The notes beneath the pieces are model-generated. The model was not told where the DNA came from. It ran no database searches and saw nothing but the letters and a program-made list of their open reading frames with translations. 64,000 nt of DNA from contig JBAMJV010001820.1 in NCBI GenBank assembly GCA_037951105.1, forward strand, positions 156,441 through 220,440, given 5' to 3'. The stretch is from Echinarachnius parma (Eukaryota > Echinodermata > Echinoidea > Clypeasteroida > Echinarachniidae). Below are positions 1 to 64,000 of this stretch, piece after piece; within the stretch, counting starts at the first letter, position 1; each line of letters begins with the position of its first letter. The translations under genes and the position numbers were made by a program.

Positions 1-1880
1 CGTGAACGTTGTCTGGGTGTGTGTGGATTTCGAGATTTTGATATGTTTTGTACAATTCTTTTCATGTGGGTAGAATATGTTACATCTTTCTCGGAGCTCT
101 AGATCTTTATGCAAAATCTCGGAGAAAGATAGATGAATTAATGGGGGTGAGAGTGGGGATGGGAATAATTTTCCAGGACTTGATATTCTCATTGATTAGC
201 CATGGTAATCCATAAGTTATTCATGTTCAAAGACAAAATTAAGCAGATCATTCTTGTACTTAGTTTTGGCATAGAAGGTTGACAAACATAATTTACAGAT
301 TAACCAAAAGAGCTAGTTACGAGCGTTTAGCTTTTATTAATTTGATACAAGCTAAACCTAATACTGCAACGATGACCAAAATTAGATTATTATCATTATA
401 TGACAGAAATCATTCAAATTCTGACGTACATTTATGATCTAAAATCGTTCTAAACAAACAATTCAAACACTGCTCAACTTTTGACGTAAATTATATAAGC
501 AATTGTACTTATTATAGGGCTAATGAATAGACAAGAGTTAATTTCTTATCACTGAATCTTGATCTCACTTGAGATATAACTTGGACAAAATAAAAATTAT
601 ACAAACTATCAAAGCCTAGCCTACCTAGGTCCATTGGAAATACTACATAGGTCCGGGTTTAAGGCCTGACATATAATACAAGACGTATTAGTACCGTATT
701 TCAAGTTCAGATTTGTAAATGATATTCTAAAATTGACAATGCAATGCCCGATGCTTCTAATGTAGAAGTCGAAGCTTTCTACGCAGCGCCACATTCTAGA
801 AGTTATATCGATTCTACTTCTAGTCCAGCATTTACTAGCGTACCGTTTCTGAAAACTGAGTTCAGAGATCATAATTAAATGACACTCTGCCATCTATATT
901 CTAGTTGTGGATGCTTGAATCTGGTAAGAATTAATAATATGACCCAGGTTTCTAGAACCATAATTCGACAATGCCAAATTTATTTCATGGACTGGACTAC
1001 CGTACACTATGGCCTAGGCTAACTTTATATACTGGTCAGTGGATATAGTTCTATTTCTACTGCTTGTAAAACCAAGGAGGTACCCACCCTATATTACCTC
1101 CTTGGTAAAACTAAAGGTGTCATGGTATCACTATCACTATCACTATTGTCTTCATGCCAGACTCAAACGTAACAGGTACAAGTCAATGGCAAAGTTCACT
1201 CGCGTTCACGAACGTTGCGTTTCGACATCAGCTACATTATACATATGCTAGACAAGGTAAATTCTTTTAATTCTACTACTAGGCTAATTATAAAAAGTAT
1301 TTACAACACGTCTATGCCATTACTAATGAAGTTTATCTACTTAAAATTTACCTTTCTTCCCAAATTGCCTCTTCTAACAGCAGCAAATGCACAACCGATA
1401 ACGTAATAAACAGAAGAAACGTGTACAAGCTATATGCGTACAATGTCATGTGTGCGATAACAAATTATACACGTAAAGTCAATGCATTCCTGAGTAGAAA
1501 ATGTTGTTGCCTTTCAGCTGACATCCCTAGCCAAAACATTACGTCATTTTCTAGCGTTGTGATTGGTTGAGGCTCCAGTCGGGCCCACGACTCCCATTCT
1601 CGATTCAACATGTCAAATCGGGCCCGATTGACTCCGATTGGATACCGACTGGTAAAATCGGAGTCGTGAGGCATCGCACACAGAGCCGATCCGACTGAAA
1701 ACCAGTCGGGTCGGGTCGAGTCGGCTCTGTCTGCGGCGGGCTTTATGTTCCTGGTTATTATCGTTGATAATGATTATTATCACACTTTAAATAAAACGTG
1801 ATAATAATGAATGATATACATTGTAGACACATTTGGCTTCATGTCGGGTCGTCATTTTTTATTTATTTTTTATTTTTTTT
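1..1880. other. AT-rich stretch with no recognisable gene
   Basis: I see no credible coding exon, RNA gene or transposon end in this stretch. Open frames are short and have no recognisable domain. Positions about 1560-1735 differ from the surroundings: they are GC-richer and full of short, partly inverted copies of GACTCCGATT/GTCGGG-like words. That is probably an old repeat, but I cannot name it. Confidence 0.5.
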
Positions 1881-1886
1881 GCCAAA

Positions 1887-1948
1887 CGATTGGGGGGCAC
1901 GTTCCCCCCCCCCGTGCCCCCCCCCCCCCCCCCGTAGCTACGCCACTG
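1887..1948. mobile_element. Right terminus of a DNA transposon with poly-C flank
   Basis: Long C runs are followed by GTAGCTACGCCACTG, whose reverse complement (CAGTGGCGTAGCTAC) has the CAGTGGCGTAG form. The same form ends the hAT-like element at 24642-26737, which has an 8-bp target duplication. No matching left end is visible upstream, so this is a truncated or solo end. Confidence 0.5.
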
Positions 1949-2689
1949 TCTACAGGCAATTTTCAGCTCTCTGCAAAAATAAAAGATTCAGAGAAAATAG
2001 CACGGAAACGTGGTATGAGCGTGGTATGAGCTCAATAAGCACACAATACTTGACCAGTTGCATGAATAGAATTGCACCGTAGCAACCGTTTTCAAATTTT
2101 CTTATAACGTGTACATCAGATAACATGTTTAACTTGAATACATCTTCCCTGTGAATATCGTCGAATATAATCCATGCTTAGTACGTCTATTTAAAGATTC
2201 AATTTAAATTTATGTGGGATTTGAAAAGATGAACTCGAATTCAAATATACACGGCCTGCACAACATGCCTAACATTACAAACTAATAGTTATTACTCTAC
2301 CATGCTCGAAGGTATAAGTAAAAAGCCCTTTTTTTCCCCAAAGATATTTAATTTCTCCATTGCTTTTTACAAACAATAACAAAATAATAAAATAACAATC
2401 AATAACAAAATTAGTACATAAAATAATTTGCATGTTTACATAATTGTATATAATATGATCTTACATTCACATCTAAATAGTACAAATTAACTTTTACTAT
2501 TTACATCAAATAAAGCATGAAACATGCATGCATTAAGAAAGCATAAACATAAAAAATCACTTACATACACACATACACACGCGTGCGCAGACACCCACAC
2601 ACACATCCACAGAAAACATGCCTACATCTTGTGAGAATCTCGACCAATTATCAGCTATGTTTATTTCATTGCTTCTGTTCGCCTTCTCT

Positions 2690-2990
2690 AACCCTGCTAT
2701 CATTCAAAAAGAGCCATTCAAACACAAGAGGGCGCTCTCTAAAAAGGCATTGGTTGCAACCTTTTTTCATGCGAAATTATGCATGTGTGTTTTTGCTGAA
2801 ATGATGATTAAAGGGATAGTTGAGTATTGGTCAAACTTAACTTTAGTAACCAAAACCTGCACCATTACGGTACAAACTAATCGTTATAACTCAACCATAG
2901 TATACACAATTACAAACGACAAAGTAAAAACCCCTGTTATCATTCAAAAAGAGCCATTACAACTCAAGAGTCAAATTAACTCTAGAGAAC
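2690..2990 (+). repeat. Two nested pieces of a TTAA-flanked MITE family
   Basis: TTAA at 2808-2811 is followed by AGGGATAGTTGAGTATTGG, the left end of a family seen complete at 27638-27894 and, in a relative, at 17857-18391. Positions 2690-2807 already hold family sequence (CATTCAAAAAGAGCCATTC, GAGGGCGCTCTC), so one copy seems to have inserted in another. The right end of the second piece is lost near 2975. Confidence 0.6.
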
Positions 2991-3017
2991 GCTAGCGCGA
3001 AGCGCAATAGGGTTCTA

Positions 3018-3565
3018 GGTCCTCCTAATACGGGACTGAAAATGAATATTGTTTGTGCACGCGAATTGTGCTTAAAATTATACATATGATTATTACGGTG
3101 CTTACCACCGATTCATTCTCCAATATGTGATCCAACTATCGGGTGGATTAAAATTATGATTTTCCCCTCCATTTCGCTAAAAATCAGTGATTTTTTGCGC
3201 CTCCTCGATCTCTCTCCGTGTGTTAGCGCGACTCCGAACAGATTTTGAATATGCGCATTAACTATTACTGCGCATACAATGTGTATCGCAAGCGCCGTTC
3301 GCCGTTCGCATCGGCGGCCATCGCGATCATCTTTCGTTCAAAATCTGTTCGGAGTCGCGCTAATACACGGTGAGAAGTCGAGGAGGCGCATAAATCACTG
3401 ATTTTTTGCGGAATGGAGGGACAAATCATAACTTTAATCCACCCGATAGTTGGATCACATATTGGAGATTGAATCGGTGGTAAGTATACCGTTTCATATG
3501 TATAGTTTTAAGCACAATTAGCGTGCACAAACAATATTCATTTTCAGTCCCGTATTAGGAGAACC
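3018..3565. mobile_element. Foldback MITE, 548 bp, TA target site
   Basis: This is a long imperfect palindrome. The left end reads GGTCCTCCTAATACGGGACT and the right end is its near reverse complement (AGTCCCGTATTAGGAGAACC). Each arm is about 230 bp. The inner edges of the arms pair through GACTCCGAACAGATTTT (about 3233) and its complement (about 3340), around a roughly 90-bp GC-rich loop. The element is flanked by TA at 3016-3017 and 3566-3567. There is no coding capacity. TA duplication and foldback form suggest a Tc1/mariner-mobilised MITE. Confidence 0.8.
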
Positions 3566-3746
3566 TAAAGTTAGAGTAAAATCTGATTGCCGGTGACAAT
3601 CACTTTTATATAATATTTTGAAAGCAAATTTCACAACAATGAGAGCATTTGAATTAGAATTATTATTATTTACCATGTTTTTTTAATGATCTTTTACATG
3701 GAATTGAAATCAACCAAATCAGTTACAATTATTTTATTTTTGCTTA

Positions 3747-4040
3747 GGGGGGGGGGGGGGGGGGGGGCACTTCGGAAAATACCAATACTCAACGCTCCCT
3801 TTTAGATATCAACAATTAATTAAAAAGCCGTTTTTACAAATTTTTGAAAAATGTAAGAATTTATTCCGATCGGATATATTTATTGATATTTCAGCCCTTT
3901 CCAAACCGATTTTGATCAAATAAAGTTTATTCTGTAATTAATATGGTATGCTCTTTCACATGTTACACTCCGTTTTTCAAAATCTCACAATAAATTTCGT
4001 GCAGCTCCCTCTATACCAAAGCTGAACTATCCCTGTAATA
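3747..4040. repeat. Poly-G tract followed by a fragment of the TTAA MITE family
   Basis: A run of about 21 G follows TTTTTGCTTA. The same junction (TTTTGCTTAGGGGG) ends the palindromic element near 43.84 kb. From 3770 on, sequence of the TTAA family is recognisable (AATACTCAACGCTCCCTTTTA, then GAACTATCCCTGTAA near 4025), with a worn end. Confidence 0.45.
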
Positions 4041-4709
4041 TCGATCGCTTTGGGGGCAAAGAATCTTGAAAATCAATCTTTGCAAACGCGCAAAAAACAT
4101 GCATCAAAACTCTCCTTAATTTGTTCATCTTTCCACTCAATATTTTTACTGGAAACTCTGCCTTCTGGTAGAAAAACATGTCAGGGAATAATATGAGCTA
4201 ATAATAATTTTGGACAGTTGTGTGTGTAATTTCATTTCAATCGCGTTTTTTTTTGTTCGGGAGTCAACGGTAAGAGAGCCGAACGCCCACATTGGTATGG
4301 CCAGAATTTAAAGACAGTGGTGGGCGGCAGAAACTTGATTTCAACCGAATGACACCCCAGCAGGGGTCTTGGGGGAGCATGACGTAATTGTATCGCTTGC
4401 TGAAAACCGCTTCTGAGGGGCTGACAAGCGGTGCGAGTTTTCCTCTCTCAAGCCTGCATCCAGGAGATTTTTATCAGTGTTGACACTTTCTTATCACTTG
4501 CCCCTCTCTCTGTGATAGCACTGGGCCTCGGGGGGCAGTAAACACAGCTGGGATTGTTGACAGTAGTGACAAAACTGTCAGAAACTGATAAGAATGTGAC
4601 CGAGTTGATTACCACGATGGTGGAAATCAAACTAATGACAGAATCACCTAATGAGGGCCAAAGAAGCTTTGGGGTTTCAGCCATTTACGTTGACCTTTCA
4701 AGATGTATA

Positions 4710-5233
4710 TACAGGGTGGCCCAAAAAAAAACGGAACGGGGCACTTCCCAAAATATAGTAACAAATGTAATATGTCCATCGGATAGAATGTCTTTTCAAA
4801 TGAACAACGATACCAAGAACAGTCAATTTGGTCGTGTAGTTTTTGTTTTAGGGCGCTGTGAGTGACAACATGTCAGGTTCTCTTTGTTGTCAATTTATAT
4901 TGAGCCAGCGCTTAATGAATCGCACGAACCGCCGTTCATATCGTTGAGCATCGCGCACTATTGTTAGTGTGCACTCAGCCGTGTGCCGAGAGAATGGGCA
5001 TGGTATTACGAGCAAGGAGTGCGGTTAAACTGGCATTGACTAGGTCGAAATAGACATAAATCGGCACCTGACATGGTCTCACTCACAGCGTCCTTAAACA
5101 AAAACGACCTGACCAAAATTACTGTACTTGGTATCGTTTTTCATTGAAAAAGACACCCTATCCGATGAACATAAACGTTGTGGTATTATATTTTTGGAAG
5201 TGCTCCGTTCCGTTTTTTTTGGGCCACACTGTA
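4710..5233. mobile_element. Mariner-like MITE (family M1), 524 bp, TA target site
   Basis: The terminal inverted repeats are TACAGGGTGGCCCAAAAAAA at the left and TTTTTTTTGGGCCACACTGTA at the right, followed inward by CGGAACGGGGCACTTCC and its complement. TA lies on both sides (4708-4709, 5234-5235). The interior has no transposase. Other copies: 46475-46715 (short, complete) and truncated ones at about 53600-53917 and 59735-60166. Its last ~38 bp were carried into the tandem duplication that follows. Confidence 0.85.
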
Positions 5234-5569
5234 TAGGGATACAAAGTTTTTGAAAATCAAGCTTTTAAATTTCAGACATATGTGACTCAGTTTTATCAAA
5301 CCCACAACAAGTCGCTAGATACGTTTCTGAGTTATGAGCCAAAATGTATAAATATAGAACTGCTATGATAAAATTGTAAATATAGTGAATAACATTTGCA
5401 AAAGGTTTTAAACATGTGGATTACAAGGGCCCTTTATATGCCCTTGCTGATGGGGTCTTAGGGGACAGAGCCCCCGGAAGCTTGTAGATGTTTGCGTTTT
5501 AGCACTTTCAAGATAGGGTTTACATGGTTTAACAGATATACAATAGTGGGGTTCTAGGACTACTACCCC

Positions 5570-5855
5570 CTGGAAAACCACCCCCCCGGACGATTACCCC
5601 CCGGACAACTACCCCCCTAGGACAATTACCCCCCGGACAACTACCACCCGGACAATTACCCCCCTAGGACAATTACCCCCCAAGACAATTACCCCCCAAG
5701 ACAACTACCCCCCAAGACAACTACCCCCCAAGACAACTACCCCCCAAGACAACTACCCCCCAAGACAATTACCCCCAAGACAACTACCCCCAAGACAACT
5801 ACCCCCCGGACAACTACCACCCGGACTATTACCCCCCCCCCCCGGACAACTACCA
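5570..5855 (+). repeat. C-rich minisatellite, 14-16 bp unit (copy A)
   Basis: Repeats of ACAACTACCCCCC with AAG or GG linkers. The complementary strand has G5-6 runs every 14-16 bp. It is followed by a long G run near 5880. Translations in all frames are low-complexity and not genes. Confidence 0.85.
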
Positions 5856-6419
5856 CCCGGAGCGAGGGTCAATGGGGCGGGGGGGGGGGGGGGGGGGGGG
5901 TGGGCACAGCTGGTAGTTGACCGATTTGGTGCATATGATCCTATATACAGTAATATTATATATGATACGTAGTTCAAGCTATGGAATCAAACATACATAA
6001 TTTATGCATATTAAATAGTGGGAGAGACAATCACCTCCACTTTCAAAATCAATTTTTGGAAGTGCTCCGTTCCGTTTTTTTTGGGCCAGACTGTATAGGG
6101 ATACAAAGTTTTTGAAATCAAGCTTTTACATTTCAGACATATGTGACTCAGTTTTATCAAACCCACAAAAAGTCGCTAGATACGTTTCTGAGTTATGAGC
6201 CAAAATGTATAAATATAGAACTGCTATGATAAAATTGTAAATATAGTGAATAACATTTGCAAAAGGTTTTAAACATGTGGATTACAAGGGCCCTTTATAT
6301 GCCCTTGCTGATGGGGTCTTAGGGGACAGATCCCCCGGAAGCTTGTAGATGTTTGCGTTTTAGCACTTTCAAGATAGGGTTTACATGGTTTAACAGATAT
6401 ACAATAGTGGGGTTCTAGG

Positions 6420-6720
6420 ACTACTACCCCCTGGACAACCACCCCCCGGACGATTACCCCCCGAACAACTACCCCCCTAGGACAATTACCCCCCGGACAA
6501 CTACCACCCGGACAATTACCCCCTAGGACAATTACCCCCAAGACAATTACCCCCCAAGACAACTACCCCCCAAGACAACTACCCCCCAAGACAACTACCC
6601 CCCAAGACAACTACCCCCCAAGACAATTACCCCCCAAGACAACTACCCCCAAGACAACTACCCCCCGGACAACTACCACCCGGACTATTACCCCCCCCCC
6701 CCCCCCGGACAACTACCACC
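6420..6720 (+). repeat. C-rich minisatellite, 14-16 bp unit (copy B)
   Basis: Same array as at 5570-5855, inside the second 860-bp unit. It differs by small changes in repeat number and in homopolymer length. Confidence 0.85.
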
Positions 6721-7061
6721 CGGAGCGAGGGTCAATGGGGCGGGGGGGGGGGGGGTGGGCACAGCTGGTAGTTGACCGATTTGGTGCATATGATCCTATA
6801 TACAGTAATATTATATATGATACGTAGTTCAAGCTATGGAATCAAACATACATAATTTATGCATATTAAATAGTGGGAGAGACAATCACCTCCACTTTCA
6901 AAATCAATTTTTGGAAGTGCTCCGTTCCGTTTTTTTGGGGCCACACTGTATAGGGATACAAAGTTTTTGAAAATCAAGCTTTTAAATTTCAGACATATGT
7001 GACTCAGTTTTATCAAACCCACAAAAAGTCGCTACACTGTGAAAAAAAAAGGGTAAATATT

Positions 7062-7530
7062 TACCCAATATTTTACCCAACGTTGGAAGTATAGTCAACC
7101 TCAACAACTACTGGGCAATATTTTAACCAACGTTGTTGGGGCACATTAATGTGCCCAACTGTTGGGTAAGTACGTATATTTACCCAATACTTTACCCAAC
7201 GTTGGAAGCATAGTCAACCTCAACAACTACTGGGCAATATTTTAACCAACGTTGTTGGGCACATTAATGTGCCCAACTGTTGTGTAATTACGTATATTTA
7301 CCCAATATTTTACCCAACGTTGGAAGCATAGTCAACCTCAACAACTACTGGGCAATATTTTAACCAACGTTGTTGGGACATTAATGTGCCCAACTGTTGG
7401 GTAATTACGTATATTTACCCAATATTTTACCCAACGTTGGAAGCATAGTCAACCTCAACAACTACTGTGCAATATTTTAACCAACGTTGTTGGGACATTA
7501 ATGTGCCCAACTGTTGGGTTATATTTTGAA
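7062..7530 (+). repeat. 118-bp tandem repeat, about four copies
   Basis: TACCCAATATTTTACCCAACG recurs at 7062, 7181, 7299 and 7416 (periods 119, 118 and 117). Each unit carries the small palindromes ACCAACGTTGTTGG and GCACATTAATGTGC. Confidence 0.9.
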
Positions 7531-8186
7531 CTAAGTTTTGGGGACATTAATGTGCCCAACCTTTTAACAAAGTAATTTACCCAGTATTTGGGCAAGACCT
7601 ATAATAATTACCAGGAAAATGACATAATTTAACTAAGTTGTTGAGTTATTATGATATCAATAAAATCAATAAAACTATCTGTTGGGCATTTTTCAGTTGC
7701 TTTAAACAACAAATGGTCATTATCTGACTGCCCAGGACGAAAAAAACCAATTGAAATTACCAATCAAAAATTACCATTGAAATTTCCAAATTGGTATTCC
7801 CAATTGAAACTAGTTTGCAATTCGGACGTATGGGACATGTGTTCCAAATCATGTGGGATACATTGGGATCAATGTATAATCACACACAACTGGTCTATTT
7901 AGACTTTCTAAGTGCAATCTGCTGTGCCAGCTTATCGGAATGAATTTATAATACACACGCAGCATGTCGCGTATATATATCACATGTGTAGCATACATAA
8001 AAAGTGGTTATGAAAACAAATCAAGTCAAATTTAACAGAAAACCAATGGTATAACAAGGTAAACATGTGATGCAAAGTTTGTCATAATAATTTTTACATA
8101 AAACACAAACGATTGACACATGAATAACGAAAGAATTTTACTTCAAAATTAATATTTGTTCATATTTTGTGATTTTTTGTTGAAAT

Positions 8187-9531
8187 CACAGTGGCACGCA
8201 CGTATACAGATTACCACTCAGTAGGGCAATTACTTGCCCAACAATTGGACATCTGTATTTGGGCAACGGCAGAGTAAAAAGTTTGCTCAAGTATTGGTCA
8301 AATAATGCCCAACAAAACATATACCAACGTATATATTACCCAACAAAAGAATTACCAACGTAAATTTACCCTTTTTTTTCCACAGTGGCACGCACATATA
8401 CAGTTTACCACTCAGCAGGGCAATTACTTGCCCAACAATTAGACATCAGTATTTGGGCAACGGCAGAGTAATAATTTGCTCAAGTATTGGTCAAATAATG
8501 CCCAACAAAACAAATACCAACGTATATATTACCCAACAAAAAAATTACCAACGTAAATTTACTTTTTTTTCCACAGTGGCACGCACATATACAGTTTACC
8601 ACTCAGCAGGGCAATTACTTGCCCAACAATTGGACATCTGTATTTGGGCAACGGCCGAGTAAAAATTTGCTCAAGTATTGGTCAAATAATGCCCAACAAA
8701 ACAAATACCAACGTATATATTACCCAACAAAAAAATTACCAACGTAAATTTACTCTTTTTTTCACAGTGGCACGCACGTATACAGTTTACCACTCAGCAG
8801 GGCAATAACTTGCCCAACAATTGGACATCTGTATTTGGGCAGCGGCAGAGTAAAATTTTGCTTAAGTATATTGGTCAAATAATGCCCAACAAAACAGTTA
8901 CCAACGTACATATTACCCAACAAAAAAATTACCAACGTAAATTTACTCTTTTTTTACACAGTGGCACGCACGTATACAGTTTACCACTCAGCAGGGCAAT
9001 TACTTGCCCAACAATTGGACATCTGTATTTGGGCAGCGGCAGAGTAAAAAATTTGCTTAAGTATCGGTCAAATAATGCCCAACAAAACAGTTACCGACGT
9101 ATATATTACCCAACCAAAAAATTACCAAGGTAAATTTACTCCCTTTTTCACAATGGCACGATCGTATGTAATTTACCACTCAGCAGGGCAATTAATTGCC
9201 TAATAATTGGACATTTGTATTTAGGCAGCGGCAGAGTACAACTTTGCTTAAGTATTGGTCAAATATTGCTCAACAAAACAGTTACCAACGTATATATTAC
9301 CCAACAAAAAAAATACCATGGTAAATTTACCCTTTTTTTCACAATGCCACGATCGCATGTAGTTTACCACTCAGCAGGGCAATTAATTGCCTAACAATTG
9401 GACATCTGTATTTAGGCAGCGGCAGAGTACAACTTTGCTTAAGTATTGGTCAAATATTGCCCAACAAAACAGTAACCAACGTATTTATTACCCAACAAAA
9501 AAATACCCAACGTAAATTTACTACTTTTTTT
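8187..9531 (+). repeat. 191-194 bp tandem repeat, seven copies, each ending like the transposon terminus
   Basis: CACAGTGG (or a one-base variant) starts at 8187, 8381, 8572, 8763, 8957, 9149 and 9340, and the element itself ends at the next step (9532). Each unit finishes with a T-run plus CACAGTG, the same words as the element's right terminus. The last three units are the most diverged. Confidence 0.9.
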
Positions 9532-9779
9532 CACAGTGTAGATACGTTTCTGAGTTATGAGCCAAAATGTATAAATATAGAACTGCTATGATAAAATTGT
9601 AAATATAGTGAATAACATTTGCAAATGGTTTTAAACATGTGGATTACAAGGGCCCTTTATATGCCCTTGCTGATGGGGTCTTAGGGGACAGAGCCCCCGG
9701 AAGCTTGTAGATGTTTGCGTTTTAGCACTTTCAAGATAGGGTTTACATGGTTTAACAGATATACAATAGTGGGGTTCTA

Positions 9780-10330
9780 GGACTACTACCCCCTGGACAA
9801 CCACCCCCCGGACGATTACCCCCCGGACAACTACCCCCCTAGGACAATTACCCCCCGGACAACTACCACCCGGACAATTACCCCCCTAGGACAATTACCC
9901 CCCAAGACAATTACCCCCCAAGACAACTACCCCCCAAGACAACTACCCCCTAAGACAACTACCCCCCAAGACAACTACCCCCAAGACAATTACCCCCCAA
10001 GACAACTACCCCCCAAGACAACTACCCCCGGACAACTAGCACCCGGACTATTACCCCCCCCCCCCGGACAACTACCACCCGGACTACTACCCCCTGGACA
10101 ACCACCCCCCGGACAACTACCCCCCGGCCAACTACCTTCCGGACAACTACCCCCCGGACAACTACCCCCCGGACAACTACCCCCCGGCCAACTACCCCCC
10201 GGATAATTACCCCTCGGATTATTACCCCCCAAGACAACTACCCCCCGGAATATTACCCCCCTAGACAACTACCCCCCAGATAGTTACCCCCGGACGATTA
10301 CCCCCTGGACAATTAGCCCAATTCATCTGA
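9780..10330 (+). repeat. C-rich minisatellite, expanded copy C
   Basis: The third copy of the GACAACTACCCCCC array, roughly twice as long as copies A and B. It adds variants such as GGCCAACTACC and GGATAATTACC. It stops near 10330, next to CCAGTGGCGGAGCGAGGG, which resembles a CAGTGGCG-type transposon end. Confidence 0.85.
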
Positions 10331-10744
10331 CCAGTGGCGGAGCGAGGGTCAATGGGGCGCGGGGGGGGGGGGGGGGGGTGGGCACAGCTGGTAGTTGACC
10401 GATTTGGTGCATATGATCTTATATACAGTAATATTATATATGATACGTAGTTCAAGCTATGGAATCAAACATACATAATTTATGCATATTAAATAGTGGG
10501 AGAGACAATCACCTCCACTTTCAAATGCATGGGTGGGGGGAGGGTGGGGGGAGGGTGGGGGGATGGGGGGACAACTAGTAGTGGAGCGATTTGGTGCATA
10601 TCCTAGACAGTAATATTATATGATACGTAGTTGAAGCTATGGAATCAAACATACATAATGTTTGTATTAAGAAGTGGGAGAGACAATCACCTCCACTTTC
10701 AAATGTACGGGGGGGGGGAGGCATACCCCCCCCCCCCCATCCTC

Positions 10745-11450
10745 CCCGCCCCCCGGGTGCATTGTAAGCATGTTTTTCATGTATTTTTGACAATTTTGTT
10801 ACCGCAGTTGTATTTAGTAGTTTATAATCGTTTTTAACATTATAATTCATATATTGATTATTCGGAAACATTTTGTTTGCTTCCGATTTAAAACGTATTT
10901 CGATTTCGAGTAATTTCGGGCAATCCGTTGGCGCAATATAATGCTTTTTGCATAATGTTGATCAGGAGAGAAATAAAACTCACGTGTACTTCATTCTGAG
11001 TATAACTGAATGCCACATGGCGGATAAAAATAACTCATTCCTGGTAACTCGCGCGAAAGCGTGGTTTGCGCGCCGTTGCGGTTGATGTTCTTAATTAGGG
11101 TGGTGGGGAACTGGGAATCGAACATGATAATATCAATTTGATTTTCAAACACAGTAAATGCAAAGCGTGTTTTTATTGAATGATAAAAATTGTGAATCAG
11201 TTGATCGAAGAACTAAATCGTATGAACATAATGCAATTTTGAACCAAAATTACAAGCCTTCAGCTCAATTTCGTGAAATTTAATGACACGCTTATTGAAA
11301 CGAATGAAAAGCTATTACGAAATTGACCAAAAACAAATAAAACATGTGATACGCCTAGGTCAAAAATCCACCGGATGCCGCACAATGTTTTTACCTACAT
11401 TTCGGATTGCGATATCGTACGATAACTGCAGTATATTCTATTGGCAGTCC
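10745..11450. other. No gene seen; unique AT-rich sequence
   Basis: No coding, RNA or terminal-repeat signal was recognised. Two long C runs (about 11471-11492 and 11600-11617) lie just downstream and bound short, unassigned pieces. Confidence 0.4.
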
Positions 11451-11779
11451 CGTAGCATGAGGTGCGTACACCCCCCCCCCCCCCCCCCCCCTTTAAGAAA
11501 GGACCACTTTGTATTGGTCTCGGGCAGCGATCGGCCCATTTGACAACCCCAACTCCCTGCTTACAAAACTAAAACAGTGGTCTAAATCAGCGGCGGATCC
11601 CCCCCCCCCCCCCCCCCACTCACACAAACGCACACTAATATGACTCAGCAAGTTGTCTTGGTCACGTTTTTGAATATACGCACCCCCAAAGCCCGAACCC
11701 TCCGCCTTGAAAAATCCAAGCTATACCGGCCGGCGGCCTGACCAATCACATATAATTTGTCTTGGGGTGGTTGTCTTGC

Positions 11780-11985
11780 GGGGTAATCGTCCGTGTGGTA
11801 GTTGTCCGGGGGGTAATAATCCGGGGGGTAGTTGGCCGGGGGGTAGTTGTCCGGGGGGTAGTTTTCCGGGGGGTAGTTGTCCGGGGGGTAGTTGTCCGGG
11901 GGGTAGTTGTCCGGGGGGTAGTAGTCCGGGGGGTAGTTGTCCGGGGGGTAGTTGTCTTGGGTGGTAGTTGTCTTGGGGGGTGACT
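11780..11985 (+). repeat. G-rich minisatellite, 15-bp unit (GGGGGGTAGTTGTCC)
   Basis: The same repeat as at 5.6, 6.4 and 9.8 kb but on the opposite strand. G6 runs recur at a near-perfect 15-bp step. It passes directly into the TTTGGTCTAC array. Confidence 0.9.
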
Positions 11986-11987
11986 TG

Positions 11988-12530
11988 CCATTTGGTCTAC
12001 AACCATTTGGTCCACTACCCATTTGGTCCACTGTCATTTAGTCTAAACCCGGTTCGTCCACAGTAAGTTCGTCTACGAGCCATTTGGTCTATACGCCAAT
12101 TCGTCTATCTGCCAATTCGTCCAATAACCACATGGTCTACTACTCAATTAGTCTAATGTGCATTTCGTCTAATAGCCAGTTAGTCTACTTATAAATTGGG
12201 CTACTACCAATTGGTCTATACATCATTTAGTCTACAACCAGTTAGTCTACGAATCACTTGGTCTACTATTTAATTGGTCTACTAACCAGTTAGTCTACTA
12301 TACATTTGGTCTACTATTCATTTGGTCTACAATCGATTTGGTCTACATGTACATTTGGTCTACACATCATTTGGTCTACATGTACATTTGGTCCACCATC
12401 CATTTCGTCTACCAAGCAATTGGTCTACAATATATTTGGTCTACCAGTCATTTAGTCTACACATCTGTTCGTCTACAATCGATTTGGTCTATTTGGTCCA
12501 CAATCCGTTTGCAAGCCAATTAGTCAATCT
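11988..12530 (+). repeat. Minisatellite of 15-17 bp units around ATTTGGTCTAC
   Basis: Roughly 33 units of the type CATTTGGTCTACTANC, with GG/CG/AG variants (TTCGTCTA, TTAGTCTA). There are no unique spacers, and the variation is by substitution. The short open frames translate to repeats of LVY-type words and are not genes. Confidence 0.85.
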
Positions 12531-12539
12531 GCCGTATTT

Positions 12540-13549
12540 CATTTGCCATTTCTTTAACGAGTGGCGAGAGCATGCAAATTACGTGGGGGCACGCCCTATG
12601 TATCTCTTGTTTATGAACCCCTTACGTTTGATGTTTTGATCAAATTATTATCGGACATTGAGTTACATATCATATCATGGTAAATATTCATATGTAGCCT
12701 ACATTGCAAAACAAAATAAACTTAATACAGAAAGTCGTCATGGAGTATACAAAAGGGAGAGAGGAACAGAGAGTCAAAGACGATAGAGCAGAGAAATTGA
12801 AAGAGAGAGTAAGAGAAAAGAAGAGTATTAACATTACTATCAGCATCAATGATCATATAAACACATCTCTGTAAACATGATTAAAATTACCATTTACCAT
12901 ATTCATTTATACATAATATGACCCCAGCTGGAGAGATCATGCAGTCATTCTATAACTCGGAACAAGGGTGTTTTATAGTATGATGTTGCTTCGACTACTG
13001 TATCGTGAATAATGAATGTAGAACGTTCTACAGTACAGCATAGTGTTTGACCACCAAGGCCAAACTGGCCACATTCCATAGTTTTATGGGGGTTCACTGC
13101 AGTGGGCAGACATAACACTTTGGCTGTCCAGACAAAACAATTCACTGAGAGGAAAGCAATTACATGTATACTCATATTATTCACAAACATGAAGTATAAA
13201 AAGTGGAATCGAGTGTGAGGATTTCCTAAGAATTTCTTATTAAAACAGCACAGCATTAATTAACTTCACGTTAATCAAATAAAAAGAATAAAGACACAAC
13301 TAATACCTAATGTCACAATATATTGCGCCAATGTGTAGAAATTCTGCATCATATTTAGCTTCTTGTCATGTGAACTTATATAATGTTCTTATATTGTTTT
13401 CAGACATTTTCAACTTTTGCATAACGTGGTAATGTTGACCTTGTTTATATTCTTGTCATGCATGTATTGGTGTTGGTTTTACAGTTTATATAGTAGCGCC
13501 TTTCTGATTATTTTACGTCATTTTGTTTTTCTTACACAAACAGACAATA
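12540..13549. other. No gene seen
   Basis: AT-rich sequence with an A/G-rich stretch near 12720-12830. The largest frame (12945-13256, minus strand) has no recognisable domain, and I treat it as chance. Confidence 0.4.
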
Positions 13550-13553
13550 TTAA

Positions 13554-13890
13554 AGGGATAGATAGTAACTTTGTTGACATGTGCAAAAAATGATGATTGG
13601 TTGATATAATGTATATTGTTGTTATCTATTATGTCCACAGGGTATTGTGTGAAAATTTCAAGTCAAATGGATGGCCGAGTATAGCAAAATGCAAAGTGAT
13701 ATATTCACTAACTCACATTTATTATCTGCAAACTTCAATTGTACATATCTTTGTAACGAAAGGGAAATTTGAAGAAAACAAACGTAACCTGTCCCATGCT
13801 TTTTTTGTTAATACGAACTAAACAAGGTATAAGAGAACTGCTAGATTTCCAATTGGATTTTGAGGATTTGGACAAAGTTACTAAGTCCCT
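13554..13890. mobile_element. TTAA-flanked MITE, 337 bp
   Basis: TTAA at 13550-13553 and 13891-13894 brackets ends that are inverted repeats: AGGGATAGATAGTAACTTTG and CAAAGTTACTAAGTCCCT. No coding sequence. TTAA duplication is typical of piggyBac-mobilised elements. Confidence 0.75.
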
Positions 13891-13984
13891 TTAATCGGTA
13901 TTATCATATATCATGTATATATATATAGGGTAGGTTTATTTAAAAAAATCATAACTTACAAAGATAACTGTTTTACATAACATC

Positions 13985-14135
13985 GATAGAAGTATCTATA
14001 ATAATAATAATAATAATATATTGCACTTATATAGCGCCTTATGTAGAACAGACACACGCGCGCACAGACATCCTATCACATTCACAGATAACATGCCTAC
14101 ACCATCTTGTAAGAGTCTCCACCATTATACCAGTC
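13985..14135 (+). repeat. (ATA)n tract plus dispersed TATATAGCGC repeat
   Basis: An ATA microsatellite leads into TTGCACTTATATAGCGCC. From there to about 14120 the sequence resembles 2575-2640 (CACACATCCACAGA, ACATGCCTAC, ATCTTGTGAGA words). It is a dispersed repeat, possibly SINE-like, but no Pol III box was established. Confidence 0.45.
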
Positions 14136-14689
14136 CTGTTCTCTTCAGAAAGCGGGACAATCTAATGAATCACTAAATTGTCACACTTTTTAAAATGGAG
14201 TACTGTGTATTAAAGGAACGTACAGCGTCTAGATGGCCTAATTTTCACAATTCGGCTCTCTATATGTAATTTTTCCCGAAGAAAAAGAATTTGGCAGTCA
14301 TTTCTCATGAAATCAATCAATTTTGGGGTAATTAGTAAATATCTAATTGTCCTGGGAACGCACCTTTTAAATCGCCAAAATGTGACGTCATCTAAAGAAC
14401 GGACTAATGAACTAAATTCTGTAGATGACGCGTCATGACGTAAGCCAATGCATTGTCAATCACATGTCGATCACGCTGCCGATTCCGGACCCTTAATGTG
14501 GGTGGGGCGTAAACTGGCTGCTAAGTGAGATTTGGCATCAGAAAACTAGTCTTAAACCACTACTGTGTTTATTTTCATGGATTTTTTTTCGGCAGACCTA
14601 TGTTTCAAGTCATCAGCTATGGAATAAGTGTCAAAGTACGTTGTATTCTTTAGGTCCTTTAAGTGCAGATCGCGCGCAAACAAAATTAA

Positions 14690-15060
14690 CCCATGATGGC
14701 GGGCTTCAATTTGAACATACTTTTGGGGATTCTGAATTCTTAAATGCAAAACACTCGCCATTATCCGTTTTTAAATATTTAATTTTTCTATTTGAAAATT
14801 AATAATGTATTATGCTCGTTTTTCCATTTTCAAAATCGCAAAAAAAAACACGGGAATCTGGTACAATATTCATTTTTTGTTTCGTTTTTAAATATAAAAA
14901 TAAACGCACAAGGATGGGCTTCAATTTGAAACAGAGCTCGGGATTCGGAATTCTGAAATGAAAAACACTCGCCATTATGCGTTTTTCAATATTTCGTTTT
15001 TTTAATTTGAAAATGGATATTGAATTCTGGTCGTTTTCCATCTTTTAAAATGGCAACAAA
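14690..15060 (+). repeat. Diverged tandem duplication, about 215-bp unit
   Basis: GGGCTTCAATTTGAA followed by a CACTCGCCATTAT segment recurs at about 14701 and 14916, with a TTTTCCATTTT region after each. Two copies with many differences, non-coding. Confidence 0.6.
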
Positions 15061-15139
15061 AATGGGATTCTGGTCAAGTTTTCATTTTTGGTTTGTTTTT
15101 GTTTTCCAATTGAAAAATGAGTTATCCATCTGTACCTTG

Positions 15140-16085
15140 ATTTATAACTCCACCATGCTCGAAATGTATAGAAAATTACAAATCACTAATTAAAAAACCT
15201 ATTATAATTCAAAAAGAGCAATTCACACAAGAGGGCGCTCTCTAAAAAAGCATTTTTCATGCAAAATTATGCAAGTGAAGTTTTTTTAAAAATAATTAGA
15301 TAGAAAGATCATCAATTTAAAAACCTTGATTTTTTTTAGAAAAAGTGTAGGCATGAAACAAAAAAAATCATAGAATATTTTGTTTTGAAAATATGAAGCG
15401 TACTTTTTTTTTTTGTTACAACCATATTTGGAGGTTTACAATTTGTAACATTAATACGTTATACATTATTTTGGTATATTATTCGGAATGCCACGATTAG
15501 ATTAGCTGGACTAGATGCAAATTCGTGAAATCTCAAATAAGATGTTCTGTTTCTCGAAGAGTTACTTCTTGTACCACCATGTACATGTGTAACCATTCTA
15601 ACAAAACAATTTAAATACGATGAATCATATGTCTGGCTTGCAGCATTATGCACACTTTTTTGGCGTGAACATAAATAAAAGCAAATCACAAGTGAAATTA
15701 CATATTTTACCTGCTAATGTTTAAGCAATGATTTTTAATTATCGGTTATTTGGTATATTTTGCCCATAATCGGATGTTATTACCATGGTTACACAATCTC
15801 TATCTTTCTAACTAATCATTCAAAACATCACAAGTACGATCATTTTTTTAATGGATGAAACCAATAAGTTTTTAGTGAGTGCCCTTTTCAGTTTTAACGG
15901 CTATTTAAACACAATGATAATAAGCTTTTTATTTAGGCGTTTGTCCTTTTTTAAATTCATTTAGATCATGGCAGAGTTATAACTATTAGTTTGTAATGTA
16001 ATGGTGGAGGTTTTGGTTACTAAAGTGCAGTTTAACCGAAACAGATACTGTACTATCAATACCAAAACTAATATATCCCTTTAAA
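15140..16085. repeat. Fragments of the TTAA MITE family
   Basis: Family words occur in forward order from 15145 (CCACCATGCTCGAAA, GAGGGCGCTCTC) and in reverse order around 15960-16085, ending ATATCCC before TTTAAA. This is probably two rearranged or nested copies separated by unassigned sequence at 15300-15900. Confidence 0.5.
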
Positions 16086-16359
16086 TACGTCATTTGTAAA
16101 TGTTTTAAAGAGGAAGCATTTTTTTAACGACCATATCTGGATGATTATGATTTTAACATGATTACGCTATACATCATTTCAGTTTATTATTTGGAACACC
16201 ACAATTTGATTAGCTGGACTAAATGCAAAATCTCAAATGAGCGGGCACTTTCCATCTCTCATTCGGGCAATCATGCAGCAAGTTATGGCAATCAACATCT
16301 CACATTCGGGCACTTGCCATCTTATTCGGGCAATCAACATCTCCCATTTAAGTCTATCA

Positions 16360-16950
16360 AATCTCGTTCCAAAGTATATGCACCAGATTGCATTATTTTG
16401 AATGAAAATTGCAAAAGCTCCCTATCGTGGGAGGGGGATACTCCCTAGCTCCCACACCCTCCGTGGCGCTTCGCGCCTTCGGGCTTGGTCGCTCCGCTCC
16501 CTCGCATGATCACGCCCTACCCGATATTCAGGCAAAAGACGCCAGTCCCCTTGGAAAAAATATGCAGCTATACGCCCATGACGAGGCGTGGGACATTGTG
16601 TTAAATTGTTTTGTTCTTAACTCCTGCTTTTGACATTGAGGTTAAAGAGGAGAATGACGTCGACATTGACAACATGCGATGAGTGAATGGAAATTCTTAT
16701 ATTTGTTTTTTCATTATGAAATTTTAAAAGATTCAAGATTGGTCGATCATGTGGTGACGGAGGTCAATTCATGACATGTTTACACAATTGCGTATCAATC
16801 AAAAATTAGGTCTTGGGTATGCACCAGATTGCACAATTTTAGGTCCAATAATGAAAAATCTCCCTACTGTGGGAGGGGGGACACCCCCTCCCACACCCTC
16901 CCCCCCTCGGTCGCTTCGCTCCCTCGCAATGTTCCCCCACTTTTTAGCAG
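16360..16950 (+). repeat. Two fragments related to the hAT-like element interior
   Basis: About 16370-16510 and 16805-16935 share CACCAGATTGCA, a GTGGGAGGGGG block, CCCTCCCACACCCTCC and TCGCTTCGCTCCCTCGC. The same string order occurs in the interior of 24642-26737 and, reversed, at 58.8-59.4 kb. Confidence 0.6.
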
Positions 16951-17309
16951 CTGTTGACGCCCATGGTAATACACGTGTAGAAATACAATGAGTCATAGGT
17001 CTGGCTAGCCGCATTATGCATACTCCTTTTGCGTGAACATAAATCAAATCAAACCACAGATGAAATTACATATTTTACCTGCTTATTTTGGCCTGTATTA
17101 TCATCCCCCAATATTTGGGGTTCAAAAATATATAATAACATTAAAATTAGGGAGCATTGCCCCCTCTCATGAATGGAAGTTGTTACTATAGTCTTCTTTA
17201 AACCACTGTTTGATAATGCTAAACTGCCCAAATAAAAAATCTTCCGGGTCTGCGCCCCTGGAACCCCCATTAAGGTTATTTGACCCAGTACCAACCATGT
17301 ACACATTAA

Positions 17310-17852
17310 ATAGTTTTATTCAGGACTTCTCTCTTGGCAAACTCACTAAAATTGAGCTAACTATTCAATGGTTAATTGTATTTTTGGATATTGCAAATCC
17401 CGAAGCTTCCGGGGGCTTCGCCCCCTGGACCCCCAATAAGCTTTTCAATGTGGGTATCCCTTGACTTATTCTATTCAGGGTTTCATGAGGATGATTGCAA
17501 TCGACCGTATTTATCTATCAGGCTAACATTCACCCATACTTGGATAATGCCCTCATCATAACAGGATGCTTGCAATGTGCACTTAATAATCTTCCAATCT
17601 CCAAACAGCTAATTCAAAAGGCAATTAACTAAAGAATAGTTAACTCTATAGACAACATCTTTATATCTGGATATTACAAATCCCAAAGCTTCCGGGGGCT
17701 CCGCCCCATGGACCCCAATAAGCTTCCCAATGTGGGTATCCCATGACTGATGCTATTCAGGGTTCCATCAGAATGCTATCAGGCTAAAGTTCATATTGGA
17801 CAAAGCCCAGCTCATGATGCTTGCAATGTGCACTTAATAATCTCCCAATTTC
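17310..17852 (+). repeat. Direct repeat, about 283-bp unit, with a GC palindrome
   Basis: GCTTCCGGGGGCT recurs at 17405 and 17688. Each copy is followed by CCAATAAGCTT, ATGTGGGTATCCC and CTTGCAATGTGCACTTAATAAT. The motif CGGGGGCTTCGCCCCC is a perfect small hairpin. A reverse-complement copy of the 17592-17685 part lies at about 22585-22660. Confidence 0.7.
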
Positions 17853-17856
17853 TTAA

Positions 17857-18391
17857 AGGGGTAGTACAGTTTTGGTAAGGCTGAATTTATTAACCAAACC
17901 TGGACAGTAACATTATAAACTAATAGTTATAACTCTACCATGCTCGAAAGGTATACAAAGTTAAAAACGACTAAGTAAAAAGCCTGTTATCAGTAAAAAA
18001 AAAAGAGCCTTAAAACCCAAGAGGGTGCTTTCTAAAAAGGCATTGGTTTCAACCATTTTTCATACAAAATTATGCATGTGATGTTTTATTGAAATAATGA
18101 TTACATAGAGAGAGCATCAACAACTATTTAAAAACGCTTTTGAACATTTTAGAAAAAGTGCAAGCATTTTTTGAATTTTTTGAAAAAATCATCTAATTAT
18201 TTGGGCCCCAAATAATTATAAGATCAGATATATTTATGGATATTTCAGCCGTTTCTGGGTCGATTTTGACCAAATAAAGTTCATTCTGCCATCAAAATTG
18301 CATGTTCCTTAAATTCGACACTCAGTTTTTCATTACCTCACAAACAAATTGTGATGTGCAGCGCCCTCTCTCCCAAAACTAAACTACCCCT
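17857..18391. mobile_element. TTAA-flanked MITE, 535 bp, complete
   Basis: It has TTAA at 17853-17856 and 18392-18395, with inverted ends AGGGGTAGTACAGTTTTGG and CCAAAACTAAACTACCCCT. The interior has AT-rich arms and no frame. Relatives: 48050-48511 (complete, reversed), 53269-53590 (right end lost), 62890-63061 (left end lost). A piggyBac-type target site is inferred. Confidence 0.85.
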
Positions 18392-18959
18392 TTAACAGCT
18401 GAATTGAAAAAGCTTTGCCCCCACCCCCCCCCCCCCCCCCCCCCCTGCTCAGCCAGAAAAAGCCGGGCACGCTGCTGGGTTGTCGCTTCGCTCCCTCGCC
18501 AGAGATAGTCAAAATGACGAATCATCCCCTCCCCCCCCCCCCCCCCCAATGGCAAGAAGAAATCGACGCCCTTGATTCACACGCTATCAACAACAGTATC
18601 AATCACTACGTGCACTAGTCAGTTACTAGATTCCCTTTAATCACAATACATGCAAGCGAGCCTACATACTGAGTGTATCAGAGTGTTAATTGTTTTTCAG
18701 AAGGGAAAGAGGCCCCCTACCTATAATTGTGGACCTATGCTCAGGGTTATAAATATGTCAGAATATGTCCAGGTGGGTGGGTGCAGCAAGAGTGGCGAGT
18801 TCGTCCACGTTGTGTGATCCTAAACAGATTGCAAACATAAACATACAAATAGGGCCTTTCAGGGTGAACACCACTCCCCCCCTTACAAAAAAAAACTCTA
18901 TGGTACACCATACAAACACCATAGCAAATCTACCATTGATGACCATACAAACACCATAG

Positions 18960-20075
18960 CAAATCTACCACTGATCTACCATTCATTTACCATTAAACTA
19001 ATTAAAATATTTGGGACAAATTTATTCATTTATTCAAATTAGGCCACACCCACGTATTCTACCATTCAGCTACCATACAGGCACCATTGGTCTACCATTA
19101 AGCTACGATTCATATACCATTGATCCACCATTCACCTACCACAGTGTTATCATAGTTCCACCACTCATCTACCATATGGCTACCATTCATTTACATCAGA
19201 CCCACCATTCATCAATCATTTATCTACCACAGTGATATCATTGTGATATCACTGTTGTACCATTAATATACCATAGAGCCATCATTCATCTACCATAGGG
19301 CTACCATTCATCTACCACAGTGATATAATTGTTCCACCATTCATCTACCATAGAGCCACCGTTCATCCACCACTCAATATCATTGTTCTACCATTCGTCT
19401 ACCATAGAGCCACCATTCATCCACTATAGGTCTACCATTCATCTACCACAGTGATATCATTCTTATACCATTCATCTACCATAGAGCCACCATTCGTCCA
19501 CCACTCATATTCCATTCATATACCATTCATCTACCACAGTGATATCATTGATCCACCATTCATCTACCATTCATCTACCATCATTATTCTACCATTCATC
19601 TACCATAGAGCCACCACTTATATACCATTCATCTACCATAGTGATATAATTGTTCCACCATTCATCTACCATAGAGCCACCGTTCATCCACCACTCAATA
19701 TCATTGTTCTACCATTCGTCTACCATAGAGCCACCATTCATCTACCACAGTGATATCATTGTTCTACCATTCATCTACCATAGAGCCACCATTCATCCAC
19801 CACTCATGCATATACCATTCATCTATCACAGTGATATCATTGATCCACCATTCATCTACCACAGTGCTATCATTATTCTACCATTCATCTACCATAGAGC
19901 CACCATTCATATACCATTCATCTATCATAGTGATATTGTTCTACCATTCATCTACCATAGGGCTACCACCAATCTACCAGTGTTATCATATGTCCACCAT
20001 TAATCTACCATAGACATACCATTTATCTACCACAGTGATATCATTGTTCTACCATTCATCTACCATATCTTCATA
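18960..20075 (+). repeat. ACCAT minisatellite, left array
   Basis: Degenerate tandem units of 12-25 bp such as CTACCATTCAT, ACCATAGAGCCACC and ACCACAGTGATATCATT fill about 1.1 kb. Several frames stay open only because the unit lacks stops, and the translations are repeats of YHSSTIEPPF-type words. Confidence 0.9.
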
Positions 20076-20501
20076 TTTTGAAGCGATTTTTACATTATTA
20101 ATAATGAAAAAAATGAGATGGCCATGGCTGGTGTGTATTCCACAGACAACTATCAATTCAACACTTTTCTAACATGTAACACCTAATCCTATCCTATCCT
20201 ATTCCTAAATCCTAAACCTATCCTATAACCTACGTCTAACACCTTACTAATCAGTTGTGGTATAGGTTCCGTATATATATCCTGCTTCTTAGTATGTGAG
20301 ATTTAAATGGTTAGTATTGACTGTTTAGTATTTCAAAGAGTTGATGCCTAAATGATTAACTTGCAAATCATGTTGAAAATATTAAGAACAGGTTGGTATT
20401 TATATTAGTTTTAATATCTGCAAAAATAAGATCATAATAACAATGTTTTCAATGTAAATAGTTATAAAAATTGGAATTTTACTTTGCACTCTAATGCGAT
20501 T

Positions 20502-20970
20502 GTTTATAATCGATCATGAATGAATCCTGTATCCATTAGACCTGAAGACGTTAATCATAAGTCCTACTGTATTTTCTTTTGTTATTCATGTTCTAAAAGG
20601 TTTCTTTAGAAAATTTAGCAATATTACCACCTTGGGATCATTGGGTTATTTCCACTTTGATACCATTGTTTATAATCGATCATGAATTATTCCTGTAGGC
20701 GATCCTATATGTTGTAGACGTTCATAAGTCCAATATTTGTTTGTTTGTTTTTACTCATGTTCTAAAGGGATTCTTTAGGAAATCTAGCAATATTACCACC
20801 CTGGCATCATTGGGTTATTTCCACTTTGATACTATCGTTTATAATCGATCATGAATTATTCCTGTAGCCGATAATAGGTTGTAGACAGTCCAATATTTGT
20901 TTGTTTTTTTCTCATGTGCTAAAAGGTTTCTTTAGATAATTTAGCAATGTTACTACCTTGGCAACATTGA
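20502..20970 (+). repeat. Tandem repeat, 166-169 bp unit, three copies
   Basis: GTTTATAATCGATCATGAAT begins at 20502, 20668 and 20837. Each unit also carries a CATGTTCTAAA block, a TTAGCAATATTACCACC block and (first two units) GGGTTATTTCCACTTTGATA. Divergence is moderate and the sequence is non-coding. Confidence 0.85.
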
Positions 20971-21287
20971 AAATTTGTTGTATTAGCATTATACAGATAA
21001 TCAGCTAAATTGCATATTTGTTATACTAGGTCAGAGGTAAGTTTTTACCTAGCACAAATGTGATGAAATCAATTATGTTAGGGAATTTTTGAGTGGGGAA
21101 TTCATTCTTGGTACTCATTTGCACATGGTAAAACCCTGAAATCAAAGATGACTGCCATGCACTCATTGCGTAGTAGTAATGATTATCATATTTATTTTCA
21201 ATAACAGTAGTTTCACAAAGAGCAGTCTCTTTTGCAGGTCTAACACTTTGGAATTCCCAACCACCCCATTTACAGAGCGCTTCATCT

Positions 21288-21510
21288 TAATGGCCCGGTC
21301 AGATATCAACGGATATCGGAAACGTATGCCCAACGAATAGACAATTTAAACAAATTAAATTATCCGGTGATGAAAGTCGTCTCCATTGCTTCATGTACAA
21401 AACATAGAACAACGTACATCACCGGACAATGAACGGACAAGAAACGTACAGAACGGATGGAAAATTTAGCTCTCCGTTTGCGCAATCCGTTGATATGTGA
21501 CCGGGCTATA
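21288..21510. mobile_element. Short inverted-repeat MITE (CCCGGTCA ends), about 220 bp
   Basis: GGCCCGGTCAGATATCAACG at 21292 is mirrored by CGTTGATATGTGACCGGGC at 21488-21506. The outer bases are ambiguous (TTAAT against CTATAA), so the target duplication is not settled. There is no coding sequence. Sequence to about 21.93 kb on its right is AT-rich and unassigned. Confidence 0.7.
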
Positions 21511-21961
21511 ACATTCAAACATACTTATACAAAGACACCCTTTATACATGTATAATCTCAGTTCTCCCCCATTTCACCCCATCTCCATTTTTTTTGTTTT
21601 TTTTGTTTACTAGTTGTATTTTATTTTGTATGTGTTTATTTTGAAGCAGCTGCTTCACTTAGGGACCATATACCCACCAATATTGTTTGTAATCTTTTTA
21701 TGAGTGAATAAATCAAGTCATGATCTAAATAAATGTATGTATTAGATATATTTAAGCTTGGTTGCCACCATTGCAACATTGGACAATGCATGTAATGAAC
21801 TTCGTATAATTAGGTAATTTAGACTAATTATTTGCATATCCCATAAATATTATATTATTGTGAACCCAGTACGTTCAAATAATGGGTAGCATACTATTTT
21901 TCCTAGGTTTTGGGGGCTACAAATTAATTTCTGATACATGTACTTTACTTCATATATCACC

Positions 21962-22198
21962 ATGGCAACCTTCTCAGATCAAAGATGGCCGCTCGATCTC
22001 CTGAGAACCCATTCTAGGAAACATGTGTTCATTCTTCTGGTTATATGGTTTGTTTCATTTCTGATTTTACAATACAATTATAATTTTACAATAAATGAAC
22101 GTACTACAAAAACAAACATTTTTTTAAATAACAAATATCCAGTGTATATAATAGTAAACAAAGATACTAACATAAATAATATACTGTATAACGCCTAA
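21962..22198 (+). CDS. Possible N-terminal exon of a type II membrane protein (hypothetical)
   Basis: A 78-codon frame starts at an ATG in a favourable context (ACCATGGC). The first ~23 residues are hydrophilic and end in basic RTHSRK. They are followed by about 18 hydrophobic residues (HVFILLVIWFVSFLILQY) and then a polar stretch with an N-F-T glycosylation sequon. Short basic tail, signal anchor and lumenal stem is the layout of Golgi glycosyltransferases and sulfotransferases, but no catalytic domain is present here. The frame runs to TAA at 22196-22198. A possible donor (GTAAAC, 22154) would leave after codon 64. It lies in a repeat-rich stretch and may be chance. Confidence 0.22.
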   Translation: MATFSDQRWPLDLLRTHSRKHVFILLVIWFVSFLILQYNYNFTINERTTKTNIFLNNKYPVYIIVNKDTNINNILYNA

Positions 22199-22329
22199 CT
22201 GTAAAGAAAAGGAAAGAAAATGCAAAAGAGACAACATCCATAACAAAACACAACACTCCTACATATAATATGTGAAGAAAACCAGATATAATGTAATACA
22301 TACAACAGAAATGATAGCGAATAACTTGT

Positions 22330-23915
22330 CTTTGAAAGAATTCTCAATGACGTCATAATATTGTCGTCCATACGACACAAATTGTCATGGCAAAAATGGT
22401 CTTTTTCAGATGTCATAGAGACGTCGTAATCATGGATATACGTCGTAATCATGGATATACGTCGTAATCATGGATATACGACAAAAAAGATAGTGAAAAT
22501 AAGTCTTTGAAAGACTTCATAGTGATGTTGTAATAACGTCATCCATAGAACAAAAACTAATTGGACAAACTAGCTTTGGGATTTGTAATATCCAGATATA
22601 AAGATGTTGTCTATATGTAAATATAGAGTTAACTATTCTTTAGTTAATTGCCTTTTGAATTGTCCATACGACAAAAATGAAAAGCGAAGCACCGAAAAGT
22701 AAGTCTTTTGAAAAAGTCTTAATGACATAATATTGTTGTCCATACGACACAAATTATCATGGCGAAATTGTATTTTTAAGACGTATTAATGACGTCGTAA
22801 TCATGTCACCCATACGACAAACAAAGCTAGTGAAAACTAGTATTTAAGAGACGTCATAATGCCGTCGTAAAAAAGGTCGTCTATACGCCAACAATAATTA
22901 CAAAAAAGTCTTTGAAAGACGTCATAATCACGTAATAACGTCGTCCACACGACATAAACCTTAATGGCAAAAATGGTCTTTGAAAGAGGTAATAATGACG
23001 TCGTAATACGACAAACAAAGCTAGTGAAAACTAGTCTATGAATGACGTCATAATGACGTCGTAAAAAAGTCTTCCATACGACAAAAATTATTGCAAAAAT
23101 TGGTCTTTAAAAGACGTAACAATGATGTCGTAATGAGGTCGTTCATACGACATAAAAATGATGGCAAAACTAATCTTGTAAAGACGTCATAATGACGGCG
23201 TAATACCATCGTCCGTATGACATAAACCTTAATGGCAAAAATCGTCTTGAAAAGACATCATAAAGACGTCCTAATGACAAAATAAATCGTGAAAAATGGT
23301 ATTTGAAAGACGTAATAATGATGTCGTAATCATGTCACCTATACGACAAACAAAGCATGTGAAAACTAGTCTTTGAAAGACGTCATATTGACGTCATAAA
23401 AAGGTCGTCCATACGCTAAAAATAATTGTTTAAATGTCTTTGACAGACGTCATAATCACGTTGTAATAACGTCGTCTATACGACAAAAAATAATTGGAAA
23501 AAATGGTTTTTAAAAGACGTCACAATGACGTCGTAATGAGGTCATTCATACGACAAAAATGATGGCAAAAACTAGTCTTGTAAACACGTCATAATGACGT
23601 CTTAATATTGTCGTGCATACGACATAAACCTTAATGGCAAAAATTGTCTTGAAAAGACATCATAAAGACGTCATTTTTACGACGTCCTTTTTTACGACAA
23701 AAATAGATAGTGTAAAATTGGTCTTTGAAAGACGTAATAATGACGTCGTTTTTACGTCTTTCTTACGACACAAATTATCATGTCAAGAATGGTCTTTAAA
23801 AGACGTCATAATGACGTCGTATTCACATCGTTTACACGACATATGACGTGTTTACCAGTTAACGACCAAATTAAGACGTCATAAAGACGTCAGTCTGCTA
23901 TCAGGGAAAGTCATC
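22330..23915 (+). repeat. GACGTC-rich degenerate tandem array, about 1.6 kb
   Basis: Irregular units of about 70-110 bp combine GTCTTTGAAAGACGTCATAA, TGACGTCGTAAT and GTCCATACGACA. I count more than 20 GACGTC hexamers and at least three perfect TGACGTCA octamers (near 22349, 23043 and 23388). The units are themselves partly palindromic (GTCTTTGAAAGAC). The array ends with GTCTGCTATCAGGGA at about 23901-23915. TGACGTCA is the known CREB/ATF site, but a regulatory role here is not implied. Confidence 0.85.
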
Positions 23916-23919
23916 ATCC

Positions 23920-24641
23920 ACTACCAGCTACCAGCTACCATTAAAATTACTTACACCACAGGGATATACCAGTCAACAGAAATACCATAGAATATACTCT
24001 ACCATATAACATACCGTAGAAATACCATACACCATACAGCCACCATAGGGCTACCATAGATCTACCATTCACTTTAGAGCCACCATTGAATCACTAACCA
24101 CCATTAATATACCATAAAGTCGTCATCCACCATAGAGCTACCATTAAAATATCTTACACCACAGGGATATACCATTCAACAGAAATACCATAGAATATCC
24201 TCTACCATATAACATACCGTAGAAATACCATACACCATACAGCCACCATAGGGCTACCATTGATCTACCATTCACTTTAGAGCCACCATTGAATCACTAA
24301 CCACCATTAATATACCATAAAGTCATCATCCACCATAGAGCTACCATTAAAATATCTTACACCACAGGGATATACCATTCAACAGAAATACCATAGAATA
24401 TCCTCTACCATATAACATACCGTAGAAATACCATACACCATACAGCCACCATAGGGCTACCATAGATCTACCATTCACTTTAAAGCCACCATTGAATCAC
24501 TAACCACCATTAATATACCATAAAGTCATCATCCACCATAGAGCTACCATTAAAATATCTTACACCACAGGGATATACCATTCAACAGAAATACCATAGA
24601 ATATCCTCTACCATATAACATACCGTAGAAATACCATACAC
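23920..24641 (+). repeat. ACCAT minisatellite, right array, with 203-bp higher-order unit
   Basis: CTACCATTAAAATATCTTAC recurs at 24138, 24341 and 24544 (period 203), near-identical between copies. The 203-bp unit is made of shorter degenerate ACCAT words. The array is broken by the hAT-like insertion and resumes at 26738. Confidence 0.9.
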
Positions 24642-24931
24642 CAGGGGCGTAGACAACGGGGGGGATGAGGGGGATGCATCCCCCCCAGCTCACAAGGTGG
24701 GGGGGATGCCATGTACAATCATCCCCCCCAGGTTTTAGGGAAGGATATAATATTTTTTGTGTGTATCTGTATACGATTGGGGAAAGAACATTAGTTGTAT
24801 GAGCAAAGACCTGTTAATTCTACCGTTAAAAAAGTAATTTGTACATCCACATTCCTTTTTCGCTGCGCGCTACGCGCGCGACCAGATAATCTCAGTTTGT
24901 TGTGTAATTTGCGTATGGTCAGGGGTGAGTA

Positions 24932-25027
24932 CCGTAAAACTCCGTGTATAAGGCGCACCCGTGTATAAGGCGCACCCCCAACTTTCTAAAAAAAATAAAT
25001 AAATAAATAAATAAAAATAAAATAAAA

Positions 25028-25061
<34 letters not shown>

Positions 25062-25731
25062 GACACCCTGTATTTTTTTTTTAGACACCCTGTAGTGCTG
25101 TTGGAATACTTACATCGCTGGTCTAGGGCATATCAAGGGCTTAATGTAAATTGTAGCTTTCATCATCATATACATTTTTTCACATACAAAATAGTGGTTA
25201 GTACAAAAATTGCACAATTGAGCAATAACACTGGTGCTCATAAATATTCATATTCTTATTCATGAATATTCATAAGCACTTATACTCATTCAATATATGC
25301 AATTTTCTTAATTAACTAACAACTATTTTCAATTATGAGCAAAATTTATAACCACTGGTTAGATAATTGCGTATATAATGAGTACCTGCTGCTCACGAAT
25401 GTATTAATATTCATTAGCTGCAGTATTTGCTCAATAAACTTGCAATTTTTAAATTTGTAACCAATATTTGTTTTGTGTGAAAAAAGTATATCTTGCTGAA
25501 TCACACATCAGACAGCAAGCTCTTGTCATGCTCTACACCAGTGTAATATGCATTGAACATGACTACAGGGTGTCCCAAAAAAAAATTTCTAAAAAAAAAA
25601 AAAAAAAAAAAAAATTATTATTATTTTTTATTTATTTATTTTTTTTTGCTATACCTGTGTATAAGGCGCACCCCCGACTTTGAAATTTTTTCCGACGGAA
25701 AAAAGTGCGCCTTATACACGGAGTTTTACGG
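24932..25731. mobile_element. TA-flanked MITE nested in the hAT-like element, 800 bp
   Basis: CCGTAAAACTCCGTGTATAA followed by GGCGCAC at the left is mirrored by GTGCGCC and TTATACACGGAGTTTTACGG at the right, with TA at 24930-24931 and 25732-25733. A second GTGTATAAGGCGCACCCC follows on the left and has an inverted partner near 25651-25669. The interior contains another inverted pair (next entry). Confidence 0.85.
25060..25576. mobile_element. Innermost MITE with CACCCTGTA ends
   Basis: GGACACCCTGTA (25061; repeated as AGACACCCTGTA at 25083) pairs with TACAGGGTGTCCC (25564-25576). Both sides carry long T or A runs. Ends of this form are common on mariner-like MITEs. The exact border is blurred by the homopolymers. 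Confidence 0.6.
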
Positions 25732-26737
25732 TATTTATTTTCTGTATACCGGGCCACGTAGCTCCAGTTTAGGCTGGCATTGCTCTGGCTACTTGTGTGG
25801 TGTGCACGAAATTGCACCATTTCAAGTATATAAATGCAAAATCTTCTCCGTGGGAGGGGATCCCCCCTTCCAAACCCTCCATATTTGACCCTGCCCCAGC
25901 CCTCGGTAGCTTCACCCCTCGGGACTCATTCTTGGCGATAGGGTAAGTTGTCGGATCATATAATGCGGCATAATGGTTAAGTTAGAACTGTGTATGATGC
26001 TCCATATAAATACAATATTTGTGTTGGGGTCCATATTTGTCAACTATTTGTTTTCTCCGTGAAAATGTATTTAACATTTCTGGTCGATCAAATCATGACA
26101 CCCTTTCCCAGATACAGTCAATGTAGAGCCCGAATTTCCTCTCTTGGTAAGCACCAGATTGCACTATTTCAAGTCCAAAAATGCAAAATCTCCCTTGCAT
26201 GGGAGCCCTCCCGCCGCTCAGTCACTTCGCTCCCTGTGTTGAGGTGCATATCAGTGACAGATCTACGGGGGGGGGGGGGGGGGGGGGTTCAAAATAGCAA
26301 AAAAAATCGCCGCTTCCTATCTAGGTAAGCACCAGAATGCACAATTTCAAGTCCAAAAATGCAAAATCTCTCTAGCGTAGGAGGGGGACACACCCTCCCC
26401 CCCCCCCCCCGCATAGTCACTTCGCTCCCACAGTGGCGGATCTACGGGGGGGGGGGGGGGTTAGGGGGTTTAAACCCCCCCCCCCCCCTTGGGCTGCCAA
26501 AAAACGCAAAAAATGCCAAAAAATTTCGCCGCTTCGCGGCTTGGGCTACCAAACAACGCTCAAAATGTCAAAAATTTTCCCCGCTTCGCGGCTAGGGCTG
26601 CCAAAAAACTCCAAAAACGCCCCACTGAGACGACTTTCAAGGGCTTTCAAGCAATTGTCTTGGTCTCGAAAAATTGGTCTTGGTCCGGTGAACGGCAAAT
26701 CATCCCCCCCAGGTGTAAGAACCTGTCTACGCCACTG

Positions 26738-27470
26738 CCATACACCATACAGCCACCATAGGGCTACCATAGATCTACCATTCACTATAGAGCCACCATA
26801 GAGTCACTAACCACCATTAATATACCATAAAGTCATCATCCACCATAGAGCTACAGGGATATACCATTCAACAGAAATACCATAGAATATACTCTACCAT
26901 ATAACATACCGTAGAAATACCAAACACCATACAGCCACCATAGATCTACCATTCACTTTAGAGCCACCATTGAATCACTAACCACCATTAATATACCATA
27001 AAGTCATCATCCACCATAGAGCTACCATTAAAATATCTTACACCACAGGGATATATACCATTCAACAGAAATACCATAGAATATCCTCTACCATATAACA
27101 TACCGTAGAAATACCATACACCATACAGTCACCATAGAGCTACCATATATATACCATTCACTTTAGAGCCACCATAGAGTCACTAACCACCATTAATATA
27201 CCATAAAGTCATCATCCACCATAGAGCTACCACTGAAATATCTTCCACAATAGGGATACCATTCAACAGGAATACCATAGAAATATATTCTACCATATAA
27301 TACACCATAGAAATACCATACACCATAGGTCGGCATCAATGATATACCATTGACCATAGAACTCCACCATTCAGCAATTGTGTGGTGTACCATACACATA
27401 CCATTCACCACTGAGCTGCATCATAGAAATACCATTCACCATAGAGCTGCACCATAGGAATACCATAGAT
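26738..27470 (+). repeat. ACCAT minisatellite, continuation after the hAT-like insertion
   Basis: The 203-bp pattern (ACCGTAGAAATACCATA, CACTTTAGAGCCACCATTG, AAGTCATCATCCACC) resumes exactly after the target duplication and decays towards 27470, where it meets the right boundary TTTTTTTTGTAAGGG. A pure run of about 27 C follows at 27491-27517. Confidence 0.9.
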
Positions 27471-27637
27471 TTTTTTTGTAAGGGCCCCCTCCCCCCCCCC
27501 CCCCCCCCCCCCCCCCCAAAGCACCCTAACAGCACAACAAACATGTATTACTACAGAAAATCATTAATGCATGTGCACCTTTTCATGTATAGTAGAGTAA
27601 ACAGCAAAAAACACATTTATTACCACCTTCCATTTAA

Positions 27638-27894
27638 AGGGATAGTTGAGTATTTGTCAAACTTAACTTAAGTAACCCAAACCATGAAAATCTGCACCAT
27701 CATAGTTATAACTTCACCATGCTCGAAAAATAACAGTTACAAACGACTAGGTAAAACCCCTGTTATCATTCAAAAAGTGCTGTTACTACTCAAGAGGGCG
27801 CTCTCTAAAAAAAAATAGTTTTAACCAGTTTTTCATTATCTCACATTTTTTTTGTTTGTGAAGTGCCCCCCTATACTAACACTCAACTATCCCT
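27638..27894. mobile_element. TTAA-flanked MITE, 257 bp, complete
   Basis: It has TTAA at 27634-27637 and 27895-27898, with ends AGGGATAGTTGAGTATTTG and ACACTCAACTATCCCT. This is a short deletion form of the family seen at 2690-2990. Confidence 0.85.
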
Positions 27895-27989
27895 TTAACT
27901 TTGCTCCCTAGCCATCCCTAGTCATCACTTCAAAATATTGGTTCATTTAACAACTAACTGTATACATGGTGGACAACATTTCATACACA

Positions 27990-28490
27990 GCGTGGGCGTT
28001 GTTGTAGACTTATTGCTAGTAGACCAAATGGTTTGTAGACGTATTGGGTAGTAGCCCAAATGACTAGTAGACCAAGAGCATCGTAGACCACATGTCGGGT
28101 AGACCAAATAAGTTGTAGACCAAATGGATTGTAGACTAAATGATTTGTAGACGAAATTGATAGTAGACTAAATAGAATGTAGACCAAATACATAGTAGAC
28201 CAAATAACTAGTAGACTAAATGGGTAGTAGACGTATAGGGTGTAGACCAAATTACAGTAGACCAATTGGATAGTGGACCAAAATACTAATAGACCAAATG
28301 GGGTGTAGACCAATTAGAGTGTGGACCAAGTTAAATGTAGACTAAATGACTAGTAGACCAAATGGTTAGTAGACGTATAGGGTGTAGACCAAATTACAGT
28401 AGACCAACTGGATAGTGGACCAAATTGGTGTGGACCAAATAGCAGTAGACCAACTGGCTAGTGGACCAAATGGTAGTAGACCAAATGGTC
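27990..28490 (-). repeat. TTTGGTCTAC minisatellite, inverted relative to 12 kb
   Basis: Tandem units of GTAGACCAAATGGNTA type, the reverse complement of the 11988-12530 array, with longer internal repeats (for example CGTATAGGGTGTAGACC at about 28231 and 28373). Confidence 0.85.
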
Positions 28491-28494
28491 ATAT

Positions 28495-28690
28495 TGTCTT
28501 GGGGGGTAATTGTCTTGGGTGGTAGTTGTCTTGGGGGGTAATTGTCTTGGGGGGTAGTTGTCTTGGGGGGTAATTGTCTTGGGGGGTAATTGTCCTAGGG
28601 GGGTAATTGTCCGGGTGGTAATTGTCCTAGGGGGGTAGTTGTCCGGGGGGTAATCGTCCGGGGGGTGGTTGTCCAGGGGGTAGTAGTCCG
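28495..28690 (+). repeat. G-rich minisatellite (GGGGGGTAATTGTCTT units)
   Basis: The same repeat as at 11780-11985 and on the same strand, although the adjoining TTTGGTCTAC array is inverted. To its right (28690-28930) worn sequence resembles the GGGGTCTTAGGGGACAGAGC region of the 860-bp unit. Confidence 0.85.
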
Positions 28691-28934
28691 GACACGCAAT
28701 AGGGGATATGTTATGAGTGTGTATATAGCTGGCATGTCAATGCAGTAGCGAGGAGCCCTGCATGGGATGTATCTAAGTGCTCCTGTAGTATAGAGTCATT
28801 GATAGGGTCTATGGGATTGAGCCTCCAGGAAACTTGTAGGCACCAGCAATTTAGAACTCTCAAGCTCTGTGGTGCAATATTTAAAGGGTTAGATATTGTT
28901 TCTAGTTAATATGTGTAGAGTTTTGATTTGATTT

Positions 28935-29051
28935 TGTTTTGAATTTATTTCCATATTTCACAAATAAATGTTGAACAAACAATATACATTCATAAACGAA
29001 ATACAATTAAATAAATACATTGTAGACTAATATACAATAAAATATTACATA
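28935..29051 (-). mobile_element. Probable 3' tail of LINE-1 (this window), cut off by the LTR element
   Basis: GAATTTATTTCCATATTTCAC followed by an AATACAATT block resembles the tail of LINE-2 (TTTATTTCCAGTTTATTTCA, then ATACAATTG at about 36407). Since LINE-1 coding sequence lies directly on the other side of the LTR element, this is probably its displaced 3' end. The similarity is short, so this is an inference. Confidence 0.45.
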
Positions 29052-29233
29052 TGTTATGAGTTGATGGTACGACACTCCATAACTAGTACACTCTCCCGAG
29101 TTCCTCTCAAAAGACCAAATAAAATACACAAGAAAAGCCGTGATGTTTGTAATTTCAAGCCATGTTAACTTCCAACGTTTCTTGCCTATGGCAAGCCAAG
29201 TGTACATCAAATCCAGTATGACAAGCCGTCACA
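29052..29233 (-). repeat. 3' LTR of the retroelement
   Basis: 182 bp. Plus-strand ends are TGTTATGAG and CCGTCACA. It is the downstream LTR in element orientation, adjoining the purine tract at about 29234-29245. Confidence 0.85.
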
Positions 29234-30340
29234 CTTCCCTCCTTAAAGATGGCATTTATAACATCAAAATAAATGACCTCTAAAATGTTTCTGGCAATAT
29301 AACACAAATGTGAGACTTAATGTCTGTATTCTATAAACAAAGCCTATACTGCACACATATGTTTCACTACCTCGGAATATAACCTATGAAAACAACATGC
29401 ATCAAAACCATTCTTATACATAAACAATATCTCCACATTTAAGATTTTCTGCACAGTAAATCAACAATGGTCTCTTTGCATCAAGCTTACAAAGTACTGA
29501 ACCCTAACTACAGCTGTCTTGCCAGGAACTCCCAACATTTATCAAAATAAAATACATGTGCACATGCAATATCGACTTTGCCCAAACATGCAATTGGTTC
29601 ACATTCAGAATCCCTTAATCACATTTTCACAATTATTTAATGCTGCACATGTATATATAATCCTGTACGAAACGAATGTAAATGCTTCCATTCCATTGCA
29701 TTCACATGTCACTTAATGTGTATCTTATACAACTTTCCTTTAGCTTCAACAAAAAAGTTACAAACTATGCCAAAATATATTGTGTAAGACATTGTGCACA
29801 TTTATATTTCAAATTAAATGTGAACCCACAACCATTATCTTTTAGCACATATCATTTTAAACATTTCCACAAAATCTTCTACATGTTACTCTACAAATCT
29901 AACACAAAAGAAAGATACGTCAACCTGTTCTTACAACGTATGAGAATGGATTTTTCACCCGCAATGCAAGAACATACAAACTGAACATGTGAAAACATTA
30001 ATTTTTTCTTCTTGAAACTGCTAACTGCTTTGATCTTCCTGATCAAAGTCATCCTGCAAAAGAAAGATGCAAATTTAATAGTTACGTCTAAAAGCTGTCC
30101 GCCCAACAATCCTGTTTAAGGGAAGACAACATCAAAATGAATGCACATCATACATGTACATAACTTTTCAAAATGCCAACACATGAAATAACTGTTCTTC
30201 CTTTTTCTTTGAATGTTTAAATCAGGTTTTCTTAAATTCAGTCTTTCCTGATTTCATTCATAAAGTCTTAAATTGAGGTCTCCAGATTCTTTGTCACGTC
30301 CAGTCCTTTTCATCAGGCTTTCAGCATCAGTTATCATGGT

Positions 30341-31876
30341 TTAGAGACAAAGAATCAATTTCTTCCTCTTTTTAAAGTCCAGTCGCTGAAATGCTACTGA
30401 CTGGCTTCTCAGTTCACTCTGACCAGCATCACCGCGATCACCTGGTCTTCTCGATCGACGACCACTCACTCGCGACTTCATCAAGCGTGAATTGCGACGA
30501 GGCCTCCACTGACGTCTCCTCCCAGCGTCACGTCGAACACGAGTCCGAAACTGACAACGAGCTCCTGCTCGCCATCTAGCTGCTCTGGCTCGTCGAACAC
30601 TGCGTCGTCGCCTAGTACCTCTCGCCCTGCGTCGACTGCCTTGACGACATGAAGAAGTTCTGGCCTGACGTCGACCACCTTGTCGCCTCTCCACCTGGGC
30701 AGCTTCCTCGACATCAGAAGACGCCGCCTCACAAAGCTCGACCCTCTCCTGGAGTGCAGGCTGAACATGCCTGCGATCACCTAGATCACAAGCTGAAACT
30801 GCAGAGGACTCTGCTTCATCCCTCTGGACTCTATCAGGTCTCTCGACTTCTAGCCAGCCGCCATCCGGTCCCCCCTCTGGCACCTCTTCCAGGCTCTCCA
30901 GCGCAGCTTCACTTTCAAAGTCTCTCTCCCGGATGGTAGGCGGAACATGCCTTCCATCATGAGGACTGGAAGCTGACAGCACCATCTCACCAGTTGGGCT
31001 CCTCCTCTCCTGGAATGCAGGCCGATCAAACCTGCGGTCATCTGGACCACAAGCCGACACCGCATCAGGGCTCACCAGGACATCTGCTCCATCACAACGA
31101 TCAAACCTGCGGTCATCTGGACCACAAGCAGACATCTCATCAGGCCGCACCAGGACATCTGCTCTCTCACCGCTTCCCGGTAGAGAAGTCTCCAGCCTGC
31201 CATGAAGCTCTGCACCACCAGATTGTTGCCGTCCAGCATGTCGTCCAGCTTGTCTGCCACCAGAGGATTGGTCTGCGACGCCAGAAGACATCATCCCGTC
31301 AAGCGCAGTCATCATCTGCCCGACGTCATCTTGGATGTCGTTCAAAGCCGTCGCCATCTCTCCGACCTTCTCTCTACTACCATGGTTAAGACGACCTTCT
31401 ACATCATCCCAAGGATTTCCACGAACACCTGGACCGAACATCACCGTACTCGAGCAAACACTCAAATCCCCTGTATCACTGATACCTTGTGATTGTGTTT
31501 GTACATGTATGCCTGAATGTCTTTTCCTTGTGTCACTTGTATTTAATGAACTTAACAAGCTATCTCCAACACTCACATCAGACTCACTTGCCTTCTCTTC
31601 ATGCTGTCTCCCCTGGAGAACCTTGATCTGTCTCTCAATCTCCTCCACTCTCCTTCGCAAAGCAAAATCTTCAACAAAGCTCATCGATGACTCCGGCAAA
31701 ACCTGCCTTGCCACCAGACTACTAACGATCAGTTTCCGGACCTTAGATCTAGTCATGTAGGATGTAGCCTCATTAACATAGAAGTACAATGCAATTTCCA
31801 ACAGATCATCTTTCCGCATCTCCATCAGCTTCTCCACGCTTGGACAGCAAACAAAATTCCTCAACGAATCAGACAT
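30341..31876 (-). CDS. Gag-like ORF of the LTR element, 511 aa
   Basis: The single long frame of the element. The N-terminal ~80 residues contain MRKDDLLEIALYFYV and TRSKVRKLIVSSLV, a helical layout like the N-terminal region of some invertebrate Gypsy-type Gag proteins (by resemblance only). A probable coiled coil follows (RRRVEEIERQIKVLQGR). The middle holds imperfect repeats built on SACGPDDRRFDR. The C-terminal part is strongly arginine-rich and could bind nucleic acid. I see no zinc knuckle, protease or reverse transcriptase motif. GC content is well above the flanks. It is not a host gene on present evidence. Confidence 0.65.
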   Translation of the reverse strand: MSDSLRNFVCCPSVEKLMEMRKDDLLEIALYFYVNEATSYMTRSKVRKLIVSSLVARQVLPESSMSFVEDFALRRRVEEIERQIKVLQGRQHEEKASESDVSVGDSLLSSLNTSDTRKRHSGIHVQTQSQGISDTGDLSVCSSTVMFGPGVRGNPWDDVEGRLNHGSREKVGEMATALNDIQDDVGQMMTALDGMMSSGVADQSSGGRQAGRHAGRQQSGGAELHGRLETSLPGSGERADVLVRPDEMSACGPDDRRFDRCDGADVLVSPDAVSACGPDDRRFDRPAFQERRSPTGEMVLSASSPHDGRHVPPTIRERDFESEAALESLEEVPEGGPDGGWLEVERPDRVQRDEAESSAVSACDLGDRRHVQPALQERVELCEAASSDVEEAAQVERRQGGRRQARTSSCRQGSRRRARGTRRRRSVRRARAARWRAGARCQFRTRVRRDAGRRRQWRPRRNSRLMKSRVSGRRSRRPGDRGDAGQSELRSQSVAFQRLDFKKRKKLILCL

Positions 31877-32798
31877 CTTGGGAATTTAAACAACACACTT
31901 GTGTCTCAAAGGAATACAAAAATCAGCATCAACAACTCCTTTCACGTGTTCACAACTCTCTCTCTCTCCTGTAAGCTTACCATGCAAAAACCTGCACTCA
32001 CTCACATGTGAACAAAATCTGGAACGCATCCAAACAAACAAATGACTTAACTAACCGATCCGGTTAACACGATGGATATTACTCGCAAGCAAATCCAACA
32101 CAGCAATCGTGAAGAATACACAACGCCACCACACATTTAACCAAAGTGTGAAACCTCCTGACAAACAAGAGAACATGCATAAAACCAATGCATCAAGGGA
32201 AAACAAAACCCTTCAAAATTTGTTCTACGAAAAGAACCCTAGTCGGAACTAGAACATGTTGGAATGCACACAAAACTGCACTACAACTGTACTACTGGTA
32301 CACTTCACACAATAAACTGTCCAAAGCTTATCAACACGTAATGTCCTGTGTAATTCTGCCAATTTCCGACAGCGACAACTATCCCGACAATCACATCACA
32401 GCCCCATCACTGCATCCAATGCAATTCTCCAATCAAAATAGCCCACATACACATACACTACAAATGTACCCTAGAATTCAATGAAAACACAGCACTTTAT
32501 TCCCGCAGTGCAACCCATGTACATGTTGATAAAACTAAACATCTGTACACGTAAGACTTGCATGTAGACGTACCACGACTATCAACGAACAGTCACCATC
32601 CAGCTACACACACATGCAACACCGCTGGCGCGCGCGAGCCAGAACCTTCGCCGCACCAAACGACCACCGACACCGAGTGACGCCTCCGCGGGGAAATTAA
32701 CACGCATGACTTCGAACGAAATACATCAACAAAAACCGGCCATATTACCTCTAAACTTGCAGAAAAACTACAAATTCTCCTGGCTACAAGCCCCCAAC

Positions 32799-32980
32799 TG
32801 TTATGAGTTGATGGTACGACACTCCATAACTAGTACACTCTCCCGAGTTCCTCTCAAAAGACCAAATAAAATACACAAGAAAAGCCGTGATGTTTGTAAT
32901 TTCAAGCCATGTTAACTTCCAACGTTTCTTGCCTATGGCAAGCCAAGTGTACATCAAATCCAGTATGACAAGCCGTCACA
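32799..32980 (-). repeat. 5' LTR of the retroelement
   Basis: 182 bp, same sequence as 29052-29233 by eye. The primer-site-like sequence lies at about 32784-32797 on the minus strand. About 0.9 kb of leader (31877-32798) separates it from the ORF. Confidence 0.85.
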
Positions 32981-33317
32981 CATAATCAACAATTTGTTTT
33001 GTAATTAACATAACGTGAAATATGGGGGAACCAAAAAGAAGCAATGCTTGTAAAAACATTTGGTTCCCAAGGGTAATTGTGTCTAATCAATATTTAATCA
33101 AACAAAATGTAATGAAAGAAAACGAACAAAGAAAGACAAAAAAAGAATAAAAGGAAGAAAAAAGACGATAAGGTGCCATGCTTTTTTGTTTTCTTGTTTT
33201 TAGACCACTATAGAAAGAAATATTACAAGGGTATTACAATAAGAATACAACAATAGAAACTTACTTATGAAAGAACAATAAGGTTATATAAATTAATGAA
33301 ACTTAACTAAACAGTAA

Positions 33318-34974
33318 TTATTTCGAGTACTTAAGCAATAACAATAATTTTAATTTACGTTTAAATACACGGAGAGAGGGGCTTGTAGTAATTTCGTTTG
33401 GAAGATCATTCCAGAATTTTGGACCAGAAAATAAAATAGTTTTTTGGGCAAATAGTGTACGCGTTCGTGGCAAATGAAAGGAACCACTCTGCCAAGTGTG
33501 GTAAGTATGACAATAATTATTCTTTTTAAATATTATCATAAAACCTTCAGGAAGTTCGTTATTGGACAATTTATACATAAATATCTCAATATTATACAAA
33601 TATAAGTCAGTTAGTTTTAATAATCTATTTGAATAAAATAATTATGTTGTGTGGGCATAGAAACCTGTTTTTATTAAAAATTATAATGGCTCGCTTTTGA
33701 ATTTTAACTAGTTTATCAAGTAATAATAATGAACTATTGCCCCATGCTAAAATTCCATAATATATGTATGATAATATCAATGTTCCAAAGAGGGTATGTA
33801 AAACAGTAGTAGGAAAAAAAATATGTTCAGGGAGTGAATTTATCGTGTTACTAAAAAACATATATTGTGTTTTAACAATATTTAATGACAATTTATTTAA
33901 ATGAATCCATTTCTGAACAAATTTCATTTCATTATTAACTATATTCTATAAGGCCTCTGGATCACGATGTGAATAAGAAAAGGTTAGAATCGTCCGCAAA
34001 AAGTATAAAAGATAGTATTTGAGAAGCATTAGGAAAGTCATTCATGTATATAATAAAAAAGAAGATGGCCAAGGAGTGACCCCTGGGGTACTCCACAAGA
34101 GACAAATCTGTGACCTGACTCGTGTCCATTCACAACAACAAATTCTTTTCTATTTTCTAAATAACTCCTGAACCAGTCCAACGTGTTACCACGTATTCCA
34201 TAATGATTTAACTTATATAATAATATATTATGATCTATTGTGTCGAAGGCCTTGGATAGGTCCAAAAATATTCCAACTGTATGTAATTGATCATCAATAG
34301 CATTTGCAAACTTATTAATACATGAAAGCAACGCATGGGTTGTTGAGTGTTTTTCTCTAAAAACCAAATTGTGAACTGGATAAAATTTTACTATCATTTA
34401 AAAATGTAAGCGTACGTGAATAAACCAGCCTTTCTAGAATTTTCGAGAGGGACGATAGCAAAGAAACTGGCCGATAATTATTTAAATCCTCACGACTTCC
34501 TTTTTTAAATATAGGGATGACCTTAGCGATTTTCATTTTGTCTGGTACTTTACCATTTTCGAGAGATAAATTCAAAATGTGTGTGAGAGGAGAAGCAATT
34601 TCACGAACAATATTTTTTTAAAGAAAGTTTGTAATGCCGTCGTATCCAGAAGACTTTTTCGTATTTAAATTTATAATTATGTCAATAACCTCTTGTTCGT
34701 GAATCGGAGTAAAGTATAACGATGAGGAATTTGTATCATTTAAATGAGTATTAAACTCACCATCTGTTTGTGGAATATTATTAGCAAGGGTCGGCCCGAT
34801 ATTCACAAAATAATTATTAAACGCTTCTGAAATTCCATTTTTATCCTGTATCAATTCATCACCACTAACCACCTGAGAAATTGTATCATTGCGCTTTTGA
34901 GGATGTAGTACTTTATTTATTACTTTCCAAGTATTTTTTAGAATCATTGCTATATATTTTAAATTGATTTCCAA
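33318..34974 (-). pseudogene. LINE-1 reverse transcriptase remnants
   Basis: Fragments in several frames: 34618-34974 (pre-RT region, SSGYDGITNFL), 34357-34575 (KVIPIFKKG, YRPVSLL), 34038-34397 (LDLSKAFDTIDH, GVPQGS), then the FADDSN box, 33625-33927 (thumb-like, AWGN) and 33318-33599 (C-terminus, GPKFWNDLP). Enough motifs remain to place it next to LINE-2 in the same broad group, but it cannot encode an enzyme. Confidence 0.8.
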
Positions 34975-36020
34975 AATAACTTGTCTTTGCAGCCTCTAAA
35001 ACCTTAGTAAGTATATTATGATATTTAGTATATTTACTCTTATTACTAGAAGTAGGTTTTTTCTTATATTTATAATATAATTTATTTTTCTTATTAATAG
35101 ATTTTAATGAAGAATGACTCATCCAAGGGTGTCTAGGTATTATAAAATAATTTTTACGTGACGGTTTCTGAAGCGGAATGATATTATTATAATTCGACGT
35201 AATTATATCCAAAAAATTACTATAAGCAACATTAATGTCAATAGAGTTAAAGACCACAGACCAATTAGCATTTAACAAGCTATTTCTTAATCTATTAAGA
35301 TTATATTCAGATAAGTCCCGGAAGCCTAAAACATAATTTTTGGGTAAATTCGTTTTAATGTGGGGAATAATACTAAATATCGGAAAATGATCCGATATAT
35401 CTGAGACCAAAATACCAGATTTAAGGTGAGAATTATCATTAACACATATATTATCTATTAGAGTATGAGATGTATCAGTTACACGCGTCGGTTTCCTTAT
35501 GAGGGGAAGTAATGAATTAAAAAGCATTATATTAACAAATTCATGACAATTGTTATTATCATTACAATTCAATAAATCAAAATTGAAATCACCCATTATG
35601 AAACTTTTTTTTATTAATTAAAGAAGGTGATATCAAAATATTCTGTATGATATTAAAGAAATTATTAATTTTAGAATGAGGGGGTCTATATATTTCACCA
35701 ATTATTATATTCTTATTACCAGCGGACTCTATTTCGATACAAATTGTTTCAATATCTTCAGTCATATATTTAATTTCCTTTAGTACTTTATATTCAAGAT
35801 AATTTGTAACATAAAATCCAACTCCACCTCCCCGTTTAGCAGTTCTATTATTAGTTATAAGAGAAAATCTATCAATACAAAACATGGAATCGGGGACATT
35901 GTTTAACCATGCTTCCGATAATCCTAATATAGCCGATTCGAACTTTAGTTCGTTTACAAGTCCAGAAAACTTATCAAAATTCTTGCTAAGACTTCTAATA
36001 TTTAGGTGCATCAATAACAA
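34913..36020 (-). pseudogene. LINE-1 endonuclease domain (two frames)
   Basis: APE-type endonuclease of a non-LTR element, which nicks target DNA. 35589-36020 carries the N-terminal half (EAWL, RGGGVGFYV, YRPP) and 34913-35596 the rest (MGDFNFDLL, SDHFPIF and a linker rich in K/S/Y). The two overlap in different frames at about 35590, so a frameshift lies at the GDFN junction. Confidence 0.8.
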
Positions 36021-36664
36021 TTCATCTTTAGCATTTGAACTCGAATTTGAAATTACCTGCTGTTCAGTAAAGTAAGCAGAAATATTATTATTTACAAATT
36101 AACAATTGGGCACAAAAATATATAAAGAAAACATGGCACCTTGACAGAAATAAAATATAACACACAAAAAAGAAGAGAAAATAAGAAATCATTCGGAGAA
36201 GCAGACCATAAATGGTCTTCCGGCCTCCGCCACACCACTGAATGATGAGTGAGGAAGATAGAAAATAAGTAAATTTGAAAATAAGAATGTCGAAGTAATA
36301 GCGAAGTATAGTATTAATAATAGCATGTAAGTCATTGCATAATTTGCAAAATTTATTTATTTATTTATTTCCAGTTTATTTCACTCATAAAAAATACAAA
36401 AATACAATTGAAACATGTATAACGACAAAACACATACTACAATAATTTACATAATAGTAGTATAAAAAAGGGTACATTTTGAGTGGGTGGCGGCCAGAAA
36501 TGAAAATAAATCCTTATAAACGGCTGACCCTGGAATTATATTTTAAAATACTACAAATTTAAAAGATTCATTTTTTATAACTACAACATAGAAAGAAGAA
36601 AAGAACAAAACAACAACAACAACAACCTAAGGGAACATACATGTATATCAAGTTAAAAGTATTA

Positions 36665-38704
36665 TTATACAGGAGAAGGAGTTTTAAGATATTGTTTTAA
36701 GTTACGTTTAAAAGAGTTCAATGAACACGATTTTTGTATAAATTCAGGAAAGGAATTCCAAAGTATTGGACCATTAAAGAAAATGGATTTATGAGACAAA
36801 TTAGTTCGTATTGGAGGTAAATGGAAATTTGCGGCATTTCTAGTGGCATAGGAATGAGTATTGCAATTCAATGAAAAACATGACAGAAGTGAATCTGGTA
36901 GTAAACCTTTAAAACATAAAAACATAAAAATTCCAACTTCATATTTAAACTTATCATAAAAATTAAGGATATTATATAATTTAAAGATAGGTTCAGTATG
37001 AGAATAAAAAGGTGAGTGATTTACGATTCTTATTGCACGTTTTTGTAGTTTATTCAGTCTATCTAAATAAATATTTGATGCACTACCCCAGGCAAGAATA
37101 CCATAATTTAAAAAAGGAGCAACAACAGTATAATAAATCATTTTCAATGCAAATTTGGGTAAGTAATTAACTTTATACATAATACCTATACTCTTAGAAA
37201 TCTTATTACAAACAGAATCAATATGATCTTTCCATAACAACCTATTATCTACTATTACGCCTAAAAACTTTAGAGATGAAACTTCTTTAATTATTGATCC
37301 TACTAATTCAATATGAATGTCATTTGTATCTATTTTTTTATTTGTAAAAATCATAAAATTGGTTTTAAGGACATTCAAATATTTCAAAGTTAATTTATTA
37401 CTAGATAACCAAGTTGTGACTTTCTGTAGTTCCTCATTAAATTGTAACTGTAAAGTAAATATATCATCATGTGCCATAAAAATACTAGTATCGTCTGCAA
37501 ATAAAATATATTTCAGTTTAGTTGATACATTGCACAAGTCATTTATATACAATAGGAATAAAAGGGGTCCAAGTATAGAACCTTGGGGCACTCCACATCT
37601 TAGCCCTTTAATCTGAGATTTGTTTCCATTAATTAAAACATATTGTTTGCGATTAGTAAGGTAACTTTTAAACAATTTTAAAACATTTCCTCTTATTCCA
37701 TGCTTTTATAATTTCTTTAATAAAATATCATGATCTAGAGCATCGAATGCCTTTCGTAAATCTAAAAATAACCCAATCATTATTTCCTTATTATCAATTA
37801 CCTTAGTTACTTTATGGATAAAATCAAGAAGTGCTGAAGATGTGGAATGACCCGCTCTAAAACCATATTGATTACAAGTTAAAATATGGCATTCATTAAC
37901 AACAAATAAAAGACGATTATATAAAAAAATTTCAAACATTTTAGAAAACACAGGTAAAATAGATATTGGTCGATAATTCGTTAAAATGTCAGGACAACCT
38001 CCTTTGAAAATTGGTATTACTCTGGCAACTTTAAGTTTGTCTATAAATTCTCCAGATGCCATGCATGCATTACATATCTCACATAATGGATAACATAAAT
38101 AATATATAGACTTTTTTATTACTTTCATATCAATACCATCATATCCTGCACTCGAATTATTTTTGAATTGTTTTACAATATCAATTATTTCACCTGGAGT
38201 TACAGGATTAAAAAATATAGATTTTGTATTATTAACAATAAAAGAAGTTACATCAATATCGTCAGACTGATCATAATTGCGATTCAAATTAAAACCAATA
38301 TCAACAAAATAATTATTAAAATATTCCGGAATTTCATTTTTGTCACTCACTTCTATACCATCTACTACAACCTTCTCTATGCTAATTGCTCTCTGTTCTT
38401 TACCTAATGCATTATTTATAACTTTCCATGTTTTATTCATATTACCTTGAGCACAACCAAATTGGCGTAAATAATATTCCCTTTTCGTAGATTTAATCTT
38501 GCTGGTCACACGATTACGTATTTGTTTATATACATTTTTTCTATATATGGTAGGATTTTTCAAATACAATTTATATAAGCGACTCTTTTTCTTTACTAAT
38601 TTATATATTTCATGTGTAAACCATGGTTTATCTTTTCTTTTCTTTTTTACCTTAATATTCTTAATTGGAAAACACTTTTCATATACATTTAAAAACTTTT
38701 GCAA
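36665..38704 (-). pseudogene. LINE-2 reverse transcriptase domain
   Basis: 37706-38704 contains the pre-RT linker, SSAGYDGIDMKVI, VARVIPIFKGG, NYRPISILP, NQYGFRAGHST and LDLRKAFDALDHDIL. After one stop, 36665-37675 gives LRCGVPQGSILGPLLFLLY, the catalytic FADDTSIF box, LKFLGVIVDN, YGILAWGSAS and a C-terminal GPILWNSFP region. It would copy the element's RNA at the nick. All core RT motifs are present and only the stop splits them. Confidence 0.88.
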
Positions 38705-38870
38705 AAATACACTATAGCATAAATTCGGATCTTTACTAATTTATATATTTCATGTGTAAACCATGGTTTATCTTTTCTTTTCTTTTTTACCTTAATATTC
38801 TTAATTGGAAAACACTTTTCATATACATTTAAAAACTTTTGCAAAAATACACTATAGCATAAATTCGGAT
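38591..38870 (-). repeat. Perfect 140-bp tandem duplication inside LINE-2
   Basis: CTTTACTAATTTATATATTT starts at 38591 and again at 38731, and the two 140-bp copies read identical by eye. Because 140 is not a multiple of three, the duplication shifts the LINE-2 frame at the endonuclease-RT linker. Confidence 0.92.
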
Positions 38871-39684
38871 CTTTCAAAGGAAGTGACCATCTGATTACCT
38901 GTAAAGCTTGAATAAAATTACATATATTATTATCACTTATATCACGCTTTTCAATATAATCATTGCACTTATTCATACTACATTTAACTTTACAAATACA
39001 ATAAATAGGAAAATGATCACTAAGATCGTTTAAAAATATTCCAAAGGACATTTGGCATGAGTCATTAGTAAATATGTTATCAATTAATGATACAGAAGTA
39101 GATGAGATTCGTGAAGAATAATGAATCAAAGGGAACATAGAGTGCGATAATAACAAATCTAAAAATATATTAACATATTGCACTTTTCCAATATTCAAAA
39201 GATTAATATTAAAGTCGCCAATTAAATATCAAACTTTATTTTCATTAAGAACTATATTTAAAACATTTTTTATAAATAATAAGAAGTCTGGTATAGACTG
39301 GCAAGGTGGTCTATAAATTGTACCAATTACAAATTTTTTATTGCACATTTGAGTCTCAATAAAAATACTTTCTACATACTCTTCATTAGAATCCAAATCA
39401 TAACGACGTTTATAACTTAAAGTGTCTTTTAAAAACATCCCTACCCCACCACCACGTTTTCCAATACGCGAATTACCTATGAAAGCATAATTATTAATAT
39501 TAAATAAATCATGTAGCGTATCATCATTAAGCCACGTCTCAGTAATTCCAATGACATGTGATTGAAAGTTTAAAGAAGATAAAAACGAACACAATTCATC
39601 AAATTTATTACATAAACTTCGACAATTAAAATGCAAGCAAGAAAAGTAAGTCTCTAATTCATTGGTAGTGTAGTTTGAGGTCAA
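38689..39684 (-). pseudogene. LINE-2 endonuclease domain
   Basis: 39229-39684 holds LHFNCRSLCNKFDEL, GITETWLNDD, KRGGGVGMFL and GTIYRPP. After one stop, GDFNINLL and 38689-39198 follow with SLIDNIFTN and LNDLSDHFPIY (the SDH active-site box). It is a target-nicking endonuclease of the APE class, with catalytic motifs present but the frame interrupted. Confidence 0.85.
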
Positions 39685-39784
39685 ACTTTCATTAAAATCC
39701 TCTATAGTGAAATATGATTGATTTGATGAATAGACGTGTTCAGAGTTTGGTGGACATACAAAGTCATGTAGTCATATACTAAAT

Positions 39785-40130
39785 CAAATAAAAATGTCAT
39801 AAACAGAGTGCATTACTTGGTAGCTTTAAACCAAATAATGTATAATATGTTGCATAATATATAACATTGTAAATGATCATAAACTTGTTTGAATGTTCGG
39901 TCATTAAATTAAATTCCATAATATTTTTTTCTTAATCGTCACATGCAGGGGGACTCAAGGACCAAAATAAATTGACACTGTATAATAATCGATACAATCA
40001 ATTAAGAAGAAAACATACGTATACAGATTATCATGAGATCCACACTAGCATTACGTGTATAATATGTATGATGGCATGCAAACATTACAAGTCACACGAG
40101 CTAACCAGCAACCCTCACACGTTTGATATA
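39785..40130. other. No gene seen between LINE-2 and the palindrome
   Basis: AT-rich unique sequence with no repeat end or coding signal recognised. Confidence 0.4.
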
Positions 40131-40132
40131 AA

Positions 40133-41192
40133 CACAACCAAAAAAGGTAACTCCCCCCCCCCCCCCCTAAGCAAAATGGCGTAACTTTTTAACAAATTGG
40201 GTTTGAGCAACATAACTTGGCAGGAATGTTTCTAAAATGATTGGCTAACGTCTCAGTGAAAATGAATTCGATCCGCCATGCCATGCATGAGTGAGCACAC
40301 ATTAAAGGGAAAATGTCACTTTTCAAAAGTCACAAGAGTCAAAAAGTGAAAATTATGCCTTTGATGTGTGGTCACTCATCCATGACGGACCAATTTCATT
40401 TTCACACATAAGTTAGTCAATAAATGTAGGAACAATCCTGCTCAAAACCTTTTCGTTAAAAAAGTTATGTTATTTGATTAAGGGGGACTTATTTTTGTGT
40501 TAAGTTTAATTGATCAGTATTGTTGGAATAAACTCAACAAAAAAGTAAGTCTCCTCCTGATTAGAAGAACATAACTTGTTAACAAAAATGTTTTGAGCAA
40601 AATAATTCGGCAGGATTGTTCCTACACTTATTTACTAACTTCTGTGTGAAAATGAAATTGGTCCATTGAGTCATGCATGAGTGAGCACACATCAAAGGAA
40701 AGATTGGCACTTTGTGTGCTCACTCATGCGTGACTCAATTGACCAACTTCATTTTCACTCAGAAGTTAGTCACAAAGTATAGGAACAATCCTGCCGAGTT
40801 ATTATGCTCAAAACAAGTTTGTCAAAAAGTGACGCCTTTTTGATTAGGGGACTCACTTTTTTTGTTGTGTTTATGAATCATGCACGCTTTTGTAATACAC
40901 ACAACAAAAAAAGTAATTCCCCTTAATCAAAATGGAGTTACTTTTTGACAAAAATGTTTTGAGCAAAATAACTCGGCAGGATTGTTCCTACATTTATTGA
41001 CTAACTTATGTGCGAAAGTGAAATTGGTCCGTCGAGTCATAGATGAGTGACCACACATCAAAGGCAGAATTGTCCCTTTTTGACTCTTGTGACTTTTGAA
41101 AAGTGACATTTTTCCTTTAATGTGTGCTCACTCATGAATGGCATGGCGGATCAAATTCATTTTCACAGAGACGTTAGCCAATCATTTTAGAA
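40133..41192. repeat. 1.06-kb nested palindrome of six alternating inverted units
   Basis: Units of 75-215 bp alternate in direction: + 40133-40349, - 40350-40505, + 40530-40710, - 40711-40869, + 40898-41115, - 41116-41192. They share CAAAATAACTCGGCAGGATT, GTGAAAATGAAATTGGTCC and GAGTGAGCACACAT or complements. The whole is also mirror-symmetric about 40711, since the outermost pair share a CACAAGAGTCAAAAAG-type inner edge. The last unit is cut at about 41192. Its missing outer end (AAAAGTTACGCCATTTTGCT, poly-G, TTTTTTTGTTGTGTTT) reappears at about 43812-43879. Left end AACACAACC and right end GTTGTGTT are bordered by TA. Confidence 0.8.
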
Positions 41193-41739
41193 ACACTAGC
41201 AAATTACCCGTCACCAGATCTTTGAGTGAGATATGTTGAATGTTGTATTTTTGTAACTCTTTATTTTTTGTATATGTCCGAGTGTAAAAAAGACCATTTG
41301 GTTTAGTAATGGATTCTAAAATTATTGTTAGTTAAATAAGTTATAAGAGCGTATCAGTGGTCAGCATTTCGTCAAGTTCAGTACCAGTCACTGAACATAC
41401 GTATAGTATACAGATGTCATAATACTGGGCAGCATGCAGGCAGTGAGCAAGGGGGGGGGGGGTAGTGTTTGTAAGTGAGGGTGATGGGTACTGGACGTAT
41501 TTGACAATGTAATACAAATAGTGTTCAGTTTCTACAACAACTAAAGTTTACAAAACAGTAAACATGGTTAAGTAGTAGTAGCTGTAGAAGTATTATTGTT
41601 GTTAGTAGTAGTAGTAGATATAATAGTAGGAGCATCAGTAGTAGTATAGTAGTAGTAAAAACAAATAAATGTCTGTTTTGGGGGTTTGAACTCCCCCCCC
41701 CCCCCCCCTTTCAAATCTTAACTGGTCTTGAAACCACTT

Positions 41740-42300
41740 TTTAGCGGTCTCGAGACCAAATTCAAGCGGTCTCAATACCAAATTTAAGCGGTCTCGACTG
41801 TCATTTTTCACGGTCTCGGGCTCGAAAACTGCGAATACCGTAGTTTCGGGCCTCAAAAATGTCGAAAAACTGTGATCCCGGCCTCGAAAATGTCGAAAAA
41901 CCGTAACCTTGGCCTTGAAAATGTCGAAAATTGTTGGTCTCGGCCTCGAAAACTGAGAAAACCGTAGTCTCGGCCTCGAAAATGTCGACAAACTGTTGTC
42001 TCGGACAAAAAAAAATGTCGAAAAACCGTGATAGGGGCCTCGAAAATGTTGAAAAACCGTGACCTCGGCCTTGAAAATGTCGAAAATTGTTGGTCTCAGC
42101 TTTTAAATTTGTTTACGTTTCATGGTCTCGGCCTCGAAAAGTGCGAAAACTGTAGTCTCGGCCTCAAAAATGTCGAAAAACCGTGGTCTCGGCCATGAAA
42201 ATGTCGAAAAACCGTGATCTCGGCCTCGAAAATGTTGAAAAACCATGACCTCGGTTTTGAAAATGTCAAAAATTGTTGGTGTCGGCTTTGAAATTTTTCT
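41740..42300 (+). repeat. Minisatellite of about 31-bp units (CTCGGCCTCGAAAATGTCG)
   Basis: Repeats of GGTCTCGGCCTCGAAAATGT then CGAAAAACCGTGA with small variants. It is bordered on the left by a long C run (about 41693-41708) and on the right by GGGTATGCCACTG (about 42347-42359), a CAGTGGC-type terminus. It is probably the internal array of a worn CAGTGGC-ended transposon. Confidence 0.8.
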
Positions 42301-42659
42301 ACGACTACCCCGGCCCGCTGACTAAAAGCCCCCCTTTAAAAGATCCTGGGTATGCCACTGCTTAAGTGCAAAAACAAATACGTATACACTTCGAGTAGAC
42401 ATTTACAAAAAGCATTTAAAATGCAAGTGAACAACTGACATATTTCGGTAGCCCTTCACGAAAGGATCCCCTGTTTTTTTTTTCTTCAAATTTTGAGAAA
42501 TTTGTTTTTGTCTTATATATCTCCATCACGCACCAAACATCGGCATATACAACAAAAAAAGCACGATCAGATCGTAATTAATTCAGTCATTCACTCATGC
42601 AGCACAGAAATGACTCCAGACATCACAAAAAGAGTTTGAAATTGACACTCATTCTTTTA

Positions 42660-43040
42660 CTCAGATTATAGTCGGACGGGGGTGTGCGGCTGAGACCTCC
42701 AAACCCATACCCACATCTAAGGGTCCTTTTGCGAAAAATGGACCCATGTCTAAGGATTTTTTTTTCGCCTGCGGCGCTTGTTTTGGGTGTATTTCCCGGC
42801 AATTTTGTGGGGTTAAGCTAGCGAGCGTAGCGAGCTTGAAAATTTTGGCAATTTCACATCGGCAAATCCCAAAATCCCGTATCAAAAAGGGGAAATATGA
42901 AAAAAGGGACCCATGTCTAAGGATTTTTTTGATGAAAAGGGGACCCATGTCTAAGGATCTTTCTTGAAAAAGTCACCCTTCCCAGCGGCACATCCTCGTA
43001 TACCCAATATACGTGAGTACCCCCCCCCCCCCCCGCTCAC
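42660..43040 (+). repeat. Unassigned repeat with GACCCATGTCTAAGGA motif
   Basis: GGACCCATGTCTAAGGAT occurs near 42739, 42907 and 42945, around a palindromic AGCGAGCGTAGCGAGC word at 42821. A C run follows at 43021-43034. It looks like part of a dispersed repeat, with no coding evidence. Confidence 0.5.
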
Positions 43041-43562
43041 TACCAGTACCGCACAGCACACTACACGAAAATGTACTGTTGGGACTGCCATTCTCGTAGC
43101 GCGAGACAATCGCAGGTCGTAATCGACATTGTTGGGGATTTTCCCGACATGACCCTGTAAAATAAAACAAATTGACAGGGTATTTGGTGTGAAGTCTTAT
43201 AATTGTATGATTAATCATATATTTAAATTTCGGCTTTGCCCACGGGTAATAAATAATGAAATTTTCTACTTTTCTGAAGCCTTAATTATCTTTTTTTTTG
43301 CGGTATGGGTCATGCCTATTTTTTAATATTGTTCCACATTATTTTGTTCGAATATTATATTTATCAGTAAAAATAGGTTATTCTTCTTTCATTTGGTATA
43401 TGAAATATGAATGTTGGTAAGGTTTCAAGAGAGATACGGCAGTTTTTACAAGACACTTCAAGAGCGGTCAACTCGTAAACAACTGAGGTGCTCCAGACGA
43501 AAGCTTATCGCAGACTCACGCTCCCCGTCCTGACCGGTAGAAATTTGTTCAATGTTTGAGGT

Positions 43563-43805
43563 ATCACTTTGGTTTAATATAAAACGCACTACGGGTTTGT
43601 TTTTCGCACGCACATTACGTGAGTAGAACCTGCATCGCAATTTTATTGCCCAGACGAGGCTTGAAAACTGCATTCTGGACACATCACTTTGGTTAGTAAA
43701 ACGCATCAAGGTTTTTTTTTTTTCGCACGCACATTACGTCAGTAGTAGCTGCATCGCGATTTTATTGCCCAGACGCGGCTTGAAACTGCATTCTGGACAA
43801 ATCTT
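43563..43805 (+). repeat. Tandem duplication, about 121-bp unit
   Basis: ATCACTTTGGTT starts at about 43562 and 43683. Both copies contain TTTCGCACGCACATTACGT, TTTTATTGCCCAGACG and GCATTCTGGACA, with about 10% differences. Confidence 0.8.
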
Positions 43806-44824
43806 GGACAAATTCGTTTAAAAGTTACGCCATTTTGCTTAGGGGGGGGGGGGGAGGGAGTACTTTTTTTGTTGTGTTTAGATTAGTATGTGTAAATATC
43901 AACATGGGTGGTGAGGGTGGGCAAGAGAGCTCGAGAAAAAAGAATGAAAAATAGAATGAATGCATCCCGTATTTATGTAAACATTATTAACCCTGACAGT
44001 GTCGGCTGTTGGGAAGGAGTATTAATAACACATAGTCCCAGCATTTGAATAAGCTTGACCACAAGCTTGACGAGCGATTACTTTTTAGCGAGTATAATAC
44101 AGTCGGTGTGCCATACACAACGGGTGGGAAACAGGGGCCCACTTTGATAGGGCCCAAGGGACGAAGCCTCCGGGGATTAAGGATTAATATAAACCTTTGT
44201 TTTCAACCAAATGATACATAAATTAGGCAAACGACATGACTTTTCTGCATGACCTCTACAGCTCCGACTTCAAAATTCTGATTTGATTAAAGCTCCAATC
44301 CCTTATGTGCGTGTGAAATTGAAAAATTGCATTGCCCAATACATTTTGAAATGTCATTGCCCGATTCATTTTTAAAGTTCTTGCAACTGAAATAAAGCTT
44401 GCAAATAATCTTGATGAGAAACAATTACTTTTGCAAAAACATATTTGCAGTCTTGTTCAAAGTAAAACAAAAAAACAGCTATTCTGAAGATTGATTATTG
44501 ATAATTGTGTTTTCCCCCTTTTGCCATTTTATCCCTCGAATTTTGTTTTTTTTCCCGAATTATAGGAGGGGCAAAACAAAATGTTTGCCGCCGGCCCAAT
44601 AAGTTCATTGAGAGGGCGACTGCCCCCGGCCTGCCCGCACCCCCTCCCCCCCCCCCCCCCCCACCCCCCCCCCCCCCCCGGATGCAAGGCGCCTCACATA
44701 TTCTATCAATTTGTTATCTGATTTCAGAAAGATTGCACAATGTATTAGATGTAAACATAATTTGCATGTTTATAATAATATCATATTAATTTTGTTCTTT
44801 ACGTGTTCCTCCATCGATATACAG

Positions 44825-44929
44825 ATGTTTTCCTGTGCAACTCTCATGATCTGATCCCCAATATTAATGGGGCACCGTTATGCAATATTGTGCCTCATTG
44901 TGACGATGGCTCAGACGAATTGAATTGCA
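44825..44929 (+). CDS. LDLa1 exon of a multi-module LDLa/CUB extracellular protein gene
   Basis: First recognised exon of the window's host gene: 105 nt, acceptor ATACAG, donor GTATGT, phase 1 at both ends. It encodes VFLCNSHDLIPNINGAPLCN and then IVPHCDDGSDELNC. LDL-receptor class A modules bind ligands extracellularly and are held by calcium and three disulfides. Here only four of six cysteines are present (positions 2, 4, 5 and 6 of the family), while the calcium-loop DGSDE is intact. There is no start codon or signal peptide, so upstream exons must lie further 5', possibly far off in the repeat-rich sequence. No database name is assigned. Confidence 0.85.
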
Positions 44930-45694
44930 GTATGTATAATTTTTGTATGACTATATTTGTGTTTCTTTCATGAGTTAGGATATAGTATTTTCACTATGAT
45001 AACAGTGTTTAGAATTATTGTTAATAATTGTATAATTGTATAAAGGCCAAAGCTTATTTGGCCTTTCAAACCCCTATCCCCAATTATTGTTGATTTTACA
45101 AATAACCTTCACATTCGGAAAATATGTAAATAAAGTTGAGTCTTCAAAACGGAATCATTACAATTTTTAAAAGCCAACAAATGTGGGCGCTTTTGTCGAA
45201 AATATAACAAAAACATAGACATTGCTGTATTTGTCTTGACAATCATTCCACGTTTGTGTCTCAAGAAATTTGTTCGTGTGTTTAGATTTGAAATGCTCGC
45301 TTTGCAGAATTTGTCTAACTTATTGCACTTATTTTGTACAAGGCTGTGTATTTATCTGATATTGATTTGTGAACATATCAACGTAAATGAGTGTCATATG
45401 ACCAAATAACCCACAATGAGTGGAAATGCAAAGTGAAATTGAATTAATTTCGCTTACTTTTAAATTCAAATCCAAACACTTCAATTATGCATGTACTTTT
45501 TACCAAACAGAAATTTCGGACACCGAAACATGTTCTGTTCTACTATTGCTAATACGAATATAACGATTTATGAAATGTTTTAGTCTATTTGTATCAACCG
45601 AATGGTGTAGTATTATTGTTATGCATAGAATTATTTGTTAAAATTAAATTTCCTATTTGACACAGTCATTGTATATCTTCACATTTTCTTGTAG

Positions 45695-46051
45695 ATTTTA
45701 CCATAGAGTTAGGTTCCCAAGTCCAGGTGCCTTCTCACAACTACCCGTCAAACTACCCGCCCGATGCGTACGCCCTTTGGACATTCAGCTTAGCGTCCTC
45801 GGTGGACTCTACCGATGCCTTCTTCAAAATCGATTTTGGACGTGTTTACATCGAACGTGGGGATTACCTTAAGATTGGGACAGGTTTCGATCCGACGTAT
45901 TCATCATCCTACGTTCAGTATGGCAATGAGATACATGGGTATCCTGGTCTTCATTTCCTCGGGGCGGAGCACTTGTTTGTTGAATTCATCGCGAATCCTT
46001 CAAGACAATGGCAGGGATTTAACTTGGCGATCAGCGTTGTAAGCATTCCAG
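45695..46051 (+). CDS. CUB1 exon (cysteine-free CUB-like domain)
   Basis: A 357-nt symmetric 1-1 exon (acceptor TTGTAG, donor GTAATT) of 119 codons. SHNYPSNYPPDAYALWTF matches the first CUB strands, RGDYLKIGTGFDP the central D-x-L-x-I strand, and LFVEFIANPSRQWQGFNLAI the final strand pair. CUB domains mediate protein-protein contacts in extracellular proteins and normally have two disulfides; this one has no cysteine. It lies 765 bp downstream of LDLa1. Confidence 0.85.
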
Positions 46052-46190
46052 GTAATTTAAGTATTTTTTGAAAAGATTATTGAAATGTTAAGTAATAATT
46101 TTTCATTCATACAATGTGTTGTTGCATAGGGTGTATCACCGTGATTGGAAGTAGATAGTTATTGATTAGCAGTCTGCTTTCAACATATAT

Positions 46191-47120
46191 ATAGCTCGTG
46201 ATCGCGTTATTTCAAGAACCGATTGACGGGTTCTCACCAAACTTAGTCCATGTTTGTATCGTGTGGTGCCTATGATCTGATTAGATTTTGGGGTAATGAG
46301 GTCAAATGTCAAAGGGCTCATTATATATGCAAAAATAGCTCGTGATCGCGTTATCTCAAGAACCGATTGACGGATTCTCACCAAACTTGGTGTATGTATG
46401 TATCGTGAGATGCCAATGGTCTGATAAGATTTTGGGGTCATGATGTCAAAGGTCAAAGGTCACAGGGCTCATTATACAGGGTGGCCCACAAATAACGGAA
46501 CGGGGTACTTGCCATACTAAAGACTCATGATGCCCGCCATACTGCATCGAGTAACGATCAACCGTGCGCCATTGTGAGTGTGCGTTCAGCTGTGTATAGA
46601 GAAGAAAGGGTACTTACAATGGCGCACGCATTGAACGTTACTAGTTGCTATGACGGGCATCATGTGTCTTCATTATAGCAAGCACCCCGTTCCGTTATTT
46701 CTGGGCCACCCTGTATATGCAAAAATAGCTCGTGATCGCGTTATCTCAAGAACCGATTGACGGATTCTCACCAAACTTGGTGTATGTATGTATCGTGGGA
46801 TGCCAATGGTCTGATAAGATTTTGGGGTCATGATGTTTTAAGGTCAAAGGTCACAGGGCTCATTATATACAAAAATAGCTCTTGATCGCGTTATCTCAAG
46901 AACCGATTGACGGATTCTCACCAAACTTGGTGTATGTATGTATGTATCGGGGGGAGGGGGGTGCCAATGGTCTGGTAATATTTTGGGGTCATGAGGTCAA
47001 AGGTCAATTGTCACGGCTCATATATGAAAAATAGCTCATAATTACGATATATATCAGATCTGGTAGACAGATTACTATTCAAATTGAGTTGACGAATTCA
47101 TTTTAGGCATCATTTTCGAC
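46191..47120 (+). repeat. Intronic tandem array, 144-156 bp unit, about five copies
   Basis: ATAGCTCGTGATCGCGTTAT (or a variant) starts at 46191, 46335, 46725, 46875 and, worn, 47031. Units share AAGAACCGATTGACGGATTC, CACCAAACTTGGTGTATG and TTTTGGGGTCATGA. The second unit is split by a MITE. The array lies in the intron between CUB1 and LDLa2. Confidence 0.9.
46475..46715. mobile_element. MITE M1, 241-bp copy inside the tandem array
   Basis: Ends TACAGGGTGGCCCACAAATA and TTATTTCTGGGCCACCCTGTA, flanked by TA. The neighbouring array units show the empty site (CTCATTATATATGC). The interior is itself a palindrome (GATGCCCGCCATA / ATGACGGGCATC), unlike the 524-bp copy, so this is a foldback deletion form. 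Confidence 0.9.
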
Positions 47121-47639
47121 TGCGCGCAGTCGAAGATCCATCTAGTTTATAATGTGCTTCATTGTGTCCTTAAATACAATGGACGAGGGTTTGATTCCCA
47201 ACTGTTGCAAGTGTGCACTTCAGCTATCATGTATATCAATGCTGATCCCAACCTAGAGGGTGTTGCATGAAGAGTTGTGATCAATCGGCAAATTGCGTTT
47301 AAACGCAATACATGCAATAAACGCACTTCAGCCAATCAGAATTGTGTACTCAGTTGCATTGTCTGGTTTGCGTATAGTTGCAATATTGAAATCGATCGCA
47401 AAATCTTTATGCAACGCATATGGTGTAGTTTTGGCGTATATGTCAGGGATGTATTCATTCGAATGATTGATGCGGTTCATCCATTAACACTGTTTTTCTC
47501 GATACAACAAATTATCTGCTGTTGGCATTTTTAAAATTTTCCATGTTGCGGTCGAGTTGAGGGAAATACTGATACGGTAAAGAGATTGTTGAAGGGCCGT
47601 CACAAAAAAAAATAAAAAAAGAAAAATAGAAAAAGTACC

Positions 47640-48010
47640 AGCGAGCAAACTGCTCATAATTCCTTAGCACAAGTAAATAAACGGACCCGCTCGACCACTG
47701 CGACTCACAGGCATTCGGATCCGTATCACGATCACTGCGGGCTCCGCCGCGTTTTTTAGGGTCGGCCGACGTTCGCAGGGCACCGAAACCTGCTCCTAAA
47801 TTCAGCGATTTTCGACCGACTCCTTTGTTTACTGATGGGCGACTTATTTCTGATCACTGATGTCCATAAAGGGTTCGCCCAAGCCCCGTCCAAAATGTGA
47901 CAGAGAGCGAAAAATACGCTCGACTCCCTGGCGGATTTGAAATTCGGCGACTCTCTGGCGATCTATAAATTCGGCCGGGGTCCGTTTGATTTGTGACGCA
48001 GGCCTTCAGT
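47640..48010. other. GC-rich intronic patch of unknown nature
   Basis: About 370 bp between CUB1 and LDLa2 is clearly GC-richer than the introns around it, with many CpG (CCGCCGCG, GGTCGGCCGACG). I see no open frame with a domain, no terminal repeats and no convincing Pol III box. It could be an old SINE-like repeat or a retained regulatory patch. Confidence 0.3.
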
Positions 48011-48049
48011 GCGCTGTAACATAAAAGTCAGCATCGCAGCTGAGCTTGA

Positions 48050-48511
48050 AGGGGTAGTTCAGTTTTGGTATACAGGGCGCTGCACGAATTTGTTTTTTTT
48101 GTGAGATAATGAAAAACTGAGTGTCAAATTTTAATGGCAGCATAAACTTTATTTGATCACAATCAATTCAGAAACGGCTGAAATATCAATACAAATATCT
48201 GATCGTATAAAATCTGGGCCCCAGATGTATTCCATGACTTGTGTTTATGCTTAAACTTTTTCAAACATTTTCAAAAGAGATTTTTAATTAGTTGTTGATG
48301 ATTTTCCTATTCAATAAATATTTCAACAGAATATTACATGCATGATTTTGGATAGAAAATGGGTGAAACAAATGATAACAGTCTTTTTACTTAGTCGTTT
48401 GTAATTTGTTATACCTTTCTAGCACGGTGGAGTTATAACCATTATTTTGTAATGTTATTGTGCATGTTTTGGTTACTTAAGTCCAGCCTTACTAAAAACT
48501 GTACGACACCT
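48050..48511. mobile_element. TTAA-family MITE, 462 bp, intronic
   Basis: The left end AGGGGTAGTTCAGTTTTGG follows TTGA rather than TTAA (one change). The right end ACTGTACGACACCT is followed by TTAA. The interior matches 17857-18391 in reverse orientation (GCGCTGCACGAATT, GAAAAACTGAGTGTC). Confidence 0.8.
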
Positions 48512-48669
48512 TTAATGCAAGGTAAAATTTGCAAATTCTATATACATTGAACAGCGCTTTTAATAAATTGTAAGCAAATTATACCGCTTTATAGTAAATT
48601 GTGTGTATTAATATTGTTCAAAGATGTCATATAATTATGATCGTTTTGATAACCTCCCTTTTGTTCAAG

Positions 48670-48768
48670 ACCCGTTCATTTGTGACGCACAAACGTACGC
48701 AACATCGCAAAGCTCTGTGTGTGACCTGGTACCCGATTGCCACCGAGGAGCAGATGAATTTGACTGTG
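48670..48768 (+). CDS. LDLa2 exon
   Basis: A 99-nt 1-1 exon (acceptor TTCAAG, donor GTAAGA). It encodes PFICDAQTYATSQSSVCDLV then PDCHRGADEFDC. It has the same four-cysteine pattern as LDLa1. The calcium loop is altered here (HRGADE instead of DGSDE), so calcium binding may be weaker in this copy. A longer chance frame begins upstream at 48624 with an ATG, but its first part reads through the acceptor tract and is not needed. Confidence 0.82.
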
Positions 48769-49590
48769 GTAAGAAAGACAGCCATTCATTTGTTTATCCA
48801 ACGTAACCATCATGATACGTGTTTAGTTTGTTTAGTCATCTTGACCCTTACACCGCTCTTTGACATGCCTTGTTTGTCCGTCCGCAAATATAAATAGTTT
48901 GGTACGTATCTTACACATTGTAATGAAGTTATTATATTTCTCTTTAGCGTTGTAATGAGTCATTCTAACCTAAGAACCCCCTCCCACCAAATGTACGAGG
49001 TATTATACTGTTTCAATTTTGAGCACATTAGATAAAATGTAGCCTTTTACCGGCGAATATTATGTTGCTGTATTCTCAGTACTATCATCCCTCACCTCCC
49101 TGTGGTCAACCGTCGATTAACTCCACTTATCATAATTGACACGGTTTTTTTTTACTTACTTGATTCACATAAGAACGGTATAATGTAATCTATACGTTTT
49201 AAGGGATAGATGGGATAAATTTAAAAGAACATTTTTAATGACAGAATAAACTTTATTTGATAAAAATCGGTTTAGACACGGCTGAAATATCCATATTTAG
49301 TATAAATATTGGCATAATGCTGTAGCTTTAATGCAAGTACTTGGCACGTTATATAATCGACCCTGTGAATTATGCACATGTGTGCTCTTTTATCCAGATC
49401 ATACGTACATTAAGTTTGTTGATACAGTCTGTTATATACCTGCGAGTAATGCCCTTCCCCCTTTTCGTCATTATCAAACGTGTTGAATTTCAAATTCGCA
49501 AAAACATATAAAGCGTGATTCTAATTAAAGTTCATATTGTTTACTAGAGCAAAGCTCATTCAGATTGATGTTCCTTATGTCCCCCCTCAG

Positions 49591-49950
49591 TTCATGAGCT
49601 AAGCCTTGGTGGTCCAGCGATTCAAATAGCCTCTCACAATTACCCATCTGAATACCCACCTGATGTCAACGTTCTGTGGAAGTTCATATATGCATCCGGG
49701 CAAGAAACTGAGGGCATCTTCTACAGGCTTCTCTTTGGGAACATCAATATAAACCACGGAGACGGTCTGGAGTTCGGCTCAGGTTGGAATCCCGATAATT
49801 CAACGGAAATTGGTGACTACTCTGGTTACTACTCTGGATCCGCCCGGGACAGATTCATAATGGCAGGAGAAATGTTTGTCTTATTCTTCAGCAACTACCG
49901 CGATCAGTCATCCGGATTTCAACTTGAGATAAGCATTCAAAATATTTCCG
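49591..49950 (+). CDS. CUB2 exon (cysteine-free CUB-like domain)
   Basis: A 360-nt 1-1 exon (acceptor CCCCTCAG, donor GTAAAT) of 120 codons, lacking any early ATG and so easily missed by ORF callers. SHNYPSEYPPDVNVLWKF, GDGLEFGSGWNPDN and MFVLFFSNYRDQSSGFQLEI line up with CUB1. No cysteine. It ends ISIQNISG at the same place where CUB1 ends VVSIPG. A small patch rich in G/S/Y (GDYSGYYSGS) replaces the variable loop. Confidence 0.85.
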
Positions 49951-50122
49951 GTAAATACCTTTCTGCTTATTTGTTTTAATCCTAACTATGCATGTAATAG
50001 TCGTATTACAGACGTTGCAATTTTCTTAATAACATAACATTTTTATTATAGGATTAATACTATCATACAAATAGTACATGGTTTGGAGTTGAATAAACAA
50101 GAATATACACTACTAAAACTTA

Positions 50123-51429
50123 CACTGTTGGTCTTATAGTTCGAATATTTTTTGATAGATACAACTTCATTCTTTAAACCTATTTTTGCGCCAAATGAAC
50201 CATTTTAGAATAAATAAAAAAATTATTGTATAATGTTTCCAAACTACCAATGTACACTAAATGGTTGCATGGATTCGCATTAATTAGTTAAGTCTTTTGT
50301 GCTGAGCTTCAAAAGGCAGGACCTTTGATGATTGGCTCATTTCCTACTCCAAAGCGTATGTCCAACAAGTCATCATTATGTTCTTCAGGCTTCACTCCGT
50401 CCAACGCCATTGACTACACGCCAAACGATGCGTGTGCTCCACCAGGAAGGGGTATCAACAAGCAATGTCCACTACTTCGTTGAAACATCCCCGTTTACGG
50501 TCTGTAAAATGCTCGGACCTCATCGAGAGGAGGTTTGACCGCTAGACCGTCACACCCTCAAGTCGTTATGTGAATGGAGAAATGTTGGAGCTTCTCGTCC
50601 CGTAATCGAGGAACTGTTTATTTTCCATCTGTTCGGTCAAGGATGTTATGGCCCATACCCATTAAAATGACATATAACTAGTGTCTAGGCGGCAATCTTC
50701 TTGGCTGCCTAGTCCAGGGACGTCCGGTAAATCTCGGTTGCATGGTTTGGAGTGGACTCTTGTTAGTTTGTCTTGCTCGATGACCACGTTAAAGCGATCG
50801 CTGACGTCTAGCAAAAAGCGTTAATTCCATAGTTTCTTCTAGACAGCAAAGGCTCCTTTTTCAAATGTCTGGTTTAAACGACGCAAGTTAAGCAATTTGC
50901 GATGATTTACCCTGCTGGTCAATCGTGGACGTCTTATGGATTCCCGTAGCTTTATTTGACCCTCTCTCGATGACCATGATGACGTCTGAGTATTTTAAAG
51001 ACCATAAACTGCGATGTTCCAACGAAACAGTGGAGTGGGCAGTGCTTGTTGACACCCATTCCTGGTGGAGCACAAGCATCGTTTGGCGTCTAGACAATGG
51101 CGATGGACGGGGTTTGGCCTAAAGAGCCTCTGTGCCAATTTTAGTTGAAAATTGTACAGCCAACTCTGATAAATGACACTTATTGATGATTTGTTGAACA
51201 TACGCTTAAGAGAGGGAAAAGGGCCCATCATCGAATGACCCGCTCAAAACAAAATGATAGATTAATGAATGCAAATAATGCAATCCTTTATTGTATTTTG
51301 GTAGTTTGGAAACTTTATAAGATCATTATTTTTAGTCTAAAATAGAGATAGTTCATGAGGCGTAAAAAATAGGGAAAATAATGAAGTTTGATCTAAGAAA
51401 AAAATATTACAACTGTATGACCAACAGTG
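50123..51429. mobile_element. TA-flanked element with long inverted arms, 1.3 kb, intronic
   Basis: The ends CACTGTTGGTCTTATAGTT and AACTGTATGACCAACAGTG are flanked by TA (50121-50122, 51430-51431). Further inverted matches extend inward: TTTCCAAACTACC against GGTAGTTTGGAAAC, and GCGTGTGCTCCACCAGGAA against TCCTGGTGGAGCACAAGC. Ends of this form are typical of Tc1-like elements. The frames across it are shadows of the palindrome, and no transposase catalytic motif was seen. Confidence 0.75.
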
Positions 51430-52021
51430 TATTTAAAATTTCTCTAGTGCATGCAGAGGCCGCACGTAGGTCAAGTGTGATACGGTAAATGTGTACTTAT
51501 GGGTACTCACTACATTATTACATGCTGTAGCAGCCAAATTGTAATCAAAGAACCCAATATGGTCCTCTTGAAATCATCTACATGTTTGTTTGTCAGGTGA
51601 GTTTTTTGAAAAGGTTGATGGAGGCCATTATATGCCATATATTATTATTGATCAAAGACCGGTCCAAGTACCGGTTAGTACCCGGCCCCGTCGGCCTATC
51701 TTACCGTTGCCGTACCGAACAACCGCGTGCAATGTCTTTTTTTTTAATACAAAGATCATCCTTAGTTTGTTAAACTCTCAATTAAATGAACTTCTCGCTG
51801 CAGTAAGTACGCACGACTCAAATTGAAAACGCTTTGACGTCCTTGGTGTTCTTGGAAATCCATATTGGTAATTCATTCACCAATTATATCTTCCTCCGAG
51901 AGTCGGAAAATGTATATTTCCACGATCAGAATTTGCTAGAATGACCCGGTATTTTTATATTGTCGTTCGTTTAATTGTTAGTTTGTTCACAGTTACCATT
52001 AAATATAACCCTGTTATAATA

Positions 52022-52359
52022 CCGGGCGTATCAAACAAAGCGTAACACTTTTGAAAAAATTGTCAACATTACATTTGTATATATTTATCAGATTTTTTTC
52101 ATGTCGATGGATGCCCAATGGTCTCATCTATCAAGTGCCACTAACAAAACACATTTTCGTTCACGCTTGGCCGAACACTGACAGTTTTTGTACAGAGTGT
52201 CAAAAATGGCTTGCGCCAAATTGAAAGAAGCGGGACAATTAAACCACTTGATAGATGAGACCATTAGGCATCCATCGACATGAAAAAAGCTTCTAAATAT
52301 ATCAACATGTAATTTTGAAAAAAAATTCAAAAGTGTAACGCTTTTTTTGATACGCTCTG
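52022..52359. mobile_element. Foldback MITE, 338 bp, TA target site, intronic
   Basis: CGGGCGTATCAAACAAAGCG is mirrored by CGCTTTTTTTGATACGCTCTG. The arms continue through a TCATGTCGATGGATGCC segment and its complement (about 52098 and 52268). TA lies at 52020-52021 and 52360-52361. The loop is about 100 bp. Confidence 0.85.
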
Positions 52360-52875
52360 TACAGTAGACCATAACAACATCCGATAGGCTATACATAAAT
52401 TAATTACGCAGCGGCAATCAACCAAAAAATGTACTGCCTTAGTTATGATGTCACAAGCTTATACTAATATATTGCTGAAATATACCTTAACTCAAATACC
52501 TGGACTTACATGTGACAATGCAAATCAAGTTTTTTTAATGCTTTAAATGATGTTAACTTAAAAAGAACATAGTAGACGTAAAAGTAAGGAACATTACAAA
52601 CTTTATCTCGATTATAAACTCGATAACCTGGACTTACATGCAACTTATTATAAACGGGAAGGAACATCAGCTTAAAAGGATTATAATAGGCATACTTAAA
52701 TAATACAATCAACATGCTTTAATCTTAAATATCTGCCAAATGTTCTGTAATATATTTACCGAGTATTCGAGTGCCTTCGATTCGTTATTGTGTTTAATTA
52801 CTAGACGTTATTACTAAATATCATTCGAAGATCATAATCCACGTTTTTTTAATGTTTATATATATTTATTTCCAG

Positions 52876-52974
52876 GTGTCTTCGTGTGCGAATCTGGTAC
52901 AGATCTTACCCCTCTAAGCACTGTATGCGACCTCATTCCTGACTGTGAAGACGGCAGCGATGAGAAAGGCTGCA
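52876..52974 (+). CDS. LDLa3 exon
   Basis: A 99-nt 1-1 exon (acceptor TTTCCAG, donor GTAAGT). It encodes VFVCESGTDLTPLSTVCDLI then PDCEDGSDEKGC. This is the copy closest to a canonical LDLa C-terminal half, with the complete CD...DC-x-DGSDE box. Cysteines 1 and 3 are absent. Confidence 0.87.
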
Positions 52975-53268
52975 GTAAGTATAAACTGCAGCTACTCTGC
53001 ATTGTGGTTTGCCATCCATGTAGTCATTTACCCACCTGGAAAGTGGTATATCCTTTCGTAAGAGTAACAAACATTCATGCATTATACTTGTTCTAGAGAT
53101 TTGCATAATCACATATATTGGTCACCCTCCAGTCTTAATGATAAAAGGTGGCGATATTATTATGTTTTACTTACTTACTGGAGCCGGGTTTGATTGGTTT
53201 CCGTTCAATATGTGATTACCCATCTCCAAACCACAAAGTCGGGTACGAGGGTTCTCGGGCAAACTTAA

Positions 53269-53590
53269 AGGAGTAGTTCAGTTTTCGTATAGAGGGCGCT
53301 GCACGAAATCATTTTCTTGTGAGATAATGAAAAACTGAGTGTGAAGTTTGAAAGAGTATAGAATTTTAAAAGCATAATAAACTATATTTGATCAAAAAAG
53401 GTTTAGAAACGGGTGAAATATCAATACATGCATAATTTTGTATGAAAATAGTTTCAAACCAATGCTTTTTAGAAAGGGCCCTTTTGTGTTTGATAACAGG
53501 CTTCTTACTTTAAGTTAGTTGTTTGTAATTTTCTAGATCTTTCTAGCATGGTTTTGCATTATTACAAACTATTAGTTTGTAATGTTATTG
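53269..53590. mobile_element. TTAA-family MITE, right end lost
   Basis: TTAA at 53265-53268, then AGGAGTAGTTCAGTTTTCG. Similarity to 48050-48511 runs to about 53590, where MITE M1-like sequence takes over. Confidence 0.7.
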
Positions 53591-53599
53591 TGCGGGATT

Positions 53600-53917
53600 T
53601 CATAGCGCCGAGCAACCATGCACATTCGCTCGACACACGGCTGAATGCACACTAATAATAGCGGGCGTATTGCTTATTGTTCGAACGTTATGACAGGCAG
53701 TAAGTGCGGTTTATCAGGCACTGACTTGGTACAAATTGACAAAAATGGGAACCTGACATCAGTCACTCAGAGCGCCCTAAAACAAAAATCAAACTTCCAA
53801 AATGACTGATCCTGATATCGTCTATCATTGGAATAGACACCCTATCCTGTTGACATAATCATTATGTTGCTATATTTTGGGAAGTGCCCTGTTCCGTTTC
53901 TTTTGGGCCAACGTGTA
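53600..53917. mobile_element. MITE M1, truncated copy
   Basis: The right end reads CCCTGTTCCGTTTCTTTTGG then GCCAACGTGTA. The interior (GGCTGAATGCACACTAATAA, GACATCAGTCACTCAGAGCG) matches 4710-5233. The left terminus is missing, replaced at the junction with the TTAA element. Confidence 0.7.
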
Positions 53918-54088
53918 TATAGGGGTAAATTTATTCGAGATAAAACAAAAAATGAAATGAGAAGCCTACCACAAGCTTGCATTGGTCCACATTTGGCACT
54001 TCGAATGTAAAATGCAGAACAAATTTTAACACACTAAGAGTCATGTAAGTAATTAAATGAATGTATGTTTATTTTTTCCTTACCATAG

Positions 54089-54457
54089 GCATAGATATTG
54101 GCCCCGAAACAACCGTGCAGCTGTCTTCACATAACTATCCCAACGGCTATTACCGTAATTCCTACGCGCTCTGGACACTAGACTATTCTGGCAGTGAAGA
54201 CACACACCTCTTCTACAGGGTTTCGTTCATTGCCAGGACACTGTATTCCAACGATATGTTGACATTTAGCTCGGGCTGGAGCCCGGGGACGAATGGCGTT
54301 ATATCGTATTCATACCAAGATAATAATGAATATAAGAAAGACTTGTTTATTAAGACCGGACAAATCTTCATTGAATTCAACGCTCGTCGTCCCAAGACGT
54401 ATCATTCTAGCAACAGCTATAAATTCCAAATAGACATCACCACCGTGAACGTTTCAG
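54089..54457 (+). CDS. CUB3 exon (cysteine-free CUB-like domain)
   Basis: A 369-nt 1-1 exon (acceptor ACCATAG, donor GTAAAT) of 123 codons. SHNYPNGYYRNSYALWTL, NDMLTFSSGWSPGTNG and IFIEFNARRPKTYHSSNSYK mark the CUB frame. The Y-P-P of the other copies is replaced by Y-Y-R, and the last loop is basic (ARRPKTYH). No cysteine. The exon ends NVSG, giving an N-V-S sequon. Confidence 0.87.
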
Positions 54458-54459
54458 GT

Positions 54460-56380
54460 AAATAAATGCTGAATTATACATAATTTAATTAAAGTTATTC
54501 GAAGATAAGTTCAATATAATGTAGCTACAGATGTTTGATATCGTTTTACCTTTGGCCAACATTGTAGCTAGATCTGTCAAGGTTTAAGATTGTTAAAACA
54601 ATTTCAGAATCTGGAATATCTGCAAAACTTGTCGCCGACTGTATCAGAGAGTTACTGTATACATAGTCGCGGAATGAGTTAAAATTGAAATGTTGGCCCA
54701 CTTTATGACGTGTATAATGATTTGTAGAAGATTTCGTTTCCCATGTCATTCCCATCATGCCCCTCCCCTCCCCTCAAATTTTGAATTACCACATGATAAT
54801 CATTAAACCTACTTTGCATATTTGTGTTGCAATTTTTGGCAAAACTCTAATAATCGTGTTTTAATTTTGATCGTCATTAACCTCTCTTTTATAAACTTAA
54901 CATAACACCAAAAAAAAAAACAATTGAAAAGTAGTGTTTTTGAAATATATATTACTTCATGGATGACCGAGATAAAATTAAAGCAAAATTATGAAATGTT
55001 AAACATTAAATTCAAACATACCGAGTGGAATTAACAAAGGAGGTTTGCGTAAACCGTGTTTTAAACCATTGTCTACATCTATGGATGCAATTTGTAAACT
55101 GATGGAGAAAGAATGTTAACTCCTTACTTGTTAACAATGTTGATGGTACACATTTACCAAAGGCACCAACAAAATGTTTGTCTTCTCAGATAGTGATATT
55201 TGCTGTTTAGCATGCACTAAAAGTCATATCATAACAAATTATAAAATGTTTTACTTTAATAATTTGTAGTAATATGACTGCACTTAAGAGATGTAGACCA
55301 TGATTTAAACCATCGTGATGGTTTAACACACAAACCTCCTTTGTGAATCCGAGCCACTTTCTCTAGAAAAGTTGATTTGCCCTGTTCCTATAGCTACTGA
55401 CTAATCGAGCATTGAAACATGGTTTTATGGGATCACCCCCTAACATTTAAAAGAGTCTTTGTGGGTTATAATGGGCTGAGCAACCACCTAGCAATTCGGA
55501 GGTCTCGGTTTCAAAACCCCAAGCGTATAGCCTATTTTCTTTGCTCACTTTTCAATTTTAAACAGCGCAATATTTCATGAATGAATGGTTGTGCAACAAC
55601 ACATCTGGTTCAATGAATCGCCAATCTAGATGTTGATGCATTGTTGTAATTAATTGGCAAGGAAATACGACAGACAGCTGAACGGCTAAACGCTAAACCA
55701 CTGTTGTTGTTGCACATTGCACAATTATTAATTAAATCTGTCATTTTTTCAACCGGGCCATTATTACTTTATTTTGCTCTCAGTTATCTATCATGTAATG
55801 GATATCTCTCTAAAAATAATACTTTAGAAACTATGAAAAGATGCTTAGGGGTACTTGTTGTGTTGGGTTACTACATTAATGTTGTATCATCAACAAGCAT
55901 TTACTTTATATTGATGCCTCATGTGAAATGGTTATGTGATAATGGAATGTGCATTACAACTGAATATGGGGCCGACTCAAAAACGAAATGTTGCAAAATG
56001 GATCATTTTGAATTTGTCAAGAGTAAAATCTCCTTTTTCTTTGGAAGATATCTCCTTTTTCTTTGGAAGATAGAGTGATCGAGTTGAGGCGAACGTTTAT
56101 AAATGAGTACAGTGTTGTCTCCTTTTCTTTGACATTTGCAAAATGCAATTTTTGACTTTGCCCCATGTTCAGGCATCAAGCGCATTCCATGATTCCGTAA
56201 TCATTAACAATCAGGCATCAATGTAAAGGGAAATAAACGTGCCTTCCGCGAAATTTAAGTAGGATTATTTTCAGGGGTTTATATTATGTGCAAGAATTAT
56301 CAGCCAAAAAGAGGTTATTATTGCCAAATGTTCATGTTTATGATCATGATTAATTGTAAAATTACTATCTTGACTCAACT
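54460..56380. other. Intron between CUB3 and LDLa4; no gene recognised
   Basis: AT-rich intronic sequence. A 124-codon frame at 55704-56078 has hydrophobic runs but no recognisable family, and its end carries a short direct repeat (TCTCCTTTTTCTTTGGAAGA at about 56030 and 56050). I do not call it. Confidence 0.5.
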
Positions 56381-56386
56381 GAACAG

Positions 56387-56485
56387 GCCTATTCGGTTGC
56401 GACTCGTCAACATTTTTTACAAATGCTAGCTCTGTGTGTGACCTGAAAGCAGAATGTACTGATGGTACAGATGAGAGGGATTGTG
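56387..56485 (+). CDS. LDLa4 exon
   Basis: A 99-nt 1-1 exon (acceptor GAACAG, donor GTAAGT). It encodes LFGCDSSTFFTNASSVCDLK then AECTDGTDERDC. Four cysteines as in the other copies, with DGTDE in the calcium loop. N-A-S is a potential glycosylation sequon in the loop where Cys3 would normally sit. Confidence 0.86.
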
Positions 56486-57072
56486 GTAAGTGTATTATTT
56501 TGTTAAGCTCAGAGGTAATTATATCGAGTAAAACTATGGCGACAAGAATAATCATAACCATTAGTAATACATGTAGTTCTAAACAATGTCAAGTATGGCA
56601 GAGATGTGTGACCTGGCTCCTGCAAAGGAGGCACTCGTCCTCACCCAACCCATTAATATATCAACAAAACAAATCAAACGCAATTTTTTTGAAAAAATCA
56701 TTACGTTTTTACGCAAAACATACGGTGACACTGCTTCGGTACGAAACCATGAAGGTTTTTTTTTTACGCGATCTGTATACTTTTAGTGGTGTAAAAGCTA
56801 TAATTGTAAGTCTACACGTTACGTAATCCATAACGTTTGAATGCAAAATTAATTGGTAATTCATACACAGTGGATGTGCCAATCACTGTTGCAGGACACT
56901 AGTCGTTTTAATGACATAATATTGGCTAAGTACCTATCATCCAAAACAATTCATGGAACGTATAACTGTTATTGAAAATGCAAAATTGCGAGTCTGAGGT
57001 GAATGAACCTTTGCTTATTATTCAACCTTTGTTTGTTTACATCATGTCCTCTCTTGTGTTTTGTTTCCGTAG

Positions 57073-57444
57073 GATATGAACTTATGGTTGGCGACAGCAT
57101 ACAGCTAACATCTCACTACTATCCTTACCCCTACCCGCCCAATGCCTACATCCTGTGGACATTCCAGTATGCCAACGGAGAAGATCCTACCGACATGTTT
57201 TATCAGATATCGTTTGAGCGCATCGAACTGGACTATTATGATACTTTGAAAGTCGGCAAAGGCTGGGACCCTGATCAATACCGATATGTTAGCGTCAGAG
57301 GATATTACGATAACTACGGTAGTCTAGGTCTCAGGTTTATTGAGGCTGAACAAAATATGTACGTAGAATTCTTCTCTGGTTCATATAATCGGCATGATCA
57401 ACGCACTGGTTTCGACCTGTCCATCAACGTCATCTTCATTCCAG
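57073..57444 (+). CDS. CUB4 exon (cysteine-free CUB-like domain)
   Basis: A 372-nt 1-1 exon (acceptor TTCCGTAG, donor GTAAAT) of 124 codons. SHYYPYPYPPNAYILWTF, YYDTLKVGKGWDPDQY and MYVEFFSGSYNRHDQRTGF give the CUB pattern. Rich in tyrosine, no cysteine. It ends VIFIPG, very like CUB1. It is the last intact CUB exon in the series. Confidence 0.87.
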
Positions 57445-57589
57445 GTAAATATACAGGGAGTGTAATTGATTGATAAAGTCTCATATTTAAATAAACGAAC
57501 GGTTGTAAAAGTATGCAATTCATAATCAGAGTTCATGCAATATAATCATATGCCTAAACATATATCATAAACAAACAAAAGTAATCTAA

Positions 57590-57700
57590 TCGGGCAAAAA
57601 AAAAAAAAAAGGCCCCCCAAAAAACAAAACAAAAACACCCCCTCCCCCTCCCCACCCCCCCCCCCCAAAAAAAAAAAGTCATACTGCTTTTGATCAAGTT
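57590..57700. repeat. A/C-rich low-complexity tract
   Basis: Runs of A and C (to about 15 each) in the intron after CUB4. No other structure was seen. Confidence 0.7.
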
Positions 57701-58301
57701 ATTTAAAAACCTTTTAAACATTCATTTTTAATCATCAAATGTAATTGAATGAAGAAAAATTACCGTGATTTTACATTAATTATCAATTGGGGGCTCCGGT
57801 ACAGCGCCCCGCCCCCAACGCCCCTAAACGCAATTTTTGCCTTGGGCTCCCCCTCTAATATTGTTAAGTAGGTTAAAAGGAAGCTGTGTACCAAAAATGG
57901 CGCTTTTATCCGGCCGGTAACGATAATCAAGAAATATGACGCTAAGCCACCTGACTACTAGCTGCAGGCATAACTTTGTTTTTGATGATGCTAGGTTATC
58001 ATCCACATGATAATGTCAATATGTTATAGTTTCATCATAAGTGATTACTCATATTTCATATATTTAGTTTATGTTTGATAATTTTTTGTTGTTGTTGCTC
58101 AGGTTACTTGTGTATATAAATTTGTCATTTCAGGGAATTTATATCCTTCCCCCTGTATATTTTGACCATTAACGCCCATATCGTAAAGTATTTATACTTG
58201 TGTGATTGTTTTCCATCTATGGTATGTGTTTTAACTTAATTATTGCAAGCTTGATCAGAAAACTTAATGCAATACCATAATTACACATTTCGTCTTTATA
58301 G

Positions 58302-58400
58302 ATGCTTTCGTGTGTGATATCGGTACTTTTGTCACAACAACATCATCTCTGTGCAACTTGGAAGCGGACTGTTCTGACGGAACAGATGAAATGAAATGCA
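58302..58400 (+). CDS. LDLa5 exon
   Basis: A 99-nt 1-1 exon (acceptor TTTATAG, donor GTAAGT). It encodes AFVCDIGTFVTTTSSLCNLE then ADCSDGTDEMKC. It has the four-cysteine pattern and DGTDE loop, with CN in place of CD after the fourth family cysteine, as in LDLa1. It is the last module exon that is open throughout. Confidence 0.86.
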
Positions 58401-58814
58401 GTAAGTTGATTAACAACCATCTTACATGGCCAAAACCAAACAGACAGTTGTTTTTTCCACTGATTCCTTTCATCATTAAAGATACAAATTGTTGCAAATA
58501 ATGTTCAGATTCCTCCGAACGTTTACAATATATTAGTACAATGTTCAGATCTGACATTTAGAGGGATATTTACTTTCAATTTTCTATTTATGTGTTTGTT
58601 TTCAATTCAATTGAAAACAGCAGCAAATCATTTTTACACAATCCTACGAAAAGAATGTCATGATCATGAGGGCCTTGTGGTATTAATACAATTCAATTGA
58701 TAATGTTTAGCCTAATTCAGCCACGAAGCATATAGTGATAAGCTGTGAAAACAGTAGCTGTAGAAACATGAGGTGTATGAGGAATAAATGAACTCCTGTG
58801 TATTAATCCTACAA

Positions 58815-59520
58815 TACAGAAGCGACCAAGGGCTGGGGCAGAGTCAGAGGGGGAAGGTTTGGGAGGGGGTATCCCCCTCCCACGGGGAAGATTTTGCATT
58901 TATATACTTGAAATGGTGCAATCCTGGTGCATACAAACATAAACAATATGCCACATTATATGTATAATCCAACAACATAGCTTACAGCCCAAAATGAGTC
59001 CCGAGGGAGCGAAGCGACCGGATGGCTGGGGCAGAGCCAGAGGGGGAGTCCCCCTCCCACGGGGAAGATTTTGCATTTATATACTTGAAATGGTGCAATT
59101 TGGTGCACGTCACACAAGCATCCAGAGCAATGCCAGCCTACACGGGAACTACGTGGCCCGGTACATTATGTATGATCCAACAACATAGCCTACAGCCAAG
59201 AATTTGTCCTGAGGGAGCGAAGCAACCGAGGGCTGGGGCAGAGCCAGAGGGGAAGGGTTTGGGAGGGGGTATCCCCCTCCCACGGGGAGGATTTTGCATT
59301 TATAACTTGAAATGGTGCTATTTGGTGCACGTCACACAAGCATCCAGAGCAATGCCAGCCTACACGGGAACTACGTGGCCCGGTACAGAAAAAGTACTCG
59401 CCCCAGACCATACGCAAGTTACACAACAAACTGATTATAATCTGTTCGCGCGCGTAGCGCGCAGCGAAAACATAAATTGGATGTATAAATTAGTTTTGAA
59501 CGTTAGAATTAACAAGTCTT
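58815..59520 (-). repeat. Three tandem copies of a hAT-interior repeat, intronic
   Basis: Blocks with AGCGAAGCGACCG, GGGGCAGAGCCAGAGGGG, CCCCTCCCACGGGGA and ACTTGAAATGGTGCAAT recur at about 58815, 58998 and 59210. They are the reverse complement of sequence near 25740-25925. The last copy continues into CGCGCGTAGCGCGCAGCG (about 59449-59466), also found reversed at about 24861-24880. The chance ORF at 59022-59522 reads through these repeats. Confidence 0.8.
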
Positions 59521-59569
59521 AGCTCATACATTTTAACTGTTTTCTTTCCCACTCTTCTTCTTCTTCTTT

Positions 59570-59577
59570 TTTTTTTT

Positions 59578-59608
<31 letters not shown>

Positions 59609-59700
59609 CCAAAACGCGTTTTGCCCCCCCCCCCCCCACTTTTTGGATTAGGGGGGGGGGGCGCCCGCCCCCACCTGCCCCCCCCCCCCCCCCCCCACAC
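59570..59700. repeat. T, G and C homopolymer cluster
   Basis: A T run of about 20, G runs of about 10-21 and C runs of about 14-18 follow one another. The sequence is likely to be error-prone here. Confidence 0.8.
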
Positions 59701-59734
59701 ACACACTTCAGGCGCCTATGCCAAAACAATCATT

Positions 59735-60166
59735 TGGGTTGTGTAGTTTTTGTATAAGGGCGCTGTGAGTGACACGATGTCAGGTTCCCGTTTTTGTCAA
59801 TTTTTACCAAGTCAATGCCCTGTTAAATGGCACTTACTGCCCTTCATTACATAGAACAACGAGCAATACACGCGCCATTATTAGTGTGCATTCAGCCGTT
59901 GTACCGAGATAATGGGCATAGTTGTTTCGATTCTATGGACAAGCAGGAAGTGCGATTTATCGGGCACGACTTGGTAAAAAATTGACGAAAATGGCAACCA
60001 TGACATGATGTCACTCGCAGCGCTATAAAGAAAAACTATACACGACCAAAATGACTGTTATTGGTATCGTTTTTCATGGGGAAAGGACACGCTATCCGAT
60101 GGACGTGATGATCTTTGTACTATTATTTTGGGAGTGCCCCGTTCCGTTTTTTGGGGGCCACCTTGT
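59735..60166. mobile_element. MITE M1, left-truncated copy
   Basis: The right end reads GTGCCCCGTTCCGTTTTTTG then GGGGCCACCTTGTA. The interior has AAGGGCGCTGTGAGTGACA, as in 4710-5233. The left end is lost near 59735. Confidence 0.75.
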
Positions 60167-60228
60167 ATAAGCACGCTTAAACGGTTTTCTATTCATAATC
60201 ACATTCTTGATTGTTCATTTTCTATAAG

Positions 60229-60585
60229 ATCATACACTGTCTCTTGGCGATGAGGTTCAACTTGCGTCTCACGGATACCATCAAACTACAACCGAACTCG
60301 TATGTCTTTTGGACATTCGCATATGCATCTGAAGATGTTCCGGCGGATGTGTACTCCAGGGTCTCCTTCCAATATGTATACCTCCACTATGTGATGTGCT
60401 AGAAAGTTGGCTCCGGGATGGAATCCAAACGCCCAACCTTCTGCCATCATTCTCGGGATACAATAACTTCATAGATCCACTGGACAGACCATACGAGCGG
60501 GGATTGTTTAGTAGATTCGATGCTGATTCACGCTCAGAAAATCGGGGTTTTACTCTCAAAAAATCACCGTCCGCAATATTACAAG
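60229..60585 (+). pseudogene. CUB5 exon, frame-damaged
   Basis: Bounded by ATAAG and GTACAC, 357 nt, the same length as CUB1. The pieces line up with a CUB-like module but in changing frames: TLSLGDEVQLASHGY, then PNSYVFWTFAYASEDVPADV with YSRVSFQYVYLHY one frame over, then VGSG/WNPNAQ fragments, then RFDADSRSENRGFTLKK back in the first frame. In-frame stops occur near 60400. The net length is kept, so insertions and deletions cancel. Either the module has decayed or the assembly has base errors here. The donor GTACAC is weaker than in the intact exons. Confidence 0.7.
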
Positions 60586-61075
60586 GTACACCAATTTGAC
60601 AAAATTGGTCTGGTTTTATTAACGCGGAAAAACGGGATTTCCCAGACTGTGTATTTGATTATTAAAAAAATGGTTCGCCCCGTTATTCTGTATAATCTAT
60701 AGTATATACTGTCTAAACTTATCAGAGAAATATATCCAAAGTGTTATGGTTTGATATTCAGCAGGAGTTAATATTCCACATCCCTGAAATTCTGATTGGC
60801 GGCTTAGCAGGTGGAAGTCTGTACAGATAAATGCTAACTTTCACCCTGCAATAGACGTCGCACAGTGCAAAGGGATTTTTGGATAATTTTAGAGGACGGA
60901 TGGTTCCCATCGGTGATTTGGGGTTTGTAGTTTATTTGAAAAGCATTTGGATTAAACTCTTTCTAATAACTATAATGTTTACATTGAAAAATTACGATAG
61001 TAAGTCTCACATTTGGGATTTTACACTCAAGTCGGAACTAATTGAGCAAGTTCACAATACGACATGCAATCAAAC

Positions 61076-61263
61076 GGGGTCCGCTCGCTATAGTCATAAG
61101 GACCCGGCTAGTCATAAGGACCGCTATTCATAACGTGTAACTTCACTTTAACTTATGCCATTATGAATAGGAGACCCCTTAATTTTCATTTCATGAATAG
61201 CGGTCCTTCACGTATAAGAGATGTTACACGTTATGCACAGCGGTCTTATGCCTAGCGAGGTTA
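61076..61263. mobile_element. Short foldback repeat, about 190 bp, intronic
   Basis: GTCATAAGGACCGCTATTCA then TAACGTGTAAC is mirrored by GTTACACGTTATGCACAGCG then GTCTTATGCC, with outer CTCGCTA / TAGCGAG pairs. It ends in GGGG and CCCC words. A target duplication was not resolved. Confidence 0.65.
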
Positions 61264-61479
61264 TACCCCTATCAAACTAAGTATAGAATTCTGAATAACA
61301 CAATATTATGTGCCCTTTTGCATACCAAGATGAATACTTTAACATTATTCGAATGTATCATTTAACAAACAAGCCAATACATTTCTTAATTTTGGACCCA
61401 TAACAAGATTAATATTATGATCAAATGTCACAAGTACTCATTTTCACGTATAAACGAAAACATTTTTTCACAATCCCAG

Positions 61480-61576
61480 GTATTTTCGTATGTGATCCGA
61501 TACGATCGTGACAGATAACATCTGTATGCGACATGAATAACGACTGTTTTGGACAGATCAGATGAGTTCGATTGTC
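61480..61576 (+). pseudogene. LDLa6 exon, frame-damaged
   Basis: The acceptor ATCCCAG and donor GTAAGT are good, but the exon is 97 nt against 99 in the family. It starts IFVCDP, has an in-frame TGA after about 11 codons, continues ITSVCDMNNDC, and reads DEFDC only after a frame change at the calcium loop. The splice sites have outlived the frame. Confidence 0.7.
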
Positions 61577-62587
61577 GTAAGTGCATACATTGTTACGATC
61601 GAAGTCCTACAATATTGTCATATACTGCATATTCAAAATATGATGGGTAGTGCAGACTATCCAATGAAACTGGTTTGAAACACAGATTGATAAATAATAA
61701 CGAAAGTACAATGAGCAATTATCTGAAATGAAAAGTTAATATAAGTAATTATGATCTGACTTGTAAATCAGTCAATACCCCAAGATCACTAAGAAATAGG
61801 TATTTGACAATTTCTGAATAGTAAAACATGCAAAGTGATTCATTAACTCCACAATTAAGGATACATTTGACCAAAGCTAAAATCAAGTGAATTATTATGT
61901 TACAGAAACCAAACAACAAGGTACACGAATGAAATGTGAAAGCCCCGAGTGGTCTTAATTTAATTGACAAAGTCGATAGGAGACCATTTTAAAAACCTGG
62001 TTTACATTTGTTTAAAGGCATATACAAATATCGATATGCGATATAGATTTATTCAAACAGTTGTAGTTTGTATTCCCGTAGTCTTCGTAAACATAGTTAG
62101 TTTTTAATAATATTTTGATCTCATTAATTAATTACTCTGTATCCTTCTTTTGTTCGTGCAGCAAATTGTCTTTAATTTCGTAGTTTGTAACAGTAGAACC
62201 TGTGACTCGCTTTGCTAATGTTCATGCTATCCCAAGTCGAACCAACATAAAACGCATAGGATCCCTTTATAAACCATTAGGCCTATAGGGTCTCTATATG
62301 GGTTTCTACTGGGACTTGGTTTGGTAGGGAATTTCGACCTGGGATATAGCCATAATCCTATCATATCCAATACCTTACGAGTTTTCTTTGTTCTTGTTCA
62401 CTTGGTATGAGTCCCTTATTGCCATCACCCTTCAGGCTTTGGCAATAGAGGAAATATACGGTCCCATAGCTACAGAACGCAGAATGGCTGAGCCACACGT
62501 AACCATAAGCTTTTCCAACTGCATGCATGCAGTCGCTGTTCGTTACTCCCTTGTTCTTTCTTTTTTTCCCATTTCTATCACGTACAG

Positions 62588-62826
62588 GATTCAATGAATG
62601 TGAATTGTTTCCACCATGCCACAAGAACGCTAGCCGTACGGACACTGATCATTCGTTCGTCTGTACATGCGATGAGGCCTTTGAGGGAAAATGGATTTCA
62701 CATGCCGGATAGGGACGAGTGCAGCCACGGCGTCATATGCCAACAAAAACTCGAATTGCTCCAACCCGTATGGTATCGTACGAGTGTCCTTTGCAGAGGC
62801 AGGGTATATGGGTCTTAATTGTACAA
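62588..62826 (+). pseudogene. EGF-pair exon, frame-damaged
   Basis: Acceptor CGTACAG, donor GTAAGT, 239 nt (one short of a multiple of three). The first frame gives FNECELFPPCHKNASRTDTD then HSFVCTCDEAFEGKW, a calcium-binding-type EGF start (N-E-C) whose third cysteine is an arginine. One frame over, RDECSHG starts a second EGF, followed in yet other frames by NSNCSNPYG and GYMGLNC. At least three frame breaks are needed to follow both. It changes module type after the LDLa-CUB series, so it may mark the next part of the protein. Confidence 0.65.
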
Positions 62827-62889
62827 GTAAGTAAATTGGTGACAACAATATAAGCATTTTGTAATATAATTTTGTTTAATCATCGAATA

Positions 62890-63061
62890 AATTTGGAGCC
62901 CAAATATATTACGATCGGATATATTTCCAGCCATTTCTGAACTAATTTTGACCAAATAAAGCCATTAAAATTGCATATTTTTAGATTTGGCACTCAATTT
63001 CTATACCTACAAAAAAACATTGTGTTCTGCAGCGCCCTCCCTACCAAAACTGAACTATCCT
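62890..63061. mobile_element. TTAA-family MITE, left end lost
   Basis: The right end reads ACCAAAACTGAACTATCCT followed by TTAA. The interior has TATATTTCCAGCCATTTCTG and GCAGCGCCCTCCCTACC, as in 17857-18391. Confidence 0.75.
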
Positions 63062-63354
63062 TTAATGTATTGCGTTATATGGTGCGAAAATCATATTATA
63101 GCACCATTAGCTCGGGCAACCTCTGAGATAAAGATGCAACATGAGTCATTGAAAATTTAATTGGGGGGAGGTTTTAAAAATGGAAGGTTTCAAATGTTCG
63201 CACTTAAATGTCGAAGGTCTTTATCGTAACAATAGATGAAATAAGATGATTTTATTATGCCAATAACATCCATAATTTTAGCACTCAATGAGACAATACT
63301 TAGACGATTCCATTAGTGACATGATTGCGTATTCCAGGTTACAATTTAATTCGT

Positions 63355-64000
63355 AAAGATAAATCGCAATGGAGGTGGTGTCGCTATTAAATTCTTATAT
63401 TATTTTGCTATGAGCAGATCGCTTCTGACGCCACATCAGAGTTTCAACCTAAATCTCTGTTCATCTTATTTTTGTCATGTATCGCCCACCAGTAAGTAAG
63501 ATTTTGTGATGATAGGATCATAACGAGAATGTGGTTGTCTTTTAATGACACATTTAGCTTGTATACTGTTGTAATGGGGGATGTAAATTGTGATATAGAG
63601 CAACTCTCGGTTGAACGTGGACAAAACGGTAAGAAGAAATTAACACTGTTTGTATTCAATGCAACAAAATAAATATTGATCGGCCCTCTCCGGTCACAAA
63701 TAATTCAATGAGTTTTGATAATCATATGTTAACCAATGACATAAATATGGTTGAACCACATGGGGTATTGATGTAGGTTTAAGTGATCATTATTTATGTT
63801 ATTTGTATTGGAAAAGTTAACAATTGTTCCAATCACCCACAATAATTTCATTTAGAAACTTTAAAACATGTTGATATGAAGAGTTTTTCGTAATCATTTA
63901 TTAAATCATTCTTGAGCACGAAATTATATTAGCTGAATCTATTGATGAGCAGGGAACTTTGGGAAAGCTTTTTAATGAAGACTGTGGATGAACTCGCCCC
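63355..64000 (+). mobile_element. Decayed LINE endonuclease fragment reaching the window end
   Basis: In order but in different frames: RNGGGVAIKF (about 63367), MYRPPVS (about 63478), VMGDVNCD (about 63571) and GIDVGLSDHYLCYL (about 63765). These match the RGGGV, YRPP, GDFN and SDH boxes of a non-LTR retrotransposon endonuclease. It is on the opposite strand to LINE-1 and LINE-2. Many breaks; the rest, if any, lies beyond the window. Confidence 0.65.

Follow-up and report, generated by a model that had tools for sequence, protein, structure and literature searches.

An array of alternating LDLa and CUB domains in the genome of the echinoderm Echinarachnius parma probably forms the N-terminal region, likely the one that faces ligands, of one member of a family of giant mucin-4-like (MUC4-like) proteins. 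The array lies within the 64,000-nucleotide stretch of DNA that we analysed (hereafter the window), and our reading of it draws on related arrays elsewhere in the genome, downstream of which exons for NIDO and C8-3_MUC4 domains occur co-linearly, so that the arrays probably represent the N-termini of giant MUC4-like proteins. The mitochondrial contig points to an echinoderm and not to a mollusc: it bears COX1, tRNA-Arg, ND4L and COX2 on one strand in the sequence typical of echinoderms, ND4L and COX2 being recognised by eye, and TGA takes the place of Trp codons.

Five LDLa and four CUB domains strictly alternate over nine exons on the + strand (44825–58400), each with GT-AG ends and a phase-1 intron on either side (9/9), bearing out the strict alternation with one domain per exon that had been proposed in the original prediction. 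From LDLa1 to LDLa5, the exons measure 35, 119, 33, 120, 33, 123, 33, 124 and 33 codons, and the ranges originally given for LDLa (33–35 codons) and CUB (119–124 codons) are correct for all nine. The features are:

44825..44929, + strand: LDLa1 exon; 35 codons, four cysteines, phase 1-1, Pfam LDLa match
45695..46051, + strand: CUB1 exon; 119 codons, no cysteine, phase 1-1, Pfam CUB match (0.0023)
48670..48768, + strand: LDLa2 exon; 33 codons, four cysteines, phase 1-1
49591..49950, + strand: CUB2 exon; 120 codons, no cysteine, Pfam CUB match (2.3e-6), structure predicted
52876..52974, + strand: LDLa3 exon; 33 codons, four cysteines, phase 1-1
54089..54457, + strand: CUB3 exon; 123 codons, no cysteine, Pfam CUB match (0.079)
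56387..56485, + strand: LDLa4 exon; 33 codons, four cysteines, phase 1-1
57073..57444, + strand: CUB4 exon; 124 codons, no cysteine, Pfam CUB match (2e-4)
58302..58400, + strand: LDLa5 exon; 33 codons, four cysteines, phase 1-1
60228..60583, + strand: fifth CUB; frame changes and stops here, open in the related contig C14535
61479..61584, + strand: sixth LDLa; one frame change and one stop here, open in C14535
62584..62831, + strand: EGF-like exon; frame changes here, open in C14535

For CUB3, an alternative acceptor is possible at 54095. The interval 45695–57444, to which the original prediction referred, just misses LDLa1 and LDLa5, which flank it. Beyond LDLa5, the array goes on in the 3′ direction with the fifth CUB and the sixth LDLa, both broken, and the contig ends where the window ends. 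The same contig carries, before the window begins, three further CUBs that alternate with two LDLa modules, again in phase 1-1; a gap of 49 kb containing LINE-like open frames lies between these CUBs and LDLa1, and we cannot tell whether they and the window array make up one gene or two. Chance open frames were ruled out as an explanation of the array by the symmetric exons, the strong genome-wide relatives and the purifying selection on the CUBs, and a restriction of the LDLa-CUB unit to the window was ruled out by the genome-wide relatives together with the upstream array.

CUB domains usually have two conserved disulfides, though not universally. All four window CUBs have open frames without a single cysteine (0 in 4/4), as had been predicted, and the same holds for 36 of the 37 family CUBs that we collected from 18 contigs (see below), the remaining one having one cysteine. 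CUB1 shares 30–41% identity with the other three, and the residues invariant over all four include S-H, Y-P, L-W, D-x-L and F. Pfam CUB matches every one of them, with CUB2 and CUB4 passing the curated cut-off and CUB1 and CUB3 falling under it, and a profile of the four sequences compared with solved chains ranked MASP-1/3 first (1.9e-5). An AlphaFold2 model of CUB2, for which the input alignment consisted of the four window sequences alone (mean pLDDT 72.4, pTM 0.70), was used in a fold search, in which all 42 PDB matches at E ≤ 0.001 came from entries of CUB proteins, as assigned from entry titles and not from the single chains of complexes. The matched entries comprise C1r, C1s, MASPs, PCPE-1, enteropeptidase, neuropilins, TSG-6 and MAp19, the best match being C1r CUB2 (3.5e-5), and the first non-CUB match, a bacterial haemagglutinin, appears at rank 43 (1.1e-3). 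The structural search that had been called for therefore gave no better match to another beta-sandwich family, ruling out that candidate, and the CUB identity is upheld by both Pfam and the predicted fold of the CUB2 model.

We aligned the 37 family CUBs with four other CUBs from the same genome, which are cysteine-free and score well in Pfam, and found S-(H for P)-N-Y-P, W, F, D-x-L and G-F to be common to both groups. The aspartate of D-x-L is retained in 36/37 family CUBs, and the glutamate of the canonical Ca site is, judged by eye, mostly missing. Compared with CUB PF00431 (C1r/C1s, MASPs, PCPE-1, cubilin), the window domains are thus alike in sequence signature and predicted fold but differ in having no cysteine and in replacing S-P-N-Y-P with S-H-N-Y-P. 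In our reading, the beta-sandwich would be stabilised by its core, not by disulfides.

A canonical LDLa module has six cysteines that form three disulfides, the first and third cysteines being paired with each other. All five window modules have four cysteines instead of six (5/5); they start one codon ahead of F-x-C and, while sharing with LDLa PF00057 the core F-x-C ... C-D-x-x-x-D-C-x-D-G-x-D-E-x-x-C, they are without the first and third usual cysteines. Since these two constitute a canonical pair, it is one whole disulfide that has gone, not half of one. Pfam LDLa matches have E-values from 8.8e-8 to 0.0059, with one of the five exceeding the curated cut-off, and their alignments span only profile position 7 or 8 to 37 (5/5); the best PDB match is the VLDL receptor (1.5e-9). 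The fetched loci held 47 LDLa matches, three of which were left out because no family CUB is listed for their contigs, and 42 of the remaining 44, all on array contigs, have exactly four cysteines, the other two being partial matches. The earlier description of these modules as minimal LDLa had missed the loss of a cysteine pair.

To place the array among its relatives, the 1.2-Gb genome was searched with CUB4 and CUB2 as queries, scoring the best 150 of 416 candidates for CUB4 (worst E 8.8e-19) and the best 150 of 419 for CUB2 (worst E 8.1e-21). Family CUB matches in these two best-150 lists, merged by hand, occupy at least 50 contigs. The loci that we fetched were best matches and hence no random sample; they contain 39 full-length CUBs matching the family profile, two of which, on C5269, are of another type and were set apart, leaving 37. 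In a bootstrapped tree of 41 CUBs, domains from the same position in the array group together across contigs: the CUB2-type (nine rows, support 100/98), the CUB4-type (eight rows, 100/99), the CUB5-type (four rows, 100/100) and the CUB3-type (two rows, 99/100), with CUB1 and several other CUBs forming long branches of unsure placement. As same-position CUBs cluster across contigs, the two-exon units of the window array predate the copying of the genes, and the recent amplification has been one of whole genes or segments, not of single units. The proposal that the array arose by amplification of a two-exon unit thus stands in part: it agrees with the pairing of phase 1-1 exons, but the units are old.

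The CUB family evolves under purifying selection, with dN/dS of 0.29 for the nine CUB2-type copies (dN > dS in 0/36 pairs) and 0.28 for the eight CUB4-type copies (0/28 pairs). The highest amino-acid change falls in a few loop segments: changes peak at alignment columns 51–60, 71–90 and 101–110 in the CUB2-type (101–120 for the last of these in the CUB4-type), and indels lie mostly in columns 71–90 and 101–110 (CUB4-type 101–120). Synonymous changes are likewise high in the last stretch, columns 101–110 (101–120 in the CUB4-type). In canonical CUBs, loops of such a kind carry the Ca site and the ligands.

On contig C411, a relative of the array lies on the minus strand, and its last CUB is followed by a four-cysteine LDLa and then by EGF exons, the first of which matches EGF_3 (1.5e-13). 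These EGF exons fill the interval between CUB and NIDO on the same strand and are in phase 1 on both sides wherever both ends can be placed. As read from the candidate exons, the order along C411, LDLa – EGF – NIDO – AMOP-like – VWD with GDPH – C8-3_MUC4 – EGF-like, is the MUC4 order. Pfam matches were obtained for NIDO (7.4e-7), for VWD (5.8e-6), which opens with F-G-D-P-H, and for C8-3_MUC4 (1e-6); the AMOP-like stretch matches Pfam AMOP at 0.0095, under the cut-off and with a query that was approximate by one residue, and AMOP had no Pfam match inside the longer C411 exon. Two EGF-like exons on C411 score under the Pfam cut-off, and the EGF-like exons after C8-3_MUC4 consist of one Pfam match under the cut-off and one recognised by eye. 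The NIDO exons sit in phases other than 1, and Pfam recognised nothing in three pieces from the NIDO region or in two pieces from further along the VWD. In the 1.5 kb beyond the last EGF-like exon fetched on C411, an EGF-like exon is seen by eye and no membrane anchor is reached; the exons seen include no mucin (Pro/Thr/Ser) tandem repeats, and no first exon, signal peptide or transmembrane exon was found.

The same arrangement recurs across the genome, which we searched with NIDO (100 matches) and C8-3_MUC4 (68 matches), choosing from the former the 35 matches with a single exon spanning the C-terminal half (C-half exons). Among the matches listed, 16 of these 35 exons lie on the 50 CUB contigs, where 0.6 would be expected if each CUB contig is generously allowed 400 kb; the other 19 are on contigs for which no family CUB is listed. 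All 16 share the strand of the array, and 15 of them are downstream of it, 10.8–25.3 kb past the last listed CUB, the exception being C361, where the NIDO exon is upstream of the listed array. A C8-3_MUC4 match follows further downstream on the same strand for each of the 16 (and for 32/35 overall), with the C411+ match falling under the curated cut-off. Order, strand and phase together suggest that CUB and MUC4-type exons are joined in one transcript. What the original prediction had missed is that a MUC4-like protein probably extends far beyond the array, which would make up just its N-terminal end.

In the protein that we propose, each LDLa-CUB pair would be a symmetric-exon unit, with LDLa as a small knot that has one disulfide missing and serves as a linker. 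Such units would be strung ahead of EGF modules and a base of the MUC4 type (NIDO – AMOP-like – VWD – C8-3), giving a MUC4-like base that carries an elongated binding arm, and the protein is presumably membrane-tethered. On the surface of epithelia or coelomocytes, the variable CUB loops may bind varied partners, be they microbes, cells or matrix. MUC4 is thought, according to excerpts of PMC8660890, to cut itself at GDPH inside VWD; by analogy, the VWD here might be cleaved at GDPH as proposed for MUC4, with the CUB arm staying held to the tethered stub. A speculative extension, which we think unlikely, is that dozens of MUC4-based genes, each with several disulfide-free, variable-loop CUBs, constitute an unnamed repertoire of receptors through which an echinoderm surface recognises a wide range of microbes or cells, GDPH self-cleavage serving either to shed the arm or to hold it.

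The LDLa-CUB arrays could also belong to one or more genes of their own, with products that are secreted or otherwise anchored, and have MUC4-type genes as mere neighbours. In favour of this, 35 of the 50 CUB contigs lack a C-half NIDO exon among the matches listed, and the window copy has no NIDO, VWD or C8-3 exon, its contig stopping at the window end; a tblastn comparison of the C411 EGF, NIDO and VWD exons with the window recovered the broken EGF exon and nothing else. Separate genes are nevertheless quite improbable in view of the NIDO exons, which are all on the array strand (16/16) and nearly all downstream within 25.3 kb (15/16), and of the EGF exons that, on C411, bridge the interval with strand and phase unchanged. 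If the arrays do belong to MUC4-like proteins, these may instead be structural, as part of the skeleton, the extracellular matrix or a surface coat, in which case the CUBs would join matrix parts and would have no varied ligands. This we hold to be possible but rather doubtful, and it is a live rival to a binding arm: the selection on the CUBs is purifying, mucin4-like proteins are present in coral skeletons according to excerpts of PMC4890752, and a protein described by 'Cub/Ldlr domains' (PMI_027828) appears in a skeletal proteome table of a sea star (PMC5460417), a likeness by description and not by sequence. Against it, we would argue that a plain matrix part hardly needs gene copies by the dozen or variation centred on loops.

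Whichever role the family has, the window copy itself could well be a pseudogene, with only its relatives as working genes, although we lean slightly against this. From 44.9 to 62.8 kb, the window aligns with contig C14535 in long blocks that are 79–91% identical, introns included, with gaps. The fifth CUB, the sixth LDLa and the EGF-EGF exon are open in C14535 and broken in the window, and seven of the intact window exons show a dN/dS of 0.60 against C14535 over 489 codons, from which we infer that the window copy may be decaying or may contain assembly errors. Set against decay, every one of the nine exons that span LDLa1–LDLa5 is open with good splice sites, the breaks could stem from errors in the assembly, and C14535 likewise carries a frame change of its own, in CUB1.

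CUB and LDLa occur in one protein in Neto, LRP3/10/12, matriptase and enteropeptidase, as here, but those proteins have few modules and ordinary cysteines and are not known to carry NIDO or VWD. MUC4 and MUC4-like proteins (NIDO-AMOP-VWD-EGF) share with C411 the NIDO, VWD with GDPH, C8-3_MUC4 and EGF-like domains in the same order, and differ from the family described here in its N-terminal (LDLa-CUB)n and EGF arrays, its many gene copies, an AMOP under the cut-off and exons that, as far as seen, are without mucin repeats. The nearest published relatives that we found are cnidarian mucin4-like proteins, in which, according to excerpts of PMC9080433, CUB is N-terminal to NIDO-AMOP-VWD, as here; their CUB is accompanied by ZP and FN3, and those excerpts mention neither alternating LDLa nor cysteine loss. 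In line with the original prediction, which knew of no named family with this exact design, our full-text searches of open-licence papers returned no account of the (LDLa-CUB)n architecture. The family combines a MUC4-like base with an N-terminal design for which we found no name and with disulfide-poor modules.

If our reading is correct, a MUC4-type base, known from a vertebrate epithelial membrane mucin, became a large echinoderm family with a modular binding arm, and the design might represent a novel type of surface-binding system. The family would also offer a natural set of extracellular domains that live without disulfides, useful for studies of CUB and LDLa fold stability, and a multigene system for testing roles in immunity, adhesion or the skeleton. 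Among the matches listed, the CUB closest to window CUB4 is the CUB4 on contig C1617 (89%), and this contig carries a C8-3_MUC4 match, under the cut-off, at 65933 on the strand of its array.

Beyond the family (the cysteine-free CUB subtype of the window array), the same genome, G000, holds further CUBs that lack cysteine and score strongly in Pfam (E 2.8e-16 to 3.5e-15); they lie on five contigs.

Other cysteine-free CUB loci
L045, contig C2880
L055, contig C14607
L056/L057, contig C5269
L059, contig C1577
L065, contig C4708

Sequences were read for L045, L055, L056, L059 and L065. These CUBs may form a bridge between the family and ordinary CUBs. On C14607, a four-cysteine LDLa was observed close to L055. 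Tandem arrangements were also seen: the CUB exons at G000:C11645:29427-45882 (n = 10), with near-equal scores and a spacing of mostly 1.73 kb, are a young tandem array of a CUB type other than the family's, and LDLa exons with ordinary Pfam scores occur in dense tandem arrays on G000:C11368 and G000:C2555.

Within the window, repeated Pro/Thr-rich open frames of the type PPRTITPQDNYPPRQLPP (5547-12037) probably represent a minisatellite. On the minus strand at 34618-39771 lie open frames that, judged by eye, encode LINE-like endonuclease and reverse transcriptase and are apparently pieces of two elements. A 514-codon open frame (30341-31885, minus strand) is perhaps a portion of a mobile element.
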